A DNA stretch of 64,000 nt from a bacterium. GTDB taxonomy: Bacteria > Sysuimicrobiota > Sysuimicrobiia > Sysuimicrobiales > Segetimicrobiaceae. Made by a program: the position numbers and the translations under genes. Positions 1-64,000 of the stretch are shown piece after piece; position 1 is the stretch's first letter; every line of letters begins with the position of its first letter. Under the pieces are notes generated by a model. That model was not told the origin of the DNA. It saw only the letters and a program-made list of their open reading frames with translations, and made no database searches. The stretch covers positions 1-64,000 of the forward strand of contig DATGHU010000034.1 of NCBI GenBank assembly GCA_035307765.1, in the 5' to 3' direction.

Positions 1-1
1 G

Positions 2-406
2 CAGGCGCTGGAGTGGAATGTCTTTGTGCCGCACGAGCGGATTCAGTCGACCGTGTCCAATGGTATGGTCACGCTGACGGGAACCGTGGACCGATGGACC
101 CAGTGCGACGAAGCGCATCGTGCGGTCTCGAAGTTGTCCGGGGTAGTGGCCGTAATCAACAACATCGGTGTATTGCCACTCGAACATCCTGGTCCTGAAA
201 AGGTTCGCGAAACCATTGAGCAGGCCCTGGCGCGCCGGGCCGAGCATGAGGCCAAACGCATCACCGTGAAGGTACAGGGCAGAGAGGTCACGCTGTCAGG
301 GCGAGTGCACTCGTGGCTAGAGAAGCAAGCGGTTGTCGAATCCGCCGCCCATGCCCCGGGGGTGAGCGCCGTTCGGGATCAGCTCATCATAGAACGAGAA
401 ATCTAA
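2..406 (+). CDS. BON-domain protein, 5' end cut by window
   Basis: The gene enters the window already in frame, so its true start is missing. About 134 residues are visible. They contain two BON units: the first around VTLTGTVDRWTQ with the following GVVAVINNIGV, the second around VTLSGRVHSWLEKQ followed by GVSAVRDQL. BON domains (OsmY, KatE-associated and similar proteins) are thought to bind phospholipid or other hydrophobic surfaces and often accompany stress-induced envelope proteins. The reading ends at a TAA and about 340 bp without a gene follows, so this is probably the last gene of its transcription unit. The specific role is unknown; the family assignment is firm because the GxVTLxGxV pattern occurs twice. 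Confidence 0.8.
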   Translation, partial: QALEWNVFVPHERIQSTVSNGMVTLTGTVDRWTQCDEAHRAVSKLSGVVAVINNIGVLPLEHPGPEKVRETIEQALARRAEHEAKRITVKVQGREVTLSGRVHSWLEKQAVVESAAHAPGVSAVRDQLIIEREI

Positions 407-697
407 GTCCGACAAGCGGGAGCGCGGGGAAGCGCTGGCTTCGGTTGGTCAATCGGGCGGCAAGTGTGGAGTGATCTCCCCCGCTTGTCGCCCGACTGAT
501 ACAGTTTACGAGGAGGACGCTGCGTTTACCAGCCCACAGCGGAATCCGGTAGTGGTGGTGCTCGCGGAGCTGGCACGCGGGCGGGGAAAGGTCAGGACCC
601 GCGATGGGGATGCTGCGGTGCAAGAACTTCCGCTTGGTTCACATCCGGCCGTCGACCAGGGCAAGTCGTCGGCACACCTCGAAGGAGAAGTGGTGGG
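407..697. other. Intergenic, no gene seen
   Basis: I see no convincing gene here. Open frames exist on both strands but lack family resemblance and a ribosome-binding site. Confidence 0.5.
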
Positions 698-735
698 AAA
701 CATAAGCGGGCTCCTATCTCTGGAGCCCGCTTATG
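698..735 (-). terminator. Hairpin terminator of tRNA-fMet
   Basis: Perfect inverted repeat, arms 701-714 and 722-735 (14 bp, CATAAGCGGGCTCC and its complement) with a 7-nt loop. On the minus strand it lies about 10 nt past the tRNA 3' end and is followed by a short TTT run, so it is probably the tRNA transcript's intrinsic terminator, weak in its U-tract. Confidence 0.7.
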
Positions 736-745
736 CAGATACAAT

Positions 746-822
<77 letters not shown>

Positions 823-869
823 CCGAGTTCGATAGGCGAAGCAAACTTCTGGAAGTGAACGGCGAGTTC

Positions 870-897
870 ATTATAACATCGAATCTTCCCCTGTCAA
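870..897 (-). promoter_or_regulatory. Consensus sigma-70-type promoter of tRNA-fMet
   Basis: On the minus strand TTGACA (892-897) is separated by 16 bp from TATAAT (870-875), and the -10 is extended as TGTTATAAT. Transcription would begin near 863, about 40 nt before the mature tRNA 5' end. Confidence 0.85.
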
Positions 898-943
898 CGT
901 TCGCGCCACTCGACCCCTTCACGACATTCCGCTAGGGGGGGAG

Positions 944-1781
944 GTGGTCGTTAAGTACGTCAGCAAACGGTTCCGCGACATCGCCCGCGGCGCCGACGTT
1001 CACGCCCTCGACGACCTGTCCTGCGCAATCGCCGATCGGGAGTTCGCGGCGATCTTGGGCCCGAGCCAGTGCGGGAAATCGACCCTCCTGAACATCGTCG
1101 CGGGCTTCGAAGCATCGAGCCGGGGTGCGGTCCTCCTCGACGGGAGACCGGTCATGCGGCCCGGGTCGGATCGGGGCGTCGTCTTCCAAGAGTACGCACT
1201 CTTCCCCTGGCTGTCGGTCGCACAGAATCTCGAGTTCGGGCTGCGCCACCAACCGCTGGATAGCGGCCAGCGCCGCCGGCGCGTGCGGCAGTACGTCGAG
1301 CTCGTAGGGCTGCGGGGGTTCGAACACGCTTCCCCAAAGAATCTCGGGCGGGATGAGACAACGGGTGGCCCTGTCGCGCGCCCTGGCGGGCGATCCTGAG
1401 GTATTGCTCCTCGACGAACCCCTCGCCGCCCTGGACGCTCTGACGCGGCAATTGTTGCAGCGGGAACTGCTGGACATCTGGACGACCACACCCAAAACTG
1501 TGCTGCTGGTGACCCACAGCATCGACGAAGCCTTGACCCTCGCGGACCGATTGTACGTCATGTCGGGGCGCCCCGGGAGGATCCTGGATGCGATCGAGAT
1601 CGCGCTTCCCCGACCGCGCGATCTCGCCTCGCCGGATGCAAGCGCCCTGCGGGGACGGGTGAATCACCTGATCGAACAGGAGGTCAGGCGGGCGTTCGAG
1701 GACCGGGTGTCGGCGGGGGACCGTCCCCGGGATGCGGAAGAAGCACCAATGCCCAAAGCAGATCGGCCTCGCTCACCGTGA
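944..1781 (+). pseudogene. ABC ATPase, nitrate/sulfonate/taurine type, frameshifted
   Basis: This resembles SsuB/TauB/NrtD ATPases that energise uptake of sulfonates, taurine or nitrate at the inner membrane. The first frame (GTG 944, preceded by a GGGGGGGGAGG ribosome-binding site) carries Walker A GPSQCGKST and the Q-loop VFQEYALFPW. The signature [15 protein letters not shown], Walker [14 protein letters not shown] and H-loop VTHSIDEAL lie in the +1 frame from about 1341. The shift falls in the CCCC/AAA runs at 1332-1338, where removing one base joins the two frames in register. The tail overlaps the convergent ppx gene by 98 bp, suggesting a lost stop. No permease or binding protein is adjacent. 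It is either a pseudogene or an assembly error. Confidence 0.75.
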
Positions 1782-2688
1782 TGCCGGGAGCCCCCAACCG
1801 TGCCAGAAGGGACTGGAGGACCAGCGCCCCCGCCACGATGATGTCCGCGCGCTCGGGTTGAAGCCCGGCAAGACCCTGCCGTGCCGCCAGGGGGAGACCG
1901 AGCATCATGCTCGTGATCCGATCCACCGCCCGGCGGGTCAACCGGAAGCCGTGGACCCGGCCGGGGTCATACGGGGTCAGGCGCTGCTCGATCGCCGCCA
2001 TCGTGGTGATGGTCCCGCCAACGCCGAACACCCGCTGCGGCGGGCGGGCGATGCCCGCAAAGAATGGGTCCAGCGTCTGGACGACGGTCTCGAGAAGCGA
2101 CGCCGTTTCGCCTTCACACGGCGGGTCGTGCGACAGGAACCGCTCCGTGAGCACGACGGCCCCGATCGGCAAGCTGCAACTCCCCTCGATCCGGGTGCTG
2201 TTTCCCACCGTCAGTTCGACGCTGCCGCCGCCGATGTCCACCACGAGAAGCCGCGCGGATCGGCCGGGCTTCCCGATTCCCGCGAGCACACCCTGATAGC
2301 CCAACCGAGCCTCTTCGTCACCGCTCAACGTCCTGATTGGCAGGGTGAGCCGTGCAAGCAGTTCGTCCGGGTTGCTCGCGGTGCGGAACGCGTGGGTGGC
2401 CACGACGATGGGGGATTCCGCCCCGGATGCGGTGGCCAGCGCGACGAACTCCTCCACGGCGGCCGCGGTGCGCGCGGCAGCCCGGGGGAGGATCAAACCG
2501 GTCCCCCTGAGCCCCTCCCCCAATCGGGTGATCGTCAGCCGGCGCAGCACGGGAGTGGGAACCAGCGAAGGTCCCGGCCGACGGGACCGCCCGCGGGCAG
2601 GCGGGAGAAAGGGGAGCGGATCCGGCACATCCGCAATCAACAACCGCACCGAGTTGGTGCCGATGTCGATCGCCGCCTGCCGAGACAC
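1684..2688 (-). CDS. ppx: Exopolyphosphatase / pppGpp phosphatase (Ppx/GppA)
   Basis: A cytoplasmic ASKHA-fold phosphatase of 334 residues, the short form of the family that hydrolyses polyphosphate and/or the gamma-phosphate of pppGpp. Diagnostic motifs are the phosphate-1 loop [15 protein letters not shown] at the N-terminus, phosphate-2 [14 protein letters not shown] near residue 145, and [13 protein letters not shown] near 220. [13 protein letters not shown] follows near 280. Translation starts at GTG 2688. The C-terminus has a proline-rich tail that overlaps the damaged ABC ATPase. Whether the substrate is polyphosphate or pppGpp cannot be told from sequence alone. It stands alone, with 383 bp of non-coding sequence upstream. 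Confidence 0.9.
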
Positions 2689-3071
2689 GCGCGCGGCCTA
2701 GCGAAACGTGGCGAGGCCGCAGACGCCGGGGTGACGGAAATCGCCCGACCCGGCCCGCGGGGGATAAACGCATCCACGGGCGCCGGTCACCCAGAGGGTC
2801 CGCGACGCCGGGGAGTGTACGGGCCACTCTGTCATCATGGGCCCTGGTGAACGCACGATGCGTGGCGCGCCCCGGCCAATGTCGGCCGCACCCCGGCAAA
2901 ATCGAGGGTGAATCCCTCGGGGAGTTCCTGTGCGTTTCGGCAGGCGGCAAATACGTCTCGGGGGAGCGCACGATGGCGACCCCTCCGCGCGTTGCCAAAC
3001 ACGATCAGGTCGCCACACAGCGGGCGCGCCGCGTCCGGCAGGCGGCCGCGCCGTTCCTCCCGCTCGTCATC
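2689..3071. other. Intergenic 383 bp, no supported gene
   Basis: The region lies between ppx and the anti-sigma gene. On the minus strand the anti-sigma frame continues open for about 78 codons after its TGA, without a usable start codon or ribosome-binding site and with lower third-position GC than its neighbours. I see no tRNA or clear promoter. Confidence 0.4.
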
Positions 3072-3296
3072 TCAAAATAGGCGCAGCAGCCTGCTCAGCC
3101 GCTCGCGCAGCTCCGCGGGAGCCTGCTCGCCGCTGCACGAACGACGGACGATGGCCCTCAGGCGCTGCTCAAACTCTACCTTGGAGAAACAGTGCCGACA
3201 CTCCTCGAGATGCCGCTGAAGCTCGCTGGAGGACTCTCCGTCAAGTTCCCGGTCGAGGTACTGCCAAAGCTTCTCCAACGCCTCTTCGCAGTTCAT
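3072..3296 (-). CDS. Zinc-binding anti-sigma factor (RsrA-like)
   Basis: A 74-residue soluble anti-sigma factor with the ZAS signature: Cys3, His29, Cys33 and Cys36 (HLEECRHC). In RsrA-type proteins these residues bind zinc and release the sigma factor upon thiol oxidation. It has no membrane segment, so it senses a cytoplasmic signal. The ATG overlaps the sigma stop codon (ATGA, 3293-3296), so the two proteins are translationally coupled and probably made in equal amounts. The redox-sensing role is inferred from family and small size; it could also be a mycothiol/bacillithiol-system anti-sigma. Confidence 0.85.
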   Translation of the reverse strand: MNCEEALEKLWQYLDRELDGESSSELQRHLEECRHCFSKVEFEQRLRAIVRRSCSGEQAPAELRERLSRLLRLF

Positions 3297-3838
3297 TTGG
3301 GGTCTCCCTTAACAAGATGCCGATCCCGCACAAAATCCCACAACCGTCGCTGAAGCATGTGCCGGCCTCGGGAGAGCCTGGACATCACCGTGCCGAGCGG
3401 GACCCCAAGGATCTCCGCGATCTCCTTGTAGCTAAACCCCTCGACGTCGGCCAGGATGATCGCCGCGCGAAACGGCATCGGGAGGGCTTCGAGGCTCTCG
3501 CGGACTTCCGCGTCCATGATCCCGTCCAGCACCTGCACCTCAGGATCCCCAGCCCCGCCCAGGGTCTCCCGCTCGCGCGCCCTGTCGTAGAGGTAAAAGT
3601 CACCGACATCCTCGTGATCGACCACTTCCGGTTCCCGCGTCCGTTTCCGGTAGGCGTCGAAATGAGCGTTCATCAGGATGCGGTGGAGCCACGCCCGGGC
3701 GCTGGTCCCCTCTTGGAAAGTGTGGAAGGATCGCCACGCCCTGAGCATGACCTCCTGAACGAGATCCTCGGCGGCGGTCCGATTGCGCGTCAGCCGAAGC
3801 GCCGACCGATACAGACCGTCCAGATGCTCGGTGATCAC
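3293..3838 (-). CDS. ECF RNA polymerase sigma factor, SigR/RpoE type
   Basis: Region 2 is seen as LYRSALRLTRNRTAAEDLVQE followed by RAWLHRILMN; region 4 as EGFSYKEIAEILGVPLGTVMSRL, the helix-turn-helix that reads the -35 element. Length is 181 residues from GTG 3838. The frame stays open upstream through REALRARFEP, which matches the N-terminus of SigR-like sigmas, but no standard start codon or well placed ribosome-binding site is seen there, so the true start may lie about 10-20 codons earlier at an unusual codon. It is paired with the ZAS anti-sigma factor by a 4-nt overlap. The likely regulon is disulfide/oxidative stress, by family. Confidence 0.88.
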   Translation of the reverse strand: MITEHLDGLYRSALRLTRNRTAAEDLVQEVMLRAWRSFHTFQEGTSARAWLHRILMNAHFDAYRKRTREPEVVDHEDVGDFYLYDRARERETLGGAGDPEVQVLDGIMDAEVRESLEALPMPFRAAIILADVEGFSYKEIAEILGVPLGTVMSRLSRGRHMLQRRLWDFVRDRHLVKGDPK

Positions 3839-4010
3839 CGGCTCGAACCGGGCGCGCAGCGCCTCCCGATCGGTTGATGGTTTGGACGCCTCCGCCCCGG
3901 TGACGCCGCTTGAGGAAAGCTCTTCAACGCTCGAAATCGCCGTGCCCCCTTTCGGTCCCTACGGTGGCCCGCAGTCGGTGGAACGTCGTGCGGCGTCCCG
4001 CGATTCCTCA

Positions 4011-4039
4011 AAGAAAAACGGCACCCCGCTCGGGGTGCC
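4011..4039 (-). terminator. Intrinsic terminator of the cysteine operon
   Basis: Inverted repeat with arms 4020-4028 and 4031-4039 (GGCACCCCG and its complement). On the minus strand it is followed by GTTTTTCTTT, a good U-tract. It lies about 35 nt past the Rrf2 stop codon and closes the cysO-to-rrf2 transcript. Confidence 0.85.
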
Positions 4040-4072
4040 CGTCCATCACCGGTGCGGCGCCCTCCTGCGCGC

Positions 4073-4501
4073 TCAGGGTTTTCCGAGCGGGACCAGCGCC
4101 GGGCGAATGATATCGGTGAGGGTAATGCGGTTCAGCACTTGCTCGGTGGCCTCCTTGACCGCCTGCCACACGGGGCGCAACCCGCACCCGGGCGCGTAGA
4201 TGCAGGAGGTCTCTGTCTCTTCGACGCACAGCCAGGGGGCGACGCTCCCTTCGAGGACGACAAAGGCCTCCCCCACGGTGATGCGATCCGGCGATCGAGC
4301 AAGGAGGTGGCCGCCGCTGGGGCCGCGCTTGCTCAGCACGAGGCCGGCCCGGCGGAGGGTGACCAGCAGCTGGTTGAGGTAGGGCTCGGGTAAGCCTTGC
4401 CGTCGGGCGATGTCATGGCTCTGCACGGGACCCTCGCCGTAGTGCTGGGCCAGGTCCATCAGCGCTCGGATTCCATACTCCGCCCGGGTGCTCACCTTCA
4501 T
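4073..4501 (-). CDS. Rrf2-family regulator (IscR/CymR-like)
   Basis: This 142-residue protein has the Rrf2 winged helix (MKVSTRAEYGIRALMDLA, then HDIARRQGLPEPYLNQLL as the recognition helix region). It keeps three cysteines, Cys92, Cys100 and Cys106, in the position used by IscR and NsrR to hold an Fe-S cluster. It is the last gene of the cysteine operon and its ATG overlaps the JAMM peptidase stop (ATGA, 4498-4501). By context it probably represses the operon in response to cysteine or Fe-S status. CymR, which regulates cysteine genes in Bacillus and lacks a cluster, is the functional analogue; IscR is the structural one. Which signal it senses is open. Confidence 0.9.
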   Translation of the reverse strand: MKVSTRAEYGIRALMDLAQHYGEGPVQSHDIARRQGLPEPYLNQLLVTLRRAGLVLSKRGPSGGHLLARSPDRITVGEAFVVLEGSVAPWLCVEETETSCIYAPGCGLRPVWQAVKEATEQVLNRITLTDIIRPALVPLGKP

Positions 4502-4920
4502 GAAACCACCACTTCCTCCTCCGTAAACGCCCCTCCCGCGATCCGGAAAGCCCTCACCTGCGGCTGCGTCGAGTCGCGGAGCGACACAATCACGTACCGG
4601 GCATCGGGGAATAGCGGCGTACCCTCCCCATCGACCGCACGCTCCCTGTCAGTCCGACTCGGATACGCCTCCGTGTGGGGATGTGAATGATAAATCCCCA
4701 CCAAATCCCAGCCCCGCTCGTCTATAGTCCGGAAGGCGCGGATCTGATCCTCCGGGTCCATCAGGTAGGTCTTTGGACTTCGATCGGTGTTGCGACCGGG
4801 AAAGACTTCCTCGACCACCTCCCCCAGGCCCGCCAGCATCCCGCAACACTCGTTGGGAGCTTCCGCCCGGGCCTGGGCGATGATCCGGGCCAGTTGGTCC
4901 TGTGTGATCCTCAAGGCCAC
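4498..4920 (-). CDS. mec: JAMM/M67 zinc peptidase (Mec+-like)
   Basis: A Mov34/MPN-type metallopeptidase of 140 residues. The JAMM residues are all present: Glu24 (PNECCGML), His78 and His80 (GIYHSHPH), Ser88 and Asp91. In mycobacteria Mec+ cuts cysteine from the CysO-cysteine adduct; in the QbsD and HcyD relatives the enzyme trims the carrier protein to expose its Gly-Gly end. Here the neighbouring CysO ends six residues beyond Gly-Gly, so both activities may be needed. It sits 56 bp after cysM and overlaps the Rrf2 gene by 4 nt. The assignment is strong from fold and context; the exact substrate is inferred. Confidence 0.92.
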   Translation of the reverse strand: MALRITQDQLARIIAQARAEAPNECCGMLAGLGEVVEEVFPGRNTDRSPKTYLMDPEDQIRAFRTIDERGWDLVGIYHSHPHTEAYPSRTDRERAVDGEGTPLFPDARYVIVSLRDSTQPQVRAFRIAGGAFTEEEVVVS

Positions 4921-4976
4921 CGCCGGACCTCCTCACGCGTATTCTAGCCCAATCGCGGAGCAAAAGGAAACCCCCC

Positions 4977-5960
4977 TCAGCCCCTCCCGGACGGCGGTGC
5001 GCTGAGATCCCGCCAGAGAGGCGTGCTCAGATACCGACCGCCGCCATCGGGGGCGATGACGACGACCACCCCCGCCCGTATCCCCGCCGCCGCCTCAAGG
5101 GCTGCGCAGACGGCCGCACCGGTCGACGCCCCCACGAACATCCCTTCCTCCCGCGCCAACCGCCGCGCCATGGCGTACCCCGCCTCCGTCGACACCCCGA
5201 CCTTGCGGTCGTGCGCGGAAGGATCGTAGATCCCCGGGACGATCGAGCTGGCGATGTGCTTCAGCCCTTCAAGCCCGTGCAGCGGGCCGTCGGGCTCCAC
5301 GGCAAGAATCTGGATCCGCCGGTCGGCCTCGCGCAGCCGTCGACCCGCGCCCACGAGGGTGCCCGTCGTGCCGAGCCCGGCGACGAAGTGGGTGATCCGC
5401 CCCCCGGTCTGGTCGAGAATTTCCCGGCCGGTGGTCTCGTAGTGCGCCCGCCAGTTGTCGGGGTTGTTGTACTGGTCGGGTTTAAAGTACCGCTCGGGAG
5501 CCTCCTCGAGGCGCTGCCGCGCCAAGCGGATCGCGCCGTCGCTGCCTTCCAGCGGATCGGACAGCACGATCCGGGCCCCGTAGGCGGCGATGATCCGCTT
5601 GCGCTCCTCGCTTGCGCTCGCCGGCATCACCAGCTCGACCGAGTATCCCTTGATCGCTCCGATCATCGCATAGGCAATCCCCGCGTTCCCGGAGGTTGAA
5701 TCCAGAATGGTCTTGTCGCGGGTGAGGCGCCCGTCCCGTTCGGCTTCGGCGATCATCCGCAGCACCGGCCGGTCCTTGATCGAGCCGCCCGGATTGAACC
5801 ACTCGGCCTTGAGGTGCACCTCGACGGACGACGGCAGTCCCCGCGTCACTCGGGCCAGGCGCAGCAGCGGCGTGTGCCCGATCCGGCCGAGCAGCGACCG
5901 GTCGAGGTCCGCGCGGACGGGGGGAAGGTCACTCGTCGAAGAGATAGGTCGGCTCCGCAT
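4977..5960 (-). CDS. cysM: PLP-dependent O-phosphoserine sulfhydrylase (CysM-like)
   Basis: A fold-type II PLP enzyme of 327 residues that replaces the side-chain leaving group of an activated serine with sulfide. The Schiff-base lysine is Lys62 in NPGGSIKDRP; the substrate loop is STSGNAGIAYA and the phosphate-cradle is GLGTTGTLVG. Length and motif style fit mycobacterial CysM (Rv1336), which uses O-phosphoserine and the thiocarboxylate of CysO. ATG 5960 was chosen because the homologous region begins about 20 residues later; it overlaps the upstream kinase gene by 32 nt. Context (CysO, Mec, serine kinase) favours O-phosphoserine over O-acetylserine. A plain cysteine or cystathionine synthase is the alternative. 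Confidence 0.88.
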   Translation of the reverse strand: MRSRPISSTSDLPPVRADLDRSLLGRIGHTPLLRLARVTRGLPSSVEVHLKAEWFNPGGSIKDRPVLRMIAEAERDGRLTRDKTILDSTSGNAGIAYAMIGAIKGYSVELVMPASASEERKRIIAAYGARIVLSDPLEGSDGAIRLARQRLEEAPERYFKPDQYNNPDNWRAHYETTGREILDQTGGRITHFVAGLGTTGTLVGAGRRLREADRRIQILAVEPDGPLHGLEGLKHIASSIVPGIYDPSAHDRKVGVSTEAGYAMARRLAREEGMFVGASTGAAVCAALEAAAGIRAGVVVVIAPDGGGRYLSTPLWRDLSAPPSGRG

Positions 5961-6798
5961 AGTACCGAACCCCGTGCTGCCGCCAGCGGTGTTCCACCGC
6001 GGCCTCCAGAGTTCGCTGTTTGGTGGCGGTGGTCTCCCCGCTCTCCAGCCACGCGAGGGGGGCGTTGAGGCGAAGGACCCGCCCGGGGATGACGTGCCGG
6101 GTGATCCCTGCGGGGAAGCCGCCGCCGCGCGCGGCGATGGCGAGGATCGCCTCTTTGGTGAGGGGGGGAAAGATGACGAGCGTCCCCGGCCCGTGCTCCG
6201 CGCGCCACGCTTCCGCATCCCCTCCGTCGACACGATAAATCTCGCAGCCGGGTTGATACGCGGCGACGAAATCGCGCAGCAGGGCCGCGTCGGGCGGAGG
6301 ACCGCCCCCTGGCCCGACGAGTGCGGCCCCCCGCCCGTCGACGATCGCCGCGAGGGCGGCGTGCTGTTCGAGCCGCGCCTCCGCCTCGCGGGCGGTGCGG
6401 ACGGGCGTGAGGCGAATTCCCGGTCGCGCGGCGATCCGACCGCGCAGGCCCGCGGCGCCTTCCCCGACCACATAATGCCGCCACGTCGACAAGATGATCG
6501 CGGGATCGGCGTAGTGAACGACCTGGGCGATCACGTGGCGGGCCCCGATCACCCGCAGCGCACTCACCCGGTTGGCGCCATCAAGAACGACGGCGGCTTC
6601 ATCGGGGCGCCCCCCGTGGGACAGCGGGGCCACCGCCGGGGGGTTACGGAGCACGCGATCCCGGCGGAAGGCCAGGACCAGTCCCTCGACGCGGGCGGGA
6701 TCGGCCTCCTCGTGCAGAAGGAGCCGGGAGGTCTCGAGCACGCGCAGCGCCGGAAGCCGCGTCGCCCGGAGATTCCGGGGGCGGACAAAGAGATTCAT
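5929..6798 (-). CDS. ParB/sulfiredoxin-fold serine kinase, SerK/SbnI-like
   Basis: A 289-residue protein with an N-terminal ParB-like domain: HEEADPARVEGL near residues 29-40, RNPPAV near 51, and VLDGANRVSALRVIGA near 71-86. Family members with this layout are SbnI of Staphylococcus and SerK of Thermococcus, which phosphorylate free serine to O-phosphoserine. The acidic pair at Glu30/Glu31 is where the catalytic glutamate would be expected. The C-terminal part (about residues 130-289) is not a DNA-binding ParB domain. ATG 6798 overlaps the cysO stop (ATGA), and cysM starts inside its 3' end. Placement between a sulfur carrier and an O-phosphoserine-type sulfhydrylase strongly suggests it supplies O-phosphoserine. 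A regulatory ParB-like role is the alternative. Confidence 0.78.
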   Translation of the reverse strand: MNLFVRPRNLRATRLPALRVLETSRLLLHEEADPARVEGLVLAFRRDRVLRNPPAVAPLSHGGRPDEAAVVLDGANRVSALRVIGARHVIAQVVHYADPAIILSTWRHYVVGEGAAGLRGRIAARPGIRLTPVRTAREAEARLEQHAALAAIVDGRGAALVGPGGGPPPDAALLRDFVAAYQPGCEIYRVDGGDAEAWRAEHGPGTLVIFPPLTKEAILAIAARGGGFPAGITRHVIPGRVLRLNAPLAWLESGETTATKQRTLEAAVEHRWRQHGVRYYAEPTYLFDE

Positions 6799-7085
6799 AG
6801 GAGGGTCAGCCCGCACCCCCCCGCCATCGCCGGGACGATCGAAATCTCGTCGCCTTCGCCGAGCGGGGTAGCGGGCCCGGCCAGCTGTCGCATCTCGATC
6901 CCGTTAACGAACACGTTGATGAACGGCCGGACCTCCCCGGTCGGCTCGCGAAGTTGCTCGCGCACCCCCGGAAATTGGCGCTCCAGCGCCAACAGCGCCT
7001 CCTCCACGGTCTGACCCGGGGCATTCACCCTCGCCTGCCCCGCGGTCAACCGGCGCAGCGGAGTCGGCAGATAGATCTGCGCCAT
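6795..7085 (-). CDS. cysO: Ubiquitin-like sulfur carrier CysO (ThiS/MoaD family)
   Basis: A 96-residue beta-grasp protein. The start ATG 7085 follows a GGAGGGGG ribosome-binding site. Family features are the PFINVFVNG strand, GEGDEISIVPAMAGG and the Gly89-Gly90 pair that is converted to a thiocarboxylate. Unlike mycobacterial CysO, which ends at Gly-Gly, this protein continues with Cys-Gly-Leu-Thr-Leu-Leu. Such tails occur in QbsE/HcyS-type carriers and must be removed by a JAMM peptidase before activation. It is the first gene of the operon. No E1-like MoeZ/ThiF activator is present in the window, so activation would depend on an unlinked enzyme. Confidence 0.9.
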   Translation of the reverse strand: MAQIYLPTPLRRLTAGQARVNAPGQTVEEALLALERQFPGVREQLREPTGEVRPFINVFVNGIEMRQLAGPATPLGEGDEISIVPAMAGGCGLTLL

Positions 7086-7232
7086 ATCCAACACCCCCTC
7101 CGGAAAGACACACGCCGCGGCAACGGGCGCCGCGGCGAACTCAATTTCTCCGACCACCTGGGCCAGACGCCCGCACCTACACCCGGCGACACACCTCCGC
7201 CGCCGGGCCGTGTCCGGTCGTACAGATGCAGC

Positions 7233-7257
7233 GGATCATCTCCATGTGGATCATCTC
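7233..7257. repeat. Direct repeat upstream of cysO
   Basis: GGATCATCTC occurs at 7233-7242 and again at 7248-7257, a 15-bp period, about 150 bp upstream of the cysO start. It could be a tandem regulator site for the cysteine operon; no promoter elements are obvious nearby. Confidence 0.35.
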
Positions 7258-7353
7258 AATTTGGGGGAACGCTCTTGAGGAGAACCGGATTCCCGGCGGA
7301 CCGGACCCGAGGTCGCCGGAGGCGCCCGCGGGGTGCGAGGAGGGACGGCACCC

Positions 7354-8574
7354 TCATCCGCCGAGCGGATCGACGGGCTGACCGTCCTCCCGCACCTCGA
7401 AGAAGAGGTGCGGCCCGGTGCTCCACCCGGTGCTGCCGATCCGGGCGATGATGGCGCCGCGCTGGACGTGGTCGCCCACGTGGACCAGCGAAGCCGAAAT
7501 ATGTGAGTAGGTCGTGGAGAGCCCGTTGCCGTGATCCAAGATCACGAGCATCCCGTACCCGCGCATCCAGCCGCTGAAGATCACCGTCCCATCGAGGACG
7601 GCCGCGATCGGCGCGCCGTAGGGGGCGGCGATGTCGATCCCGGTGTGGAACTCACGGGTGTGGAAGATGGGGTGGATCCGCCAACCGTACCCCGAGGAGA
7701 TTCGGCCCGTGATCGGCCACAGCAGGCCGCTGCGGAGAGTGAGAATCGGGCCCACGTGCCGCCCGCCCGCGGCGCGGATGATCTCCCTGATCCGCGCGGA
7801 CTCGGCCTCCAACTCTCGGATCGCCGCCTCCTGCGATGCGCGCTCGGTCCGAACCCGGTCGACCAGCTGCCGCCGTTCCACGGCCAAGCGGGCCGTTTCC
7901 GCCTTGTCGGTGATCCAGCGTGCTTGCTCCGCGCTCAACTGCTCCTGGTGGGACACCAGCGAAGCGCGGACGTCCTCCTGTTGCTGATGCTCGGAGGCGA
8001 CCTGGCGGTAGAGGGCGAGATCGTTATCGATGATCCGCGCGATGAGGTACGATCGGGTGATGAAGTCCCGGAAGTCCGTCGCGCCCAGGATCACATCCGC
8101 GTACCCGAGGGGTCCCTGCTCGTAGAACGCACGGACGCGAGCGCCCATCACGGTCTCATGGTGGGACAGGCGCGTCGTGACGGTCTGGAGAGTCTGGGTG
8201 GCGCTCGCCACCGCGTGCTCGGTCCCGGTGAGCGCCACGGTGGTCTGATTCAGGTGGGCGGTCGCCCGCTCAAGCCGCTCCTGAGCCCCCGAAAGCTGGG
8301 CCAGAGCCCATCGCTCCTCTCTCACCACTTCCGCCAACCGCCGCCGCCGCCAGGCAAGCTGCGCTTGGATCCGATCCAACGTAGTCGCGGGAGAGGAAGC
8401 AAGTGTCGGTCTGGAAGCGGGCGCGGCCGCGCTAAGTCGATGGGGGGCGGCGGCGGTCGGCCTGGGCAACCGAGGGGCGGATCCCATGACGGGAAGCGCG
8501 GTGAGCAACACCACCGTGACGGCGATCGCGCCGCGCCAAAAAGACCGGGTTCGCTCCCGCATCCAGTGCACCAT
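7354..8574 (-). CDS. EnvC-like M23 family protein with coiled coil
   Basis: A 406-residue exported protein. It starts with a basic N-region and a hydrophobic signal segment (AIAVTVVLLTALPVMG). A long coiled-coil follows, roughly residues 65-275, rich in Leu, Glu, Gln and Arg. The C-terminal LytM/M23 domain has FHTGIDIAAPYG (His and Asp zinc ligands) and HLFFEVREDG at the end. Many EnvC proteins are inactive activators of amidases, but the zinc ligands seen here look intact, so it could be a peptidoglycan endopeptidase. No ftsE/ftsX genes adjoin it. The start could be ATG 8574 or the second ATG at 8562; neither has a clear ribosome-binding site. Confidence 0.88.
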   Translation of the reverse strand: MVHWMRERTRSFWRGAIAVTVVLLTALPVMGSAPRLPRPTAAAPHRLSAAAPASRPTLASSPATTLDRIQAQLAWRRRRLAEVVREERWALAQLSGAQERLERATAHLNQTTVALTGTEHAVASATQTLQTVTTRLSHHETVMGARVRAFYEQGPLGYADVILGATDFRDFITRSYLIARIIDNDLALYRQVASEHQQQEDVRASLVSHQEQLSAEQARWITDKAETARLAVERRQLVDRVRTERASQEAAIRELEAESARIREIIRAAGGRHVGPILTLRSGLLWPITGRISSGYGWRIHPIFHTREFHTGIDIAAPYGAPIAAVLDGTVIFSGWMRGYGMLVILDHGNGLSTTYSHISASLVHVGDHVQRGAIIARIGSTGWSTGPHLFFEVREDGQPVDPLGG

Positions 8575-8847
8575 CAGTTACTGTGACGTAGCCGATCAGC
8601 AACGAGTTGTTTGTGAGCGCGATGTGGCGGCGGGGCGCCGATATCCCATTACACTGGGTGACGCGTATTCGCCGGCCACCGGGAAACTCCTCCCGCTCGG
8701 GAAACGCCGCCCGGCCCGGCGGATGGACAATTCCTGGGGCTCATCGACCGAGTCCACAAGGAAAACTATCGACCCCGTCGAAGGAACGCCCCGGACATCC
8801 TCGGAGAAACGAAATCCTTTCTTGGGCGGGAAAGGGGAGCTCAACGA

Positions 8848-9201
8848 ATGGCACGGAAAGCCACCCGACGCAAGGCCACCAAAAAGGCGGCGTCCCGGAA
8901 GCGTGTGACGCGGAGCCGGGCTGCCAGCCGCACGAAGCGTACGGTCCGCCGCGCGAAGCCCAGGCGGGCGGCCGTCAAAGCACGGGCGAAGGCCAAGCGG
9001 CCGGCCCGGAAGCGAGCCGTAGCCCGACCCAAGCCGAAGCCCGCGACATCCACCCTGGGGCAGATGCCCTTGGGAGGGTACACCCCTCCCCCGCCGATCT
9101 CCCCGATCGAGCCCATGCATTCGGATCCCTGGGGGCGGCCCGCCCCGGAACCGCACGAGGAGTCGAGCATGGACGACGACGAGGACGAAGAGCCGATGTA
9201 G
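8848..9201 (+). CDS. Histone H1-like Lys/Arg/Ala-rich protein with acidic tail
   Basis: A 117-residue protein preceded by a GGGGAG ribosome-binding site. Residues 1-66 are almost only Arg, Lys, Ala, Thr, Val and Pro (for example RKATKKAASRKR), a composition like bacterial histone H1-like or AlgP-type nucleoid proteins that bind DNA without a fixed fold. Residues 67-117 change to a proline-rich linker (GGYTPPPPISPIEP) and end with an acidic stretch (MDDDEDEEPM). The acidic end could shield or regulate the basic part. Low-complexity composition limits certainty, but the start, clean coding frame and following hairpin support a real gene. Confidence 0.75.
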   Translation: MARKATRRKATKKAASRKRVTRSRAASRTKRTVRRAKPRRAAVKARAKAKRPARKRAVARPKPKPATSTLGQMPLGGYTPPPPISPIEPMHSDPWGRPAPEPHEESSMDDDEDEEPM

Positions 9202-9221
9202 TGCGGTCACCCTCTGCGGCA

Positions 9222-9253
9222 CATCGGGCCGGCCCTTGGGGGCCGGCCCGATG
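9222..9253. terminator. Bidirectional hairpin between convergent genes
   Basis: Perfect 14-bp arms at 9222-9235 and 9240-9253 (CATCGGGCCGGCCC and its complement) with a 4-nt loop. It sits between the convergent histone-like and AstE-like genes, so it can end both transcripts; there is no U-tract on either side. Confidence 0.65.
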
Positions 9254-9281
9254 CGTTGGTGCGGGTGACGCCGACGATGCC

Positions 9282-10232
9282 CTATCCCAGGGCGCCGACG
9301 GCGAACATCGGGTCGCCCGGGTTCGTGGCCGGCGTGGTCACGGTGAAGAGGACGACCCCTGCCCCCGGGGCCGTGATCTTCCCGAGCGCCCGTCCGAAAT
9401 AGTCACGGGTCTCCCCCACCACCTGCCCCTGCGCCACCTGATCTCCCGGCGCGACCGTCGGGTAGAACAGTCCCCGATGCTCCGACGTCACCCAGTGGAA
9501 CTTGGACAAGACCACTACCGGGGCCACGGGGTCGGGGGACCCTTCGACCATCCCGAGGTGCCGCAACACGTTTCGGAGTCCGCGGAGATGGACTTGGAGG
9601 GACTCGTCGTCGAGCCGCCCCTGACCCCCCGCCTCCGTCAGGATCGCCGGGATCTTGCGCTGTGCGGCCGCACCATAGGTGCCTCCCGACACCCTGCCGC
9701 GGACGACATACCGGATTCCGTACACGCGGGCCAGCGCGAGGGTTTGGGCATCGACCCCCGGGTCCCCCGTCTCGGCGAGGATCGTGAAGGGCACCAGCGC
9801 CTCATTGATGTCCCCCCCGTGCAGATCCACGAAGACGTCCGCACGGGAGATGACCTGGGTGAAAAGCGTGTGCGCCAAGCGCTCGCTGGCCGTCCCTTCG
9901 GGGTTGCCCGGGAAGACCCGGTTGGGGTTCTTGCCGTCGAGCGGGCAGATGTAGATGTTGCGCCCCTGAAAAGCCGGCACGTCGACGATGTGGACGACGA
10001 TCACCGACCCGTGCAGGGTCGCCGGCTCGAGCGCACCCGCGGTTCTGATCGCGGCCTCGATACCCGGATACTCGCCCCCGTGGACGCCCGCCGTGATGCT
10101 GAGCAGCGGCCCGGGCTGTGCCCCGCACGCCAGCGTGACCGGCATCTGGATCGGCGTCCCCGGAACCTCCAGCCATCCGGTCACCTTGGTCCCGGGCTCC
10201 GCCCGGAGCGAACCCACCTCGAGCGTCTTCAC
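9282..10232 (-). CDS. AstE/AspA-family zinc deacylase
   Basis: A 316-residue M14-like metalloenzyme of the succinylglutamate desuccinylase/aspartoacylase family, which hydrolyses N-acyl amino acids. The zinc site is GVHGGEYPGIEAA (His and Glu) and DLHGGDINE (second His). TEAGGQG is the region expected to hold the general base. The C-terminal part (APVVVLSKFHWV onward) is the beta-rich lid found in this family. GTG 10232 overlaps the lipB stop (GTGA), so it is translated from the same message as lipB. The acyl substrate cannot be inferred; other arginine succinyltransferase genes are absent. Confidence 0.85.
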   Translation of the reverse strand: MKTLEVGSLRAEPGTKVTGWLEVPGTPIQMPVTLACGAQPGPLLSITAGVHGGEYPGIEAAIRTAGALEPATLHGSVIVVHIVDVPAFQGRNIYICPLDGKNPNRVFPGNPEGTASERLAHTLFTQVISRADVFVDLHGGDINEALVPFTILAETGDPGVDAQTLALARVYGIRYVVRGRVSGGTYGAAAQRKIPAILTEAGGQGRLDDESLQVHLRGLRNVLRHLGMVEGSPDPVAPVVVLSKFHWVTSEHRGLFYPTVAPGDQVAQGQVVGETRDYFGRALGKITAPGAGVVLFTVTTPATNPGDPMFAVGALG

Positions 10233-11023
10233 CGCGTCCCCCCTTCATTGGCGATCTCCTGAGAGGTTCGTGCCGTCGCCGGTCCGATCCCCTCTCCCCA
10301 CCCCGACGACGCGGCCTCGCCGATCCTCGACCGAATCGACTCCACCGGCATCGGCGCAAACTCCACCGCCAGCAGCGCGCTGAGCGCTCGGACAACCGTC
10401 GGCGCGACCTCCTCCACCGACACCGGCCGCCCGAGCAGGCGGGCCATGCTCGTCACCGGCTTCCCCAACCCGCATGGATTGATGAGGGTAAAGTCGTCCA
10501 GGTGGGGAGCCACGTTTAGGGCAAACCCGTGCATCGTGACCTTGCGCTTGACGGCCACCCCGATCGCCGCGATCTTCGCCTCTCCCACCCACACACCCGG
10601 ATACCCCCGCAGGCGATGAGCGACGATGCCGTAGGTCCCCAGCGCGTTGATCAACGCGGCTTCCAGCAGGCGGATGTAGCGGACGACGTCTTCGTCGAGC
10701 GCGCGCAGGTTGAGGATGGGGTACCCGACCAGCTGGCCGGGCCCGTGATAGGTCACATCCCCTCCCCGCTCGATCTCGTAGACGTCGATCCCCCGCGCGG
10801 CCAGCAGCGAGCGCGACACAAGCACGTTTGCCGGCCGGCCGGCCCGCCCGATCGTGATCACGGGCGGGTGCTCGACGAGGATGAGAGTATCCTCGATTCG
10901 ATCCGCCTGGCGGGCGGCGACGAGCGCGCGCTGCAGCGCCCATGCCTCCCGGTACGAAAGGCGGCCGCAGCTGAGCAGCCATCCGGTCCGCACGTGGGGC
11001 CGCGTCAGCGCTTCCCCGGCCAC
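10229..11023 (-). CDS. lipB: Octanoyl-[acyl-carrier protein]:protein transferase
   Basis: LipB moves the octanoyl group from acyl carrier protein to lipoyl domains of 2-oxoacid dehydrogenases and GcvH, the first step of lipoate synthesis. Motifs are RGGDVTYHGPGQLVGYPI (substrate loop), GVWVGEAKIAAIGVAV containing the catalytic lysine, MHGFALNV, and LINPCGL with the acyl-thioester cysteine. At 264 residues it has a C-terminal tail slightly longer than usual. It overlaps the DUF4149 gene by 19 nt and the AstE-like gene by 4 nt. The E1 alpha/beta pair at 50-52 kb is a plausible part of a lipoate-dependent complex. Confidence 0.95.
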   Translation of the reverse strand: MAGEALTRPHVRTGWLLSCGRLSYREAWALQRALVAARQADRIEDTLILVEHPPVITIGRAGRPANVLVSRSLLAARGIDVYEIERGGDVTYHGPGQLVGYPILNLRALDEDVVRYIRLLEAALINALGTYGIVAHRLRGYPGVWVGEAKIAAIGVAVKRKVTMHGFALNVAPHLDDFTLINPCGLGKPVTSMARLLGRPVSVEEVAPTVVRALSALLAVEFAPMPVESIRSRIGEAASSGWGEGIGPATARTSQEIANEGGTR

Positions 11024-11460
11024 GCCTGGCCGGCCAGCAGCACCATCCCGCCGACAAGGACGATGAGCTCAAGTGCCGCGTAGGCGGCGTGCAGCTGGCG
11101 GATCGAGGCGTACCGCGGATCGACGGTGCGGTTGACGAAATCGAGCCCCTGCGCCAGGCGAGTGATCGCCGGGGCGAGGAACGCGCCCTGCACGGTCACG
11201 ATGGCCAGCATCAACGCGACGAGTCCGACCGCCCACCGGGGGGCGGCCGCGACCAGGGACGCGATCACGACAATCGCGCCGATGATCCACTCGGCCCAAA
11301 CCCATCGGGTGATGACCAGTTGCCCCAGCGCCACCGCCTGGTTTCGGGTGATGACCCCGCTGCCGAACCGCAGGGGCGCCTCAATAAAGTCTAAGGACAC
11401 CATCCCCCCGATCCAGACCGCCAACGCCAGCACCCGGATCACCGCCGCCCAGTTGGCCAT
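11005..11460 (-). CDS. DUF4149-type four-helix membrane protein
   Basis: A 151-residue integral membrane protein with four predicted helices: about residues 6-26 (AAVIRVLALAVWIGGMVSLD), 50-72, 74-95 and 125-145. The first helix carries the WxGG motif and the last LVGGMVLLAGQAW. Such proteins resemble DUF4149/TMEM205-like families of unknown function. It lies directly downstream of the FTR1 gene (12-bp gap) and upstream of lipB, so it is probably co-transcribed with the iron permease. No redox or metal ligand pattern is obvious beyond scattered histidine and tryptophan. Confidence 0.75.
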   Translation of the reverse strand: MANWAAVIRVLALAVWIGGMVSLDFIEAPLRFGSGVITRNQAVALGQLVITRWVWAEWIIGAIVVIASLVAAAPRWAVGLVALMLAIVTVQGAFLAPAITRLAQGLDFVNRTVDPRYASIRQLHAAYAALELIVLVGGMVLLAGQAWPGKR

Positions 11461-11472
11461 CGCCGTCTCACC

Positions 11473-12336
11473 TCAGCCCTTGGGGTGGGCCGGGGCGTCC
11501 GCCCGCCGCACGCCGTCCGTTCCCGGCCTGCCCGCCGGGACCGCCGGCGGCCGGACGTAGGACCATCCCACCACCGCGAGGTAGGCGAGGTACATCGCCA
11601 CCTGCAGCAGCGACGGCGTGCTGATGTACCCAAACACCGCCTGGAGCAGGCTCCCCAGCACCGAGGTTTCGGGTATCGCCGCGTGCATATCCCAGAGGTG
11701 GGCAACGAGCGGGGGCAGGATCGCCGCCTCTTGGAACTCCCCGACTCCGCGGGCGAGGAGGCCCGCTCCCACCAGCAGCAGCAACACGCTGGTTACGTTA
11801 AAGAAGGTGCGGAGGTCGAGGCGGCGGCTCCCGCGATAGATGAGCGCCCCCAACACCACCGCGCAGGCCAGCCCGAGGATGGCCCCGCTCAACGCGAGGA
11901 TCGGAGATGATGCCCGGACCGTCGCGAACAGGAACAGCGCTGTCTCGATTCCCTCCCGACCAACCGACACGACGGTGAGCGCCACGAGCGCCCCCCGCGA
12001 TCCGGTCCGAAGGGCATCGCCGAGGCGTGAGTGCAGCTCGCTGCGGATCGTCGCCGCCTGTCGGCGCATCCAGAACACCATGTACGTGAGGACGCCCACG
12101 GCGGTGATCATGGCCACGCCCTCGAACAGCTGCTCGGCGCGGCCTCGAAACTCCCCGGCCGTCACCAAAATGACCCCTCCGGCCAGCAGGCTGAGGGCCA
12201 CCGCGCCAGCCACGCCGGTCCAGATCGCGCCGAACTCTCGCCGCTTCCCCGTCCGGGCGAGAAAGGCCAAGATGATGCCCACGATAAGCGACATCTCCAG
12301 CCCCTCACGAAGTGCGATCAGGAAAGCGCTGAACAC
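11473..12336 (-). CDS. FTR1-family high-affinity iron permease
   Basis: A 287-residue, seven-helix membrane permease of the FTR1/EfeU type. Both REXXE iron-passage motifs are present: Arg10-Glu11-Gly-Leu-Glu14 in the first helix and Arg127-Glu128-Gly-Ile-Glu131 in the fourth. Translation starts at GTG 12336 with GGGAGG upstream, and the REGLE motif so close to the N-terminus fixes this start. The companion EfeO/EfeB lipoprotein and peroxidase are missing, so it may take up Fe(III) or Fe(II) with unlinked partners. The promoter region carries a DtxR/IdeR-like sequence (see that entry), suggesting iron repression. Confidence 0.92.
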   Translation of the reverse strand: MFSAFLIALREGLEMSLIVGIILAFLARTGKRREFGAIWTGVAGAVALSLLAGGVILVTAGEFRGRAEQLFEGVAMITAVGVLTYMVFWMRRQAATIRSELHSRLGDALRTGSRGALVALTVVSVGREGIETALFLFATVRASSPILALSGAILGLACAVVLGALIYRGSRRLDLRTFFNVTSVLLLLVGAGLLARGVGEFQEAAILPPLVAHLWDMHAAIPETSVLGSLLQAVFGYISTPSLLQVAMYLAYLAVVGWSYVRPPAVPAGRPGTDGVRRADAPAHPKG

Positions 12337-12360
12337 CGACTTTCGACCTCCCTTGGATCG

Positions 12361-12389
12361 ATTATATTGTTAAGTTAGCCAATCAACAA
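12361..12389 (-). promoter_or_regulatory. ftr1 promoter with possible DtxR/IdeR-like operator
   Basis: On the minus strand TTGTTG (12384-12389) is 17 bp from a perfect TATAAT (12361-12366), leaving a leader of about 18 nt. The plus strand over the spacer reads TTAAGTTAGCC, close to one half of the IdeR iron box TTAGGTTAGCC. The outer edges TTGTT/AACAA are symmetric. Confidence 0.6.
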
Positions 12390-12628
12390 TCCCTGCCCGA
12401 GTGAGGGTAGCCCAACCCGCGCGGAGTGTCAAGAAACGGCTCAGGTTTCATCACGCGAACCGGCACCGGCTGACCTCGCTCCGTTTCCCGCCCCTACCAA
12501 ACGTTGAGCGGCGGCGGGCCCTGATCCGGTTCCCGCCCCGGCGGGAAGAAGAGCGGTCTCCGTGCGCGCCGCCCCTTCTCGCCACCGTCGGCGGGCGATC
12601 TCCCGAGAAGCCGCCGAGCAGAGCCCGC

Positions 12629-13204
12629 TCAGGGTTTGGGCAGGGTCACGGCCGGCGCCGTTCCGGCTGAGGGCGCCGCCTCGAAGTACGGGCGGGGGGA
12701 GAAGCCCCCGAGGGCGGCGATCAACGAACCGGGCACCTGCTGCACCACCGTGTTGTAGGCCATCACGCGGTCGTTGTAGCGGCGGCGCTCGACGGCGATC
12801 CGATTCTCGGTGCCCGCCAGCTCATCCATCAGCCGGGCTATCGTCTCCGAGCTGCGAAGTTGAGGGGACGCCTCGACGATCCCGAGCAGACGCCCCAGCG
12901 GGCGCTCGATCGCGTTCGCCGCCCGCACACGAGCCTCCGACCCCGCGGGCGCCCGCAGATACGCGGTCCGCGCCTCGGCGAGGGCCTCGAACACGGTGCG
13001 CTCCTGGACGAGCACGCCGCGGGCGGCGTCCTCCAAGTTCGGCACGAGGTCCACGCGGCGCTGGTACTGCGCCTCCACCTGCGCCCATTGCGCATCGACG
13101 GCCAGGCGTGCCCCCACCAGATGGTTGTAGGATTGGATCGTCCATCCCGCGACGGCGACCGTCACCGCGGCGATGAGCGCGGTGGTGCGGGCGAGCGGGC
13201 TCAT
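12629..13204 (-). CDS. LemA-family protein, second copy
   Basis: A 191-residue LemA protein: an N-terminal membrane helix (LARTTALIAAVTVAVAGW) followed by a long helical bundle with YNHLVGARLAVDAQWAQV and RRVDLVPNLED near residues 27-60. The ending YNTVVQQVPGSLIA plus RPYFEA is typical. LemA is an N-out membrane protein of unknown biochemistry. ATG 13204 overlaps the upstream TPM gene stop (ATGA). It is the last gene of a five-gene ctpA-lemA-tpm-tpm-lemA run. It differs clearly from the first LemA copy in this cluster, so the duplication is old. Confidence 0.9.
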   Translation of the reverse strand: MSPLARTTALIAAVTVAVAGWTIQSYNHLVGARLAVDAQWAQVEAQYQRRVDLVPNLEDAARGVLVQERTVFEALAEARTAYLRAPAGSEARVRAANAIERPLGRLLGIVEASPQLRSSETIARLMDELAGTENRIAVERRRYNDRVMAYNTVVQQVPGSLIAALGGFSPRPYFEAAPSAGTAPAVTLPKP

Positions 13205-13629
13205 CGGTCGCCGGTGGGCGCCTCCCGCCGGTTCGGAGCGTGGTGCGCGGTGCGGATGCACGTGGCGACGGCGGCGACCCCTCGGAGCAGCGCCTCCCCG
13301 TACCGGCCGGCCCGAAGCTCCGGGACCATCACCTCGGTGATGATGCGCCCCGCCGCCGCCGCGCTGATCGCGCTCTCCAACCCCCGCCCCACCTCGATGC
13401 GCACCTGGCGGCGGTCCACCACAACGAGGATCAGGACGCCGTCGTGGCGCTCCCGCTTCCCGACTCCGAGATGGTTGAAGTAGGCGGTCGCGAACCCCTC
13501 GAGATCATCGACGTGCCGCACGATCAGCGTGGCGATCTCCGCCCCGGTCTCGCGCTCCACGGCCTCGACGAGATGCCGGAGATGGAGCTTCTCCGTTTGG
13601 GTCAGCGCTCGATGCATCGGCGATGGCAT
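13201..13629 (-). CDS. TPM-domain protein without membrane anchor
   Basis: A 142-residue protein consisting almost only of a TPM (TLP18.3/Psb32/MOLO-1) domain: ETGAEIATLIVRHVDD, FNHLGVGKRERHDGVLILVV, and RQVRIEVGRGLE near residues 80-95. In plants related domains have been tied to photosystem II repair. There is no signal peptide or transmembrane segment, unlike the neighbouring YgcG-type protein. ATG 13629 follows the upstream gene by 3 bp and its stop overlaps the downstream lemA. Together with LemA it probably forms a membrane-associated complex. Function is unknown. Confidence 0.85.
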   Translation of the reverse strand: MPSPMHRALTQTEKLHLRHLVEAVERETGAEIATLIVRHVDDLEGFATAYFNHLGVGKRERHDGVLILVVVDRRQVRIEVGRGLESAISAAAAGRIITEVMVPELRAGRYGEALLRGVAAVATCIRTAHHAPNRREAPTGDR

Positions 13630-13632
13630 CTG

Positions 13633-14523
13633 CTACCATCCCCCCGACGCGCCGCCGCCCCCGGACGCGCCACCGCCAAACCCGCCGAACCCCCCGCCCC
13701 CCGAAAATCCGCCGCTCCCCCACCCTCCCCCGCCTACCCACAGCGGGCCGGGGATCCACATCCGGCCGCGCTGGCCGACGCCCTTCTCGCGGTATCCGCA
13801 GCGCGGACAGACCCACGCCTGCACCCGATGCGCACCGACGACGCCGACTGGATCCTCACTCTGTCTCAAGCGGGTCCCGCAGCGGGGGCAGCGTTGGGAC
13901 TGGGCCCGTCCCATGGCGAACGTCGCGCCGACAAAGATCAAGAACAGGAGAAGAGGAAACGCCGCCGGCCCGCGGCCGGTCGGCGGGGAGACAGCCGCGG
14001 ACGGCCCGCCGGGCTGTTCCGGCGAAGAGGAGGCCGCGCCGAGCAGCCGCATCATCTGGTCGACGGCACCGTTCAGGCCGTCCCCGTATTGTCCCGCCCG
14101 AAACGCGGGTGCGATCGTGGTGCGGATGATGTCTCCGGCGTCGCCATCGGTGATCTTGCCCTCCAGGCCATACCCGACTTCGATCCGCACCTGGCGCTCC
14201 TTGACCCCGATCACCAGCAGGACGCCGGTGTCCTTGCCCCGCTTCCCGACTTTCCACGATTCCTCCAGCCGCACCGCAAACGCGTCGATCGGGGAGCCCC
14301 CCAGGTCGGGGAAGATGGCGACGGCGATCTGGTTCCCCGTTGTCTGGTCGTACTGGGCGAGCCGCTGGTCGAGCGCCGCGCGTGTGGGCGGATCGAGCAG
14401 GTGGGCGAAATCGCTGACATAGCCGGTGGGCTTCGGAAGGGCCGGCGCGGCGTGCGCGAGGACCGCGGGGCCGCCGAGCGCCAGCAGGATCAAGACCGCG
14501 GCGAGGACGCTCCGTCCCCGCAC
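13633..14523 (-). CDS. YgcG-type TPM protein with zinc ribbon and glycine-rich tail
   Basis: A 296-residue membrane protein. Order: signal peptide (1-26), TPM domain (about 33-165, with PTGYVSDFAHLLD and RQVRIEVGYGLEGKITDGD), one membrane helix (188-204), a zinc ribbon with Cys212, Cys215, Cys239 and Cys242 (CPRCG twice), and a Gly/Ser/Trp-rich tail from about 255 to the end. The TPM domain is therefore outside and the zinc ribbon inside the cell. It lies 2 bp after the first lemA and 3 bp before the second TPM gene. YgcG/LemA pairs are common, but the zinc ribbon inserted here is less so. Confidence 0.87.
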   Translation of the reverse strand: MRGRSVLAAVLILLALGGPAVLAHAAPALPKPTGYVSDFAHLLDPPTRAALDQRLAQYDQTTGNQIAVAIFPDLGGSPIDAFAVRLEESWKVGKRGKDTGVLLVIGVKERQVRIEVGYGLEGKITDGDAGDIIRTTIAPAFRAGQYGDGLNGAVDQMMRLLGAASSSPEQPGGPSAAVSPPTGRGPAAFPLLLFLIFVGATFAMGRAQSQRCPRCGTRLRQSEDPVGVVGAHRVQAWVCPRCGYREKGVGQRGRMWIPGPLWVGGGGWGSGGFSGGGGFGGFGGGASGGGGASGGW

Positions 14524-14525
14524 GG

Positions 14526-15110
14526 TCAGGGTTTCGCGGGAACGGAGAGGTTGACCCGTGGCGCCTGCTCGGCTCCGGCTTGCGCCTGGAAGTAGGGACG
14601 GGGGTGGAAGCCCATCGCACCGGCGAGCATCGTCGTCGGGAACGACTGGACCATCGTATCGTAGGCCTGCACCGCGGTGTTGTAGCCGCGACGGGCGTAG
14701 GCGACCTGATTTTCGGTCGAGGCGAGTTCCCGCATCAGCCCCTGCACCGTCTCATTGCTGCGCAGCACGGGGTAGTTCTCCACGATGACGAGCAGGCGGG
14801 CGATCGCGCTTTCGTACTGATTCGCGGCATCGACGCGCCCGGGCGTCCCGGGGCTCGTGCCTGCGTACCGGGTCCTGGCCTCGGCGATGGCGCCGAATAC
14901 GGCGCGTTCCTGACTGAGCACCGCCTTGGTCGACTCGACCAGATTGGGAATCAAGTCGAACCGCCGCTGCAGCTGGGTCTCCACCTCGGCCTGCGCGGCG
15001 CTGACCTGCTGGTTGGCCTGGACGAGATGGTTGTAGGTGCCGGCGAGCGTTCCGTAGATCAACACCGCGGCCACCACGATCACGATTCCCGCGACGGCCG
15101 CCCCTCGCAC
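14526..15110 (-). CDS. LemA-family protein, first copy
   Basis: A 194-residue LemA protein with a membrane helix (AGIVIVVAAVLIYGTLAG), then the canonical YNHLVQANQQVSAAQAEV and RRFDLIPNLVESTKA segments, and LVIVENYPVLRSNE. It ends with the LemA-typical MGFHPRPYFQAQ. It precedes the YgcG-type TPM gene by 2 bp, the usual LemA-TPM pairing, and follows the S41 protease by 42 bp. The shared operon suggests an envelope quality-control module, an inference from gene order only. Confidence 0.92.
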   Translation of the reverse strand: MRGAAVAGIVIVVAAVLIYGTLAGTYNHLVQANQQVSAAQAEVETQLQRRFDLIPNLVESTKAVLSQERAVFGAIAEARTRYAGTSPGTPGRVDAANQYESAIARLLVIVENYPVLRSNETVQGLMRELASTENQVAYARRGYNTAVQAYDTMVQSFPTTMLAGAMGFHPRPYFQAQAGAEQAPRVNLSVPAKP

Positions 15111-15152
15111 CTCGACGTTCCCCCCTCTCGAACCCCACCCAGCGCGTGGCGC

Positions 15153-16514
15153 TTATCGGGTGGCGCTGGCCCCCGCGTCGACCCGCGGCGAATTGCCCTG
15201 GGTCCCCAGCTTCTGCTTCAAAATGGCGAGCGCCTTGTCGAACTGACTGTCGTGGCCGGAGTTGAGCGCCACCGTCTCCAGCGGCACCGGCTCGTCGGGA
15301 ATGACCCCGTGCCCTTCCAAACGGGTCCCCTTGCCGCTGAGCAGCCGCGCCACCGTCACCGCCATCCCCGCGTCCTCCGGAAGGTCGACGGTGATGCCAA
15401 TCTCCACGGCGCCGGCGGTCTTCGTGCCGACCACGTCCGCCCGCCCCTGTTCTTGGAGCGCCGACGCCAAGAGCTCGGAGGCCGAGGCGCTCCCCTCATC
15501 GACCAGCACCACCATCGGCACCGCGGGGGGCAGGATCGGGGGCTCGCGCGTCTGCACCAGCTGGGTCTTGCCGTTGCGCTTCGTCATTTGCAGGATGGGG
15601 GAACTCTGCGGAAGGAGCGCGTCCGAGATGTCGCGCAGCTCGTCCACGAGCCCGCCGGGATTACCGCGGAGGTCGAGCGCGAGCCCGCGCAGCCCCATGC
15701 GGCGGAAGTTGAAGATGGCATCCCTCAGCGCCACGGCGACGTCCGATGTAAACTCGTAGATCCTCATGTACCCGATGCCGCCGTCGAGCATCTTGCTGGT
15801 GAAATTGGGCAGTTCGATCGGTTTGCGCATGATCGAGAACTCGAGGGGCGCGGCGACGTCGGGACGAGCCACCTTGACCGTGATCGTCGTCCCGGCCGGG
15901 CCTCGGACGAGCCGATCGACGTCCTCGTTGGTCCGCCCGGCGGTCTCTTCCCCGTTCACGGCGACGAGGCGGTCGAAGGGACGCAGCCCGGCCCGCTCGG
16001 CGGGGGAGTTGGGAAACACCTCGCGGATGTAAAATTGTCCGTCCTGCAGCAGCAGGTAAATCCCGATCCCGGTATACGCGGCCTGCCCGTTCTCCTTGCG
16101 CTTCTCCTCCTGGTAGAACGACGGGGGAATAAACCCCGTATGCGAATCGTGGAGGCTCTCCAGCATGCCGGCGGAGGCGGCAAAGGCGAGCTCGGTCGCG
16201 GTGTACTGTCCGCCGACCCGGCTGAGGATCTCGTCGAACCGTTGCGTGAACAGCGAGCTGGCCACGGTATCGGATACGCCCGCGGGGATGGGACCGCTGA
16301 ACGCCCCCACGCCGGTCTTCTGCTGCAGGCTCGACAGCGCCGTGTTCAGCATCGTCACAGACGAGATCGGATCCACGTAGTGTTCCTGCAGCGTTTGCAG
16401 CGTCTCGATCACGAATTCGGCGTCGGCGGCCTCGGCGCGCGGTAGCGCCGGGGCGATCATCGCCGCCATGAGCAGGACGACCAGCATCGCGGGTGCGACC
16501 CGGAAGCGCTTCAT
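15153..16514 (-). CDS. S41 C-terminal processing peptidase (CtpA-like)
   Basis: A 453-residue exported serine protease. After a signal peptide (to about residue 29) come an N-terminal helical part, a PDZ domain (YTGIGIYLLLQDG, IREVFPNSPAERAGLRPFDR, about 145-225) and the catalytic S41 core. The nucleophile serine is in VDEGSASASELLASAL and the general-base lysine in GTKTAGAVE. Tail-specific proteases cut the C-termini of periplasmic or extracellular proteins and regulate cell-wall hydrolases. It heads the cluster followed by the LemA/TPM genes. No dedicated partner such as NlpI is visible. Confidence 0.92.
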   Translation of the reverse strand: MKRFRVAPAMLVVLLMAAMIAPALPRAEAADAEFVIETLQTLQEHYVDPISSVTMLNTALSSLQQKTGVGAFSGPIPAGVSDTVASSLFTQRFDEILSRVGGQYTATELAFAASAGMLESLHDSHTGFIPPSFYQEEKRKENGQAAYTGIGIYLLLQDGQFYIREVFPNSPAERAGLRPFDRLVAVNGEETAGRTNEDVDRLVRGPAGTTITVKVARPDVAAPLEFSIMRKPIELPNFTSKMLDGGIGYMRIYEFTSDVAVALRDAIFNFRRMGLRGLALDLRGNPGGLVDELRDISDALLPQSSPILQMTKRNGKTQLVQTREPPILPPAVPMVVLVDEGSASASELLASALQEQGRADVVGTKTAGAVEIGITVDLPEDAGMAVTVARLLSGKGTRLEGHGVIPDEPVPLETVALNSGHDSQFDKALAILKQKLGTQGNSPRVDAGASATR

Positions 16515-16561
16515 GAACCGTCCCTACCCTCCCATGTCCTTCTGCCCCGCCGGGGCGTTTG

Positions 16562-16592
16562 GTCTCCCTCTCGATAGCATCCAGAGGGAGAC
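16562..16592. repeat. Inverted repeat upstream of ctpA
   Basis: Perfect 10-bp arms GTCTCCCTCT (16562-16571) and AGAGGGAGAC (16583-16592) with an 11-nt loop, lying between the anti-sigma gene and ctpA. A small GCCCC/GGGGC hairpin lies at 16544-16556. No U-tract follows, so it may be a poor terminator of the sigma operon or an operator for ctpA. Confidence 0.45.
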
Positions 16593-16714
16593 GACGAAGT
16601 TCCCATTCGGTTAACCCTGTACCCCATTCCAGACCGCTTCAGCCTTTTCGGTCCGCCGTGCCCATTCGCCTGCCGCGCGCCGCGATGGACCGCCCCAAGC
16701 GGGCAGGCCGCCCG

Positions 16715-17434
16715 CTAGATCGACGCCGCGAGGATCGGGGCAGTCGTCGGCCCGCCGGACGAGCCCTGGGGACCATGCTCGATCGAGATCGCCACCGCCC
16801 GGTATCGGCCGAAGTCGGCCGCGACGGGGATGATGACCGGCTGCCCGGGAGTGGAACGAAAAATCCCGGCGGGCCGGGGCTGCGTGCCGGCGACCAGCCA
16901 GATCTCGTAGACCAACCCTGCGCCGGGATCGTTGAGGCCGGTCACGACGAGCGCTCCGCGGCCGCTTGCCCGATCGTAGACGAACCGGACGTTCGCGCGG
17001 ACCGATCCGGTGAGCTGAGCCGAGCGGGTCGTGGGGGCGGCGAGGAGCGCCAGCAGGCGGTCCTGCTGGTCCAGGCGGCCCGAGAGGGCGTTGATGCGCT
17101 GAGATTGATACGCCGCGAGGCCCCCGAGGATGATGAGCAAGCCCGCCGCCGCGGCCAGCGCGCCCGCCACCCAGCGAGGGCGCGGGGACGGCGCGGGTAT
17201 CGGCCCTCGGGTCTTCACCCGGACGGCGTCCAGCACCCGCCCCCGCAGGGCCGGAGGAGGGTCGACCGCCCCCACGCCGGCGGCGAGTTCGGCGGCGACG
17301 GCCCGCAGCTCAGCCAGATCGCGCTGACACGCCGGGCACGCTTCGAGGTGCACCTCCACCGCGCGCTCGTCCTCGAGGTCAAGGGCGTCGATGGCGTAGG
17401 CCGGAATCAATTCCCGCAATTCCTCGTGCGTCAC
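16715..17434 (-). CDS. Membrane anti-sigma factor, RskA-like
   Basis: A 239-residue single-pass anti-sigma factor. The cytoplasmic N-terminus has a zinc-finger-like HLEACPAC (His29, Cys33, Cys36). A membrane helix spans about 88-109 (WVAGALAAAAGLLIILGGLAAY). The extracytoplasmic part is the RskA/anti-sigma-K domain, including GLVYEIWLVAGTQPRPAGIF. Such proteins release their sigma factor after regulated proteolysis at the membrane. The ATG overlaps the sigma stop (ATGA, 17431-17434). The downstream S41 protease ctpA is an interesting neighbour but not the usual RskA protease. Confidence 0.9.
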   Translation of the reverse strand: MTHEELRELIPAYAIDALDLEDERAVEVHLEACPACQRDLAELRAVAAELAAGVGAVDPPPALRGRVLDAVRVKTRGPIPAPSPRPRWVAGALAAAAGLLIILGGLAAYQSQRINALSGRLDQQDRLLALLAAPTTRSAQLTGSVRANVRFVYDRASGRGALVVTGLNDPGAGLVYEIWLVAGTQPRPAGIFRSTPGQPVIIPVAADFGRYRAVAISIEHGPQGSSGGPTTAPILAASI

Positions 17435-17997
17435 CGCATGCTCTCCCCCACGCCCCCGAGCGCCGTCCGGAGCCGTTGCAGCCCGTCCCGCATCCGGGTC
17501 TTGATCGTCCCCAGCGGAACGGCCAGCCGGTGCGCGATCTCCTGCTGCGTGTATCCTCCGTAGTACGCCAGCACCACGACGGTCCGCTGCACGTCGGAAA
17601 GGGTCCCCAGCGCGGCCCGAACCGCCTCGCCTTCCACGCGCGCCAGGGCCACCGCCACCACGTCCGCATCGTGCGCCTGGACCTCGGAGAGCGGTTCGAC
17701 GGCGCGCACCTTCTGGCGCCGCAGCGCGTCCACACTCTTGTGGTGCGCCAGCGCGAGGATCCAGCCCCGCGCGTTGCCGCGGCGGGGGGTGAAGGCGCGG
17801 GCGCCGCGCCAGATCCCTTCAAACACATCCTGGGTGATCTCCTGAGCGGTCTGGGAATCCCCGAGCATGCGGCAGGCCAGCGAATACACCGACCGGCTGT
17901 AGCGATCGTAGAGCGCCGCGAACGCGTCCACATCGCCGGCGGCGATCTGTTCGAGCAGCCGCTCCTCCTCCCCGCCCCCCATCCGGCCGTCCCCCAT
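17431..17997 (-). CDS. ECF sigma factor, SigK-like
   Basis: A 188-residue ECF sigma factor. Region 2 is DAFAALYDRYSRSVYSLACRMLG with AQEITQDVFEGIWRGA; region 4 is GYTQQEIAHRLAVPLGTIKTRM. ATG 17997 was chosen because GGAGGAGCG directly precedes it; a longer frame to 18066 exists but lacks such a site. It is coupled by a 4-nt overlap to the RskA-like anti-sigma factor, the classic SigK/RskA layout. The target regulon is unknown. Confidence 0.9.
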   Translation of the reverse strand: MGDGRMGGGEEERLLEQIAAGDVDAFAALYDRYSRSVYSLACRMLGDSQTAQEITQDVFEGIWRGARAFTPRRGNARGWILALAHHKSVDALRRQKVRAVEPLSEVQAHDADVVAVALARVEGEAVRAALGTLSDVQRTVVVLAYYGGYTQQEIAHRLAVPLGTIKTRMRDGLQRLRTALGGVGESMR

Positions 17998-18118
17998 CGC
18001 TCCTCCAGCGGTCACCGATCGGGCGGCTCTTTCGATTCCTGCGAGAAGCGATCCTGTCGCCGGCATGCCGAGCCCCGCCTTCCTCTTCGCATCACGGGCG
18101 TGTCCGGATGGGGGGACC

Positions 18119-18907
18119 TCAGCGCCTGCGGATCCGGATCCGCGTCCCGACGGTCGCGCGCAGTCGCGTGGAGGCCCGCCCCCGATTCACCGCGACCTCC
18201 ACCATCCCATCGCTCCCCGCGAGCACCGCCGCCTCGCCGGCGGCGACGTCGCCAAACGTGCGGGCGATCGTGGCGGGGACGGTTCTGAGGGGGGTCTTCA
18301 CCGCGACCGCGGTCGACGGCGGGATCTCGGCCAGGAGCGCCCCAGGGATGTTCGTGATCACGTTGCCGAACGCATCGATCCACAGCACTTCCCCCAGAAG
18401 CGCCGCCCCCTCCCACCCTCCCGTGGGCCATGCGGGCTCGATGCAGCCCGCGAACGGTTCGCCGAGGTCGGCGAGCGGCGCCCCGACCGCCAGGTGCGCG
18501 GCGGCGGGGGCGAAGACGTCTCGGCCGTGGAACGTGGGGGAGACCACCGGCCGCCAATAGGCGGGGTTGGTGAGCCGGTAGACGGCGGGCGTGCCCACGT
18601 GGCGCGCGGCGGGCAGCAACACCCCGTTGTCGGGTCCGACAAACACCTGCCCGCCCGCGGCGACGGCGAGAGGCGCCCGATCGGTCCCGACGCCCGGATC
18701 GACAACGGCGCAGTGCACGGTCCCCGGGGGGCAGGTGGGCGCCACGGCCCAGAGCAGGTACGCTCCCTGGCGGATCGCGCCGGGGGGAACATCGTGGGAG
18801 ATGTCGACCAGCACCGCCTGGGGCGCGATCACCGCGGCGGCCACCTTCATCGCCGCCGGATACGGGGAGGCGCTGCCGAAATCCGAGAGGAACGTCAGAA
18901 GTGGCAC
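18119..18907 (-). CDS. SAM hydroxide adenosyltransferase (SAM hydrolase, DUF62)
   Basis: A 262-residue enzyme of the fluorinase-like fold that cleaves S-adenosylmethionine with hydroxide into adenosine and methionine. The start was set at GTG 18907 because the family begins at once with PLLTFLSDFG, here at residue 2; an upstream in-frame ATG at 19024 would overlap the M20 gene by 17 bp. Motifs: the Asp of SDFG, AVVDPGVGTDRAPL, GPDNGVLLPA, and GNVITNI near the C-terminus. It lacks the chloride/fluoride-binding insertion as far as I can see, so halogenase activity is unlikely. It follows the M20 peptidase gene and may be co-transcribed. Confidence 0.88.
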   Translation of the reverse strand: MPLLTFLSDFGSASPYPAAMKVAAAVIAPQAVLVDISHDVPPGAIRQGAYLLWAVAPTCPPGTVHCAVVDPGVGTDRAPLAVAAGGQVFVGPDNGVLLPAARHVGTPAVYRLTNPAYWRPVVSPTFHGRDVFAPAAAHLAVGAPLADLGEPFAGCIEPAWPTGGWEGAALLGEVLWIDAFGNVITNIPGALLAEIPPSTAVAVKTPLRTVPATIARTFGDVAAGEAAVLAGSDGMVEVAVNRGRASTRLRATVGTRIRIRRR

Positions 18908-19007
18908 GCCGACGGCCCACCGCCCGCGACCGGCAATGGACGAGGAAGGACCGCGGCGACGCCCCGCATCCTCCGACCATCCCTCGGCGACGTGCGCGGA
19001 TGCGGCA

Positions 19008-20192
19008 TCAGGCCGGATCCGCACCGCAGAAATCGATGATCACCTGGGCCAGCACCTCCGCGCAGCGGACCACCGAGGGCACGTCCGCGAACTCGACGGC
19101 GCCGTGCGCCCCGGCGCCCGATGGACCAAAGATAACGGTGGGGATGCCGGCCGCGGCCAGCAGGGCGGCGTCGTACCAGGGGCTCTGCCCGACGTACCCC
19201 GGCTCGCCGACGTGCCGCTTCACGGCCGCGTGTAGCGCCCGCACGATCGGCGCTTCGCGGCTCATCTCAAGCCCCGGCCGAGACAGCGTGATCTCGACCG
19301 ACGCGCGGAACCCGGGATCCTCGGCACGGAGGGTGGCCAGGATTCCCTCCAGTTCACCCCGGATCCCGTCGGGGGTCTCATCCGGCAGCATCCGCCGTTC
19401 CACCACCAGGTCGCAGGAGGGCGGATACGTGCTGGGGCCTTCTCCGCCGGCGATCACGGACGCGTGCAGCGACGGCCGGCCGAGGAGCGGGTGCGACCGG
19501 CGCGGGAGAATTTCGCGATCGACCCGCTCCAACGCCCCGAGCACCCGGCCCATCTGAACGATGGCGTCCACCCCTGTCGCATGATCGCTCCCATGCGCGG
19601 CGCGCCCCTCTACCTTGATCCTGGCCCAGGCGAAGCCTTTGTGGGCCAGGCAGATCCTGAGCCCCGTCGACTCGGTCACGATCGCGGCGTCCGCCCGGCG
19701 ACGCCGAGCGAGCGCGGCCGTGCCGATGCTCGCGTCCTCCTCATCGACCGTGAAGGTCAGGACCACATCACCCCGCGGTCTTAGGCCGGCGTCGAGGACC
19801 GCCGCCGCGGCCCCGACCATCGCGGCCAGACCGCTCTTCATGTCATCGGCCCCCCGGCCGTAGAGACGATCGCCGCGGAGGGCGGGAACGAAGGGCGCAT
19901 CCATCCCCGCAACGCCCACCGTGTCGGTATGGCCGTTCAGCATGAGGCTGCGGCCGCCCGGCCCGCCGGTCCCCGGCAGGACCGCGATCACGTTCGGACG
20001 GCCCGGCGCGACCTCTTCCTCCTCGACGGCCAGGTCGAGTCGCCGGCACACCCCCGCCAGGTGCCGGGCGACGTCCCCCTCTCCCCCGCCCCCGGGGACC
20101 AGGGTGGGATTCACCGAGGGGATGCCGACCAGCGCCTCCAGCAGTCCGGTCACCAGGCGGGGGTCCACCGACGCGGTCGGAGGATCGGTCAT
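19008..20192 (-). CDS. M20/ArgE-DapE family deacylase
   Basis: A 394-residue di-zinc hydrolase. Motifs are LMLNGHTDTVGV (first His and Asp), GRGADDMKSGLAAM (bridging Asp), FTVDEEDASIG (Glu-Glu), TESTGLRICLAHKGF, and HGAVEFADV with the last His near the C-terminus. Insertion of the dimerisation domain around residues 185-300 fits the ArgE/DapE/CPG2 group. Substrate may be N-acetylornithine, succinyl-diaminopimelate or a peptide; context gives no hint. ATG 20192 lies 4 bp after the fpg stop, so it belongs to the alaX-fpg operon. Confidence 0.87.
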   Translation of the reverse strand: MTDPPTASVDPRLVTGLLEALVGIPSVNPTLVPGGGGEGDVARHLAGVCRRLDLAVEEEEVAPGRPNVIAVLPGTGGPGGRSLMLNGHTDTVGVAGMDAPFVPALRGDRLYGRGADDMKSGLAAMVGAAAAVLDAGLRPRGDVVLTFTVDEEDASIGTAALARRRRADAAIVTESTGLRICLAHKGFAWARIKVEGRAAHGSDHATGVDAIVQMGRVLGALERVDREILPRRSHPLLGRPSLHASVIAGGEGPSTYPPSCDLVVERRMLPDETPDGIRGELEGILATLRAEDPGFRASVEITLSRPGLEMSREAPIVRALHAAVKRHVGEPGYVGQSPWYDAALLAAAGIPTVIFGPSGAGAHGAVEFADVPSVVRCAEVLAQVIIDFCGADPA

Positions 20193-20196
20193 CGGG

Positions 20197-20991
20197 TCAC
20201 TGCTGGCAGCGGGCGCAGAAGAAGGTCGGCCGCCCTCCCAGCCTCCCCCCCTGAATCTTGGCGCCGCACACCCGACACGGCTGGCCCGCACGCCCGTACA
20301 CCGCCAGCCGGTACTGCCCGTGTTGGCCGAAGACGTCTTGGAAATCCGGTTCGCCGCCGGCTTCCACCGCGTTTCGGAGGACCCGGCGGGTGCTTTGGTA
20401 CAGGGCACGGACTTCGGCCGGCGACAACGCCGCCGTGACTCGATCGGGGCGCAGGCCGGCGGCGAAGAGAATCTCGTGCGCCCAAAGGTTCCCGATCCCC
20501 CCGATGCGGTCCTGATCGCTCAGCGCGGCCTTGACCCGTCCCTTGGATCCGAGCGCGCGCCGAAACGCCTCGAGCGTCGTGGTGGGCGCCAGCGGCTCGA
20601 TCGCCGCCGACTCCGGATCATCCTTCGCCCCGGGGCGGAGCAGATTCAACCGGCTCAGCTGCAACTCGCGGAACTCGAGCGCCGAACCGTCGGTGAACGC
20701 GAGCACCACGCTCGCTCCCCCAGGCGGCGCGCCGGCCTGGGCGTGGAAGCGGATCACTCCCCACAGCATATAATGGAAGACCAGCACGCGGGGGCCGAGC
20801 AGCAACCGCAGCGCCTTCCCGCGGCGCTGAATGTCCACCACCGTCGCCCCGCGGAGAGCACGCGCGAACCCGTCCGGGGTGTGCGATCGCACGGCGGCGG
20901 GCTTGAGCACCAGGGCCCTGGCGATCGTCTTCCCCGCCACCGCGCGGTGAAGGCTGCGTCGCGCCGTCTCGACCTCAGGCAGTTCAGGCAC
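20197..20991 (-). CDS. Formamidopyrimidine-DNA glycosylase / endonuclease VIII family
   Basis: A 264-residue base-excision repair glycosylase/AP lyase. GTG 20991 was chosen because the mature chain must begin PELPEVE, with Pro as nucleophile and Glu as general acid immediately after the removed methionine. The DNA-minor-groove lysine lies in RRGKALRLL, the helix-two-turn-helix in QDRIGGIGNLWAHEILF, and the C-terminal zinc finger in CRVCGAK with FFCARCQQ. The start overlaps the end of alaX by 8 nt, so translation is coupled. Fpg and Nei are not safely separated from motifs alone. Confidence 0.9.
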   Translation of the reverse strand: MPELPEVETARRSLHRAVAGKTIARALVLKPAAVRSHTPDGFARALRGATVVDIQRRGKALRLLLGPRVLVFHYMLWGVIRFHAQAGAPPGGASVVLAFTDGSALEFRELQLSRLNLLRPGAKDDPESAAIEPLAPTTTLEAFRRALGSKGRVKAALSDQDRIGGIGNLWAHEILFAAGLRPDRVTAALSPAEVRALYQSTRRVLRNAVEAGGEPDFQDVFGQHGQYRLAVYGRAGQPCRVCGAKIQGGRLGGRPTFFCARCQQ

Positions 20992-22198
20992 CGCGAACGG
21001 CCTCCTCGGCATGAGCCAGGGCACGGGCCACCGCGTCCCCGGCCGGAACGGCGCCTTGGGCAAACTCCGGGGTGCCGCCGCCGCGGCCTCCCACGAGCCG
21101 GGACGCCTGCTCCAGGAGCGCGGCCATCGCCGGGCCCTCACCGGCGGATCGCGCAAAGTACAGCCGTCCGGTCCCCTCATCGCCGGCGAGGACGATGCAC
21201 GACTCCCGGCCGGTGATCTCGCGGAGGAGGCGCCGGACTTCGTCGGGATCCCGCCCGGACATCACCAGGCGCAGGACCTTCGGGTGCGAGGCGGCGGGGG
21301 CCGCCGCCAGGCGCTCGGCGGCCTCGTAGGCGATGAGCCGCGCGCGGGCCTCCACGAGGGCCCGCTCCCGCTCCCGCGCCTCACGGGCGATCCGTTCGAA
21401 CGCGGCCCCGAGCTCGCGGTCGGCGACGGTGAGCCGGGCGCTCCATTCGGCGACGAGCGCGTGCTTCCAGCGGTAGTCGGCCAGCGCTCGCCAGCCGCTC
21501 AGAAACTCCACGCGGACGTGCCCCTTGGCCCGCTCCCACCGGCGCAGGAGCAGCGGGGCGATCTCCGCGGTCCGGCCGACGTGTGTGCCGCCGCACGCGG
21601 ACCGATCGCAGTCCGCCACCTCGACGATCCGGATCTCGCCCGCGCGCTTGGGCGGACGGCGGAGCCCCAGGGCCGCGGCCTCGGCGTCGGAGACGAACCG
21701 AACGGTGACCACCCGGTTGTCGAACGCCACCCGGTTCGCCTCATCTTCCACCCGGCGGGCGTCGTCGGGCGACAGGACGGGCAGCGCGAGGTCCAGGGTC
21801 GATGATGCGCCCAGGTGCACCGACACCGTCTCCGCTCCCAGCAACCCCGCAAACGCCGCCGAGAGGATGTGCTGCGCGGTGTGCTGCTGCATGTGATCGA
21901 ACCGCCGACCCCAATCCACCACCCCCTCGACCTCAACACTCGGGGCGAGGCCGGGGTCGGCGGCGGACCCGTTCAGCACGTGGATCACGACGTCGCCGGC
22001 GTCGACCACATCGGCGACGGGGACCCCCGCCAGGGTGCCGGTGTCGTGCGGCTGGCCTCCGGAGGTGGGATAGAACGCCGTCCGATCGAGGATCACCCCG
22101 GGGTGAGGACCCCAGTCGCCCGACGGTTCCACCGCCGTCACGTGGGCGAGGAAGGTGCGCAGGTACGCATCGGTGTAGTACAAGCGCTCGGTGATCAA
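20984..22198 (-). CDS. AlaX-type alanyl-tRNA editing protein with DHHA1 domain
   Basis: A 404-residue trans-editing enzyme that deacylates Ser-tRNA(Ala) or Gly-tRNA(Ala). It matches the editing half of alanyl-tRNA synthetase: FYPTSGGQPHDTG, the zinc HxxxH in HMQQHTAQHILS, and CDRSACGGTH with Cys and His ligands. The C-terminus from about residue 270 (coiled coil, then SGRDPDEVRRLL and GRGGGTPEFAQG) is a DHHA1 domain, making it the long AlaX-L type. It starts at TTG 22198 with AAGGGTG upstream. It is the first gene of the alaX-fpg-M20 operon. Confidence 0.92.
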   Translation of the reverse strand: MITERLYYTDAYLRTFLAHVTAVEPSGDWGPHPGVILDRTAFYPTSGGQPHDTGTLAGVPVADVVDAGDVVIHVLNGSAADPGLAPSVEVEGVVDWGRRFDHMQQHTAQHILSAAFAGLLGAETVSVHLGASSTLDLALPVLSPDDARRVEDEANRVAFDNRVVTVRFVSDAEAAALGLRRPPKRAGEIRIVEVADCDRSACGGTHVGRTAEIAPLLLRRWERAKGHVRVEFLSGWRALADYRWKHALVAEWSARLTVADRELGAAFERIAREARERERALVEARARLIAYEAAERLAAAPAASHPKVLRLVMSGRDPDEVRRLLREITGRESCIVLAGDEGTGRLYFARSAGEGPAMAALLEQASRLVGGRGGGTPEFAQGAVPAGDAVARALAHAEEAVRGA

Positions 22199-22306
22199 CT
22201 CGGCCGCACCCTTGGTCGGCCCGCGTTCTCCATCGCCTGCCCCCGATGAGCTGGACCCAGCGGCCGGCGGCGGATGGTGCGTAGGTGCGCGGGCCCCCGC
22301 ATCCTA

Positions 22307-22315
22307 TGCTACAAT
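22307..22315 (+). promoter_or_regulatory. Extended -10 element of yggT (leaderless)
   Basis: TGCTACAAT, an extended -10 element. Its end lies 6 nt before the GTG start of yggT, so the transcript should begin at or within 1-2 nt of the start codon. Confidence 0.6.
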
Positions 22316-22321
22316 AGCGTC

Positions 22322-22594
22322 GTGGATCTCATCGCCATCGTCGACCGGGCGGTGCAGTTGCTCTCGATCTTGGTGTTCGTCCGGGCTCTCCTCTCGTGGA
22401 TCCCATCGGTGGACTACCGTCACCCGCTGATCTCTCTGATCGTGCGGATCACCGATCCAATCCTCCAACCCGTCCGGCGGCTGCTTCCCCCGATGGGCGG
22501 ACTGGACCTCTCCCCGCTGATCGCGATTCTGCTCCTAAATCTCGCCGGCCAACTCCTCCATCAACTTCTGATCTCTGTCCTCGCCCCGAGCTAG
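22322..22594 (+). CDS. YggT-family membrane protein
   Basis: A 90-residue protein with two membrane helices separated by the YggT core: LLSILVFVRALLSWIP, then RITDPILQPVRRLLPP, and PLIAILLLNLAGQLLHQLLI. YggT/YlmG proteins are linked to cell division and chloroplast nucleoid distribution, but their biochemistry is unknown. GTG 22322 is chosen because the -10 element lies just upstream; there is no ribosome-binding site, so it is probably translated from a leaderless mRNA. It is convergent with speD, and the two stop codons share the CTAG at 22591-22594. Confidence 0.88.
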   Translation: MDLIAIVDRAVQLLSILVFVRALLSWIPSVDYRHPLISLIVRITDPILQPVRRLLPPMGGLDLSPLIAILLLNLAGQLLHQLLISVLAPS

Positions 22595-23073
22595 GTGGCG
22601 CGATCGGCGGCGAGGGAGCGCTTCCGCCGATGCACGCGCCGGCGGCGGCGGGGACGGTGGTTGAGGATGTTGTCCGGGATCGTCTCCTCCCAGGTGATCA
22701 TGCTGTGGAAGAAGACCTTGTCTTCCTCATCGAGGCCTCGGGTAACCTCGGTGATGTGCATGTTGGCGGCGCCAAACGCCTTGAGGGCATGCTGCACCGC
22801 CGCTTCCGGCCTCGCCTTGTCCCCGCAGGTGTAGATGTCGAGAGCGACGTACCCGACCTCAGGCCAGGTGTGCACGGAGAGGTGAGACTCTGAGATCACC
22901 ACCACCCCGCTGACCCCATCCGGGCTGAATCGATGAAACGAGATCGCCCACACCTGGACGTTGGCGACCTCCGCGGCGCGGACCATGATCTGCTCGACCT
23001 GCTCCACCCGGCTGATGACCTCGGCGTTGCAGCCGGACCCCTCCACGATGTAGTGGTGCCCGAGCGTGTCCAT
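22591..23073 (-). CDS. speD: S-adenosylmethionine decarboxylase proenzyme
   Basis: A 160-residue prokaryotic SpeD (class 1B), the pyruvoyl enzyme that makes decarboxylated SAM for spermidine synthesis. Start ATG 23073 gives MDTLGHHYIVEG at the N-terminus. Autocleavage should occur between Glu62 and Ser63 (VVISESHLS); His68 and Cys83 complete the active site, the same numbering as in the Thermotoga enzyme. Unusually, the chain ends with an Arg/Lys-rich tail (HRPRRRRRVHRRKR) after the normal family end. No speE follows in this window. It is 35 bp downstream of a membrane-protein gene. Confidence 0.95.
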   Translation of the reverse strand: MDTLGHHYIVEGSGCNAEVISRVEQVEQIMVRAAEVANVQVWAISFHRFSPDGVSGVVVISESHLSVHTWPEVGYVALDIYTCGDKARPEAAVQHALKAFGAANMHITEVTRGLDEEDKVFFHSMITWEETIPDNILNHRPRRRRRVHRRKRSLAADRAT

Positions 23074-23108
23074 CGTCCGCCCCTCTCTCGCACCGGCCGG
23101 GCCGGCGC

Positions 23109-23594
23109 TCAGTACCCCATCGACGACAAAATTCTTCGGATCAGTGCGATCGCAGGGGTGCTGATCGCGGTCACGAGCAGCGCGCTGACCAGCACTCCCA
23201 ACGCGAGCGACACGATCGCCTGCCGGCGCGGCAGCCCGAACAGCCACGCCAAGACGGTCCCCGAATAAATCCCCGGCCCAGGCAGGGGGATGCTGACGTA
23301 GATCCCGACGCCCAGGACTCCCCACCGCTCCACGTATATGTGGCCCCGCGCGCGCACCTCTTCGACAAAGTGCCTGACCAGCCTGAAGCGCGACAGGAAT
23401 CGGTCGAAGAACAAATCCATGATCAGGAAGAAGGGGATGATGGCGATCCAGCTCGCCAGCACCGCCGCCGCGAGCGCGACCAAGGGAGGGAGCCCCTTCG
23501 TGATCCCAAACGGGATCGACGCGCGGAGTTCCACAAAGGGCGCGACCGAAAAGATCATGACCTGGATGGTACGGTGCAGGATCGGGTCAAGCAT
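23109..23594 (-). CDS. COG2426-type small membrane protein
   Basis: A 161-residue integral membrane protein often annotated as a small multidrug-export-type protein, though evidence for export is poor. It has about four helices: residues 6-25, 30-55 (LVALAAAVLASWIAIIPFFL), 88-115 and 125-155. A characteristic stretch is ERWGVLGVGIYVSIPLPGPGIYSG. Start ATG 23594 begins MLDPILHRTI, which fits the family N-terminus; the frame is open further but without homology. It is followed by speD after 35 bp on the same strand. Confidence 0.82.
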   Translation of the reverse strand: MLDPILHRTIQVMIFSVAPFVELRASIPFGITKGLPPLVALAAAVLASWIAIIPFFLIMDLFFDRFLSRFRLVRHFVEEVRARGHIYVERWGVLGVGIYVSIPLPGPGIYSGTVLAWLFGLPRRQAIVSLALGVLVSALLVTAISTPAIALIRRILSSMGY

Positions 23595-23932
23595 CGCGGG
23601 TCGTCCACGGGCCGAGGGCGGCACGGCTGTGGGGCGCCGCGTGGCCTGTGGCCGCCGGAACGGCGCTGCGATGTGAAGGGGCCGGGGGATCGAAATCAGC
23701 GTTCGGGCCGTGGCGGACCGCGCCGCTCCGCTGATGCCGGACGGGGGACGTGCCGGCCGTCGTGATGCACGACGCCATTCGACCGTCGTCAAGGATGCCC
23801 GGTGGATGGGTGTACTCGCGCAACACCAACTGCACCATCCGAAACCGCGAATGTGCGATGCTGGGCAGCCCGGCCTCCTCCCTATGCCAGAGTGTATGGT
23901 ACCATATGCTCAGCGATGTGCAAGGACGTGCA
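23595..23932. other. Divergent intergenic region with a perfect palindrome
   Basis: No gene is supported in these 338 bp between the divergently read COG2426-type gene and the next plus-strand gene. A 12-bp perfect palindrome, TATGGTACCATA, lies at 23895-23906, 27 bp before the plus-strand start, where it could act as an operator or cover the -10 region. Confidence 0.45.
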
Positions 23933-24856
23933 ATGACCCTTCGATATTCGCTCTCGCAGTTGAGCCGCCCCGCCGCGCGGCGCGCCTTCGGCCGATCATG
24001 GCTCACCGTCTGCCTGGCCGGCGCCGTGGCCAGCGTGGTGATCTTCGGGTGGGAGCACATCTTCTTCATCGCGGTGGTCTGGCTGATCTGCGTCTTCGCG
24101 CCGGTCAGGATCGCGGTGGAGGCCCTCCACACGCGCGGCCCGCGAATGCGAGACGAGTTGCAGCGCGCGCTCCAAGCGCGCAACGACCGCTACGCGACGC
24201 GCGAGGGCGTCGTCCTCATGGTGGAAATCCTGTTCGCGCGTGAGGTACGGCTCCCGCGTCTGGCCCCGCCGGACCTCGGAGGCAAGATCATCGACGCGGC
24301 GGGGCGCCTGACCGACCGGGCGTTGCGCGGCGGCGACGGGCCCCCCGCCGTTCTGCGCGCCGCCGCCACCTGCGCGACGTTGCTCCAGCGGTGGGTGGGG
24401 GTCGTCGCGGCGGGCGAGCGGGACCCCGAATGGCATCCGGCCGCCGAGGGACACCCGGGAGCCGGAAGCGATCGTCCCCTGCCCCTGAACGGGGCCGCGC
24501 CCGCGGCGCTCTGGAATCCACGGGCCAGCGTCCAGGATCAGTGGGCCGCGCTGCGGGCGATCGCTGCGCTGGCTGGGTTGGCGAAGACCCTTACGGCGGT
24601 GTACGAGGACAGCACGGGCACGCCCTGGGAGGGGGGTGCGTCCGTCCGCGCACTCTCCGAGGCGGCGATGGACTACGCGGATCAGGTCGGGCTCAGGCTC
24701 GACGGGCCGGCCTGGGATGACCCCGCAGAGGTGCCCCCGGCCCCGTTGGCGCCCGAACTGCTCCCCGGGCTTGCGGAAACGTGGCTGACCTTCTGCGCGG
24801 CGCCGCCGCCGGCGCCGCGACGTCTGCAGGCCTTCGTCGAGCTCTTGGTGGGGTGA
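23933..24856 (+). CDS. Hypothetical membrane-anchored protein
   Basis: I do not recognise this 307-residue protein. ATG 23933 has AAGGA six nt upstream. Residues about 22-60 form one or two membrane helices (WLTVCLAGAVASVVIFGW, then FFIAVVWLICVFAPVRIAVEA). The rest is soluble, probably cytoplasmic, and rich in Ala, Arg and Pro. It includes RMRDELQRALQARNDRYATREG near 72-90 and an acidic, proline-rich C-terminal third. No catalytic motif is visible. It is a single gene between divergent and convergent neighbours. Coding reality is supported by the start site, length and strong third-position GC bias. Confidence 0.7.
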   Translation: MTLRYSLSQLSRPAARRAFGRSWLTVCLAGAVASVVIFGWEHIFFIAVVWLICVFAPVRIAVEALHTRGPRMRDELQRALQARNDRYATREGVVLMVEILFAREVRLPRLAPPDLGGKIIDAAGRLTDRALRGGDGPPAVLRAAATCATLLQRWVGVVAAGERDPEWHPAAEGHPGAGSDRPLPLNGAAPAALWNPRASVQDQWAALRAIAALAGLAKTLTAVYEDSTGTPWEGGASVRALSEAAMDYADQVGLRLDGPAWDDPAEVPPAPLAPELLPGLAETWLTFCAAPPPAPRRLQAFVELLVG

Positions 24857-24881
24857 CCGGCGCGGGCTTTCGGCGATCGGA

Positions 24882-25802
24882 TCAGACGAGCGGCAGCAGG
24901 ACCCCGACGACGAGGAGCACTCCGAACACCAGATGCACGCGCGCGGCCGCGACGTCGAGCATGACGAGATCGTGCGGGGCGCGCGCCGCGTGGACCTGCC
25001 GCGCCAGCCCCCAGGCAAGCGGCGCGCTCAGCACGACGAGCGCCGACCCCCTGACGAAGGTCCCCGTCAGCACCCCGCCGATCACCAGAGCGTACGCGGC
25101 GGCCAGAAGCGCGTAGAGCAGGCCCTTCGATCGTTCCAGGCCGAGCGCGCGCGCGACCGTGACCCCGCCGTCGTGACCGTCCGACCGAATATCGCGGATG
25201 TTGTTCACGTGGAGGATCGCCGTGACCAGGCACCCGACGGGCAGGGCGTAGAGCATTGGCACGAGCTCGATCACCCGGGCCTGCACAAAATAGGCGCCGA
25301 GTACCATGAGCGGGCCGAAAAGCAGGAAGATCACCGGGTCGCCGAGCGCCCGGTATTTGTAGGCGACCGGCCGGCCGGAATAGAAGTAGGCGCCGAGGGC
25401 GCCGAGCATCCCCAGCACCAGGATCGGGGTGCCCCGAATCGCCGTGAGGTAGAGGCCGATCGCGACGTTACAGGCCAGGAAGACCAGTCCGGCCAGGAAG
25501 ACCTCGCTGGGCTGGAGGATTCCCCGGATGAGCACGCCGCTGCCGCCGAAGGATTCAGCGGTATCGTGGCCGTCGCAGTAGTCGAAGTAATCGCTGAAGA
25601 GGTTGGCCGCACCCTGGATGGCCACCGCGCCGAGGAGGGTGAGGACGAGCAGCCCCGGGTTGAGCATGCCCTGCGCCGCCGCCATGCCCGTCCCCAGCAA
25701 CACGGGAACGATCGACGCCGTAAAGGAGAAGGGACGGACCGCCTGCACCCACATCCGGGCGGTCCGAGGAGGGAGCCCAGACTCGATGGACCGTTCGGTC
25801 AT
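24882..25802 (-). CDS. menA: 1,4-dihydroxy-2-naphthoate polyprenyltransferase-like (MenA)
   Basis: A 306-residue UbiA-superfamily prenyltransferase with about eight to nine membrane helices. The first aspartate-rich motif is NLFSDYFDYCDGHDT near residue 68-82 and the second is NNIRDIRSDGHDGGVTVA near 200-218. This pair of motifs is the MenA pattern: it attaches the polyprenyl chain to dihydroxynaphthoate in menaquinone synthesis. Start ATG 25802 has GGAGAGG upstream and an extended -10 element at 25841-25849. No other men genes are near. A related UbiA enzyme is possible but less likely. Confidence 0.87.
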   Translation of the reverse strand: MTERSIESGLPPRTARMWVQAVRPFSFTASIVPVLLGTGMAAAQGMLNPGLLVLTLLGAVAIQGAANLFSDYFDYCDGHDTAESFGGSGVLIRGILQPSEVFLAGLVFLACNVAIGLYLTAIRGTPILVLGMLGALGAYFYSGRPVAYKYRALGDPVIFLLFGPLMVLGAYFVQARVIELVPMLYALPVGCLVTAILHVNNIRDIRSDGHDGGVTVARALGLERSKGLLYALLAAAYALVIGGVLTGTFVRGSALVVLSAPLAWGLARQVHAARAPHDLVMLDVAAARVHLVFGVLLVVGVLLPLV

Positions 25803-25840
25803 CTCGACCTCTCCGCAAAGGGGACCTGGACCCGCGTCCC

Positions 25841-25849
25841 ATTATAACA
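25841..25849 (-). promoter_or_regulatory. Extended -10 promoter of menA
   Basis: The minus strand reads TGTTATAAT, an extended -10 identical to that of tRNA-fMet. Transcription would start near 25834, giving a leader of about 30 nt. No good -35 hexamer is seen. Confidence 0.65.
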
Positions 25850-26661
25850 TGAGCCGGCGGGCGTTCATGGGCTGGACGGCGGGCGGGGCGGCCGCGGCCG
25901 TCGGCCGCCCCGCCCGCGCCAGCGCCCGCGCACGGTGGTGGAGCAGCCTGGTCTTCGGGGTCCTCGAAAATCACGGGTTGGCCGAGGTGATCGGGCTGCC
26001 CTCGCATCGACGTCTCGCCGAAGAAGGGACGCTGCTCGCGAGGTACTTCGCGGTCGAGCACCCGTCGGGTCCCAACTACCGGGCGCTCATTTCGGGGAAT
26101 ACGTGGAGCCGCAACGAGGTCGTCGACGCGTTCCACCCCTCGATCGCCAGCCTCGCCGCCGCCGACACGCCGCCGATCCCGACGTTCATCTACCACCTCG
26201 CCGGGGAGATCGCCCGGCGCCACAATCCTTTCCTCGACCTGCGTGCCCCGGTCGCCGCCGTGCGGCGTGGGGAGGGGGCGTTTCGTCAGGATCTGGGGGA
26301 CACGCTCCCCTCCCCCGCCATCGTCTACGTTGGATGGGACGACCTCAATAACATGCACGACGGCTCCCCCGCCCGCGCCGACTCGAACCTCGGGCGGCTG
26401 CTCGATATCCTGGGGGCCTCACCGTGGTTTGCGAGGCCGGACCCGGAGGGGCGGTATCCGGCGCTCTTCATTTGCTACGATGAAGGCATTCGGGACAACC
26501 ATGTGTTTGCCGCCTGGTGGGGGCGCGGGGTGCGCCGTGGAACGGTCGCGCAGACCGCCTACACCCACTACAGCTTCTGCCGGACGGTGACCGACAACTG
26601 GGGGTTCCCGGCGCTTCAGCGGGCGGCGGAGGCGAGCGCGATCGACGCACCCTGGACCTGA
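25849..26661 (+). CDS. Tat-exported phosphoesterase (AcpA/PLC superfamily)
   Basis: A 270-residue member of the alkaline-phosphatase-like phosphoesterase family (PF04185 type). The N-terminus MSRRAFMGWTAGGAAAA looks like a twin-arginine signal in shortened form. The core starts with LVFGVLENHGLAEVIG, followed by FAVEHPSGPNYRALISGN, the region holding the nucleophile and metal ligands, and YVGWDDLNNMHDG. Toward the end ICYDEGIRDNHVFAAWWG supplies further metal ligands. The start is uncertain: ATG 25849 abuts the menA promoter and has no ribosome-binding site; ATG 25867 is an alternative. A second, larger family member is at 48424. Substrate unknown. Confidence 0.75.
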   Translation: MSRRAFMGWTAGGAAAAVGRPARASARARWWSSLVFGVLENHGLAEVIGLPSHRRLAEEGTLLARYFAVEHPSGPNYRALISGNTWSRNEVVDAFHPSIASLAAADTPPIPTFIYHLAGEIARRHNPFLDLRAPVAAVRRGEGAFRQDLGDTLPSPAIVYVGWDDLNNMHDGSPARADSNLGRLLDILGASPWFARPDPEGRYPALFICYDEGIRDNHVFAAWWGRGVRRGTVAQTAYTHYSFCRTVTDNWGFPALQRAAEASAIDAPWT

Positions 26662-26700
26662 CCGCCGCGGTCGACGGCACATCCGGTTTAAGGAGGCATC

Positions 26701-27660
26701 ATGGCCCTGCTGCTCACCGAAGCCGACGTGGAAGCTCTCCTTCGAATGGAAGACGTCATCGCCAGCGTGGAAGCGGCGTTCGCCGCACAGGGCCGCGGAG
26801 AGGCACAGAGCCAACCCCGCTCACGGGTCCGGACGCCGAACCTCACCCTGCACGTGATGTCCGCCGCGCTCCCGTCGGCGGGCGTCCTGGGGCTCAAAGC
26901 GTACGCGTCGGGGAAGCCGGGGTCCCGGTTCGTCGTCCTGGCGTGGAGCACCGAAACGGGACGGCTCGAAGGCGTGATCGAGGCCGATCGGCTCGGCCAG
27001 GTGCGCACCGGGGCTGCGAGCGGGGTGGCGACGAAGTTCATGGCGGGCCCCCAGGCGCGCACCGTGGGGTGTATCGGAACGGGCCGGCAGGCGGGAAGTC
27101 AGCTCGAAGCGGTGTGCGCCGTCCGGCCGGTCGACCGAATCGCCGTTTACGGTCGCGATGAACGCCGCCGGGCGGCGTTCGCCGCCGCCATGGCCGAGCG
27201 GCTCGGGGTGGGGGTGAAGCCGGCCTCGTCCCCCGAGGAAGCGGTGCGCGAGGCGGAGATCGTGATCACCATAACCACGTCGCGCGAGCCCGTCCTCTTC
27301 GGCCGCTGGCTGAGGCCCGGCACGCACATCAACGCCGCCGGGGTGAACTGGGCCAACAAGCGCGAGCTCGACGATGAGGCGGTCCGCCGCGCGGACCGGA
27401 TCGTCGTGGACGACCGCACCCAGGCGGCCATCGAGTGCGGCGACCTCATCCCGCTCGTCGAGGGCGGCTCGCTGTCGTGGGAGCAGGTGCACGAGCTCGG
27501 CGCGGTGGTGAGCGGCCGGGTGCCTGGCCGAGATGGCGCGGACGAAATCACGCTGTTCGAGTCGCAGGGCGTGGCGCTCGAGGATATGGCCGCCGCCGCC
27601 CTGCTCATCCAGCGCGCCCGCGCGGCGGGGGTCGGGCAGGAGATCCCGATCGGGGGGTAG
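26701..27660 (+). CDS. Ornithine cyclodeaminase / mu-crystallin family enzyme
   Basis: A 319-residue NAD(P)-dependent protein. AAGGAGG precedes the ATG. The N-terminal substrate part holds GVLGLKAYASGKPG and RTGAASGVATKF; the Rossmann motif is VGCIGTGRQAGSQL near residue 120, and AAGVNWANKRELDDE near 220 is typical. Family members are ornithine cyclodeaminase, alanine dehydrogenase (archaeal), ketimine reductase and N-methyl amino acid dehydrogenases, so the reaction cannot be fixed. It stands between the phosphoesterase and the amidase genes on the same strand, without obvious coupling. Confidence 0.87.
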   Translation: MALLLTEADVEALLRMEDVIASVEAAFAAQGRGEAQSQPRSRVRTPNLTLHVMSAALPSAGVLGLKAYASGKPGSRFVVLAWSTETGRLEGVIEADRLGQVRTGAASGVATKFMAGPQARTVGCIGTGRQAGSQLEAVCAVRPVDRIAVYGRDERRRAAFAAAMAERLGVGVKPASSPEEAVREAEIVITITTSREPVLFGRWLRPGTHINAAGVNWANKRELDDEAVRRADRIVVDDRTQAAIECGDLIPLVEGGSLSWEQVHELGAVVSGRVPGRDGADEITLFESQGVALEDMAAAALLIQRARAAGVGQEIPIGG

Positions 27661-27791
27661 ACTGCGCGGAGCAGGAATTTCTCCCTCCCCCGCGTACTAG
27701 CGATAGGAAAGCGGGGTGTGGGCGGCCCCGAAGCAGTGCCGACGCAGCAGACATCGTCGCAGCGTACGCAGCAGTCGAGGTGGCAGAAATC

Positions 27792-29609
27792 GTGCAGACG
27801 CCGTCCCTGGCCCGCACCCTGTCGGTCACGCCGGACCAGCGCCGGCGCCCTCGACGTTGCGCGTCCCTACGCACGTTCCTGCGATCCCCTTCCCTTCCTC
27901 CTCGCCGCGCGGTCGCCGCAAGCGTCGTGATCATCGGGCTGGTGATCGTGGGTCTGGGTTCTCCCGCGCCGGTCGGGGCCGGGGAGGTCCGGACCCTCAG
28001 GGTGGTCGCAAACGGGATAGTCGTCCCGCTGGCCGGGGATGTCGTCATCCAGGACAGCGTGGTCATGGCGCCCTACCAGGGATTGTTCGCGCCGCTCGGG
28101 ATCGCCGCGACGTACAAAGCCGGCGAGCGGACGCTCACGCTGGTCAGTCCCGCGGGCGATGAGATGCAGCTGCGCGCCGGAGACCCGTACGCCACCATCA
28201 ACGGCGAACGACGGCCGATCCCGATCCCGCTCGTCGCGGTCTTCGATCGAGTGCTGATCCCGATCCAGTGGGTGTGCGAGACGCTGGGGGATGCGACCAC
28301 CTACGATCCGGACAGCCATACCCTAGTGATCAGCCCGCAGGTGACGGGGATCTCCTGGCGGGGCACGGACGCGGGCCTCGAAATCACGATTGACGGCACG
28401 GGACCGCTTCATTCCAAGGCGGTGGCGCTGCACGCCCCGGAGCGCCTGATCGTCGATGTGATGGGGGCGCTCCCCAAATCCCTGGACCAGGTGCTCGATG
28501 TCCACGAAGGACCGCTGGCCGGGGTGCGGGTCGCGCGCTCCGCGTTTGGCACCCGGATCGTGCTCGACCTCCTTACGACCGTCCAATACCAAGTGGTCAG
28601 TGAGATCCCCGGACGCCGGGTCCTGATCTCGCTGGCCGCCGGGCCGATCCCCTCGGGCGGACCGTCCGGGGGGACCCCCAGTCCTCCCTCCGGCTATCAG
28701 CCCAGCGCGCAGAAGATCTCGGACGTCCTCTACCAGCACGTGGAGGGAGGGGGCCGGCTGGTCATCGTCGCCAACCGTCCCCTCCGCGTGACCCGGCGCA
28801 CGCTGCGTAACCCCGACCGGATCGTCATCGATGTGGCCGACGCCGTGTTCTTCCCGGTGAAGAAGATCTTGGACATCAACGACGGCCTGGTCGTGCAAAT
28901 CCGCGCCGCGCAGTTCCACAGCAACCCCAACCAGGTGCGGATCGTCGTCCAGCTCTCCCGGGCCGCCCCCTTCGAGATCCGCCAGGGACCCGAAGCCGGA
29001 CGGCTGCTGGTCACCCTGGGCGACGCAGCGGCCGGACCGGAGACAGGACCCCCGACCGGGCCGGTCGTGATCGCCGTGGACGCCGGACACGGGGGCAGCG
29101 ATCCCGGCGCGATCGGCCCGACGGGCGTGAAGGAGAAGGACGTGGCGCTCGCGATCGCGCAGCTGCTCCACAAGCTGGTCGTCCAGCAGCACCTGGACGT
29201 CGTGATGATTCGCGACACCGACACCTTTGTGCCGCTGGAGGATCGCGGACAGATCGCCGCCCGCGGCGGGGCCACGCTGTTTGTCAGCATCCACGCGAAC
29301 GCGTCGACCGACGCCAACGCCAGCGGAACCCAAACCTTCTACGCCAACCCGAGCAGCCAGCCGCTCGCCGCGGCCGTCCTCGACGAGGTGAGCAAGACCG
29401 TGGGGCTCGCCCCGCGGGGGACCACCCAGGCCGAGTTCAAGGTGCTGGTGGATTCGAACGAGATTCCCGCGATCCTGGTGGAGACCGCGTTTATCACCAA
29501 CCCGCGCGAGGAGCAGATGCTGCGCGACCCCGCCGTGCAGCAGGCGTTCGCCCAGAGCATCCTGAAAGGCATTCAGCGGTTCCTGGCCGCGCCGCAGGCC
29601 GCCCCGTAA
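27792..29609 (+). CDS. N-acetylmuramoyl-L-alanine amidase, CuAO-N/AMIN/AMIN/Amidase_3
   Basis: A peptidoglycan hydrolase that cuts the lactyl-amide bond of muramic acid. Domain order: signal anchor (about 38-60, VVIIGLVIVGLGSPAP), a copper-amine-oxidase N-terminal-like domain (about 75-175, VVPLAGDVVIQDSV and IPIQWVCETLGDATTYD), two AMIN domains (about 180-290 and 310-410) and Amidase_3 (about 420-600). Zinc ligands are in DAGHGGSDPGA, the Glu of GVKEKDVAL, SIHANAS, and the catalytic Glu in VETAFITN. Start GTG 27792 is chosen for a GAGG site 11 nt upstream; it is uncertain. It is followed 25 bp later by the DUF610 gene, a common pairing in Firmicutes-like genomes. Confidence 0.9.
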   Translation: MQTPSLARTLSVTPDQRRRPRRCASLRTFLRSPSLPPRRAVAASVVIIGLVIVGLGSPAPVGAGEVRTLRVVANGIVVPLAGDVVIQDSVVMAPYQGLFAPLGIAATYKAGERTLTLVSPAGDEMQLRAGDPYATINGERRPIPIPLVAVFDRVLIPIQWVCETLGDATTYDPDSHTLVISPQVTGISWRGTDAGLEITIDGTGPLHSKAVALHAPERLIVDVMGALPKSLDQVLDVHEGPLAGVRVARSAFGTRIVLDLLTTVQYQVVSEIPGRRVLISLAAGPIPSGGPSGGTPSPPSGYQPSAQKISDVLYQHVEGGGRLVIVANRPLRVTRRTLRNPDRIVIDVADAVFFPVKKILDINDGLVVQIRAAQFHSNPNQVRIVVQLSRAAPFEIRQGPEAGRLLVTLGDAAAGPETGPPTGPVVIAVDAGHGGSDPGAIGPTGVKEKDVALAIAQLLHKLVVQQHLDVVMIRDTDTFVPLEDRGQIAARGGATLFVSIHANASTDANASGTQTFYANPSSQPLAAAVLDEVSKTVGLAPRGTTQAEFKVLVDSNEIPAILVETAFITNPREEQMLRDPAVQQAFAQSILKGIQRFLAAPQAAP

Positions 29610-29633
29610 CGGCGGCGGAATCGAGGAACGCGA

Positions 29634-30590
29634 ATGGCCCGGCGACGCTCGACGCGACGGCAATCATCCCACCTCGTCCTGGGGCTGATCATCGGCTTGA
29701 TCGTCGGGGCCGGCTTGACCGTCGGCGTCCTCATCGCCCAACACCGCGGATCGACCCCCGCGCCGGCGCGGCTCCCGGCCGCGCGGCGCACCCCTACCCC
29801 TCCCGCCCCCCGGCCCGTGACCCCGCGGGCGCACCTCCCGTTGCCGCCGCGCCGGAACCCCGAGGGTTCGCGAGGCCCGGCGGTGGTCCCGGCCCCGCCG
29901 CATCCGGTCTCCGTGGGTCCCGGCCGTCTGCGCGTGGCCATCATCTTCGACGACGCCGGGTACAGCCTGCGGGCGGCGCAGGAGGTTGAGGCGATCGGCC
30001 GGCCGGTGACGATCTCCGTCCTCCCCCACCTCCCCTACTCCACGATGATCGCCGAGGAGGCTCCCGCCCACGGCGTGCAGGTGATCCTGCATCTTCCCGT
30101 GGAGCCCGACAATCAAAACCTCCTCTCGTTCCTGGGAGAGGGCGGCATCCGCGTGGCGATGACCGACGGGGAGATCCGGCAGGCGGTGGCCGGGGATCTG
30201 GCGACCGTGCCCACGGCCGTCGGCGCCAACAACCACATGGGCTCGCTCGGGACGGCGGACCCGCGGGTGATGCACGCCGTGATGGAGGAGATGAAGGCGC
30301 ACCACCTGTTCTTCGTGGACAGCGTCACGTCGAGCCGAACCGTCGCCGCGCAGGTGGCCCGCCAGATCGGCGTGCCCACCGCCGCGCGTGCGGTCTTCCT
30401 GGACAACGAGGACACCGAGGAGTACGTGCGGGGTCAGTTCCGCACCCTCATTACCCTGGCGCATGCGCGGGGACAGGCGATCGCCATCGGACACGTGGGA
30501 AAGGTGACGGCTCGGGTGCTTATCTCCCTCCTTCCCGAGTTTGATGAAGCCGGGATCCAACTCGTTCGGGTGTCCGACCTCGTCCACTAG
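29634..30590 (+). CDS. Divergent polysaccharide deacetylase (DUF610/YibQ)
   Basis: A 318-residue, N-terminally anchored exported protein. A membrane helix (LVLGLIIGLIVGAGLTVGVLI) is followed by a Pro/Arg-rich linker to about residue 95. The deacetylase-like NodB fold then holds VAIIFDDAGYS (Asp pair), SVLPHLPYS, VILHLPVEP, GANNHMGS, LFFVDSVTSS and GHVGK. The Asp/His residues of divergent deacetylases are present. Members of this family are commonly found after amidases and may act on peptidoglycan or exopolysaccharide. The gap to the amidase gene is 24 bp, with GAGGAACGCG before ATG. Confidence 0.9.
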   Translation: MARRRSTRRQSSHLVLGLIIGLIVGAGLTVGVLIAQHRGSTPAPARLPAARRTPTPPAPRPVTPRAHLPLPPRRNPEGSRGPAVVPAPPHPVSVGPGRLRVAIIFDDAGYSLRAAQEVEAIGRPVTISVLPHLPYSTMIAEEAPAHGVQVILHLPVEPDNQNLLSFLGEGGIRVAMTDGEIRQAVAGDLATVPTAVGANNHMGSLGTADPRVMHAVMEEMKAHHLFFVDSVTSSRTVAAQVARQIGVPTAARAVFLDNEDTEEYVRGQFRTLITLAHARGQAIAIGHVGKVTARVLISLLPEFDEAGIQLVRVSDLVH

Positions 30591-30684
30591 TCCGCGCTCG
30601 CACCCGGCCGGCACGCGGCGAGGTGCCGTGGCCCGGCCGCGCGGTGGCGTGCCGCTGTTCCGGAACGTGTCCGCCGCACATTCC

Positions 30685-30693
30685 TGTTACAAT
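30685..30693 (+). promoter_or_regulatory. Extended -10 promoter of leucyl aminopeptidase
   Basis: TGTTACAAT, an extended -10 element, predicts a start near 30700 and a leader of about 43 nt containing the AAGGAGG ribosome-binding site before ATG 30743. Confidence 0.65.
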
Positions 30694-30742
30694 AGAAGCG
30701 CTCTGCCGGCACCCCGCCGGCGACATCCCGAAGGAGGTCCCC

Positions 30743-32227
30743 ATGCGCTTCACGGTCATCGACACCCCTGCCGAGCAGTCCGCCTGCGATCTGCTCGCGC
30801 TTCCCATCCTCGAGCCGGGCACCCTCTCCGGCACGGCCGCGAAGGTGGACCGGGCGGTCGGCGGGCGATTGGCGGACCTGGCCAAAGCTGAGGGGTTCTC
30901 CGGGAAGCCCGGACGCTCGGTGCTCCTCCAGACGCCCGACCGCCCGGCGCGCCGGGTGCTGTTGGTGGGCATCGGCGCGGAACCCAACGCGGAGCGGCTG
31001 CGCCGCTTCGCGGGCGCGGCGATTCGCCGGGCCCGGGAGTTGCGCTGCGGGCGGGTCGCGCTTGCCGCGGACGGCGGCAACGCCGGCGGATGGGCACACC
31101 CGGACGAACGAGTGCGGGCGGTCGCCGAAGGCGCCGGGCTCGGCCACTACACATTCGACCGATACCGCAAGGCGGACGAGACCGGGGAGGTGGCGGAGGT
31201 CGCGCTCCTCGTCGGCGACGGAGATCGGACGCTCCTCGACCGCGCGGCGCAGGCGGCGGAGGTGGCGGTCCGCGCCACGTGCCGCGCGCGCGATTTTGTG
31301 AACGAGCCCCCAAACGTCCTCACCCCCACGGCCCTGGCGGAGGCGGCGCGTGAGCTCGCCAAGAGCGCGGGATGCGAATGCCGCGTGATCGACCTCGAGG
31401 AAGCGCGAACGATGGGGATGGGGCTCTTCGCCGCCGTGGCCCGGGGAAGCGCCGAACCGCCGAAGTTCATCGTCATGGAGTACCGCCCCGGCGGCGCGCG
31501 CCGCACCGTGGCGTTGGTGGGCAAGGGGATCACCTTCGACAGCGGCGGGCTGTCGATCAAGACCGCGAGCGGGATGCGCACGATGAAAGGGGACATGGCG
31601 GGCGCCGGGGTGGTGATCGCCACGATGGGCGCGCTCCGCGATCTTGGGGTCACCTCTCGGGTCCTGGGCATCGCCGCGGCGACGGAAAACATGATCAACG
31701 GCGCGGCAACTCGGCCCGGCGATATCGTCCGCGGGCTCGGGGGGAAGACGGTCGAGATCACGAACACCGATGCCGAGGGCCGGCTGGTGCTCGCCGACGC
31801 GCTGGCGTATGCCGTGCGCGAAGGGGTTGACGAGATCATCGATCTCGCCACGCTGACGGGCGCGTGCGTCGTCGCCCTCGGGGATTGGACCGCGGGGGTG
31901 ATGGGGAACAACCAACCGCTCGTCGACCGGCTGCTGGAGGCGGCCCGGCTGACCGGGGAGCAGATTTGGCAACTGCCCCTCTACGATGAAGATCTTGACG
32001 CGATGCGGGGCGAGATCACCGACCTGAAAAACTCTGCGGGCCGCGAGGGCGGCGCCGAGCGCGCCGCCGCATTTCTCCGCGAATTCGTCGGCACGACGCC
32101 GTGGGCCCACCTCGACATCGCCGGCCCGGCGTTTGCGGACAACCGCCCGCCGGCCCCCTACCTGCCGGCCGGCGGCACGGGGTTCGGAGTCCGGACGCTC
32201 CTTCGCTACCTGACGTCCCTCTCCTGA
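30743..32227 (+). CDS. pepA: Leucyl aminopeptidase (M17)
   Basis: A 494-residue cytosolic di-metal aminopeptidase that removes N-terminal residues from peptides. The N-terminal regulatory/hexamerisation domain covers about 1-165. The catalytic domain has GKGITFDSGGLSIKTASG (metal Lys and Asp), MRTMKGDMAGAG, and NTDAEGRLVLADALAY (Asp and Glu ligands, Arg). ATG 30743 is placed after AAGGAGG. Some PepA proteins also bind DNA (XerSite recombination, carAB); no evidence for that here. It has its own promoter and no operon partner. Confidence 0.95.
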   Translation: MRFTVIDTPAEQSACDLLALPILEPGTLSGTAAKVDRAVGGRLADLAKAEGFSGKPGRSVLLQTPDRPARRVLLVGIGAEPNAERLRRFAGAAIRRARELRCGRVALAADGGNAGGWAHPDERVRAVAEGAGLGHYTFDRYRKADETGEVAEVALLVGDGDRTLLDRAAQAAEVAVRATCRARDFVNEPPNVLTPTALAEAARELAKSAGCECRVIDLEEARTMGMGLFAAVARGSAEPPKFIVMEYRPGGARRTVALVGKGITFDSGGLSIKTASGMRTMKGDMAGAGVVIATMGALRDLGVTSRVLGIAAATENMINGAATRPGDIVRGLGGKTVEITNTDAEGRLVLADALAYAVREGVDEIIDLATLTGACVVALGDWTAGVMGNNQPLVDRLLEAARLTGEQIWQLPLYDEDLDAMRGEITDLKNSAGREGGAERAAAFLREFVGTTPWAHLDIAGPAFADNRPPAPYLPAGGTGFGVRTLLRYLTSLS

Positions 32228-32369
32228 CGATCGCCCTCTCCCCCGCGGGGCCCAGGGCAGATCGCGGGGCGATGCCGCCCTTCGGCGCGAGCCGAGACGG
32301 CCGGGCCCCCCGGTCCGGTCGTCCATCCCTGGTCCCCCAGAGTCCCCGGACCCGGCGCTAGGATCCCGG

Positions 32370-33218
32370 ATGCCGCTCGCGGCGCTCGGCCTCGTCCTCG
32401 CCTCGGCGCTGCTCCACGCGACCTGGAACGCCATCGTCAAAGCCGGAGACGACCGGCTCGTTGCGGCGTGGGCCACCACGGCCGCGGGCGCCGTCCTCGG
32501 GATCATCCTCCTCGCCGCCGGGGGGCTGCCGTCCGCGGCATCGCTAGCTTTCGTCGGCGCAAGCGGGGTGGTGCACGTCGCCTACATCATCGCCCTCACC
32601 CGCGCCTACGATGACGGGGATCTCTCGTTGGTCTACCCGGTCGCGCGCGGGATCGCCCCCGTGGTGGCGACCGCCGGGGCGATGGTGGCGTTTGGCGAAA
32701 ATCTTCCGGGTCCGGCGTACGCGGGAGTCGGGCTGATCGCCCTCGGCGTCCTGCTCCTCGGCGCGCTGAGCCGCCGCGTGAGCGCGCCCACCCCGGCCCG
32801 CGCCCTCGCCTGGTCGCTCGCCACCGCGCTGTGCACCGGCGTGTACACGCTGATCGACCGCCAGGGCGTTCGCCTCACCTCACCCGTCAGCTATATCAGC
32901 GCGCTCTTTCCCATCCATGCTTCGCTGTTCTGCGTCTATGTGACCTGGCGCCGCCGAGCGCTGCCCTGGCGGCTGATCGCCCGCAACCGGCTCGGGATCT
33001 TGGGGATGAGCGGCGCGTTCAGCCTCGGCGCCTACCTGCTCGTGCTGAGCGCGCTCGCCATCAGCCGCGTCGGGTACATCGCCGCCCTTCGCGAAACCAG
33101 CGTGCTGATCGCGGCCTGGGTGGGCTGGCGGCATCTCGGCGACCTCCAGGGCCCGACGCGGCTGGCCAGCTCTGGGATCGTGGCGGCGGGGTTGGTGCTG
33201 CTCGTCGCCGCCCGGTGA
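32370..33218 (+). CDS. EamA/DMT-superfamily transporter
   Basis: A 282-residue membrane protein with ten helices arranged as two EamA repeats (about 1-140 and 145-282). Recognisable parts are ALLHATWNAIVKAG at the N-terminus, YDDGDLSLVYPVARGIAPV in the first repeat and LSALAISRVGYIAALRETSVL in the second. DMT transporters exchange or export metabolites, amino acids or drugs; the substrate cannot be told. It is convergent with the split lysO genes, with a 5-bp gap. Confidence 0.88.
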   Translation: MPLAALGLVLASALLHATWNAIVKAGDDRLVAAWATTAAGAVLGIILLAAGGLPSAASLAFVGASGVVHVAYIIALTRAYDDGDLSLVYPVARGIAPVVATAGAMVAFGENLPGPAYAGVGLIALGVLLLGALSRRVSAPTPARALAWSLATALCTGVYTLIDRQGVRLTSPVSYISALFPIHASLFCVYVTWRRRALPWRLIARNRLGILGMSGAFSLGAYLLVLSALAISRVGYIAALRETSVLIAAWVGWRHLGDLQGPTRLASSGIVAAGLVLLVAAR

Positions 33219-33223
33219 GGAGG

Positions 33224-33826
33224 CTACCGGGCGCCCAAGATCGTCACCATGATCGGCACGAGGCTTGAGAGCACCACCCCGTTGATGAACGCCACCAGCG
33301 CCACTTCCGGGCCGGCCGCCCGGACAACGACCGCCAGGGTGACGTCCATCGTCGTGGCGCCCCCCGGGGCGATCGCCACCGCCCGGCCGAAGGACCGGGC
33401 GACCAGGGGGGTGACGAGGATTGCCAGAAACTCGCGCGCAACATTGGAGAGGAACGCCAGCGCGCCGGTCTCGAGGTTGACGAGTCGCGTCAGCATGATC
33501 CCGGAAAGGCTGTACCAGCCGAATCCCGCGCCGATCGCCCCCGCGTGACGGAGCGGGAGGTGCAGCACCCAACCCGCCACCCCCGCGCCTCCGAGACTAC
33601 CCACCGCAACGCCGGCCGGCACCAGGAGCGCCCGGACCCCGAGGCGGCGGATCGCGCGCCAGGCCTCTCTGCTCTGGCCGATCTCGATCCCGATCGCAAA
33701 CAGCACCACCCCGAGGAACACTTCCGCCAGCGTTTCGAGATGCGCGGCCAGGCTGTGGGGAACCACCCCCAGGGCTCCAACGCCGATCCCGGCGATCACG
33801 GTCGCGGCGACCACCCCCGCGCTCAT
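33224..33826 (-). CDS. LysO C-terminal subunit (lysine exporter family)
   Basis: A 200-residue membrane protein corresponding to the C-terminal two thirds of LysO (YbjE), the lysine exporter of Escherichia coli. About six helices are visible, with GAIGAGFGWYSLSGIML, ALAFLSNVAREFLAIL, and APGGATTMDVTLAVVV as conserved stretches. The ATG overlaps the stop of the N-terminal subunit (ATGA), so the two halves are translated together. Split LysO genes are known in other bacteria, and the two proteins presumably form one transporter. Confidence 0.85.
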   Translation of the reverse strand: MSAGVVAATVIAGIGVGALGVVPHSLAAHLETLAEVFLGVVLFAIGIEIGQSREAWRAIRRLGVRALLVPAGVAVGSLGGAGVAGWVLHLPLRHAGAIGAGFGWYSLSGIMLTRLVNLETGALAFLSNVAREFLAILVTPLVARSFGRAVAIAPGGATTMDVTLAVVVRAAGPEVALVAFINGVVLSSLVPIMVTILGAR

Positions 33827-34092
33827 AGGGGCCCGATCGCTCCGCGCAGCAGCCAGACCGCGAGGACGCTGCCGGCGATCGTCAGGACGGCGAAGACGAC
33901 GGCCTCCGCCCCCAGGACCTGGAGGCGGCCGAGGAGGAGCGGGTCGGTCCCCACCCGCATCCCCAAGGTGAACAGGATGAGCACCACGCCCGCGGTGACC
34001 AGGGTCCGGGCTCGGCGCATCACGCCGTCGGTCAGCTCGCCGCGCCATCCCAGCAGGAGCCCCGCGGCGAAGGGCGCAACAATGAGCCACAT
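33823..34092 (-). CDS. LysO N-terminal subunit
   Basis: An 89-residue protein with three helices (LIVAPFAAGLLLGW, LVTAGVVLILFTLGMRVG, and VVFAVLTIAGSVLAVWLL) that matches the N-terminal part of LysO. The sequence GMRVG in helix two followed by a charged turn is typical. It is directly coupled to the C-terminal subunit by a 4-nt overlap. A physiological role in lysine or thialysine export is inferred from the family. Confidence 0.83.
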   Translation of the reverse strand: MWLIVAPFAAGLLLGWRGELTDGVMRRARTLVTAGVVLILFTLGMRVGTDPLLLGRLQVLGAEAVVFAVLTIAGSVLAVWLLRGAIGPL

Positions 34093-34167
34093 GGACTCAG
34101 CCTATGCGGGCCGGCCCTCGCAGTCAAGGCGCGGGCCCGGCCTGGGTGCCCCGCTTCGGGCGCGGGG

Positions 34168-34383
34168 TCAGCGGGTCGGAACGGGGTCTTCTTCGGGAGC
34201 GCCGGATTCGAGGAGGACAAAATAGGCGCAGTTGCACGGTTTCTGGCGCCCGGCGTGAAGCGCGACACAGCGGGTCGCGATCGCCCCGACTTGGCCCACC
34301 TGCCGTCCGTGACACTTGTCGCACACGTAGACGCCGCTCACCGGCCACTGCAGACCGGCCTTCGCGCGTACAGGCTTCACCAT
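34168..34383 (-). CDS. Small Cys/His-rich zinc-ribbon-like protein
   Basis: A 71-residue protein of unknown function. ATG 34383 follows a GGGGGGATGT segment. Potential metal ligands are Cys21, Cys24, His25, Cys39, His43, Cys50 and Cys52 (CDKCHGRQ and CNCAYF), enough for one or two zinc sites. The C-terminus is acidic and proline-rich. It stands alone upstream of, and divergent from, the adenine-deaminase-like gene. No family was recognised; the ligand pattern and start site support a real gene. Confidence 0.6.
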   Translation of the reverse strand: MVKPVRAKAGLQWPVSGVYVCDKCHGRQVGQVGAIATRCVALHAGRQKPCNCAYFVLLESGAPEEDPVPTR

Positions 34384-34651
34384 ACATCCCCCCGGGGTCG
34401 AACCTGATCTCAACCCTAGCACAACGGCGGTCGGCGCGCCTCACACCCCCGTGGCACCCTCCCGAACGCCGGCGGGGGCGCGGGCCCCCGAGAGGTCCAA
34501 CACCCCCCCCGGCAGACAGCGTGACGGATTACGCACGGGCGGCGCGGAACCCTTGGCGTCGCCGGTGGCTGGCCGACCGGGGCCCATGGTAGACTCAGGG
34601 CATGTTGCCCGTGCGCGTCTCGCCGAAGGCGGCGGACCCGCTGCCACGTCG

Positions 34652-36439
34652 GTGAGGCGCACGTTCCGAACCTTTCAAGACCTCGCATCGCTGCTTGCCG
34701 TCGCGGCCGGCCGTGAACCGGCCGACCTCTACCTGGAGGGGGCCGCCCTCCTGAACGTCTACAGCGGCGAGGTCTATCCGGCCAACGTCGCCATCAAGGG
34801 CCGGCGAATCGCCTACGTCGGCGGAAATCGAACCATGGTCGGGCCGGAGACGCGGATCCTGCCGCTCCGCGGCAAAACCCTCGTCCCCGGCTACGTCGAG
34901 CCCCACACCCATATCACCGGCATGTCCACGCCCGAAGAGTTTGCCCGCGAGGTGCTCCGGACCGGCACGACCACGCTGGTCGCGGACACCCTGCAGATCC
35001 TGCTGCACACCCCGCCTGACCGCGTCGTGCCGCTGCTGACGGCGCTGGCGGAACTTCCGGTCCTGATCGTCTGGTCGCTCCGCCTCCACGCCTCCTCCCC
35101 TCTCGAGGACGAGACGATGTTCTCGAGGGGAGAGATCGAACGGCTCCTGGGGGTGGAGGCCGTGCGGGTCGTGGGTGAGGTCACCCGGTGGCCAACCGTC
35201 TACCACGGCGACGACGACCTGCTCCACAAAATCGCCGCCGCCCTCGCCGCCGGCCGCCGGGTCGAGGGGCACGCCCCGGGCGCCTCCTCCGAACGGCTCG
35301 GCGCACTCGCCGCGGCCGGCTGGTCGTCCGACCACGAAGCGATCACGGCCGATGAGGTCGTCCACCGCCTTCGCGCGGGCGTGTACACGATGCTGCGACA
35401 CTCGTCGCTGCGGCCCGATCTGGGTGCCCTGGCCCCGGCGGTCACGGAGACTCGAAGCCGCTCGGGACGGTTCATGCTCACCGCCGACGGCCCCGAGGCG
35501 GTGACGATCGTGGAACGTGGGTACATGAGCCACGTGATCCGGGAAGCGATGGCGGGGGGGATTCCGGAGATCGCAGCCTATCAGATGGCGACGATCAACC
35601 CCGCGGCCTACCTGGGCCTGGACGAAGAGATCGGGGGGATCGGCCCGGGACGGCGCGCCGACATCGTGGTGCTGAACGACCTGCGAAACCCCACACCCGA
35701 TCTCGTGCTGGCGCGCGGCGAGATCGCCGTGCAGGATGGACGCGTCAGGGCCGCGATCCCCGATTTCCCGTGGGACGAGTATTTCCGACCGCGCTTTCGC
35801 CCCACCTGGACCCCGCAGCCGGACCTCTTTGCCCTGCGGCTGTCGGCCGCTCCTGGGGGCACCACGCCCCTCCGCTTCCCCGTCATCCGCCTCGAGAACA
35901 GCGTCATCACCCACAAGGTCGAGATCCCGCTCACCCTGCGCGAAGGCTGCGTGATCCCCCCCTCCGACGCGGTGCGCGCGGTCCTCCTCGATCCCGCGGG
36001 GCGGTGGATGGTTCCTGGGTTGCTCGCGAACTTCGTGTCGCGCCTCGGCGGGCTCGCCAGTTCGTTCAATGTGGCGGCGCACCTCCTGGCCCTCGGCCAG
36101 AACCCAACCGATATGGCGCGGGCGGCGCGGCGGCTCCTGGAGATCGGCGGCGGGATCGTGATCGTCGAAGACGGCGAGACCGTGCTGGAAATTCCGCTCC
36201 CCCTCGGGGGGGTGATGGCGTCGCGTTCGCTCCCGGCCATCGCCGCGGAAGCCGCGCCTCTCTACGCGTTCCTGCGCGCGCGCGGATACCCGCACCAGGA
36301 CCCACACTACACGCTGCTCTTTTTGCCCCTCGACTCGCTCCCCGACATCCGCCTCACCTACCGGGGGGTCTGGGACGTCCGGCGAGGGAAGGTGCTGGTG
36401 CCGCGTCAGGACCTCCCCGGGCCCAACCCGATCCGCTAG
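34652..36439 (+). CDS. Adenine-deaminase-like amidohydrolase, altered active site
   Basis: A 595-residue amidohydrolase with the composite layout of adenine deaminase: N-terminal beta-sandwich with ALLNVYSGEVYPANVAIKG, metal-binding barrel with VPGYVEPHTHITG (His85, His87), LGLDEEIGGIGPGRRADIVV returning to the sandwich, and a C-terminal domain with IVIVEDGETVLEIPLPLGGV. Typical Ade motifs HIESS and DPHEIANV are replaced by HITGM and DTLQILLHT, so the substrate or even catalysis may differ. GTG 34652 gives the normal family length; ATG 34586 is an alternative, but a possible -10 element (TAGACT, 34590-34595) lies just after it. Confidence 0.75.
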   Translation: MRRTFRTFQDLASLLAVAAGREPADLYLEGAALLNVYSGEVYPANVAIKGRRIAYVGGNRTMVGPETRILPLRGKTLVPGYVEPHTHITGMSTPEEFAREVLRTGTTTLVADTLQILLHTPPDRVVPLLTALAELPVLIVWSLRLHASSPLEDETMFSRGEIERLLGVEAVRVVGEVTRWPTVYHGDDDLLHKIAAALAAGRRVEGHAPGASSERLGALAAAGWSSDHEAITADEVVHRLRAGVYTMLRHSSLRPDLGALAPAVTETRSRSGRFMLTADGPEAVTIVERGYMSHVIREAMAGGIPEIAAYQMATINPAAYLGLDEEIGGIGPGRRADIVVLNDLRNPTPDLVLARGEIAVQDGRVRAAIPDFPWDEYFRPRFRPTWTPQPDLFALRLSAAPGGTTPLRFPVIRLENSVITHKVEIPLTLREGCVIPPSDAVRAVLLDPAGRWMVPGLLANFVSRLGGLASSFNVAAHLLALGQNPTDMARAARRLLEIGGGIVIVEDGETVLEIPLPLGGVMASRSLPAIAAEAAPLYAFLRARGYPHQDPHYTLLFLPLDSLPDIRLTYRGVWDVRRGKVLVPRQDLPGPNPIR

Positions 36440-36515
36440 GCACCCTCCGCGGCGGACAGCGGGCGGGCGGATGCCCTCCGCCCCGCCACCTCCGGCGCGC
36501 GCAGAGGGCGGCGGG

Positions 36516-36563
36516 GAAAAAGGCGACGCGGCAGGGGCCCGAGAGGACCTCTGCCGCGTCGCC
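36516..36563 (-). terminator. Intrinsic terminator after small CxC protein
   Basis: Arms GGCGACGCGGCAG (36522-36534) and its complement (36551-36563) form a 13-bp stem with a 16-nt loop. On the minus strand it is followed by TTTTTCCCC. It ends the 36590-36778 gene and may also serve the convergent adenine-deaminase-like gene. Confidence 0.78.
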
Positions 36564-36589
36564 GCCGCGTCAGGGCAAAGTGAGCGCGG

Positions 36590-36778
36590 CTAGCGGACCG
36601 GCGACCCGGCGGTCGCCAGCGCGGGCTCGGGCACGGGGTCCGGCAGGAGTTCCATCCTGATGGCGTGCACGGTGCCGTCAATGCGCGACTGCCGATGCAG
36701 GTGGTAGGCCGACACGATCTCTCCCTCACGCGGCTCGATCTGGGTCATGTATCCGCACTGACAGCGAAACCAGGCCAT
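36590..36778 (-). CDS. Small hypothetical protein with N-terminal CxC
   Basis: A 62-residue protein starting MAWFRCQCGYMTQIEPREGE. ATG 36778 has CGGAG five nt upstream, and a strong terminator follows the stop, so it is a well-delimited gene. Cys6 and Cys8 form a CxC pair, and the AYHLHRQSRIDGT segment adds two histidines, which could give a small metal site or a half ribbon that dimerises. I do not recognise a family with known function. Confidence 0.65.
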   Translation of the reverse strand: MAWFRCQCGYMTQIEPREGEIVSAYHLHRQSRIDGTVHAIRMELLPDPVPEPALATAGSPVR

Positions 36779-37333
36779 CTGAACTCCGTCTCCTCTCCGT
36801 CGTGAAGGTCCGAGACGCCGCCGCGCGGCGTTCCCGAGAGGGCCTTCTAAAGGCACTTTGAGATCCGACGGCGCAGGGCCCGGGCCGCCGCCCAGGCGTC
36901 GAGCCGCGGACGCGTCGACCGATCGACGGGTCGCCGGGTCGTCGCGTTCGGTTCGGGGACGACCGCCCGGGCCGCTCCCGCACCAACCCCCGCCGGCCAC
37001 CCGCCCGTCACCGCGATTGCGCGCGCCCCCCACAGCGCCAGCCACACGGGCATCTCCCCCACCCCCCAATGGACTCGCACCAAGTGTGGATGCCCATCTC
37101 ACGAGCGATGGAGGACATGCCTGACGCCGATTCGCCCTCCGCGGCCGCGTCCTCAACGCCAAACGGCGGGCCATACGATGGACCTCGACGGCGGGACCAC
37201 CGCCGGCCTCCGGCCACGGCGGACCGTGAGCGTGACGTCGCGGAGCCCAAGACGGTCGGAGAGAAAGGGACACGGCCGGCGAGACCGTGTCCCGTCCGCG
37301 TTCAGATGGCGGTCGCCCCGAGCGGGGGCAACC
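36779..37333. other. Intergenic 555 bp, at most one doubtful small gene
   Basis: No gene is firmly supported. A minus-strand frame ending at 36847 could encode a 68-78 residue basic protein beginning MPVWLALWGARAIAV, with GGGGGAG next to its ATG, but it shows no family resemblance. The ALDH terminator lies at the far end. Very high GC leaves all frames open here, so open length is weak evidence. Confidence 0.4.
37258..37293 (-). terminator. Intrinsic terminator of the paa-CoA transferase-ALDH operon
   Basis: Inverted repeat GGGACACGG (37267-37275) and CCGTGTCCC (37285-37293); on the minus strand it is followed by TTTCTCTCC. It lies about 40 nt past the aldehyde dehydrogenase stop codon. Confidence 0.75.
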
Positions 37334-38788
37334 TCACTTCTCGATTTGAATGTTGATGTGCTTCAGCTCGGTGTACTCAAACAGGCCTTCCAGCCCGTAC
37401 TGGCGTCCCAGGCCCGATTGCTTAAACCCGCCCATCTCGGTCGACTGGAACATCTTCCCAAACGTGTTGACCCAGACCGATCCGGCCCGGACGCGGGTGG
37501 CGATCTTCATGGCCTTGTTGATGTCGCGGGTCCAGACCGCGGCGACGAGGCCGTACACGGTGTTGTTCGCGATATGGATCGCCTCGTCCAGGTCCTTGAA
37601 GGTGGTGATCCCCATCACCGGCCCGAAGATTTCCTCCTGGGCGATTTTTGCGTCGGGCTTCATCTGATCAAACACGGTCGGCGCGATGAAATACCCCTTG
37701 GCCAGCGCGCCCTCGGTCAAGCGGTGACCCCCGGTCACGAGCACGGCCTCCCGTTTGCCCTGTTCGATGTAGCCGGTGACCTTCTGGAGCTGCGGCTCCG
37801 AGATCACGGGGCCAACCTCGACGCCCTTCTCCCAGCCCGGCCCCACCTTCAGCTTTGGCACCATTTCCCGGACGCGCTGGACGAACGTGTCGTGGATGCT
37901 CGCCTCCACCAACACCCGTGTGCCGGCGATGCAGATCTGGCCGGCGTTGTAGAAGGAGGCGGCGTTGATCGCCCCCCGAATCGCGCGCTCGAAGTTGGCA
38001 TCGGCGAACACGATCGTCGGAGACTTGCCGCCGAGTTCGAGTGAAACTTTCTTCAGGTTGCCGGCGGCGAGCCGCATGATCTCGCGCCCGGTGGCGGTGT
38101 CGCCGGTGAAGGCCACCATGTCGACGTCGTGGTGCCGGGCGAGTTCGGCGCCGACGGGATCGCCGGGACCGGTCACGATGTTCACGATCCCCTTGGGGAA
38201 CTCCGCGATCCCCTCGATGATCTTCGCGAGCTCGACGGTGGACCCCGCGGTGTAACTCGCCGGCTTGACCACGACCGCGTTGCCCGCGGCCAGCGCCGGC
38301 CCGATCGCACGCGCGAGCAGCGCGAGGGGAGCGTTCCAGGGCACGATGATCCCGACCACCCCGGCCGGCTCGCGCATGATCAGGCTGATGCTGTTCGGCT
38401 GCGGAGTCTGCGACCGTCCGAAGATCCATCGGGCCAGGCCGGCAAAGTAGCTCGTCGTCTCCGCGAGCCGCATCGCCTCACCGCGGCTGATCGGGGACGG
38501 CTTGCCGCTCTCGCGCGTGAGCAGCTGCGCCAGCTCTTCATGCCGGGCGCGGACGGCCTCGGAGAACTTGAGGAGGGCCGTGGTCCGCGTGCTGGGGTCG
38601 TCCCGCCACTCCGTGGTCTCGAACGCGGCGCGCGCCGCCGCGATCGCCGCCCGCATGTCGTCCACCGTGGACCGCTGCGCCCGGTAGACCAGCGCGCCGT
38701 CTCCGGGGCTCGTCACCTCGAAGAGGCCGCCGGTGGACTCGCGCCACTCCCCGGCGATGAAGTTCCTGTAGGTCGTCACCTCTGCCAT
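37334..38788 (-). CDS. Aldehyde dehydrogenase family protein
   Basis: A 484-residue NAD(P)-dependent aldehyde dehydrogenase. Motifs: PWNAPLALLARAIGPALAAGN (cofactor), FTGDTATGREIM, the general-base glutamate in LELGGKSP and the nucleophilic cysteine in FYNAGQICIAGTR. It ends with SGLGRQYGLEGLFEYTELK, normal for the family. It is the last gene of the minus-strand operon that holds paaABCD and the CoA transferase genes. It could oxidise an aldehyde of the aromatic pathway, for instance 4-hydroxybenzaldehyde or the ring-opened semialdehyde handled by PaaZ in other bacteria. The substrate is inferred from context only. Confidence 0.93.
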   Translation of the reverse strand: MAEVTTYRNFIAGEWRESTGGLFEVTSPGDGALVYRAQRSTVDDMRAAIAAARAAFETTEWRDDPSTRTTALLKFSEAVRARHEELAQLLTRESGKPSPISRGEAMRLAETTSYFAGLARWIFGRSQTPQPNSISLIMREPAGVVGIIVPWNAPLALLARAIGPALAAGNAVVVKPASYTAGSTVELAKIIEGIAEFPKGIVNIVTGPGDPVGAELARHHDVDMVAFTGDTATGREIMRLAAGNLKKVSLELGGKSPTIVFADANFERAIRGAINAASFYNAGQICIAGTRVLVEASIHDTFVQRVREMVPKLKVGPGWEKGVEVGPVISEPQLQKVTGYIEQGKREAVLVTGGHRLTEGALAKGYFIAPTVFDQMKPDAKIAQEEIFGPVMGITTFKDLDEAIHIANNTVYGLVAAVWTRDINKAMKIATRVRAGSVWVNTFGKMFQSTEMGGFKQSGLGRQYGLEGLFEYTELKHINIQIEK

Positions 38789-38864
38789 CGCGTCGTCCCT
38801 CCCATCCCAACGTCGCCGCCGCTGATGCGGAGCGCGCCCTGCCGGCCCGCCCGGAGCCGGGCCC

Positions 38865-39638
38865 TCACCCAGTCCACATCCCGTCCGGATCGAATCGCCT
38901 GATGACGTCGAGCTCCTCGCGCGTCGGCGCCGGGGTCTCCCGGAGGTCCGGTGCGGTGCGCAGCGGCCACCCGGTCTCGGCCCGAATCTCTTCGAGGGTC
39001 ACCCCCGGGTGCACCCGCTCCAAGACCGCCTCCCCGGAGGCCTGGTCGAAGCCGAACACCCCCAAGCTGCTGATCACGCGCGCCGGGCCGCCGCGCACCA
39101 ACCCCACGCCCTCCCGCCATCCCCGGCCCGTGCCGTATCCGGGTGAGGTGAGGTAGCCGACGCGTTCCGGAAACCGGCGGCGCTCGTGATGCATAATCAC
39201 GACCGTCCGCCGTGCCAGCGCGGCGATGTCGGCGGCGCCGCCGCTGCCGGGGAGCCGGGTGCGCCGTCCCCGGTCCCCCACCCAGGTCGTGTTGAGGTTT
39301 CCGTAGCGGTCGACCTCCGCGCCCCCGAGAAACCCCACGTCCACCCGTCCGCGCTGCAGGTAGCCCATCACGTCCACCAGCGTCGTGCACGCCAGCGCGC
39401 CGGCGATGTTGGGCGGGTCGCCCATCGTGATGATCGGGGCGAGCGGCGGCGAATCGCGGATGACCCCGTTCTCGAACAGACCGACGGCGTTCGGCGCGTG
39501 CAGCGCCCGGGCCAGCGCAAACCCCAGAAGCGGCAGGCGCATCCCCACGAACACCACCTCTCCGTCCCGGATCTCCCGAGCCGCCGCGGCGACCATCACC
39601 TGGCGCCGCGTCCCCTGGCGCGCGTTCCCCGTCGCCAT
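38865..39638 (-). CDS. CoA transferase family I, beta subunit
   Basis: A 257-residue subunit resembling GctB/IpdB. GLFENGVIRDSPP near residue 60-72 keeps the glutamate that forms the glutamyl-CoA intermediate in true CoA transferases (IpdB-type hydrolases usually alter this region). VDVGFLGGAEVDRYGNLNTT is a conserved stretch. The start ATG shares one base with the stop of the alpha subunit (TAATG at 39636-39640). Together with the alpha subunit it probably moves CoA between an aromatic or dicarboxylic acid and an acyl-CoA. A ring-cleaving hydrolase of the IpdAB type is the alternative. Confidence 0.85.
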   Translation of the reverse strand: MATGNARQGTRRQVMVAAAAREIRDGEVVFVGMRLPLLGFALARALHAPNAVGLFENGVIRDSPPLAPIITMGDPPNIAGALACTTLVDVMGYLQRGRVDVGFLGGAEVDRYGNLNTTWVGDRGRRTRLPGSGGAADIAALARRTVVIMHHERRRFPERVGYLTSPGYGTGRGWREGVGLVRGGPARVISSLGVFGFDQASGEAVLERVHPGVTLEEIRAETGWPLRTAPDLRETPAPTREELDVIRRFDPDGMWTG

Positions 39639-40570
39639 TAGAACCCGTAGCTCACCGGAGCGGCGAGGCGCGGCGCGCGAGGAGAGAGCCCGGCGAGGCG
39701 GGCCTCGCCGAGGGCGCGCAGGTATCCGGCGTGCCCGTCGGCGCGGACGACCATGCGGTTGAGCCAATCCAGGAACCCCTCGCGCGTGCGTGTCTCGCCG
39801 TGATACTCGTCGTAGAACCGGTCGTCGCGGTTGACGTACCCTTGGGTGGGCGACGGGTGGGAGCCGTAGGGCACGGCGGCGACGGCGCTGACGAGGAATC
39901 CCGGGACGAGGGTGCGGTTGGGGTCGCTGGTGATCACGTCCTCCTCCACCACTTCCTCACAGGTGAGCAGAACCGTCTCCGCCGCCCGCGCCGCCTCAGG
40001 CGAGATGCCGAGATTGCCCCAGAGGTGGGCGTTGCCGTGCCGGTCGCAGCGCTGCACGTGGAGGATCGTCAGATCCGGTCGGAGCGCGCCAACGGCCAAA
40101 AGCCGGGCCCCGGTGAAGGGACACGCCACCTCCCGCAGCCGCGGGTGCTCCCGGGCGAGATCCGTCCCAAAGGCCGTGCGCGTCGGCAGGTACGGAACCC
40201 CCTGGGCCGCGGCCGACACCGCCAACGCCACGGTGAGATTGGAGTGGTCTTCGATCGCCAGCCGGCGAGGGATCCCCTCCTCGATCGCCCGGCGAAAGTT
40301 GTACGCGGTCCCCGCGCCCACGTTGCCCACCCAGGCGGCGATGACCTTGGCGACGCACCCCGCGCCGATGAGTTGATCAAACAAGATGTCGGAGATCGGC
40401 CCGACGAGCGCGAGGTCCTGTCGGCCCTGGCGGATGATCTCGTGCCCCGCGGCGAACGGGATGCACGATTCCAGCCCCGTCCCCATCGCGATCGTCATCC
40501 CGTCCCGCACGTACCGAGACACTGCCTCAGCGAGGGACATCACCTTGTGCACAGCATCCCTCCGGCTCAC
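39638..40570 (-). CDS. CoA transferase family I, alpha subunit
   Basis: A 310-residue GctA/IpdA-like subunit. It begins with VHKVMSLAEAVSRYVRDGMT, the usual SLxEAV start of the alpha subunit, and contains AAWVGNVGAGTAYNFRRAIE and ILHVQRCDRHGNAHLWG. PGFLVSAVAAVPYGSHPSP near residue 225 is typical for the IpdA/GctA group. It is coupled to the beta subunit by a 1-nt overlap and lies 43 bp after the PaaD zinc-ribbon gene, so it belongs to the paa operon. The exact acid substrate is unknown. Confidence 0.87.
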   Translation of the reverse strand: MSRRDAVHKVMSLAEAVSRYVRDGMTIAMGTGLESCIPFAAGHEIIRQGRQDLALVGPISDILFDQLIGAGCVAKVIAAWVGNVGAGTAYNFRRAIEEGIPRRLAIEDHSNLTVALAVSAAAQGVPYLPTRTAFGTDLAREHPRLREVACPFTGARLLAVGALRPDLTILHVQRCDRHGNAHLWGNLGISPEAARAAETVLLTCEEVVEEDVITSDPNRTLVPGFLVSAVAAVPYGSHPSPTQGYVNRDDRFYDEYHGETRTREGFLDWLNRMVVRADGHAGYLRALGEARLAGLSPRAPRLAAPVSYGF

Positions 40571-40613
40571 GCCGCCGAGCGCCGATGGAGCCTCGAGGCC
40601 CCTGCGGGGTGAA

Positions 40614-40829
40614 TCAAGGATGGGGCAGTGCGCCCCACTTCACCTGCTCGAACGCCGATCGGCAGCGGCGGCAGTAATACTGCGAGGTGAGCGACGTGGA
40701 TCCGAACAGGCTGAGCAGCTCGGTGCGATCCGAGTCGCAGAACGGGCAGGCCGGCGTGGATGGCCGATCCGCACCCGCCGGGCCGCGCATCCCGTCCCCA
40801 CCGCTCCCCTGGGGCGCCGGCTCAGTCAT
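40614..40829 (-). CDS. PaaD C-terminal zinc-ribbon as separate protein
   Basis: A 71-residue protein whose C-terminal half, CPFCDSDRTELLSLFGST followed by QYYCRRCRSAFEQVKWG, matches the zinc beta-ribbon normally found at the end of PaaD. The four cysteines of the ribbon are all there. The start ATG 40829 overlaps the paaC end by 8 nt. The MIP18-like first half of PaaD is encoded separately two genes upstream. PaaD is needed for assembly of the PaaABCE epoxidase, probably Fe-S or diiron maturation. A split PaaD is seen in several lineages; here the halves are separated by paaB and paaC. Confidence 0.82.
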   Translation of the reverse strand: MTEPAPQGSGGDGMRGPAGADRPSTPACPFCDSDRTELLSLFGSTSLTSQYYCRRCRSAFEQVKWGALPHP

Positions 40830-41595
40830 CCCGCACCCGACGCCTGGACTCGTCCCACCGCGGCCACGGCAGCGCCTCGGCCGTCGCCCAGTGATCGCCG
40901 GCGAACCCGAGCGGAGCCGCAACTCCCGCCTCGCGCAGCGGCGGGCCCACCGCCCGCAGGAACCGCTGGCGCACCGGCTCGCCCGCCTCGCTCAGCACGC
41001 CGATCGCCACCAGCGGTGAGAGTGCGCCGCCGGCGTCGGGCCCGAACCAGCACAGCGTCTCCCCCCACGCTCCTCCGATGATCGCTTCGAGGCCCGCCCG
41101 CACCTCGGGCCCCTCCCCGGCCAGTTGCCGCAGCCACCCCCGGCCGTGGATCGCGTGAAACCGTTCCTCTTCGATCAGCTTACGGGTTCGCTGCCGCAGC
41201 GGCAGGTAGCGCGACTCCACGGCGGTCTCGAGCACAAGCGTCAGCGCCTGGTCCAACAGCAGATTGGCAATGATCAGGTGCGGCCAGCTTGGAAACGGCC
41301 GCGCGAGCATGTTGACGATCCGCGCGTCCTCCGCCACCCATTCATGCTCCGAGCGGTGGGGCGCGCCGGGCAACTCCTCGAGCAGTCCGTAGAGGACGCG
41401 GGCGTGCCCCAGCTCGTCCTGCGCCATCGCCGTCGCCGCCACCCCGGCCTCAATCGTCGGGCCGCTGCTGCACCATTCCCCGTACCGCAGCCCGAGCACG
41501 TGCTTGCTGTCGGCCAGGGCAACGACGAGATCCACCAACGCCGGGACGGCGTCGCGCGGAAGCGCCGAGGGCCGGTCGAGCAGCGGCGTGCTCAT
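40822..41595 (-). CDS. paaC: Phenylacetyl-CoA epoxidase structural subunit PaaC
   Basis: A 257-residue ferritin-like helical protein that forms the heterodimer partner of PaaA. Recognisable parts are KHVLGLRYGEWCSSGPTIEA, MAQDELGHARVLYGLLEELPG and IEEERFHAIHGRGWL. In PaaC the iron-binding residues are usually degenerate, and it serves a structural role. ATG 41595 overlaps the paaB stop (ATGA). The order A-D-B-C differs from the enteric paaABCDE. Confidence 0.92.
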   Translation of the reverse strand: MSTPLLDRPSALPRDAVPALVDLVVALADSKHVLGLRYGEWCSSGPTIEAGVAATAMAQDELGHARVLYGLLEELPGAPHRSEHEWVAEDARIVNMLARPFPSWPHLIIANLLLDQALTLVLETAVESRYLPLRQRTRKLIEEERFHAIHGRGWLRQLAGEGPEVRAGLEAIIGGAWGETLCWFGPDAGGALSPLVAIGVLSEAGEPVRQRFLRAVGPPLREAGVAAPLGFAGDHWATAEALPWPRWDESRRRVRDD

Positions 41596-41819
41596 GCGTG
41601 GGCGTCCACGGCCTCGCTGCGGACGGACTCCACCGGGATCACCGCCTGCCGCGGCACCACGTACATCTCGATCCACGACTCCTCGTCGTAGATGCTGCGC
41701 GCGTACACCCGCGCCAAGGCATCGTCGGGCGCGGCAACGCACCCGACGTGGCGGAGCGGTTCGCCGTCCGTCCGGCGGGCGAACACCTCGTAGACCGGCT
41801 CGTCCCCGATCGTCCTCAC
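41592..41819 (-). CDS. paaB: Phenylacetyl-CoA epoxidase subunit PaaB
   Basis: A 75-residue protein, shorter than the about 95 residues of enteric PaaB. It has PVYEVFARRTDGEPLRHVG, then ARVYARSIYDEESWIEMYVVP, the typical small-subunit pattern. PaaB bridges the PaaAC heterodimers. GTG 41819 overlaps the paaD stop (GTGA) and its own stop overlaps paaC (ATGA), so translation is tightly coupled. Confidence 0.9.
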   Translation of the reverse strand: MRTIGDEPVYEVFARRTDGEPLRHVGCVAAPDDALARVYARSIYDEESWIEMYVVPRQAVIPVESVRSEAVDAHA

Positions 41820-42187
41820 ACCGCCACCCCGCAGCGGGCCAGTTCCCGACGCGCCACATCGGTCAACCGGTCCTTCGTCCAGGGAGGGTCCCAGGACACG
41901 ACGATCCTGACGTCACGCACCCCCGGCAGCCGATGGAGCCGCTCGCGGATATCTTCCTGGATCATCTCCATGCACGGGCACGCGGTCGCCGTGAAGGTCA
42001 AGGTCAGGCTCACCGTCCCCCCGTCGACCGCGACCCCGTAGACCAGGCCCATGTCCACGATGCTGACCGGCCACTCGGGGTCGACCACCTCGGCCAGGGC
42101 GGCCAGGACCGCGTCCGGGGTCACCGCCTGAGGTCCCGCCGCCCCGCGGCGCTCCTGGGGATCCGCCGAGCCAAGGGAGACCGGCAT
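41816..42187 (-). CDS. paaD: PaaD N-terminal MIP18-like domain
   Basis: A 123-residue DUF59/MIP18 protein: EVVDPEWPVSIVDMGLVYGV, TFTATACPCMEMIQEDIRE with the Cys-Pro-Cys of this group, and VVSWDPPWTKDRLTDVAR. MIP18-type proteins help insert Fe-S clusters or metals into target enzymes; in the paa pathway PaaD matures the epoxidase. The zinc-ribbon half is a separate gene (40614-40829). It starts 2 bp after paaA. Confidence 0.9.
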   Translation of the reverse strand: MPVSLGSADPQERRGAAGPQAVTPDAVLAALAEVVDPEWPVSIVDMGLVYGVAVDGGTVSLTLTFTATACPCMEMIQEDIRERLHRLPGVRDVRIVVSWDPPWTKDRLTDVARRELARCGVAV

Positions 42188-42189
42188 GG

Positions 42190-43122
42190 TCAGTGCGCCC
42201 CCACCAACTGCCGCATCTGCCGGCGTCCCCGCTGCAGCATCTCGATGAACATCGCGTTCCCCGGCCCCCGCCGCTTCCAGCGGGCGATCACGTCGTCCCA
42301 CGTGATCGGCCGATCCATCAGCCAGCGCCGTTCCCCCTCGTCGAAGTCCACCGGGAGCGGGTAATCCAGCAGATACGACCCGGTCGCCTGATCGTGGTGG
42401 GCGGGCACGCGGAACCCGAGGCTCTCGCACAGCGGCACCGCGGTGCGCAGCCAGGTCTGACGGAGCTGGTCGTTCGTGCTTCCCTTCAGCCGGTATCCGA
42501 TCTGCGTACCGTGGGTCTTCAGGGAATCGGGCAGCCCGAACCACTCCACCGTCATCGGGAACATCCAGTCGATCGCCCGCTGGAGCTCGTCCCGGTGGGT
42601 GGCGGCCAGCCGCCGCATGCCGTTCTCCCCGTGGCGGAGGTGGAAGTTTTCCTCCTTGTCGACCTTCGCCAGCCCGCGGCGCCACGGCCCGTAGCTGCAG
42701 TGCTTGTAGACGTCCCCGAGGAGCACATAGCCGGCCCGATCGTAGAAGGCGTTGGCCACGATCAGTTCGATCCAGGATCGGAGCGGCACGTCGAAGGCGT
42801 AGGGATGCTTGAACTTCTTCGGATCGCGGTCGTAGATCAGCGCCTCGGTATCCACCCCCAGATCCTGGAGGATCCGATAGCCGATGTGCGCGTGGCTCAA
42901 CTCGTCCTGGATGATCGCCAGCGCCGAGATCAGGTTGTTCATCGAAGGGCTGTTCTTGGCGGCGGTGTAGTAGCTGGGGGCGCTAATCAGCTCCGTGTCG
43001 GCGGAAACGGTGAGGATGTGGATGAGGGTCTGCCGATACTCGTCGGTCATCTCCTGGGGCGACTCCACGATGTGCCCCTGGCTGATCCGGTCGAGCAGCT
43101 GCTCGTTGGTGACGATCGGCAT
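42190..43122 (-). CDS. paaA: Phenylacetyl-CoA epoxidase catalytic subunit PaaA
   Basis: A 310-residue diiron oxygenase subunit. The ferritin-like bundle shows IIQDELSHAHIGYRILQDLG and KVDKEENFHLRHGENGMRRL, which supply the carboxylate and histidine iron ligands, and VEWFGLPDS near residue 200. In other bacteria PaaABCE converts phenylacetyl-CoA to the 1,2-epoxide using O2. ATG 43122 is chosen (MPIVTNEQLL); the GTG at 43164 in frame has no ribosome-binding site. It is the first gene of the operon and is read divergently from paaX. The electron donor gene paaE is not in the window. Confidence 0.93.
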   Translation of the reverse strand: MPIVTNEQLLDRISQGHIVESPQEMTDEYRQTLIHILTVSADTELISAPSYYTAAKNSPSMNNLISALAIIQDELSHAHIGYRILQDLGVDTEALIYDRDPKKFKHPYAFDVPLRSWIELIVANAFYDRAGYVLLGDVYKHCSYGPWRRGLAKVDKEENFHLRHGENGMRRLAATHRDELQRAIDWMFPMTVEWFGLPDSLKTHGTQIGYRLKGSTNDQLRQTWLRTAVPLCESLGFRVPAHHDQATGSYLLDYPLPVDFDEGERRWLMDRPITWDDVIARWKRRGPGNAMFIEMLQRGRRQMRQLVGAH

Positions 43123-43182
43123 CGCCCGCACCCCCGCCGGCGAAACATGACACGGTTTTTGCACGAACAGATAAGAATGCGT

Positions 43183-43221
43183 GTATAATCAATTATACGG
43201 CGGAGGCCGGGGAGGCGTCAA
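43183..43221. promoter_or_regulatory. Overlapping divergent paaA/paaX promoters on a palindrome
   Basis: A 16-bp palindrome GTATAATCAATTATAC (43183-43198) contains TATAAT on both strands. For paaA the minus strand has TTGACG (43216-43221) 18 bp upstream of its TATAAT (43192-43197). The plus-strand TATAAT (43184-43189) points to paaX and has no good -35. A repressor bound here would close both promoters; PaaX is the obvious candidate. Confidence 0.7.
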
Positions 43222-43256
43222 CGCCGCGGCGCGCGGGGCAGGGCGCCGGGCGAGTC

Positions 43257-44156
43257 GTGATGCGTGCGCGCTCACTCCTGTTCACGGTGTACGGGGACAG
43301 CATTCGACCCCACGGCGGGGAAATCGGGATCGGGAGCCTGATCCGCCTGATGGCGCCGCTCGGGTTTTCCCCGCGCGCGGTACGCGCCGCGGTGTCGCGA
43401 ACCGCCCACCAGGGATGGCTCCGCACCAGGCGGGTGGGGCGGCGGGCCTTCTACTCGCTCACTCCCCAGGGCGCCTGGCGGGTGGCGGAAGGCGTGCGCC
43501 GCGTCTACCAGTCGGGCCCCGAGCCGTGGGACGCCCGGTGGCGCCTGCTGACCTACGCGATCCCGGAGGGCCGCCGCCCCGCCCGCGATCGGCTGCGGCG
43601 GGAGTTGACCTGGTTGGGGCTCGGCCCGCTCTCCAAGAGCACCTGGATCACCCCGCGGAACCTCACCTCCCTGCTCACCGAGTTGGCCGCCGCGCGCGGG
43701 GTGACCGATCACGTCACGATCTTCGAAGCGGACTCCCTCGGCCTTCCGCAGGACCGCGCGCTCGTGGCCCGGTGCTGGGACTTGGCGGCGATCGCCGGAA
43801 AATATCGGGCGTTCATTCGGGCGACCCGGCGGCGATCCGCCGGGCGCCGCCCCCGGCTGCGGCGGCGCGGGATCTCGCCCGCCGCCTGTTTCGCGGAGAA
43901 GATCCTGCTCGTTCACGAATACCGGAAGTTCTTGTTCGTGGACCCCGGCCTGCCGGCCGAGCTGCTGCCGCCGGACTGGCCGGGGCGGGACGCTTCTCGG
44001 GTGTTCCAAGAAGTCTACCGGATGTTGGCGGAGCCGGCGGCGCGGTTCTTCGACGCGGCCTTCGAGCCGCCGCCGAGCACGGCGCGCGATCGAACCCGAT
44101 CGCCCCAGGACCCCCCGCCCCGTCGCGGCGCCGGGGCAGCCCTCGCGACCGGGTGA
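43257..44156 (+). CDS. paaX: PaaX-family transcriptional repressor
   Basis: A 299-residue GntR-like repressor. RSLLFTVYGDSIRPHGGEI is the hallmark start; GFSPRAVRAAVSRTAHQGWL is the winged-helix recognition part, and PWDARWRLLTYAIPE opens the central domain. PaaX proteins bind phenylacetyl-CoA or another aryl-CoA and then release the operator. It is transcribed away from paaA. The start is GTG 43257 or ATG 43260. The last 40 residues are a disordered Arg/Pro-rich tail. Confidence 0.93.
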   Translation: MMRARSLLFTVYGDSIRPHGGEIGIGSLIRLMAPLGFSPRAVRAAVSRTAHQGWLRTRRVGRRAFYSLTPQGAWRVAEGVRRVYQSGPEPWDARWRLLTYAIPEGRRPARDRLRRELTWLGLGPLSKSTWITPRNLTSLLTELAAARGVTDHVTIFEADSLGLPQDRALVARCWDLAAIAGKYRAFIRATRRRSAGRRPRLRRRGISPAACFAEKILLVHEYRKFLFVDPGLPAELLPPDWPGRDASRVFQEVYRMLAEPAARFFDAAFEPPPSTARDRTRSPQDPPPRRGAGAALATG

Positions 44157-44159
44157 GCG

Positions 44160-44939
44160 CTACCTCCCCTTGAACGCCGGCGGGCGCTTCTCCAGAAAAG
44201 CGCTCACGCCCTCGGCGGCGTCCTCCGACGCGAACGTTCGGAACAGCGCCTCCCGCTCGTAGGCCAGCCCGCCCTCCAAGGGAAGCTCCATGCCGCGGGT
44301 GACCGTGAGCTTGATCAGTCCGACGGCCATGGTCGCGCTCTTGGCCAAGGCCTCCGCGTACTCGCGGGTCTTGGCCGACAGCTCCTCCGCCGGGAACACC
44401 CGGTCGACGAGGCCGATCGAGAGCGCCTCCTCCGGCGAGACCGTCCGACCGGTCAGCATGAGATCGAGCGCCCGGCTCTTCCCGATCAGGCGGGGAAGCC
44501 GCTGCGTCCCCCCGTTGCCCGGCAGGATCCCCAGCGCGATCTCCGGCTGCCCGAGGCCGTACTTGCCCGCGGCGGCGAACCGCAGGTCGCAGGAGAGGGC
44601 GATTTCCATTCCGCCGCCGAGGCAGTGACCGGTAATCGCCGCGATGAAGACCTTGGGGGTCAGCTCGATCTTGCGCAGCACCTCGTGCATGCGCAGGATG
44701 AACTTCTCTTTCTCCACCAGGGTGGAGGCCTGGAAGAACTTCACGTCCGCCCCCGCGGAAAAGAACCGGGGCACCGTGCTGGTCAGCACGACGGCCTGGA
44801 TTCCGTCCTCGGCCCGCACCGCCTCCACCGCCTCGTCCAGTTCCTGGGCAAACTGGCGGTTGTACGCGTTCGCCGGCGGCCGGTGCAGCGAGATCTGCCC
44901 CACCGCGCCCGCTCGTTCGAGACTGATCATCTCTCCCAC
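44160..44939 (-). CDS. Enoyl-CoA hydratase/isomerase family protein
   Basis: A 259-residue crotonase-fold enzyme. The oxyanion-hole regions are FFSAGADVKFF and HCLGGGMEIALSCDLR, the latter with one catalytic glutamate; the second glutamate is in YGLGQPEIALGILPGNGG, so hydratase activity is likely retained. It ends with FLEKRPPAFKGR, a standard tail. It is convergent with paaX (3-bp gap) and lies upstream of the paa operon terminus, next to the CoA ligase gene. It may serve the beta-oxidation-like steps after ring opening. Confidence 0.92.
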   Translation of the reverse strand: MGEMISLERAGAVGQISLHRPPANAYNRQFAQELDEAVEAVRAEDGIQAVVLTSTVPRFFSAGADVKFFQASTLVEKEKFILRMHEVLRKIELTPKVFIAAITGHCLGGGMEIALSCDLRFAAAGKYGLGQPEIALGILPGNGGTQRLPRLIGKSRALDLMLTGRTVSPEEALSIGLVDRVFPAEELSAKTREYAEALAKSATMAVGLIKLTVTRGMELPLEGGLAYEREALFRTFASEDAAEGVSAFLEKRPPAFKGR

Positions 44940-45048
44940 TCACGCCACCCCCATCCTCGGCCGCGCGCGATCGGACACCCCCGGCGGCCCCGGCCGTGCG
45001 GCCCATCCGCCCGGGACGCAGCGTCGGCTGCCGCCTTCCGGGCATCGG

Positions 45049-46629
45049 TCACGAACGCGCGGAGGGCTGACGGCGCGCGCCGGCCAGCCGCTCGCGAAGG
45101 CGGAACCGCTGGATCTTCCCCGTCGCCGTCTTGGGCAGCTCCGGGACGAACTCGATCCAACGCGGATACTTGTATGCCGCGATCTTGTCGCGGACGAACC
45201 CCTGCAGCTCCACCGCCAGTGCCTGGCTCGGGGCCTGCCCCGGCTTTAGGACCACAAACGCGAACGGCTTGACCAGATCATCCTTGTCGGTCTGCCCGAC
45301 AACGCCGCACTCCAGCACGGCGGGGTGCTGCATCAGGGTCGCCTCAACCTCGGTGGGCGACACCCACTGGCCCCCGGCCTTCAGCATGTCGTCGGACCGG
45401 CCGCCGTACCAAAAGTACCCGTCGGCGTCCCGGTAATACTTGTCGCCGCTGGCGAACCACTTTCCGCGGAAGGCCTCCCTGGTGCGCTCGTGCTTGTTCC
45501 AATACCCGGGAGCGACGCTGTCCCCGCTGACGAGGAGATCTCCGATCTCGCCCGCCGGCAACTCCCCTCCGCCCTCGTCCACGATCGTGACCGCGTACCC
45601 GGGAACGACCTCCCCGCTGCTCCCCGGCCGGACCCGGCCCGGGCGGTTGCTGATATAGATGTGCAGGGCTTCGGTCGAGCCGATCCCGTCGAGAATCTCC
45701 ACCCCGAACCGATCCTTCCACCTCGTGAAGATCGCCGCCGGCAGGGGCTCCCCGGCGGAGACGCAGAGGCGGACGGCCCCGAGATCCTTGGGACCGTCCG
45801 CGGCCAGCATCGCCGCGTAGGCCGTGGGGACGCCGAAGAACAACGTCGGCCGGTACCGCCGGATGAGGTCGAAGTACGTCCGGGGGTCGAACCGCCCGGG
45901 GTACAGCACCGACGACGCCCCCACCCGAAGCGGGAAGTACAGCGCGTTTCCCAGCCCATAGGCGAAGTAGAGCTTGGCGATGGAGAGGCACACGTCGTCT
46001 TCGCGGATCTCCAGGACGGTCCGCGCGTAGAGATCGGCGGCAAAGACCATGTCGTGGTGGAGGTGAATCGTGCCCTTGGGGGCGCCGGTGCTGCCGCTGC
46101 TCCAGAGCCAGAACGCCGGCTCGTCCCGGTGGGTCGACGCGGGGACGAGCTCGGCCTCGGCCTCGGTCAGCAGATCGCCGAGGGCGTGCTGACCCCTCCC
46201 CGGGATCCCGGCCACGATGACGTGGCGGAGCGCGGGCAGCTCCCCCAGCACCGGCTGCACGAGCGGCAGGAGCTCCTGGCTGACGACGAGCACAGCCGCC
46301 CGGCTGTCCCGGAGCATGTAGGCGTAGTCGGAAGATTTAAGCGCGGTGTTGGTGGGGACGGCGATCGCGCCGATGCGGATCGCCCCCCAGAACAGGGCGG
46401 CGAGATCGGGGGCATCGAGCATCAGGAGAAACACCCGCTCTTCCGGCCGCACCCCGAGCGCGCGGAGCGCGTTCCCCGCCCGGCTCACCCGGGCCAGCAG
46501 CTCGCCGTAGGTGACCCGCTCGTCGCCCGCTCGGATCGCGACCCGGTCTCCCCGCCCCTGCTCCAGGTTTCGGTCAAGAAACGCGGTGGAGACGTTAAAG
46601 GCTTCGGGGAGCTCGATCGCCGCGCTCAT
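45049..46629 (-). CDS. Benzoate-CoA ligase family acyl-CoA synthetase
   Basis: A 526-residue ANL-superfamily enzyme that activates an aromatic carboxylate with ATP and CoA. The P-loop is WSSGSTGAPKGTIHLHHDM, an arrangement typical of benzoate/4-hydroxybenzoate-CoA ligases. KLYFAYGLGNALYFPLRVGA and DGIGSTEALHIYISNRPG shape the aryl pocket, and LPKTATGKIQRFRLRE carries the catalytic lysine of the C-terminal domain. Whether benzoate, 4-hydroxybenzoate or phenylacetate-like acids are used cannot be read directly; the HCR-like genes nearby favour 4-hydroxybenzoate. Confidence 0.9.
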   Translation of the reverse strand: MSAAIELPEAFNVSTAFLDRNLEQGRGDRVAIRAGDERVTYGELLARVSRAGNALRALGVRPEERVFLLMLDAPDLAALFWGAIRIGAIAVPTNTALKSSDYAYMLRDSRAAVLVVSQELLPLVQPVLGELPALRHVIVAGIPGRGQHALGDLLTEAEAELVPASTHRDEPAFWLWSSGSTGAPKGTIHLHHDMVFAADLYARTVLEIREDDVCLSIAKLYFAYGLGNALYFPLRVGASSVLYPGRFDPRTYFDLIRRYRPTLFFGVPTAYAAMLAADGPKDLGAVRLCVSAGEPLPAAIFTRWKDRFGVEILDGIGSTEALHIYISNRPGRVRPGSSGEVVPGYAVTIVDEGGGELPAGEIGDLLVSGDSVAPGYWNKHERTREAFRGKWFASGDKYYRDADGYFWYGGRSDDMLKAGGQWVSPTEVEATLMQHPAVLECGVVGQTDKDDLVKPFAFVVLKPGQAPSQALAVELQGFVRDKIAAYKYPRWIEFVPELPKTATGKIQRFRLRERLAGARRQPSARS

Positions 46630-46668
46630 CGCGCCCCCCGCTTTCGAGACCCTGAGGCGACTCTCCTC

Positions 46669-47433
46669 TCAGCGCCCGGGTGAGATCGGGGCGGGTTGCC
46701 CCACCTGCGGGCAGCCGACGACGAGAGCCTGGCTGCTGATCGCGATTCCGATGGTGGCGCTCGCGACCTCGTTCCACGTGTACATCCCGACGACGTGGTT
46801 CTGATCGTCGAGCACCGGAGACCCGCTGCTGCCGCGCTCCGGGCGGGCGGACGACTCGATTTCGAAGACCGGGGTGCCGTCCTGCGCGTTCGCGGTTCGC
46901 GTCACCGTGCCGGCAGCGACGGTCTGCTCCGTGGCTTCGGTCGATTTCCCGTAGCCGACGACCCGGATCTGCCCGTGCTCCAGCGGCCCGACCCCGAGCG
47001 CGAGCGCCGGAAAGCGCGGCAGATCCCCGAGGTGCGGGGTGGCGATCACCTGGGGGTCGTCCCCCGGCTCGATGATCCGCCACCACCTAAACGTGGGGCC
47101 GGGGGTGGTCAAGCGGACCTCGGCGATGTCGCGGCCCACCGGGCCGGTCGGCACCTCGAGCGGATCGACGCTCAGCGGGCTGGCGCAGACGATCTCCGCC
47201 CCGTAGAACTCTTTGTCGACAAACGCGAAGAGGATGTAGTGATCGGGGTCGTGCTGCACGCGGGAGACCACGTGACTGTTGGTCAGCGCCAGGCCGCTGG
47301 GGTCGATGAAGAACGCGGTCCCCCGGGCGACGCCTTTGCCGTCCCGGGTCATCGTCACGAGCTGAAAGACGCTGGCGAGCGGCGCCGCCCCGCCGCCCAA
47401 CGCGTTGAGGGGGAGGCTGAGCGCGAGGGCCAC
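46669..47433 (-). CDS. Trypsin-like serine protease, exported
   Basis: A 254-residue chymotrypsin-fold protease. The triad is His54 (TNSHVVS), Asp102 (GRDIAEVRL) and Ser203 in GSSGSP. A hydrophobic N-terminus (ALALSLPLNALGGG) suggests export, but the frame is open upstream into AAAAVALALS without a start codon, so the annotated GTG 47433 may be internal to a longer signal sequence. No PDZ domain follows, unlike HtrA. It precedes the CoA ligase by 39 bp on the same strand, without a clear functional link. Confidence 0.82.
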   Translation of the reverse strand: MALALSLPLNALGGGAAPLASVFQLVTMTRDGKGVARGTAFFIDPSGLALTNSHVVSRVQHDPDHYILFAFVDKEFYGAEIVCASPLSVDPLEVPTGPVGRDIAEVRLTTPGPTFRWWRIIEPGDDPQVIATPHLGDLPRFPALALGVGPLEHGQIRVVGYGKSTEATEQTVAAGTVTRTANAQDGTPVFEIESSARPERGSSGSPVLDDQNHVVGMYTWNEVASATIGIAISSQALVVGCPQVGQPAPISPGR

Positions 47434-47820
47434 CGCCGCGGCCGCGATCGTCCACGGCGCGGAGGCCCGCCGGTGCGAGATCGATCGTCCCGTCGGCCGG
47501 GGGCGGGGTGCGTCCGGCTGGGGCGCCGACGAGGTGTGGACAGAGATCCCGGGAACGTTGACGGCAGACGTCGTTGATCACCTGGTTGGATCGGTGGCCG
47601 GAGACGAACGGGCTCCGGCTCCTGCGGGGGTCGGGGGCACCGACGATCCCGAAACTCTTGTATGCCCAATTTCCCGGGCGCTCGGCGCGGGGCCGCCACC
47701 CGCGGTCAGGGAGATCCCGCCCGGCCGTCGAACACGAACCTAAGGGCCGCAGGGAGTGCGGCCGTCCGCGTCCGGGCGCCCTTGGGAGCGCCCATTCTCC
47801 GGCTCGAAGGGAGTGGGGAA
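47434..47820. other. Divergent intergenic region, 387 bp
   Basis: It lies between the serine protease and the gamma carbonic anhydrase genes. No gene, RNA or repeat is supported; the signal-peptide coding part of the protease may extend a little into it. Confidence 0.45.
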
Positions 47821-48378
47821 ATGATCCTGTCCTACGAGGGGCGCACGCCCCGCATCGCGCCGACGGCGTTCATCGCCCCCACCGCCACCATCATCGGGGA
47901 CGTCACGATCGGGGAGGACGCCAGCGTCTGGTTCGGCGCAGTCCTTCGAGGCGATGTCGGGCACATCGAGGTCGGCCCGCGCGCGAATATTCAGGACAAC
48001 GCGGTGCTCCATTCGACCGACCGGGTCCCGACCGTGATCGGAGACGGGGTCACGATCGGCCACGGGGCGATCCTGGAGGGCTGCACGGTTGAGCGGGGCG
48101 CGCTTGTGGGGATGAACGCCGTCGTCCTCCACGAAGCGATCGTGGGTGAGGAATCCCTGATCGCCGCGGGGAGCGTGGTCACCGACCGCACGCAGATCCC
48201 GCCCCGCACCGTTGCCGCGGGTGCGCCGTGCCGGGTGCGCAAGCCGCTCTCCGGGCCCTCGGCGGATTGGATCGCCGGGGCGGCACGGGCCTACGTCGGC
48301 CTATCGCGCCGGTACCTCGAAGCCCGCGCGCACGCCGACCGCCCGCCGGGGACACCGGAGGGACCGGTCTCGGGGTGA
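47821..48378 (+). CDS. Gamma carbonic anhydrase-like protein, altered zinc site
   Basis: A 185-residue left-handed beta-helix trimeric protein. Hexapeptide repeats run from about 10 to 140 (for example TATIIGDVTIGEDASVWFGA). In Cam/YrdA-like enzymes three histidines bind the metal. Here His64 (AVLHSTD) and His81 (IGHGA) are kept, but the third position is Glu86 (GAILEGC where HGC is usual). It may bind metal differently or lack activity. ATG 47821 has GAAGGGAG upstream. It has no operon partner. PaaY-like thioesterases share this fold, which is interesting given the paa genes nearby. Confidence 0.87.
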   Translation: MILSYEGRTPRIAPTAFIAPTATIIGDVTIGEDASVWFGAVLRGDVGHIEVGPRANIQDNAVLHSTDRVPTVIGDGVTIGHGAILEGCTVERGALVGMNAVVLHEAIVGEESLIAAGSVVTDRTQIPPRTVAAGAPCRVRKPLSGPSADWIAGAARAYVGLSRRYLEARAHADRPPGTPEGPVSG

Positions 48379-48423
48379 CCGCGGGGGACGGGCCTCCCGA
48401 CCGGCGCGATCCCCTGAACGTCG

Positions 48424-49881
48424 CTACGGATCGGCCGCGGCCCCGGGGGGCGGGGTGGGCGAAAGTACGACCGGCCGCCGGGGCGGCTGGGTAAAATCGA
48501 AGTCTTGTACCAGCGACCCGAGCTGCGGCAGGCTCTCGCGCACGTCCGGCCGGGGGTCCGGGCGGCCGTCGGTCCTCGGATCGATGCGGCGGCCGCCAAG
48601 GAAGTCGTCCTCGATGAATTTGACGTAGGCATCGAAGCTGAGGACCTGGTGGTCGATGTAGCCCTTCCGCGCGTACGGGCTGATGACCAGACCCGGAACC
48701 CGGAGGCCGTAGCCGTTTCGGTCGACGGTCGGCGGAACGACATGATCGTAGAATCCGCCCCAATCGTCCCACGACAGGAAAATCGCGGTACTGTTCCAGT
48801 CCGGCCCTTGCATCACGGCGTTGATCAGGCTGGTGACGTACGTCTGGCCGGCGCTGACGAGGGCGGGCGGGTGCTCGCTGACCTTTCCGTTCGGCACGAC
48901 CCAGGAGACCGCCGGGAGCGTGCCGTCCCGGGCGGCTTCGAAGAAGCGTGAGACCGTCTGGATGTTGCGGAGCTCGCCGTCCTCGCGGACTGTCTCGAAC
49001 CAGGGGAGCGGGTTCCAGATCTGCGGGGTGCCGGCGCGCTGCGGTTTCTGCGGGCAGGTGGCCGCGTCGTCGTCGCAGTCCGGCTGGGTCCCTTCCGCGA
49101 CGTAATACGCCCACCCGACCTTCGCCCGGTGCAGCAGGTAGGTCAGGTCCGTCCAGGCGTAGTTCGGTCGGGAGACCGGTCCCAGGCCCCGGCCCCACCG
49201 GATCCGGTCGGGAGTCTGCAGCTCGTTCACGCAGGACATCGGGTCGGCGCTCGCGCACCGAGCCGACCACTCGGAGACCATGAACAGATGCTCCGGGAGG
49301 CTCCAGGAGGCGTTCGGCTCGAACATGTGGTCCTGCAGGACGAACTGGCGCGCGTAGGTCCAGTAGTTGGGGATCTCGCGCGCGTCGTGATATCCCATCA
49401 CGTCGGGCTCGCCCGCACCGCCGCCGCAGGCGGGGTCGAACGCCGCCCGGCAGCCGCGGCCGGGGTGGGCCTCTGCGACAAACCCGTCCATCTTTCCCCC
49501 GGCGATGTCCGCCGTGGCGTCCTTCTCGCTGTGCGGCCCTCCGCGGTTCAGGTCGTGCGGGTCGTGGAACGGCTTGACGCAATCCCCGGTTCGCGGATCC
49601 GGTCCGCAGACCGCCGGCACGCCGTTTTGCATGGGGATGCCGTCGGCGCCGGGGAACGTGCCGAAATAGCTGTCGAACGACCGATTCTCCTGCATGATGA
49701 TCACGACGTGCTGGATCTTGTGGATGCCGCTGAGGTCGGCCGCGCGGACGACAAACGGCCACCCGACGGGCGGTCCTCCGGGCGTGAGCGTGAGCAGCGC
49801 GGCGGCCACTCCCGCCAGCGCCGCGACGAAGCGCCGCCCTCGCCGGCGGCTCCCAACCAGAAGCGGGTTGCGTCCCGACAT
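48424..49881 (-). CDS. Exported phosphoesterase / phospholipase C family protein
   Basis: A 485-residue secreted protein of the PF04185 superfamily (phospholipase C, AcpA). A signal peptide covers about residues 16-47 ([14 protein letters not shown]). The core begins with [20 protein letters not shown], the hallmark of the family, followed by [14 protein letters not shown] and [16 protein letters not shown] with metal ligands. [16 protein letters not shown] is near the end. It probably hydrolyses phosphodiesters or phosphomonoesters outside the membrane. It is a single gene; substrate not known. Confidence 0.9.
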
Positions 49882-50022
49882 CCATCACCCTCCGCTGCCC
49901 GCCGCGGGATCCGGTCCGCGGCCTCCGTCTGGGCATCGTCTTCCTCTGTATGATAAGCGACCGATGGGGGGCAAAGGTTCCAGGGAGCGCCTCCCCGCTG
50001 CCACGCCGGGAGGGGCGGGGGA

Positions 50023-50997
50023 TCAGTACGCGGCGAGCCGGCGGATCGCGTCCGCGATCTCGGGGATCTGGGGCTGGAACGCGGCTTCCAAGACCGGACT
50101 GTGCGGGACCGGGGTATCTTCGCTCGCGAGCCGCACCACGGGGCCGTCCAGCGAGTCAAACGCCTCTTCGCCGATCAGCGCGGCGATCTCCCCGCCAACC
50201 CCTCCGGTTCGGTTGGCCTCGTGGACGATCAACGCCTTGCCGGTCTTTCGGACGGAGGCCAGGATCGCCTCGCGATCGAGCGGGGCCAGGCTCCGGAGAT
50301 CAATCACCTCCGGGGCGATCCCGTCCCCCCCGATCGCGTCGGCGGCGGCGAGGCACTTGTGGAGCATCCATCCGTAGGAGAACACCGAAAGGCTCGTCCC
50401 ATCGCGAACCACCCGGGCGCGCCCGATGGGGGTGAGGTACTCGCCGGTCGGGACCTCTGCCCGCTGGTACCGGTAGAGGTGCTTGTGCTCGAAGTACATG
50501 ACCGGGTTCGGATCTCGGATCGCGGCGAGCAGCAGCCCTTTGGCATCCTCGGGAAACGCGGGGGCGACCACTTTCAGCCCCGGGGTGTGCACGAACCAGG
50601 CCTCCATGCACTGGGAGTGAAACGGCCCCCCCTTCACGTCCCCGCCGTACGGCATGCGCAGAACGAGCGGCAGCGCCGCGCCGGTCCGCCAGTGAAACTT
50701 CGCCGCCACGTTGACGACCTGGGTGAACGCGTCCGTGACGAAATCGGCGAATTGAAGCTCCACCACCGGCCGCATCCCCATCACCGCGGCGCCGATCCCC
50801 GCCCCCACGTTCGCCGCCTCGGCAAGCGGGGCGTCGATGACCCGCTCGGCCCCAAATTCCTCCAGGAAGCCCTGGGTGATGCCGAACGCGCCGCCGTGCG
50901 TCCCGATGTCCTCCCCGATCACGAATACCCGGGGGTCGTGACGCATCGCCTCCCGCAGCCCGTCCCGGATCGCCTCCAGGTACGTCATCTCCGGCAC
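50023..50997 (-). CDS. 2-oxoacid dehydrogenase E1 component, beta subunit
   Basis: A 324-residue transketolase-type beta subunit (pyruvate, acetoin or branched-chain 2-oxoacid dehydrogenase). Features: GEDIGTHGGAFGITQGF, DAPLAEAANVGAGIGAA (with the Glu that activates thiamine diphosphate), RMPYGGDVKGGPFHSQCMEA and the C-terminal LIVHEANRTGGVGGEIAA. GTG 50997 is selected because GGGAGGGG lies seven nt before it; ATG 50988 is a less likely alternative. It follows the alpha subunit by 34 bp. No E2 or E3 gene is in this window. Confidence 0.92.
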   Translation of the reverse strand: MPEMTYLEAIRDGLREAMRHDPRVFVIGEDIGTHGGAFGITQGFLEEFGAERVIDAPLAEAANVGAGIGAAVMGMRPVVELQFADFVTDAFTQVVNVAAKFHWRTGAALPLVLRMPYGGDVKGGPFHSQCMEAWFVHTPGLKVVAPAFPEDAKGLLLAAIRDPNPVMYFEHKHLYRYQRAEVPTGEYLTPIGRARVVRDGTSLSVFSYGWMLHKCLAAADAIGGDGIAPEVIDLRSLAPLDREAILASVRKTGKALIVHEANRTGGVGGEIAALIGEEAFDSLDGPVVRLASEDTPVPHSPVLEAAFQPQIPEIADAIRRLAAY

Positions 50998-51031
50998 GCG
51001 AGCCCCTCCCGACCGTCCGGCCCGCCGGAGC

Positions 51032-52039
51032 TCATTCGTCCCCATCCTCCGCGTACACGCCTTCGGCCACCGAGTCCGCGGCCGGCTCCGGACTCGCCTC
51101 CGCCCAAGCCAACCCTTCCTCGATCTCCGCGGCGATCCGCTCCTGCATCGCACGGTCGGCCTCGGGAGTAAGATGGCCCTCGGCCCGCAGACGGCGCTCG
51201 AACAGCGTGATCGGATCGCGCGCTTCCCACTGTTCCAGCAACGCCTTCGGCACGTACGCGTACCGATCGGCCTCGCTGTGTCCCCGCACCCGCATCGTCG
51301 TGCACTCGATGAGGGAAGGCCCGCCCCCTCCCCGCGCGCGCCCCACCGCGTCGCGGGCGGCGCGGTAGACCGCGAGAATGTCGTTCCCGTCCACCGCCAC
51401 CCCGGGGATGCCGTAGCCGACGGCCTTGTCCACAAACGCCCGGCAGGCGGTCTGGCGGTTGAGCGGAGTGGAGTAGGCGTACTGGTTGTTTTCGAGGACG
51501 AGCACCACCGGGAGGCGGAGCACGGCGGCGAAATTGACCCCTTCGTGCCAGGCGCCGGTGCTCGACGCCCCATCGCCGAAGAACGTCAGGACGACGCGGT
51601 CCTCGCCCCGCTGACGGCAGGCCAGCGCCATCCCCGCCGCCACGGGGAGTGAGGCCGCCATGTGGCTGATGAAGGGAAAGATCCCAAGGCGCGGGTCGCC
51701 CATGTGGATGTTCCCGTCCCGTCCGCGGGTGAGGCCGCCTTCGCGGTCGAGGAACTGGGCGAAGACGCGACGCACGGGAATGCCGCGCATGATGTAGGCG
51801 GCGAGATCACGGTGCATCGGGGCGAGCAGGTCCCGCGGCCCGAGCGCGTAGGTCGCGCCGACCGCGATCGCCTCGTGCCCCCACCCCGTGAAATAGGCCC
51901 CGGGGATTCTCCCCTGATAGTACAGTTTGACCCCGCGGTCTTCCACGGCCCGCTGCAGACGCATGTAGTAGAGCATCTGGAGCAGGTCGTTCGGCGCCAG
52001 CGCCTCGCCGGCCGCGGGCGTCGCCTGGATCGCACCCAC
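51032..52039 (-). CDS. 2-oxoacid dehydrogenase E1 component, alpha subunit
   Basis: A 335-residue thiamine-diphosphate enzyme. The TPP motif runs from GDGASSTGAWHEG to VLVLENNQ. GWGHEAIAVGATYAL, MHRDLAAYIMRG and RVRGHSEADRYAYVP are typical of AcoA/PdhA/BkdA. Start GTG 52039 follows GGGAGGGAAACGCTC. With the beta subunit it decarboxylates a 2-oxoacid and transfers the acyl group to a lipoyl domain of an unlinked E2. It lies 105 bp behind the HCR-like FAD subunit gene and could be co-transcribed with it. The specific 2-oxoacid is unknown. Confidence 0.93.
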   Translation of the reverse strand: MGAIQATPAAGEALAPNDLLQMLYYMRLQRAVEDRGVKLYYQGRIPGAYFTGWGHEAIAVGATYALGPRDLLAPMHRDLAAYIMRGIPVRRVFAQFLDREGGLTRGRDGNIHMGDPRLGIFPFISHMAASLPVAAGMALACRQRGEDRVVLTFFGDGASSTGAWHEGVNFAAVLRLPVVLVLENNQYAYSTPLNRQTACRAFVDKAVGYGIPGVAVDGNDILAVYRAARDAVGRARGGGGPSLIECTTMRVRGHSEADRYAYVPKALLEQWEARDPITLFERRLRAEGHLTPEADRAMQERIAAEIEEGLAWAEASPEPAADSVAEGVYAEDGDE

Positions 52040-52144
52040 GAGCGTTTCCCTCCCTCTCCCCGGAACAGGCCCGGTGGGACAACATTAGGCAAGGTTGGAC
52101 GATGTCCTGTGGGGGTCCCGTCCGGGTGGGGGCGGTGCCGCCCC

Positions 52145-53164
52145 CTACCCCCACCCGCCCCCGGGCGCCCCCTCGAACGGCAGGCCGGCGAGTTCTCGGA
52201 GGGCCCGCTGCACATAGATCCGGGCCATTTTCTTCCGATAGCCGATCGTCAGATCGGCGTTGTCCAACGGCTTCGCCGGCTGGAACGCCGCCTGTGCCGC
52301 CCGGTCGATCAGATCGGGCGTCGGCCGCTGTCCTCTGAGCAGCGCGGCGGCGGCGTCGGCCACGACCGGATGCGAGGCCACGGCCCCGAGAACGATTCGG
52401 GCGTCTGCGATGCTCCCGTCTTCGGCGAACCGCAGCGCCGCGGCCACCCCGAGCACGGGAAAGTCGAACGACCCCCGACGGCGGAGCTTCCAGTAGGTCG
52501 TGCGCCACCCGTCCGCGGGCGGCAGCAAGATCTCGGTGAGGATCTCATCCGGCGCCTTGGCGAGGTACTGCATCCCGTCGTTGCGGAAGAGGGCCGCGGC
52601 GGGGATTTCGCGTTCGCCCCCGGGCCCGATCACGCGGATCCGGGCATCGAGGGCGATGACGACGGGAGCGGTGTCCGTGGACGAGAGGGCCCAGCACCGC
52701 GAGCTGCCCGGGGCGACGAGGCAGATCTCGCCGTCCTTCTTCATGCAGAAGCCGATCGACTTCCGCCAATGGTAGGTCTGATTATAGTAGTTGCACCGCG
52801 TGTCGAGGCAGAGGTTGCCGCCGAGCGTCCCCATGTTCCGGAGCGGCGGCGTGCTGACGGCGCCGGCCGCCAGCGCGAGCGCGCGGTACCCCGCGGCGAT
52901 TTCGGGGTGCCCGGTGAGGCCGGCCAACGTCACCCCCGCCCCGATCGCCATACCGCGGCGCCGGTCCCCGGCGATTCGGTCGAGTCCGCGCACCCCCCGG
53001 AGGCCGATGACCACCGCGGGCTCGAATTGCCGCCGCTTCATGTTCGGGTAGAGGTCGGTGCCCCCCGCCACCACCATCCCCCGGGGCCCGGCATCGGCGA
53101 GGCGACGGACCGCCTCGTCGATGCCGGTGGGGGCGACGTAGATGAACGGCGGCAGACGGAGCAT
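52145..53164 (-). CDS. 4-hydroxybenzoyl-CoA reductase-like FAD/[4Fe-4S] subunit
   Basis: A 339-residue FAD-binding subunit of a xanthine-oxidase-family enzyme. VVAGGTDLYPNMKR and PPLRNMGTLGGNLCLDTRC bind FAD. What separates it from CoxM-type subunits is a cysteine-rich insertion: Cys124, Cys140, Cys148 and Cys157 (plus Cys119), spaced 16, 8 and 9, the same spacing I recall for the extra [4Fe-4S] cluster of Thauera HcrB. That cluster lets the enzyme work in the reductive direction, removing the phenolic hydroxyl of 4-hydroxybenzoyl-CoA. ATG 53164 shares one base with the large-subunit stop (TGATG). Confidence 0.85.
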   Translation of the reverse strand: MLRLPPFIYVAPTGIDEAVRRLADAGPRGMVVAGGTDLYPNMKRRQFEPAVVIGLRGVRGLDRIAGDRRRGMAIGAGVTLAGLTGHPEIAAGYRALALAAGAVSTPPLRNMGTLGGNLCLDTRCNYYNQTYHWRKSIGFCMKKDGEICLVAPGSSRCWALSSTDTAPVVIALDARIRVIGPGGEREIPAAALFRNDGMQYLAKAPDEILTEILLPPADGWRTTYWKLRRRGSFDFPVLGVAAALRFAEDGSIADARIVLGAVASHPVVADAAAALLRGQRPTPDLIDRAAQAAFQPAKPLDNADLTIGYRKKMARIYVQRALRELAGLPFEGAPGGGWG

Positions 53165-55671
53165 CAGATATCCTCCGCCGTGGCGCGCGGCTCCCGGGTG
53201 CGGGGCCGGGCATCGGTGCGGTCGGTGCCGGTGTGGAGGGTGAGCGGCAGCCCCTTCTCGCCGCCGGCGATCGGGGCGCCCGCGCGCCACGGCGTCTCCC
53301 AACCCGCGGGAGGCGCCACTTTGATCGGGTCGCGGAAGGTGAAGCGCGGAACGCCGCGCGGACCCACGCGCCCCTCCCCCCCCTGGCGTTTCTGCTCGAG
53401 CGCGGCCAGGACTTTATCGGGGGAGATCGGGATTTCGTCGATCCGGACGCCGACCGCGTCATAGACCGCGTTGGCCAGCGCGGGGATCACCGGCAGCAGC
53501 GGACCTTGCCCCGCCTCCTTGGCCCCAAACGGACCTTCCGGATCGTCCGTGTTGACGAGGATCGTCTCCACCGGCGGCATCTCGAGAAATGTCGGGCTCT
53601 TGTACTCCAGCATCGAGGGGATCTTGTGCAAGCCTTTGCGGAAGATCTGCTCCTCCATCAGCGCTTCGCCCAGCGCCATGTAGACGCTCCCCTCGATCTG
53701 GCCGATGACGAGCGTTTCGTTGATCGCGCGCCCGATGTCGTGCGCGATCCAGACCTGATCGACCCGAACGTCGCCCGTCCCTCGGTCGACGCGGACCCCG
53801 ACGACCGCCGCGGAGAACGAGTAGGCGGGCGAGGGACCGACCCCGGATCCCTTGAACGGTCCGGCCAGCTTGGGCGGCCGGTAGGAGCCGACCGTGGTCA
53901 GCGTGCCGAACATCGCCTCGGCGAGCGCGGCGGCCTCGGGAAACGACACCCCTCGATCGGAGGCGGCGCGGTGATGGATGCGATGGTCGCCGACCGCGAG
54001 GTCATCGGGCTCAATCTCGAGGTGCTCCGAGACCGCGGCGAGGAGCAGGTCCCGCATCTTCTGCGCCGCCTCGACGGCGGCGTTGCCCGCCATGAACGTC
54101 ACGCGGCTGCTGTAGGAGCCCAGGTCGATCGGGGTAAGATCGGTATCCGCGGTGACGAGACTGATCTCGTGGGGGTCGAGGCCGAGCACTTCGGCGACGA
54201 TCCCGCTCAGGACCGAGTCGCTGCCCTGGCCGATGTCGATCGCTCCGCAGGAGACGATCACCCCACCGCCGCGGTCGACCCGGATCTGAACCTCGCTGTG
54301 GGGCATGTCGTTCCAGTAGATGGGGAGCCCCGCACCGCTGAGGTACGTGCTGATCGCCAGCCCCACCCCCCGTCCGTCGGGCAGGTGGCCGTGCTTCTCG
54401 CGAAATCCGCTCGCGGTCACGACCCGGTCGATGCACTCCCGCAAGCCGTTGCTGGTGATGCGGAGGTGGTTCACCGTCCGCGTAAAGGGGACGGTGGCAT
54501 TGACGAGCCGGATCGCCGCGGGGTCGAGCCCGAGGTCGGCCGCCAGCTTGTCCATCTGAATCTCGATGCCGAACCGGGGCTGCGGGGTGCCGTGTCCTCG
54601 TTTCGGGCCGCACGGCGGTTTATTGGTCCAGAGGCGCGTCCCCTCGAATTTGTAGGCGGGAATCGTGTAGGTCACCGTCTGCAGCGCGCCGGTGTAGTAG
54701 GTGCTGGCGATTCCGTAGGAACCGTAGGCGCCCCCGTCCAGGAACGTCTTGAAGTGGCAGGCCGTGATCCGGCCGTCGCGCCTGACCCCGGTGCGGATCC
54801 ACATCAGCACGGGGTGCCGGCCGCGGTGGGCGTAGAACACCTCTTCGCGGGTCAGCGTGATCTTCACCGGCCGTCCGGCGAGCATCGCCAGCTTCGCCGC
54901 GCAGATCTCGTGGCTGAACGGGTCGCTCTTCCCCCCGAACCCGCCGCCGACCGGCGTCGCGATCACCCGGATCCTGGCCATCGGCAGGTCGAGGACCTTC
55001 GCCAGGGCCCGATGCACGTAGTGCGGGGTCTGGGAAGAGGTCCACAGGGTCAGCCGCCCGTTGGCCTCGACCTGGCCCACCGCGCTGTGCTGCTCCATCG
55101 GCAGGTGGGTGTTGCCCTGGAAGAAAAACACGTCCTCGCGGATATGATCCGCCTCGGCGAACCCCCCCGCGAGATCGCCAAACTCCAAGGAGACATTCTT
55201 GTGGACGTTGGGGACGGGACCGTCGCCGTACTCCTGCACCCGGACCTCCGTCTCCCCGACCGCATCTTCGATGGTCATGACCGCGGGGAGCGGCTCGTAC
55301 TCCACCTCGATCGCCTCGCACGCCCGCTCGGCGGTCTCCTCGTCGGCGGCGGCGACGGCGGCGATGGGATCGCCCACGTACCGGACCTTCTCCAGGCAGA
55401 GCGCCTCCTCGTCTTGGCTGCTCGGCATGATGCCGAACCTGACGGGAAGGTCGGTCCCGACAATCACGGCGTGCACCCCGGGCAAGGCGCGGGCACGGGA
55501 CACGTCGAGCCGCTTCAGCCGGGCGTGAGGCAGGTGGCTGCGCAGGAGCTTCCCGTAGAGCATTCGGGGAAGGATGAGGTCGTCCGCAAAATGCGTCTCG
55601 CCGGTCGTCTTCGCGGGTCCGTCGACCTTCGCCCACGGCCGGCCGATGAACCGGTATCCGTTCCCGCTCAC
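53164..55671 (-). CDS. 4-hydroxybenzoyl-CoA reductase-like molybdenum subunit
   Basis: An 835-residue molybdopterin-cytosine-dinucleotide subunit. Cofactor loops are VGGGFGGKSDPFSHE, CGPKRGHGTPQPRFG and GQGSDSVLSGI, and the active-site glutamate region is PFGAKEAGQGPLLPV, which resembles HCR-type enzymes rather than the GAKGVGE of xanthine dehydrogenases. GTG 55671 overlaps the small-subunit stop (GTGA). The last 70 residues are an Arg/Pro-rich extension of no known domain. Expected reaction: reductive dehydroxylation of 4-hydroxybenzoyl-CoA to benzoyl-CoA, or hydroxylation of another aryl or N-heterocyclic substrate. Confidence 0.82.
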   Translation of the reverse strand: MSGNGYRFIGRPWAKVDGPAKTTGETHFADDLILPRMLYGKLLRSHLPHARLKRLDVSRARALPGVHAVIVGTDLPVRFGIMPSSQDEEALCLEKVRYVGDPIAAVAAADEETAERACEAIEVEYEPLPAVMTIEDAVGETEVRVQEYGDGPVPNVHKNVSLEFGDLAGGFAEADHIREDVFFFQGNTHLPMEQHSAVGQVEANGRLTLWTSSQTPHYVHRALAKVLDLPMARIRVIATPVGGGFGGKSDPFSHEICAAKLAMLAGRPVKITLTREEVFYAHRGRHPVLMWIRTGVRRDGRITACHFKTFLDGGAYGSYGIASTYYTGALQTVTYTIPAYKFEGTRLWTNKPPCGPKRGHGTPQPRFGIEIQMDKLAADLGLDPAAIRLVNATVPFTRTVNHLRITSNGLRECIDRVVTASGFREKHGHLPDGRGVGLAISTYLSGAGLPIYWNDMPHSEVQIRVDRGGGVIVSCGAIDIGQGSDSVLSGIVAEVLGLDPHEISLVTADTDLTPIDLGSYSSRVTFMAGNAAVEAAQKMRDLLLAAVSEHLEIEPDDLAVGDHRIHHRAASDRGVSFPEAAALAEAMFGTLTTVGSYRPPKLAGPFKGSGVGPSPAYSFSAAVVGVRVDRGTGDVRVDQVWIAHDIGRAINETLVIGQIEGSVYMALGEALMEEQIFRKGLHKIPSMLEYKSPTFLEMPPVETILVNTDDPEGPFGAKEAGQGPLLPVIPALANAVYDAVGVRIDEIPISPDKVLAALEQKRQGGEGRVGPRGVPRFTFRDPIKVAPPAGWETPWRAGAPIAGGEKGLPLTLHTGTDRTDARPRTREPRATAEDI

Positions 55672-56162
55672 CGGCCGTCTCCCTCCCCGCGGCCGCCCCG
55701 CATCCGTGCGGCCGCCAGTTCCACAGCCTCTAAAATCTTGAGGTAGCCGGTGCATCGGCACAGGTTGCCGGCGAGCGACTCGGCCACCTCCTGCCTGGTC
55801 GGGGTCGGGGTGCGATCCAGCAGGGCCTTCGCCGCGAGGAGGATCCCCGGGGTGCAGTAGCCGCACTGTGCCGCCCCGAGTTCGGTGAAGGCGACTTGGA
55901 GGGGGTGCAGATGGCCCCCGCCGGCCAGCCCCTCCACCGTCGTGATCTGGTGTCCCTGGAGCTCCACCGGCAGGGCAAGGCAGCTCAGCACAGGAGTTCC
56001 GTCGACGAGCACGGTACAGGTACCGCACTCCCCCAGTTCGCACCCGTGCTTGGTCCCGGTAAGCCCCAAGTCCTCGCGCAGCACCTCGAGGAGCGTCTTG
56101 TGCACCGGCACGATCAGGTCGTGGTCCTCTCCGTTGACCCGGAGCCCGAGCGTCGTCTTCAC
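55668..56162 (-). CDS. Molybdenum hydroxylase [2Fe-2S] subunit (HcrC/CoxS-like)
   Basis: A 164-residue iron-sulfur subunit with two [2Fe-2S] clusters: Cys41, Cys46, Cys49 and Cys61 (plant ferredoxin type, CELGECGTC), and Cys100, Cys103, Cys135 and Cys137 (CGYC ... CRCTGY). GTG 56162 has AAGGAGGAG upstream and overlaps the IclR stop (GTGA). It transfers electrons between the molybdenum centre and the FAD/[4Fe-4S] subunit. It is the first structural gene of the HCR-like operon. Confidence 0.92.
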   Translation of the reverse strand: MKTTLGLRVNGEDHDLIVPVHKTLLEVLREDLGLTGTKHGCELGECGTCTVLVDGTPVLSCLALPVELQGHQITTVEGLAGGGHLHPLQVAFTELGAAQCGYCTPGILLAAKALLDRTPTPTRQEVAESLAGNLCRCTGYLKILEAVELAAARMRGGRGEGDGR

Positions 56163-56980
56163 GCCGGTCTCCTCCTTCCCCCCATCGATCCCTCGCGCGG
56201 GACGGCCAGCGACGCCGACAGGGTTCTGGCCGCCGAGCGCAGCGGCCCGGCCAGTCGGCGCAGGGAGCCCGGCGAGACCCGCGCGCACACGGCTACGACG
56301 GATAGCGCCCCGATCGCCTCGGCGGAGCGAGCGGGCGTCCCGCGGAACACGGGGGCGGACAGGGCGCAGACCCCCGGCAGGTACTCCATCGCATCGATGG
56401 CCACGCCGGCCCGGCGGACCCGCTCCAGCTCCCGTCGGTAGCGCCCGGGATCTCGGATCGACCGGGGGGTGTAGGCGGGCAGCCGGGAAGGCAGATCGTC
56501 CCCGGGGGCCGCGAACGCCCAGAGCACCTTGGCGACAGATCCGGCGAGCGGCGGGAGGCGGTGGCCGTGGGGGGCGGTGACCTTGAGCTGCTGCGGAGAT
56601 TCTTCGCTCGCCGCGATCACGCTGCCCGCGCCGTCTCGCAGGTGCAGCGTCACCGTCTCGCCCGACACACGGCGCAGGCGAAGCAGGTGAGGGCGCGCGA
56701 GCGCGCCGAGGTCCTGTCGATCCAGCGCCGCGCGGCCCAATGCGGCAACCGCCGGACCGAGCCGGTAGCGCCTGGTCGCGGGGTCGCGCTCGACCAGCCG
56801 GTGCCGCGCCAGCGTCGTGAGGATGCCGTGGGCGGTGCTCTTGTGAATCCGGAGGAGGCGCGCCAGATCAGTGAGGGTGCCGCCTCCCGGACCGCGGCTC
56901 AACACCTCGAGGATCCCGGCCGCCCGATCGACGGCGGGCACCGCACCGTTGTGCCTCTGGGGGACCGCGACCGCGGACAT
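56159..56980 (-). CDS. IclR-family transcriptional regulator
   Basis: A 273-residue regulator. The N-terminal winged helix is seen as AVDRAAGILEVLSRGPGGGTLTDLARLL and RIHKSTAHGILTTLARHRLVE; the C-terminal effector domain has RLRRVSGETVTLHLRDG and LPPLAGSVAKVLWAF. ATG 56980 follows AAGGAG; a longer frame to 57004 is less likely. The stop overlaps the start of the HCR small-subunit gene, so it is expressed with the enzyme it probably controls. Two tandem TCCCGCGGG palindromes lie 60-80 bp upstream. The effector is probably an aromatic acid or CoA ester, an inference from context. Confidence 0.9.
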   Translation of the reverse strand: MSAVAVPQRHNGAVPAVDRAAGILEVLSRGPGGGTLTDLARLLRIHKSTAHGILTTLARHRLVERDPATRRYRLGPAVAALGRAALDRQDLGALARPHLLRLRRVSGETVTLHLRDGAGSVIAASEESPQQLKVTAPHGHRLPPLAGSVAKVLWAFAAPGDDLPSRLPAYTPRSIRDPGRYRRELERVRRAGVAIDAMEYLPGVCALSAPVFRGTPARSAEAIGALSVVAVCARVSPGSLRRLAGPLRSAARTLSASLAVPREGSMGGRRRPA

Positions 56981-57040
56981 GCGTCTGTTCTCCTTGGCGA
57001 ACAAGAGTTATTTGGACAGAACAACGCATACCCACGATAT

Positions 57041-57059
57041 CCCGCGGGCTCCCGCGGGT
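57041..57059. repeat. Tandem palindromes upstream of iclR/HCR operon
   Basis: TCCCGCGGG occurs at 57041-57049 and 57051-57059, one helical turn apart, between the IclR gene and the plus-strand SDR gene. They could be operator sites or form a small hairpin. Confidence 0.4.
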
Positions 57060-57196
57060 CAAGCTCCCGGACAGACCGACAGGCCCCCTGGGGGTGGGGC
57101 CGCTTCCGGCGGGGAGGGGAATCAGGGCGCGTCGAGAACTGCGAGACCCGATCCGCTCGGCACCCGTCGACCGGATCCACGCGGAGGGTCCAAGCG

Positions 57197-57997
57197 ATGA
57201 ACCTGGGATTGGCCGGGAAGACCGCCATCGTCACCGGCGGCAGCGCGGGCATTGGCCTGGCGTGCGCGACCGCGCTGCACGAGGAAGGCGTGAGCGTGGT
57301 GATGGTGGCGCGCGACGAACGACGCCTTGCGGAGTCGGCGAGGGCATTGGCCGGGCGGCCTGGCGCGGGCGGAACTCCGGCCGTCCATCCGGTGCCGGGG
57401 GACATCGCCCGAGCCGAGGACGTTGCCCGGGTGGTCGCGGCCGCCCGCGACCGTCTCGGCCGCATCGACATCCTCGTGAACAACGCCGGGGCCGCGCGGG
57501 CGGGAGCGTTCCTGGACCTCGCCGACGACGTCTATCTCGATGCCTGGACGCTGAAGCTGCTCGGGTACATCCGCATGGTGCGCGCGGTGGCACCCCAGAT
57601 GATCTCGCAACGGGACGGCCGCATCGTCAACATCATCGGCGGCGCCGGCCGCACCCCGGAGGCGGTGTTCCTTCCCGGCAGCACGGCGAACGCCGCGCTC
57701 CTCAACTTCACCCGCGGCGTTTCGAAATTCCTCGCGGAGCACAACGTCCGCATCAACGCCATCTCCCCCGGCACGACCGCCACCGCGCGCGCCGACCGGT
57801 TGGCCGCCCAGCGCGCCGCGGCGGGCGGGATGAGCGTCGAGGATGCGAAGGCCCAGATGGCCGGGGCCATCCCGCTCGGCCATCTCGTCGATCCGGCCGA
57901 GATCGCCGCCCTGACCGTGCTGCTGGTCTCGGATCGCGTGCCCTCCATGACCGGAACCGAGATCTTGATCGACGGAGGCCAGACCCCCGGGGTGTGA
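57197..57997 (+). CDS. SDR-fold protein lacking the Ser-Tyr-Lys triad
   Basis: A 266-residue short-chain dehydrogenase/reductase. The cofactor motif is VTGGSAGIGLAC and NNAG at 95-98. The usual catalytic serine, tyrosine and lysine are replaced: alignment of NIIGGAGRT and PGSTANAALLNFTRG puts Gly at the Ser place, Gly161 at the Tyr place and Asn165 at the Lys place. It is therefore unlikely to be a standard dehydrogenase; some SDR subgroups lack YxxxK in this way. ATG 57197 has GGAGGG nine nt upstream. It lies between the HCR-like operon (divergent) and the VAO-type flavoprotein (same strand, 191 bp downstream). Confidence 0.85.
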   Translation: MNLGLAGKTAIVTGGSAGIGLACATALHEEGVSVVMVARDERRLAESARALAGRPGAGGTPAVHPVPGDIARAEDVARVVAAARDRLGRIDILVNNAGAARAGAFLDLADDVYLDAWTLKLLGYIRMVRAVAPQMISQRDGRIVNIIGGAGRTPEAVFLPGSTANAALLNFTRGVSKFLAEHNVRINAISPGTTATARADRLAAQRAAAGGMSVEDAKAQMAGAIPLGHLVDPAEIAALTVLLVSDRVPSMTGTEILIDGGQTPGV

Positions 57998-58188
57998 TGC
58001 GGCGGCGGGCGGGCGCGGCGGTGGTCCGATCGGGGCCTCGCCGGCGCCGCGCCTGGAGGGTTTCGCGGCCCCCGAGTATAAGCACGGACCGGCCGGTTCT
58101 AGCTGGAGGGAAGTCGTTCCGTTCTCTGGAACGCCGGATCCGCGGGCGTGGGTGCCCGCCCGCGGGAATTTGGGGAAGGGAGTGCACC

Positions 58189-59832
58189 GTGGCGATCCCG
58201 GTCCTGACGCGGCCCGCCGTGCTGCCGAAAGGGGTCAGCCCTCGCACGTTCAGCCGGGCGATCCGCGAGTTCACCCGCATCGTCGGCGACCGCAACGTCT
58301 CGGTGTCCTCCGCCGAACTCGTCCCCTACGCCCACGACGTCATCATGATCCCCCCGATCTGGCCGTCCGCGGTGGTCCGCCCCGGCTCGGTCGAAGAGAT
58401 CCAGCGGGTCGTCCGCGTCGCCAACGCGCTCCGGATCCCGCTGTGGCCGCTCAGCACCGGGAAGAACATCGCCTACGGGCGGATGATGGCGGTGGACGGG
58501 GGAAACGTCATCCTCGACCTCGGCCGGATGAACCGAATCCTCGAGATCAACGAACCCCTTGCCTATGCGGTCGTCGAGCCCGGGGTCACCTACGCCCAAC
58601 TGTACAAGCACCTGCGCGAGCGCAACCTGCCGCTGTGGCTCGACCCCCCCGCAACGGCGCCGGGGGCGGGCCCGCTCGGCAACACCGTCGAGCGCGGCGT
58701 CGGCTACACGCCGTACGGCGAGCACTTCCTCTTCTCCTGCGGGATGGAGATCGTGCTCCCCGACGGCCGGCTGCTGCGCACCGGCTCCGGGGCGCTCCCG
58801 GGATCCCGCACCTGGCACATCTTCAAGTGGGGGTTCGGCCCGTACCTCGATGGGCTCTTCACCGCAAGCAACTACGGCATCGTCACCAAGCTCGGGATCT
58901 GGCTGATGCCGGAGCCTCCCGCCTACCAGCCCATCCTGATGACGTTCCCGAACGAGGACGACATCGGCGCGATCATGGACTTCCTCCGCCCCCTCAAGAT
59001 CACGCACCTCCTGCCGAGCGCCGTGGTCGTGGCCCACGCGCTGCTTGCGCTGGCCGCGGAGGCGGACTACCCATGGCATCTCACCGGCGGCACGCGGCCG
59101 GTACCGGAAGACTGGGTGCGGGCGGAAGCGGCCAAGCGGATGCTCGACACGTGGAACGTCGCCGGCTGCGTCTACGGCTCTCCCGCAGTCGTCGCCGAGG
59201 TCGCCGCGACCGTGCGGCGGAAGGTCGCCGCCGAGCTCCCGCACGCCCGGGTGCTGGACCTGGACGAAGCGCTCCAGAGCCCGTACTGGGACCACAAGGT
59301 GCGCAACATGACGGGAGTGCCTTCCATGATCGAGTACGGCCGGCTGTCGTGGCGGGGGGGCGGGAACGCGTTCGTCGCCCCGGTGGTGCCGTTGTACGGT
59401 GCGGAGGCGGCGAAGCACATGGAGATCGCCCGGCCGCTCTTCCAAAAGTACGGGTTTGATTACATCGGCGAGTTCATCGCCGCCTCCCGCGACCAACACC
59501 ACGTCATGATGCTCCTCCACAAGCAGCCGGAAGAGATGGACCGGGCCCGGCGCTGCTACCGGGAGCTGACCGACGCGTTTTGCGACCAAGGCTACCTGCC
59601 CTATCGGACCAACGTGGCATTCATGGAACACACGATGAGCCGGCTGGATCCCGTCTTCCAGGATGTCTGCATGCGGATCAAGGAGGCGCTCGATCCGAAC
59701 GGCATCCTGGCCCCCGGCAAGAACGGGATCCGGCTCCCGCCCCCCCGCCGCAGCGGACGCACCCTGACGAGGCGGGCGCGGCGGCCGGCCTCGAGAAAAT
59801 CGCGCCGGCCCGGCGGCGGGCGAAGCCGATGA
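58189..59832 (+). CDS. 4-cresol dehydrogenase / vanillyl-alcohol oxidase-type flavoprotein
   Basis: A 547-residue FAD protein of the VAO/PCMH family. The PP-loop region is WPLSTGKNIAYGR, NRILEINEPLAYAVVEPGVT follows, and the subfamily hallmark is WGFGPYLDGLFTASNYG next to TKLGIWLMPEPP (about 214-245). GYLPYRTNVAFMEHTM near residue 465 holds the conserved Arg of the active site. Such enzymes oxidise or hydroxylate 4-alkylphenols at the benzylic carbon (p-cresol to 4-hydroxybenzyl alcohol or aldehyde). GTG 58189 follows GGAAGGGAG. An unusual Arg-rich tail (last 35 residues) precedes the coupled Fe-S protein gene. There is no cytochrome partner. Confidence 0.88.
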   Translation: MAIPVLTRPAVLPKGVSPRTFSRAIREFTRIVGDRNVSVSSAELVPYAHDVIMIPPIWPSAVVRPGSVEEIQRVVRVANALRIPLWPLSTGKNIAYGRMMAVDGGNVILDLGRMNRILEINEPLAYAVVEPGVTYAQLYKHLRERNLPLWLDPPATAPGAGPLGNTVERGVGYTPYGEHFLFSCGMEIVLPDGRLLRTGSGALPGSRTWHIFKWGFGPYLDGLFTASNYGIVTKLGIWLMPEPPAYQPILMTFPNEDDIGAIMDFLRPLKITHLLPSAVVVAHALLALAAEADYPWHLTGGTRPVPEDWVRAEAAKRMLDTWNVAGCVYGSPAVVAEVAATVRRKVAAELPHARVLDLDEALQSPYWDHKVRNMTGVPSMIEYGRLSWRGGGNAFVAPVVPLYGAEAAKHMEIARPLFQKYGFDYIGEFIAASRDQHHVMMLLHKQPEEMDRARRCYRELTDAFCDQGYLPYRTNVAFMEHTMSRLDPVFQDVCMRIKEALDPNGILAPGKNGIRLPPPRRSGRTLTRRARRPASRKSRRPGGGRSR

Positions 59833-61193
59833 CGCGGCGGCGCGGGCCGGTCGGCAAGGACCTCACGCGTGAGATCGAGGCGAAAGGGATCAACCTCTTC
59901 GAGTGCTACACCTGCCGGCTGTGCACCGAAGAGATGAACCGGGGGATTCTGACGCTGACCGAACCCTACCGCCAAGCGTTCGGCGAGACGGAGTGGCGTC
60001 GGGACATCTTCAACGAGCCCGTCTGCCCGACCTGGGACTATTATCGCCACGAAGCGTACACGGCGTACGGCCGCGCGCTGATGGCCCGAGACCTCGGCGA
60101 CGGCCTTGAAGTGGATCCGCGGGACCCGCGGATGCGGGAGGTGGTCTACACCTGCCTCCTCTGCACCGGATGCCAGGAGCTCTGCTTCTCACGCAACCGG
60201 GTGCCCCTGATGAAGCACGACATGCAGCTGCCGCGTGAGGTCTGGGATCTCCACGGCATCCTGCTCGCGAAGCGCAAGTGGCTCTTCGACAAGTTCGGGT
60301 GGGACGTCGTCCCCGCGGGGCTGCGGGCACTCGCCCAGCGCCTCATCAGGACGGGGACGTCGACCGGAGAGCCCGGGCGCGCGGCGACGCGCTGGGTGAA
60401 GGCCACGCGGAGCGGCACCGTGGACCTGAGCCGCGACGGACGGGCGGACGTCCTCCTCCTGCTTGACGGCACCGCCCCGTACGATCGGGGCACATGGCCG
60501 GCCCTGGCCGCGGCGGTCCGGCTGCTGCTGGCCTCTGGACTCACGGTCGGCACGCTCGGCGCGGATGAGATCGCGACGAGCCTCCCCGTGCTTGCGGCGG
60601 GGGACGTGCAGAGCTATCTCCGGATCAACCGGGAGGCGATTCGCCGGGTCGCCACCGTCGTCCGGCGGGCGGGGGTCAAACAGGTCGTCACGGTGGACGA
60701 CACGGGCTTTGCGGCCTGGACCGCGCCGGCGAAACACTACGGGGTGGCCGAGGAGGTGAGCTTCCCCTTCGCCCATCTCATCCCGTTTCTGCACACGCTG
60801 CTCGAGGACGGACGGCTGCGCCTGACCCGTCCGGTCGACAAAGAAGTGGCTCTGCTCGACAGCTGTCATCTCGGCCGCTACTGCAAAGTGCTCGACGCCC
60901 CGCGGGCGATCCTGGCGCGCGTGCCCGGGCTCCGCGTCCGTGAGGCCCACCTCAGACGTGAATACCTCTACTGCTGCGGCGCCGCCGCGGGGGTGCCCGA
61001 CGCCTATCCCGAGCAGGCCGATTGGTGGGGCCGAAAGCGCCTAGGGCAGGCCGCGGAGGTGCTGGCGCAGGGGCGCACCGTGGTGACGACCTCACCGATC
61101 TGCGGCGCGCACCTCAGACGGACCGCCGCAGCCGAGGGAACGGGCATCGAGGTCAAAGATCTGGCCGAGGTCGCCGCGCTGGCGCTGGCCTAG
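59829..61193 (+). CDS. Fe-S/CCG-domain protein, HdrD/GlpC/GlcF-like
   Basis: A 454-residue electron-transfer protein. The first ferredoxin-like motif is CYTCRLC (Cys26, Cys29, Cys32) but lacks its usual fourth cysteine; the second, CLLCTGCQELC, is complete. The C-terminal half has a CCG-type domain with DSCHLGRYC, YCCGAAAG and SPICGAH. Such proteins accept electrons from a flavoprotein (GlcD, GlpA, HdrD partners) and pass them to quinone or heterodisulfide. Its ATG overlaps the flavoprotein stop (ATGA, 59829-59832), so the two are made together. It probably replaces the cytochrome of classical 4-cresol methylhydroxylase. Confidence 0.85.
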   Translation: MTRRRGPVGKDLTREIEAKGINLFECYTCRLCTEEMNRGILTLTEPYRQAFGETEWRRDIFNEPVCPTWDYYRHEAYTAYGRALMARDLGDGLEVDPRDPRMREVVYTCLLCTGCQELCFSRNRVPLMKHDMQLPREVWDLHGILLAKRKWLFDKFGWDVVPAGLRALAQRLIRTGTSTGEPGRAATRWVKATRSGTVDLSRDGRADVLLLLDGTAPYDRGTWPALAAAVRLLLASGLTVGTLGADEIATSLPVLAAGDVQSYLRINREAIRRVATVVRRAGVKQVVTVDDTGFAAWTAPAKHYGVAEEVSFPFAHLIPFLHTLLEDGRLRLTRPVDKEVALLDSCHLGRYCKVLDAPRAILARVPGLRVREAHLRREYLYCCGAAAGVPDAYPEQADWWGRKRLGQAAEVLAQGRTVVTTSPICGAHLRRTAAAEGTGIEVKDLAEVAALALA

Positions 61194-61197
61194 CTGC

Positions 61198-61215
61198 CCC
61201 CCGGCTCGCCGGGGG
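61198..61215. repeat. Short GC hairpin after the Fe-S gene
   Basis: Seven base pairs (61198-61204 with 61209-61215) and a CTCG loop directly follow the stop. Without a U-tract it is a doubtful terminator before the importer genes. Confidence 0.35.
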
Positions 61216-61250
61216 CGTTCGGCCATCATCTCAAGGGGGGGTGATGCACG

Positions 61251-62414
61251 TTGCATCGGGTATCGCGAAGGATCATGGTCCTCGGTCTCGCCGCCGCGCT
61301 TGCCGCCGGCGTATCCGTCCCCGCGCGGCCGGCGCTCGGCCAGGGCGGGCCGATCAAGATCGGCACGGTGTTCGCCGTAACGGGCCCGGCCAGCTCGCTC
61401 GGCAAGCCCGAGAAGGACACGGCGACGATGCTGCAGGCCCAGCTCGCCGCCTCGGGTGGAATCGGCGGCCGGCCGGTCCAGATCATCACCTACGACAGCG
61501 AGACCGACCCCACGAAAGCGGTCCTGCTGATCAAAAAGGCGGTCAGCGAGGACAACGTCGTCGCCGTGGTGGGCGGGACGACGAGTCCGGAGTCCCAGGC
61601 GATGGCGGACTACGCGATGTCCGCCGAGATCCCGTTCATGTCGGTGGCGGCCAGCACGACGTTGAGCATTCCCACCCGGGCCTGGGTGTTCCAGATGCCG
61701 CAGCGGAACGCCACGGCGGCGGCCAAGGCGTTGGAGTACCTCGTGGCTGTCCACGCGAAGACGTTTGCGTTCCTCTATCGAAACGATGACTTCGGCCAGG
61801 ACGGCCTTGTCGCGCTCCGAACCTACGGCCTCCACCAAGGGGTAACGCTCGTAGACACCGAGCCGTTTGCGGCCACGGACACGGACCTCAGTGTTCAGGT
61901 CGCCCGCGCCCGGGTCAAGAATCCCGACGCGATGGTCGTGTGGAGCACGCCGCCGACCGCCTCGATCGCGGCGAAGAACATTCGCCAGCTCGGGATGAAG
62001 ACCCCGATCCTAGAGAGCCACGGCATCGCCAACCGGGCGTTCATCCAGCTCGCGGGACCGGCCGCGGACGGCGTCGTGTTTCCGTCCGGCAAGCTCCTGG
62101 TCGTCGACAAGCTATCGGCAAAGGACCCGCAGAAGGCGCTTCTCCAGAAGTACGCCAAGGATTTTGACGCGGCCAACCACTACGGGGCCAATACCTTTGG
62201 GGGGCACGCGTTCGACGGGATCACGATGCTCGTTGACGCGATCCGGCACGTCGGCCCCGACAAGGTGAAGATTCGCGAGTACCTGGAACGCCTCAAAGGC
62301 TTCGTGGGAACCGGCGGGGTCTTCAACATGTCGCCGCAAGATCACAACGGGTTGACCACCAACGACATGGTGCTGGTGGTGATCAAGGGCGGCAACTGGG
62401 ACATCTGGAAGTAG
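61251..62414 (+). CDS. Branched-chain-type ABC substrate-binding protein
   Basis: A 387-residue periplasmic-binding protein of the LivJ/Leu-Ile-Val family. A signal peptide spans about 1-31. IKIGTVFAVTGPASSLGKPE, YDSETDPTKAVLLIKK and VVAVVGGTTSPESQAMA are typical of the fold, and LYRNDDFGQDGLVALR lies in lobe two. Start TTG 61251 has AAGGGGGGG about ten nt upstream; the ATG seven nt upstream is out of frame. Many members in aromatic degraders bind benzoate-like compounds, so uptake of the cresol or aromatic substrate is plausible. It is followed by livH- and livM-like permeases. Confidence 0.92.
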   Translation: MHRVSRRIMVLGLAAALAAGVSVPARPALGQGGPIKIGTVFAVTGPASSLGKPEKDTATMLQAQLAASGGIGGRPVQIITYDSETDPTKAVLLIKKAVSEDNVVAVVGGTTSPESQAMADYAMSAEIPFMSVAASTTLSIPTRAWVFQMPQRNATAAAKALEYLVAVHAKTFAFLYRNDDFGQDGLVALRTYGLHQGVTLVDTEPFAATDTDLSVQVARARVKNPDAMVVWSTPPTASIAAKNIRQLGMKTPILESHGIANRAFIQLAGPAADGVVFPSGKLLVVDKLSAKDPQKALLQKYAKDFDAANHYGANTFGGHAFDGITMLVDAIRHVGPDKVKIREYLERLKGFVGTGGVFNMSPQDHNGLTTNDMVLVVIKGGNWDIWK

Positions 62415-62422
62415 CGGAGACC

Positions 62423-62458
62423 GGGGGTGGGCCCGGCCGCGCGGCCGGCCCATCCCCC
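62423..62458 (+). repeat. Imperfect stem-loop between binding protein and permease genes
   Basis: GGGGGTGGGCC and GGCCCATCCCCC flank the core GGCCGC/GCGGCC, forming a long GC-rich hairpin with small bulges. No U-tract follows. It may protect the binding-protein message and lower permease expression, and it makes a permease start at GTG 62427 unlikely. Confidence 0.55.
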
Positions 62459-62465
62459 ACCGACC

Positions 62466-63341
62466 GTGCTTGCCCTCCTGCCCCAACTGCTCCTCACCGG
62501 CATCACCGTCGGCAGCATCTACGCCCTCGGCGCCCTCGGCTTCGTGCTCATCTACTCCGTGACCGGAATCCTGAACTTCGCCCAGGGGGAGTTCTCCATG
62601 CTGAGCGCGCTCGTGTGCGCGACCCTCCTGGCGTGGCACCTGCCGCTCGGGCTTGCGGCGTGCGGGGCCATCACGGCGGTCTGCCTCGTCGGCGCGCTCA
62701 CCGAACGGCTGGCGATCCAACCGGCGTTCGGCGGCGCCCCGCTCACGCTGCTCATCATCACCTTCGGGGTGTCGATGGCGTTTCGCGGCCTCGCCCTGAT
62801 GGTCTGGGGCGCGGATCCCTACACGCTGCCGGAGTTCACGCCCGGCCCCCCGCTTGTGCTGCTCGGCGGGGTGCTCGTCCGCCAGGCGATTTGGGCGATC
62901 GGCCTCTCCGGGGCCGTCGTCGTCGGGTTGTTTGCCTTCTTCACCCGCACCGTCCCGGGCGCGGCCGTCCGGGCGTGCGCGGACAACGCCTTCGCCTCCC
63001 GGCTCGTCGGCATCAGCCCGCGACAGATGTCGCTCCTGGCGTTCACCCTGAGCGCCGGGCTCGGGGCGGTGGCGGGGCTCGTCATCACCCCGATCACGGG
63101 GGCGACGTACGACATGGGCCTCGCGCTGGGACTGAAGGGATTTGTCGCCGCGGTCATCGGCGGGCTGGGCAACGCCCCCGCCGCGGTCGTCGGGGGGTAC
63201 CTGGTCGGCGTCATCGAAGCGCTCACGAGCGGGTACCTCTCCCCGGGCTACGGCACCGCCATCACCTTCCTCGTGCTGCTGATCGTCCTGTTCCTGCAGC
63301 GCGAAGGGCTGCTGCACGGAGCTCAGCGGAGACACGCGTGA
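62466..63341 (+). CDS. LivH-type branched-chain ABC permease
   Basis: A 291-residue membrane permease with about eight helices. It begins LLPQLLLTGITVGSIYALGA, and contains VTGILNFAQGEFSML and GVSMAFRGLALMVWG. The transport loop GISPRQMSLLAFTLSAGLG (EAA-like) and GGLGNAPAAVVGGYLVGVIE are near the end. GTG 62466 gives the family length; GTG 62427 has a GGAG site but lies within the hairpin. Its stop overlaps the livM start (GTGA, 63338-63341). Confidence 0.9.
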   Translation: MLALLPQLLLTGITVGSIYALGALGFVLIYSVTGILNFAQGEFSMLSALVCATLLAWHLPLGLAACGAITAVCLVGALTERLAIQPAFGGAPLTLLIITFGVSMAFRGLALMVWGADPYTLPEFTPGPPLVLLGGVLVRQAIWAIGLSGAVVVGLFAFFTRTVPGAAVRACADNAFASRLVGISPRQMSLLAFTLSAGLGAVAGLVITPITGATYDMGLALGLKGFVAAVIGGLGNAPAAVVGGYLVGVIEALTSGYLSPGYGTAITFLVLLIVLFLQREGLLHGAQRRHA

Positions 63342-64000
63342 GGCGGGACCACCTCGGCCTCCTGGTCCTGGTCGCGGCGGTCGCGGGGCTTCCGTTCGTC
63401 GTCTCGACGGCCTACGCCCTCACCGTCCTCAACATCATCGGGCTGTACGCGATCGTCACGCTGGGATTAATCCTCCTGGGATGCTCCGGCCAGATCTCGC
63501 TCGGGCAGGCCGCGTTCTACGGGCTGGGGGCGTACACGTCCGCGTTGTTGAGCCGCGACCTGGGATGGAACCCCTGGCTCGCCATCCCGGTCGCGATCGC
63601 GGCCGTCTCCGCCGCGGCTTACCTGGTGGGGCTCCCGACGCTGCGCCTGGCGGAGCACTTCTTCGTCCTGGCCACGCTGGGGTTCGGCATCATCGTCAAC
63701 GTCCTGATGCTGCAGATGGTGTCGGTGACGGGGGGCGGCAACGGACTGCGGGACATCCCCGCCCTCACGATCGCCGGGGTGCGCCTCGTCACCGATCGGC
63801 AGGTTTACTACCTGATCTGGGCACTCGTCTTCGGCACCCTCGTCCTGGCCCGGAACATCACCGCCCACCGCACCGGACGGGCACTGCGGGCGATCCTCGG
63901 CAGCGAAATCGCCGCCGCCGCTCTCGGGGTCGAGGTCCCCCGGTACAAAATGCAGGTGTTCGTCCTGAGCGCGGCGTACGCCGCGCTGGCCGGGGCGCTG
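63338..64000 (+). CDS. LivM-type ABC permease, 3' end beyond window
   Basis: About 221 residues are visible of a LivM-like permease; no stop is reached. It begins at GTG 63338 overlapping livH by 4 nt. Helices are seen in LLVLVAAVAGLPFVVST and LNIIGLYAIVTLGLILLG; the family block SGQISLGQAAFYGLGAYTSA follows near residue 50. Later come VTGGGNGLRDIPAL and the cytoplasmic loop ALRAILGSEIAAAALGVEV, which contacts the ATPase. The ATPase genes livG and livF would be expected just past the window edge. Confidence 0.9.
   Translation, partial: MRRDHLGLLVLVAAVAGLPFVVSTAYALTVLNIIGLYAIVTLGLILLGCSGQISLGQAAFYGLGAYTSALLSRDLGWNPWLAIPVAIAAVSAAAYLVGLPTLRLAEHFFVLATLGFGIIVNVLMLQMVSVTGGGNGLRDIPALTIAGVRLVTDRQVYYLIWALVFGTLVLARNITAHRTGRALRAILGSEIAAAALGVEVPRYKMQVFVLSAAYAALAGAL

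Follow-up and report, generated by a model that had tools for sequence, protein, structure and literature searches.

A five-gene operon that places a SerK-like kinase in one unit with a carrier-based cysteine pathway was found on the minus strand (positions 7085-4073) of the window, the 64,000-nucleotide stretch of bacterial DNA analysed here, and was confirmed as real. The carrier pathway itself is known; here it is combined in one operon with a SerK-like kinase. We consider it likely that the operon makes cysteine on its carrier from phosphoserine and that the ParB-fold protein supplies this phosphoserine from free L-serine. Phosphoserine-dependent cysteine synthesis occurs in mycobacteria, on the CysO carrier, and in a few archaea, one of them with SerK. 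No description of a serK-cysO-cysM operon was found in the titles and opening lines of abstracts of the literature surveyed, whose coverage lacked most subscription journals.

All five genes named by an earlier sequence-only reading were found. They are cysO (6795-7085, ATG start), encoding a ubiquitin-fold sulfur carrier; the serK-like gene (5929-6798, ATG), encoding a ParB-fold protein that is a probable free-serine kinase; cysM (4977-5960, with an ATG start chosen by us), encoding a PLP cysteine synthase; mec (4498-4920, GTG), encoding a JAMM metallopeptidase with the motif HSHP...S..D; and rrf2 (4073-4501, ATG), encoding an Rrf2/IscR/CymR-type regulator with three spaced cysteines (C-x7-C-x5-C). 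The Pfam-type scores are 46.7 bits for ThiS (cut-off 22.5), 235 bits for PALP, 89.2 for Prok-JAB and 128.1 for Rrf2, and the third-position G+C of the five genes is 0.74-0.86. The genes had been described as coupled, which holds for three of the four junctions, with overlaps of 4 nt (cysO/serK), 32 nt (serK/cysM) and 4 nt (mec/rrf2), but cysM and mec are separated by a short gap of 56 nt. The strong terminator proposed to end a single transcript corresponds to an intrinsic-terminator-like hairpin just past rrf2 on the same strand (4039-4020, tail GTTTTTCTTT), and the region holds five terminator-like sites against 1.4 expected in shuffles; no sigma-70-like promoter was found there. Known RNA leaders were likewise absent from the whole window at Rfam gathering thresholds, the sole match being a tRNA at 749-822. 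Beyond the terminator, also on the minus strand, lie genes for an ECF sigma factor (3293-3838; best NCBIfam match SigH_actino, 187.4 bits, cut-off 251.55) and an RsrA-type zinc anti-sigma factor with an HxxxCxxC motif (3072-3296; TIGR03988, 88.7 bits, cut-off 62.5).

By inference, the window's genome belongs to the order of CSP1-3, a candidate phylum and little-known bacterial lineage (hereafter, the order), and conservation was assessed in 43 genomes of it. The ParB-fold gene is present in 39 of these genomes, 24 of which have all five genes in a single cluster. Conservation of the gene order cysO-serK-cysM-mec had been proposed as a check, and this order is indeed kept across the loci; since it recurs identically in genomes whose kinase is 38-61% identical, the operon is far beyond chance. 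A profile rebuilt without L054 detected Mec at 38 of the 41 loci comprising the window, L014 and L031-L069, and the catalytic JAMM motif is found in all 36 of 36 Mec matches. The SigR-RsrA-type pair, newly noted here as a conserved neighbour, lies beyond the operon at 32-34 of 35 loci. In one genus (g9), four genomes retain serK-mec-rrf2 and have neither cysM nor cysO beside serK, and a search of these four with the window's CysM returned no operon-type CysM except a 98-residue contig-end piece in G037. Two genomes, G013 and G020 (97% complete), are without the kinase, the operon CysM and a CysE over cut-off; the order therefore contains a further route as well. Weak extra CysO matches in L046, L051, L057, L063 and L066 look like shadow frames and were discounted.

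The ParB-fold protein had no Pfam match at E up to 0.1, and its scores against the NCBIfam models of SbnI (66.5 bits, cut-off 350) and archaeal SerK (41.1 bits, cut-off 380) show that by these cut-offs it is an equivalog of neither. Its AlphaFold2 model (pLDDT 90.7, pTM 0.88) nevertheless has the full-length two-domain SerK/SbnI fold: the nine best PDB matches are all SerK, SbnI or their Pyrococcus furiosus homologue, which align over 224-242 residues at Z 20.5-22.4. After them come ParB, Noc and sulfiredoxin, with about 75-100 aligned residues and Z below 8. Glu30 aligns with the glutamate in the 'HE' of SbnI and SerK, is named in the PDB titles of the SerK mutants E30A and E30Q, and occurs in 40 of 40 filled alignment rows (39 from the order plus L069 from outside) and in 62 of 62 outside relatives among those listed (L069 again included). 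The sequence-only reading had assigned this protein to the SerK/SbnI kind; the full-length structural relationship and the Glu retained in all filled rows support the assignment. The DGxHR motif of SbnI and SerK is replaced by DGANR (His to Asn) in 40 of 40 rows, and the window kinase is therefore filed as a separate subfamily; N76 also occurs in 60 of the 62 outside relatives among those listed, most of which were found by patterns, one being LDGANR. Lys215 was considered as a shared catalytic residue and rejected: it is invariant in alignment A1 (38 sequences) and mostly replaced outside the order, so no claim is built on it.

Such a protein might instead be a nucleotide-dependent regulator of the operon, given that NCBIfam describes SbnI as both a regulator and an O-phosphoserine synthase and that ParB and Noc are CTP switches (PMC12704722). 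We regard this as very unlikely, because the entire protein matches kinases, Glu30 is present in both sets of rows and the operon already contains an Rrf2 regulator. From sequence and model, the ParB-fold protein is read as a probable serine kinase that would feed phosphoserine to CysM and CysO. A SerK-like archaeal protein reported to bind CTP and not ATP (PMC12704722) counts against this reading.

The window's CysM scores 349.5 bits with TIGR01138 (cut-off 394.2) and has a Lys in its substrate loop (H-G-L-E-G-L-K), where the two CysK-type enzymes compared have Gln (2egu) or Glu (the genome's own CysK). A basic residue occupies this position in 33 of 33 operon-type cysM ORFs (Arg in L045), and an earlier, smaller count gave Lys in 20 of 20 sequences; E. 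coli CysM also has Arg here, and the basic residue would be no proof that O-phosphoserine is the substrate. The serine acetyltransferase CysE was over cut-off in only one of the 43 genomes of the order, as against 8 of 14 controls, and the best other score was 47.9 of 210.65 bits, covering part of the model. The proposal that cysteine is made without O-acetylserine is therefore favoured by the near lack of CysE and weakened by the separate CysK over cut-off in the window's genome.

Phosphoserine could also come mainly from 3-phosphoglycerate through SerA and an aminotransferase, with the kinase salvaging serine or running it back to 3-phosphoglycerate, a use that Makino et al. discuss for Thermococcus (excerpt of PMC5120207). 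SerA is over cut-off in 26 of the 43 genomes, including the window's, in which the gene immediately upstream of serA encodes a class V aminotransferase (best match BhcA, below cut-off); judged from sequence, the two could make phosphoserine without the kinase. Against this, at least one of cysO, cysM and mec lies beside the kinase gene at every examined locus of the order, and serC_1 and SerB are over cut-off in 0 of 43 genomes, although the two models recognised only 4 and 7, respectively, of the 14 controls, and both enzymes can be replaced by others. We consider this alternative unlikely and retain serine phosphorylation by the ParB-fold protein as the preferred source.

The window's CysO ends in ...PAMAGG-CGLTLL, six residues beyond a Gly-Gly that would be terminal only if this tail were removed. 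The window's carrier is one of 25 among 28 with a tail of 1-25 residues after Gly-Gly, a feature newly noted here from the sequences that points to a probable maturation step; the CysO-like chains 3dwg_C and 4n6e_B stop at Gly-Gly. In the thioquinolobactin system, the carrier QbsE also has residues past Gly-Gly, which are removed by the JAMM protein QbsD; that system belongs to secondary metabolism and has a short fixed tail, whereas the tail here is variable and the product would be cysteine. Because the carrier comes close to the cut-off of the SAMP1 model (58.1 of 60 bits) and the peptidase also scores with the desampylase model (95 bits, cut-off 130), CysO and the peptidase might serve SAMP-like protein modification or molybdopterin synthesis while CysM uses free sulfide. 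This is highly improbable, considering that the best solved-structure match of the carrier (E 4.7e-15) is the carrier of 3dwg/3dwm, mycobacterial CysO, which was solved with cysteine synthase B, and that at most loci of the order cysO shares a cluster with serK and cysM. The operon had further been called self-contained, which is not borne out because the only ThiF-family protein over cut-off in the window's genome, a candidate CysO-activating E1, sits on another contig (G000:C11:81180). It has 400 aa with a ThiF and a rhodanese domain, as in MoeZ-type E1 enzymes, and reaches the cut-off of the MoeB subfamily PRK05690, not those of the MoeB/MoeZ equivalogs. The ThiF family is over cut-off in 38 of the 43 genomes.

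We propose that cysteine would be made on this carrier as follows. The JAMM peptidase may trim the pro-CysO tail to Gly-Gly (the most tentative step), and the rhodanese-domain E1 encoded elsewhere would turn this end into a thiocarboxylate. The SerK-like kinase would convert serine to O-phosphoserine, CysM would join the latter to the CysO thiocarboxylate to give CysO-cysteine, and the JAMM peptidase would then free cysteine from CysO. The Rrf2 protein, perhaps with the SigR-RsrA-type pair, may couple expression to thiol or Fe-S state. The proposal builds on the observed genes, their order and conservation, the fold, the kept catalytic Glu and the near absence of CysE by its model. Counting against it are the DGANR motif, the SbnI and SerK scores below cut-off, the second CysK, the g9 genomes with the kinase but no cysM beside it, and, outside the order, the kinase-bearing genomes with CysE and the many relatives that lack every partner searched for. 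A kinase in the operon of the carrier pathway would explain cysteine synthesis without the usual acetylserine step; if true, it fills the cysteine step for CSP1-3 and offers a ParB-fold family without a Pfam match a function that can be tested.

With the mycobacterial CysO-CysM-Mec system and MoeZ, as described in an excerpt of PMC3227635, the window shares the CysO carrier, a cysteine-releasing protease and a separate MoeB-rhodanese E1; mycobacterial CysM takes O-phosphoserine, and the window has a PLP enzyme of CysM type. Only the window has the SerK-like kinase between cysO and cysM, the Rrf2 gene at the operon's end and the carrier tail. The full-length fold and Glu30 are common to Thermococcus SerK, for which a route from serine through phosphoserine to cysteine was proposed; in the same excerpt of PMC5120207, T. 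kodakarensis SerK is not in an operon and had no clear bacterial homologues in 2016. In contrast, the window protein is bacterial, 17-20% identical, of DGANR type and inside a CysO/CysM operon. Staphylococcus SbnI (PDB 5uje, 5ujd, 6nr6), titled an O-phosphoserine synthase, shares the fold and the Glu, but serves siderophore synthesis, is 19-24% identical and has His where the window has Asn in DG..R.

A scan with the window kinase sequence alone gave no relatives, and an alignment-based scan gave 149, of which the 80 kept comprise 23 of the order and 57 outside it. The set of outside relatives is therefore truncated, and most of it was found with two motif patterns, one being LDGANR. Among the 62 outside relatives listed, nine have a TrpB2 gene no more than 139 bp away on their own strand, at three places of the tree (two forced by well-supported branches), and cystathionine beta-synthase adjoins in seven; cysO-cysM and a directly upstream serC-serA were each found in one, and 44 (L214 included) have no tested partner within 700 bp. 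The L120 cluster of an Anaerolineae genome comprises serK, cysO, a SUF-associated gene, cysM and a MoeB-rhodanese E1 gene. The serC-serA neighbour belongs to G310, a distant relative with the His form of the motif and a very long branch, and is therefore evidence for the wider kind, not for the DGANR subfamily. CysE is over cut-off in 17 of 54 kinase-bearing genomes outside the order, including the one with serK-cysO-cysM. TrpB2 enzymes reportedly depend on O-phosphoserine (PMC11917138, citing Busch 2014), and neighbours that consume or produce phosphoserine favour the serine kinase reading.

The protein might also phosphorylate a different small molecule, for example homoserine or threonine. 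This would suit L148, where 145 bp separate the relative from a threonine synthase gene over cut-off, and L046, where genes for cystathionine beta-synthase and a cystathionine gamma-synthase/lyase-type enzyme flank cysO. However, ThrB is over cut-off in 40 of the 43 genomes of the order, which weakens the homoserine reading, and the TrpB2 and cysM neighbours favour serine, leaving another substrate extremely unlikely. With serine as the substrate, we tentatively advance a wider reading, plausible though far from assured, in which DGANR-type bacterial free-serine kinases act as a portable source of phosphoserine for different fold-type-II PLP enzymes. Their partner would be CysM/CysO in CSP1-3, cystathionine beta-synthase in Anaerolineae, and TrpB2 in Betaproteobacteria and other groups. 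In CSP1-3, cysteine would then come from free serine (perhaps from glycine), without acetylserine, on a precursor carrier matured by its product-releasing JAMM peptidase. If true, this points to a general rule whereby phosphoserine kinases accompany phosphate-eliminating PLP enzymes. The 'Mec' matches inside cystathionine beta-synthase genes outside the order were rejected as artefacts, since the first Mec profile probably included the CysM-Mec ORF of L054; with the profile rebuilt without it, one outside ORF (L217) matches.

The five-gene operon with a terminator-like end that the sequence-only reading had described was recovered on the minus strand at the beginning of contig C34 in a 3.82 Mb genome (96% complete). 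Its genes span positions 7085 to 4073, are joined by three overlaps (4 to 32 nt) and one 56-nt gap, and are closed by a terminator-like hairpin at 4039-4020 (-). They encode, all on the minus strand, a carrier of the ThiS/MoaD fold (cysO), a ParB-fold kinase-like protein (serK, 6798-5929), a CysM-type PLP enzyme, a JAMM peptidase (Mec) and an Rrf2 regulator. The closest solved structure to the carrier is that of 3dwg, which we take to be mycobacterial CysO. What would set this operon apart is the combination of the known CysO/CysM/Mec pathway with a built-in phosphoserine supply; we regard this as the most probable reading and as likely, if unproven. The kinase would produce phosphoserine from free serine, which CysM would then use on the CysO carrier. 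In addition, a G+C-rich hairpin with a T-rich tail (7137-7113 (-)) lies 27 nt ahead of the cysO start; it would either terminate transcription of the upstream gene or act as an attenuator.

The kinase-like protein had no match in a Pfam search and only weak NCBIfam matches, to SbnI and archaeal SerK. Built from 38 aligned rows, its AlphaFold2 model has high confidence (pLDDT 90.7). The top nine PDB matches (Z 20.5-22.4 over 224-242 residues) comprise SbnI, archaeal SerK and a P. furiosus homologue; ParB, Noc and sulfiredoxin come next, with Z <8 and about 75-100 residues covered. The expected catalytic Glu is indeed kept: Glu30 is invariant in all 40 filled alignment rows (39 from the order, window counted, plus one outsider, locus L069 of genome G048; the remaining row of the 41 is a gap) and in 62/62 relatives outside the order, L069 included. 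The DGxHR motif of the known enzymes is replaced by DGANR, and the protein forms its own subfamily within the SerK/SbnI kind, outside both named families.

Only one of the order's 43 genomes (G041) has a serine acetyltransferase (CysE) over the cut-off, compared to 8 of 14 controls. Since hexapeptide matches below the cut-off occur in 38 further genomes of the order (best 47.9 bits, 210.65 needed), a very divergent CysE may exist there. If acetylserine is absent, CysM requires another activated serine; the kinase gene lies immediately upstream of cysM, and O-phosphoserine is given as a substrate of mycobacterial CysM in PMC3227635. Phosphoserine could also arise from 3-phosphoglycerate, because the window's genome encodes SerA with a class V aminotransferase gene just upstream. 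PMC11604079 reports the reductive glycine pathway's core genes in 102 Sysuimicrobiota genomes. Serine derived from glycine would lack the phosphate, and we hypothesize that a kinase of this type would be required to add it. Contig C31 encodes a further cysteine synthase that exceeds its cut-off. The operon did not prove to be self-contained, as had been claimed, because the candidate E1, the only ThiF-family protein over the Pfam cut-off (400 residues, with a rhodanese domain), is encoded on another contig. In genomes G038, G030, G012, G021 and G024, the kinase or cysM has a ThiF gene no more than about 15 kb away.

We infer that the order belongs to candidate phylum CSP1-3, for which PMC11604079 uses the name Sysuimicrobiota. 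The kinase gene was found in 39 of its 43 sampled genomes versus 6 of 343 other genomes. Among the four misses, the operon CysM of G024 and G034 is broken off by a contig end, beyond which the kinase may lie; both the kinase and an operon-type CysM are missing from G013 and G020, as is a CysE above cut-off. The proposed conserved gene order held, with all five genes clustered (neighbours <700 bp apart) in 24 of the 39 kinase-bearing genomes. Sixteen loci, window counted, have the order cysO-serK-cysM-mec-rrf2, as does L051 save for one extra, probably spurious CysO call, and seven more carry a second CysM-family gene of CBS length between cysO and serK, identified in L046 as cystathionine beta-synthase (CBS). 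Contig ends interrupt several other loci, and mec-rrf2 lies at a distance of 3.5 kb in L046. In L046, cystathionine gamma-synthase/lyase-type (11383-12534 (-)) and CBS (9557-10978 (-)) genes lie on either side of cysO, placing transsulfuration genes and the CysO route within one cluster. One open frame of L054 (10958-11842 (+)) seemingly contains both the Mec domain and the last part of CysM, through fusion or frameshift. Four loci of genus g9 retain serK-mec-rrf2 only, and a search of these four genomes yielded no complete operon-type CysM, an arrangement that speaks against reading the pathway strictly. Second serK copies, interrupted or fragmentary, were also seen near a CBS-like gene in g9 (G037:C141:17085-17768 and G035:C293:5799-6287).

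Thiocarboxylates are formed on the terminal glycine of such carriers. Among 28 carriers of the order (E <1e-40), 25 run on for 1-25 residues beyond PAMAGG (CGLTLL in the window) and three end at Gly-Gly; the CysO-like chains 3dwg_C and 4n6e_B, unlike most of these, terminate at Gly-Gly. The tails have little in common except among close relatives. A tail would have to come off before thiocarboxylation, and synthesis of the carrier as a precursor is probable. The operon JAMM peptidase, whose motif is present in 36/36 Mec matches, is the obvious candidate and would trim the tail to Gly-Gly, for which the analogous carrier/JAMM pair QbsE/QbsD offers a model.

Outside the order, 62 kinase relatives were examined (57 among the matches listed in the alignment scan, L069, and four from a further search). 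TrpB2 directly adjoins the kinase on the same strand (≤139 bp) in nine: L069 (G048), L105, L113, L115-L117, L121, L131 and L215 (G362). Four of these (L113, L117, L069, L215) were verified with TIGR01415, and the other five were assigned by our own profile. In L215 the same strand continues with genes for DAHP synthase and prephenate dehydrogenase. CBS is directly upstream of the kinase in 7/62, and one locus (L120, Anaerolineae) carries serK, cysO, a SUF-associated gene, cysM and a MoeB-rhodanese E1 consecutively. In another (L214, G310), serC-serA immediately precedes the kinase. For the other 44, no TrpB2, CBS, cysO-cysM or serC-serA lies within 700 bp. Threonine synthase adjoins the kinase in L148. 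In the kinase tree, TrpB2 adjacency appears at three places, two forced by well-supported branches, and CBS adjacency at two; the six betaproteobacterial TrpB2 cases form a single clade. TrpB2 enzymes need O-phosphoserine, according to PMC11917138, citing Busch et al. 2014. Of the 54 kinase-bearing genomes tested outside the order, 17 have a CysE above the cut-off, and the kinase there is thus no replacement of CysE as such. Tentatively, DGANR kinases may be a portable phosphoserine supply for various PLP enzymes, combined within the order with a precursor carrier matured by JAMM. The L214 protein, which forms a very long branch, has retained the His motif and thus supports the wider kind more than the DGANR subfamily; because the serC-serA neighbour belongs to this His-form relative, our confidence in both this suggestion and the cysteine pathway was slightly lowered.

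All 35 Rrf2 proteins have three spaced cysteines. Past rrf2, on the same strand, lie an ECF sigma gene in 32 of 35 loci of the order and an anti-sigma gene in 34 (window 3072-3838 (-)). The window's zinc anti-sigma factor scores above the cut-off for RsrA, and all 35 anti-sigma matches carry the HxxxCxxC motif. Actinobacterial RsrA-type pairs are sensors of thiol oxidation, and such a pair fits a cysteine operon. Next comes a Ppx/GppA-like exopolyphosphatase gene (1684-2688 (-), below cut-off), which 18 of 35 loci carry on the same strand.

Follow-up and report, generated by a model that had tools for sequence, protein, structure and literature searches.

The window (the whole 64 kb stretch of bacterial DNA that was analysed) carries on its plus strand a gene for a flavoprotein and a gene for an iron-sulfur (Fe-S) protein, which overlap by their stop and start codons:

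58189..59832, plus strand: flavoprotein of the 4-phenol oxidoreductase type (PCMH/VAO), 547 aa, GTG start
59829..59832, plus strand: ATGA stop/start overlap of 4 nt, read directly and kept in four other genomes
59829..61193, plus strand: Fe-S protein, 454 aa, ATG start, with two cluster sites and two CCG domains (one Cys-free, one partial)

A GGGAG motif was read about 7 nt upstream of the GTG start of the flavoprotein gene. The Pfam search gave a match to FAD_binding_4 (9e-28) and a weak match to FAD-oxidase_C, while the best match among solved structures was PchF (1dii; E=7e-140, residues 9-516, 43% identity counted over aligned positions only), followed by other bacterial 4-phenol oxidoreductases and by eugenol and vanillyl alcohol oxidases. 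By its FAD_binding_4 domain and its full-length alignment to PchF the protein belongs to the 4-phenol oxidoreductases, and the original prediction of a VAO/4-cresol dehydrogenase-type flavoprotein was borne out. In a midpoint-rooted tree, whose branching order is provisional because of this rooting, the flavoproteins of the bacterial family studied form one clade (100/100) on a long stem (0.69), which is a neighbour and not a member of the group that unites the PchF-type and His-type enzymes (99/98). The model for the GlcD family, TIGR00387, has a cut-off of 568 bits and scored only 73, so that the protein is not of the GlcD family; this score and the grouping with 4-phenol enzymes support the earlier suggestion of a GlcDF-like pairing in a different flavoprotein subfamily. 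The AlphaFold model of the flavoprotein was unusable (mean pLDDT 38, from an alignment of five near-identical rows).

Both genes were found in six of the 12 family genomes (G000, G005, G006, G007, G009 and G011), which represent four genera, and no close homologue of either protein was found in any of the other six. The genes are adjacent in five of the family genomes, while those of G011 were read at the ends of contigs and are oriented in a way which is compatible with adjacency and no proof of it. The overlap of 4 nt, also part of the original prediction, proved correct, and its ATGA is kept at all five readable junctions (G000, G005, G006, G007 and G009) despite the divergence of the sequence around it; translational coupling of the two genes is predicted at this point. 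Between genera both genes are under purifying selection, with dN of 0.1-0.2 against dS of 0.7-1.1 (dN/dS about 0.1-0.2). Purifying selection, together with a junction kept despite diverged flanks, confirmed that the gene pair at 58189..61193 is real and beyond chance. Conserved linkage in other genomes, which had been proposed as a check, is therefore present (six genomes, four genera). Since every case belongs to a single bacterial family, the shared linkage represents one lineage and not repeated invention, and the flavoprotein/Fe-S pairing is, in this sampling, confined to one uncultured family. As further observations, an in-frame TAG was seen inside the flavoprotein gene of G007, and a second copy with 87% DNA identity lies at a contig end in G006.

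Cytochrome c genes and loci outside the family

A nearby cytochrome partner had been named beforehand as the finding that would speak against Fe-S coupling. In the window one doubtful frame was noted at 34 kb, but no credible CxxCH gene was found there, in the 15 kb that follow it or in the parallel clusters. Elsewhere in the genome at least eight cytochrome c matches were obtained, the nearest of which is 340 kb off on the same contig. At about 46 PCMH/VAO-type loci outside the family (for most of those from the G318 phylum, the region read was limited to 1.5 kb either side of the match), an Fe-S partner was found at none, while a cytochrome c gene was seen beside or near the flavoprotein gene at eight (four plasmid loci, Rhizobium, Roseomonas, G228 and G083). 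The FAD/Fe-S pairs L092 and L105 and the FAD gene of L091 were considered as further cases and rejected, since they lack the 4-phenol residues and are thus GlcD-type. Searches of the phyla around G056 (one genome) and G084 (four genomes) found nothing. The acceptors named in the literature for the 4-phenol subgroup are O2 or cytochrome c only (PMC7617285, PMC11148156), and in the collection of papers covered by our full-text searches, beyond which others may exist, an Fe-S partner was described for no enzyme of the PchF type.

Active site, flavin and Fe-S clusters

In an alignment with 30 relatives, Tyr96, Tyr472 and Arg473 of the flavoprotein correspond to Tyr95, Tyr473 and Arg474 of PchF, which we take from established structural knowledge to bind the phenolate, and this set is kept. 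Also kept are Glu382, Glu428, His437 and His438, which correspond to PchF Glu380, Glu427, His436 and His437, and all seven residues are invariant across the family. At the position of PchF Tyr384, the residue which forms the 8alpha-O-tyrosyl link to FAD, the protein has Leu386, with Leu in the aligned orthologues as well, and the position of the FAD-linking His422 of VAO is Asn393 in all aligned orthologues. Because both known FAD-linking residues are lost, the FAD is predicted to be noncovalent, and it is probably held without a covalent bond, for which nsVAO provides one precedent in the 4-phenol subgroup (PMC7617285).

Next to flavin N5, a Leu together with Asp or Glu has been linked to the use of O2, while dehydrogenases have Pro/Ile plus a small residue there (PMC7617285). 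The pair in the flavoprotein is Ala155/Thr156, which is not the oxidase pair and is near, not identical to, Ala154/Pro155 of PCMH; in addition, Asp440 of PchF is replaced by Met. Since P151V in VAD gave oxidase activity (PMC7617285), Thr in place of PchF Pro155 could allow some O2 reactivity. The Gc4EO row of the alignment represents one of several variant PDB entries, with an N5 pair which differs from that of the wild type in PMC7617285, and it is not a reference at that position.

For the Fe-S protein, CCG (PF02754) was matched with 34 bits, above the cut-off, and the 4Fe-4S dicluster model Fer4_8 below threshold. Its cysteines are located at positions 26, 29, 32, 66, 109, 112, 115, 119, 346, 352, 382, 383 and 425, among which Cys26, 29, 32 and 66 (CxxCxxC...CP), Cys109, 112, 115 and 119 (CxxCxxCxxxC), and Cys346, 382, 383 and 425 are invariant in eight relatives. 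One relative (L069, in a MAG deposited as Bacillota) came from a contig scan with the Fe-S alignment, by two short patterns only. In comparison to L067, which in the sampled genomes is the nearest Fe-S protein that does not belong to the family (G056, at a locus built like that of the BzS1 heterotrimer discussed below), the first CCG domain has its cysteines gone and the second has four of five, the first Cys of its CxxC being now Ser422. From this pattern we predict that the protein has two [4Fe-4S] sites and a single CCG site, which is partial.

The predicted model of the Fe-S protein (mean pLDDT 69) is poor for residues 1-139 and usable for about 141-454 only, and its fold matches are EtfD of M. 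smegmatis (E=1.5e-13, the best), LutA and HdrB; the family profile also retrieves EtfD by sequence (3.6e-43). EtfD, LutA and HdrB act beside flavoproteins, and the matches suggest that the Fe-S protein resembles electron carriers between flavoproteins and quinones or thiols. The work of EtfD beside a flavoprotein has been described (PMC8593149). From the original prediction of an HdrD/GlpC-like Fe-S protein with a CCG domain, the CCG match over the cut-off stands, while the likeness has to be revised, as the CCG cysteine set is incomplete and the nearest solved structures are EtfD, LutA and HdrB, not GlpC. Neither a clear membrane segment in the Fe-S protein nor a membrane-anchor gene beside its gene was found.

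Neighbouring genes

The following genes around the pair were considered:

24882..25802, minus strand: MenA, menaquinone prenyltransferase (TIGR00751 118.9 bits, above the cut-off of 102.15), outside the cluster
37334..38788, minus strand: aldehyde dehydrogenase, candidate 4-hydroxybenzaldehyde dehydrogenase (weak assignment, NCBIfam matches)
45049..46629, minus strand: benzoate-CoA ligase family protein, candidate 4-hydroxybenzoate-CoA ligase (TIGR02262 680 bits, above the cut-off of 375)
52145..53164, minus strand: HcrB-like FAD subunit with four-Cys [4Fe-4S] insert (TIGR03195 the best NCBIfam match, 282 bits, cut-off 404)
53164..55638, minus strand: HcrA-like molybdenum subunit (TIGR03194 865 bits, cut-off 995)
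55668..56195, minus strand: HcrC-like [2Fe-2S] subunit (TIGR03193 181 bits, cut-off 258)
56159..57004, minus strand: IclR-type regulator (Pfam IclR_C and HTH_IclR), divergent from the flavoprotein gene
61251..62414, plus strand: LivK-type substrate-binding protein (NCBIfam Liv match), the next gene, in the same presumed operon
62427..63341, plus strand: LivH-type permease, in the same presumed operon

For the Hcr-like proteins, 4-hydroxybenzoyl-CoA reductase models were the best or near-best NCBIfam matches, all under their equivalog cut-offs, and for the HcrC-like protein the glyceraldehyde dehydrogenase gamma model scored about equal to TIGR03193. The HcrB-like protein matched 1rm6_B with E=7e-56 and with the four Cys of the insert aligned, the HcrA-like protein is 83-86% identical in relatives, and the IclR-type regulator has the same place in G006 and G011. 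In five relatives a LivK-type protein (80-82% identity) adjoins the Fe-S gene. On the 3' side of LivH, beyond the window, LivM, LivG/F, ApbA/PanE-like, KorAB-like and PaaK-like genes follow. The cluster order in relatives is HcrC-HcrA-HcrB-like with the divergent IclR gene, flavoprotein, Fe-S protein, Liv, ApbA/PanE-like, KorAB-like and PaaK-like where read, with contig breaks concealing parts of it in some relatives. An SDR gene upstream of the pair (ending at 57997) was dropped as a part of the system, since it is not present at the relatives' loci.

Genes like BcrA, B, C and D, together with hydratases, were found on another contig with scores below cut-offs, and the reduced ferredoxin used by benzoyl-CoA reductase in Thauera is provided by KorAB (PMC9973337). 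The gene content of the cluster and the BcrA-D-like genes point to a route from a 4-hydroxybenzyl substrate through 4-hydroxybenzoate and 4-hydroxybenzoyl-CoA to benzoyl-CoA. The menA gene suggests that the host makes menaquinone; MqnA/D of the futalosine route were looked for and not found, which leaves the classical route as the presumable source of menaquinone. Genes like PaaA and PaaC, with PaaX, are also present in the window.

Proposed mechanism and alternatives

Our best reading, to which we give a probability of about 0.6, is that the two genes encode a two-subunit 4-hydroxybenzylic dehydrogenase which passes electrons through Fe-S clusters, most likely to the menaquinone pool; from the comparisons above we infer the complex formation, the substrate, the noncovalent FAD, the cluster types, the electron order and the quinone acceptor. 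The flavoprotein and the Fe-S protein would together make up one dehydrogenase, in which the flavoprotein would bind the phenolate form of a para-substituted phenol (e.g., p-cresol or 4-hydroxybenzyl alcohol) and transfer a hydride from the benzylic carbon to FAD, and water would add to the quinone methide to give 4-hydroxybenzyl alcohol and then 4-hydroxybenzaldehyde. The Fe-S subunit would reoxidise the reduced FAD one electron at a time, in place of the cytochrome c of PCMH, along a path from FAD through two [4Fe-4S] clusters and the partial CCG site to a quinone, and the most likely final acceptor would be the menaquinone pool, reached from the cytoplasmic side as with GlcF, LutAB and EtfD. 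The 4-hydroxybenzaldehyde would be oxidised and then activated to 4-hydroxybenzoyl-CoA, which the neighbouring HcrABC-like enzyme would dehydroxylate to benzoyl-CoA with low-potential electrons given by the KorAB-like enzyme.

Electron delivery to menaquinone, which is plausible by analogy, is the weakest step of this mechanism, and the Fe-S protein having no clear membrane segment and no adjoining anchor gene counts against it. To our knowledge only acceptors of high potential are known to serve in p-cresol oxidation, which also counts against our best reading, as do the scores of the Hcr- and Bcr-like proteins below their equivalog cut-offs, the restriction of all cases to one lineage and the O2 reactivity that Thr156 could allow. 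Overall, the earlier interpretation is supported in part, namely for the pairing of the flavoprotein with the Fe-S protein, where the linkage is kept and no cytochrome gene is near.

The lack of a membrane segment or anchor gene would equally suit the same two-subunit dehydrogenase with an Fe-S subunit that hands its electrons to a soluble carrier (ETF, ferredoxin-like or Hcr/Kor) and not straight to quinone, as would the low-potential HcrABC-like and KorAB-like enzymes in the same cluster, although we consider this variant rather unlikely. GlcF, too, is not known to have a membrane segment and yet serves the quinone pool, and the reduction of ferredoxin from the p-cresol or benzyl alcohol couple is uphill. 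Bifurcation and ETF were suggested by the BzS1 authors for a similar Fe-S/flavin complex (PMC13416013), while the single FAD subunit here offers no obvious bifurcation site.

The KorA-like and PaaK-like genes kept in the cluster, the Liv transporter, which would fit an acidic or amino-acid-like substrate, and PadG/PadI (phenylglyoxylate dehydrogenase) among the weak matches would agree with a substrate other than p-cresol, one with an acid or alcohol function in its side chain (e.g., 4-hydroxymandelate), the KorAB-like enzyme then converting 4-hydroxyphenylglyoxylate to 4-hydroxybenzoyl-CoA. This is improbable, as the Kor proteins fit PadG/PadI far less well than they fit the general families OAFO and PorB_KorB, and KorAB is already accounted for by its role in giving electrons to ring reduction (PMC9973337). 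That the flavoprotein is a plain O2 oxidase or the partner of a distant cytochrome c, with the Fe-S gene merely a co-transcribed neighbour, would fit with O2 use by nsVAO, a noncovalent member of the subgroup (PMC7617285), and with the cytochrome c matches elsewhere in the genome, but it is very improbable given the strict co-occurrence and conserved ATGA overlap, the missing oxidase residues (Ala155/Thr156) and the missing equivalent of PchF Tyr384, the FAD link of the cytochrome-coupled enzyme.

With the quinone-coupled two-subunit dehydrogenase as the preferred reading, it is fairly probable that the pair represents a third electron-acceptor class in the 4-phenol oxidoreductases, that is, a PchF-like dehydrogenase with noncovalent FAD and a dedicated CCG-type Fe-S subunit, which in an uncultured lineage would link cytoplasmic p-cresol-type oxidation to the quinone pool and to a benzoyl-CoA route of the anaerobic type. 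Fe-S coupling would put 4-phenol oxidation in the cytoplasm, and an Fe-S-coupled member without both FAD-linking residues would test what sets the acceptor choice and the flavin potential.

In comparison to known systems, the pair shares with p-cresol methylhydroxylase (the PchF/PchC flavocytochrome of Pseudomonas putida) the flavoprotein fold, the presumed chemistry and equivalents of the phenolate site, Glu380, Glu427 and Ala154, and differs from it at Tyr384 (Leu), Pro155 (Thr) and Asp440 (Met) and in having an Fe-S partner gene and no cytochrome gene near. The vanillyl alcohol, eugenol and 4-ethylphenol oxidases and nsVAO belong to the same 4-phenol subgroup, and nsVAO also has noncovalent FAD (PMC7617285), which here is a prediction; the VAO/EUGO-type oxidases, however, use O2 without an Fe-S partner, and their FAD-linking His (here Asn393) and Leu plus Asp/Glu pair are missing from the present protein. 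GlcDEF, LutAB/LdhH, YdiJ and EtfD likewise pair a flavoprotein with a dicluster and CCG Fe-S protein, but the flavoprotein in these systems is either ETF or GlcD-type, the latter with strong FAD-oxidase_C, whereas ours is PchF-type, with CCG sites partly lost and no membrane domain. The nearest published analogue, which is not the same thing, is the BzS1_12970/80/90 heterotrimer of anaerobic benzene degraders (2026), which likewise combines VAO/PCMH-superfamily flavoproteins and an HdrC-like Fe-S protein in a setting of aromatics degradation; its function is unproven and its authors placed it outside the PchF/VaoA cluster (PMC13416013). The present pair would be a tractable relative of such flavoprotein/Fe-S complexes, which have been proposed to act in the anaerobic degradation of benzene and are poorly understood, with one PchF-type flavoprotein in comparison to the two GlcD-like FAD subunits of the heterotrimer.

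Flavoprotein orthologues and plasmid relatives

In G007, a relative from the same bacterial family, the flavoprotein orthologue (L060:7594-9192) was broken by a single in-frame TAG, which reflects either a pseudogene or an assembly error. A second copy of the flavoprotein gene in the family member G006 (L064:8812-10234; DNA identity 87%), truncated at the contig end, is either a paralogue or the result of strain mixture. In the plasmid relatives of p-cresol methylhydroxylase (L120-L123 and L153-L156), a conserved protein of 125-220 aa with unknown function is encoded upstream of the flavoprotein gene, and its Sulfuricurvum version has an annotated Tat signal; the window's cluster differs from these loci in that it is without this upstream protein.

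BzS1-like locus outside the family

In G056, the sole representative of its phylum among the genomes sampled, two FAD oxidase genes are followed by a dicluster/CCG Fe-S protein gene (L067:3714-8210), a gene build identical in layout to that of the BzS1 complex, a flavoprotein complex from organisms that degrade benzene anaerobically.

Benzoyl-CoA reductase-like and PaaA/PaaC-like genes

Elsewhere in the window's own genome, BcrC, B, A, D-like genes (L168:8493-14545, on G000:C6) formed a class I benzoyl-CoA reductase-like set accompanied by dienoyl-CoA hydratase/BadI-like genes, every one of them diverged and scoring below the equivalog cut-offs. A PaaA/PaaC-like pair adjoining PaaX and a CoA transferase (window 40822-43164) scored far under the PaaA/PaaC equivalog cut-offs, and is possibly a different acyl-CoA epoxidase.
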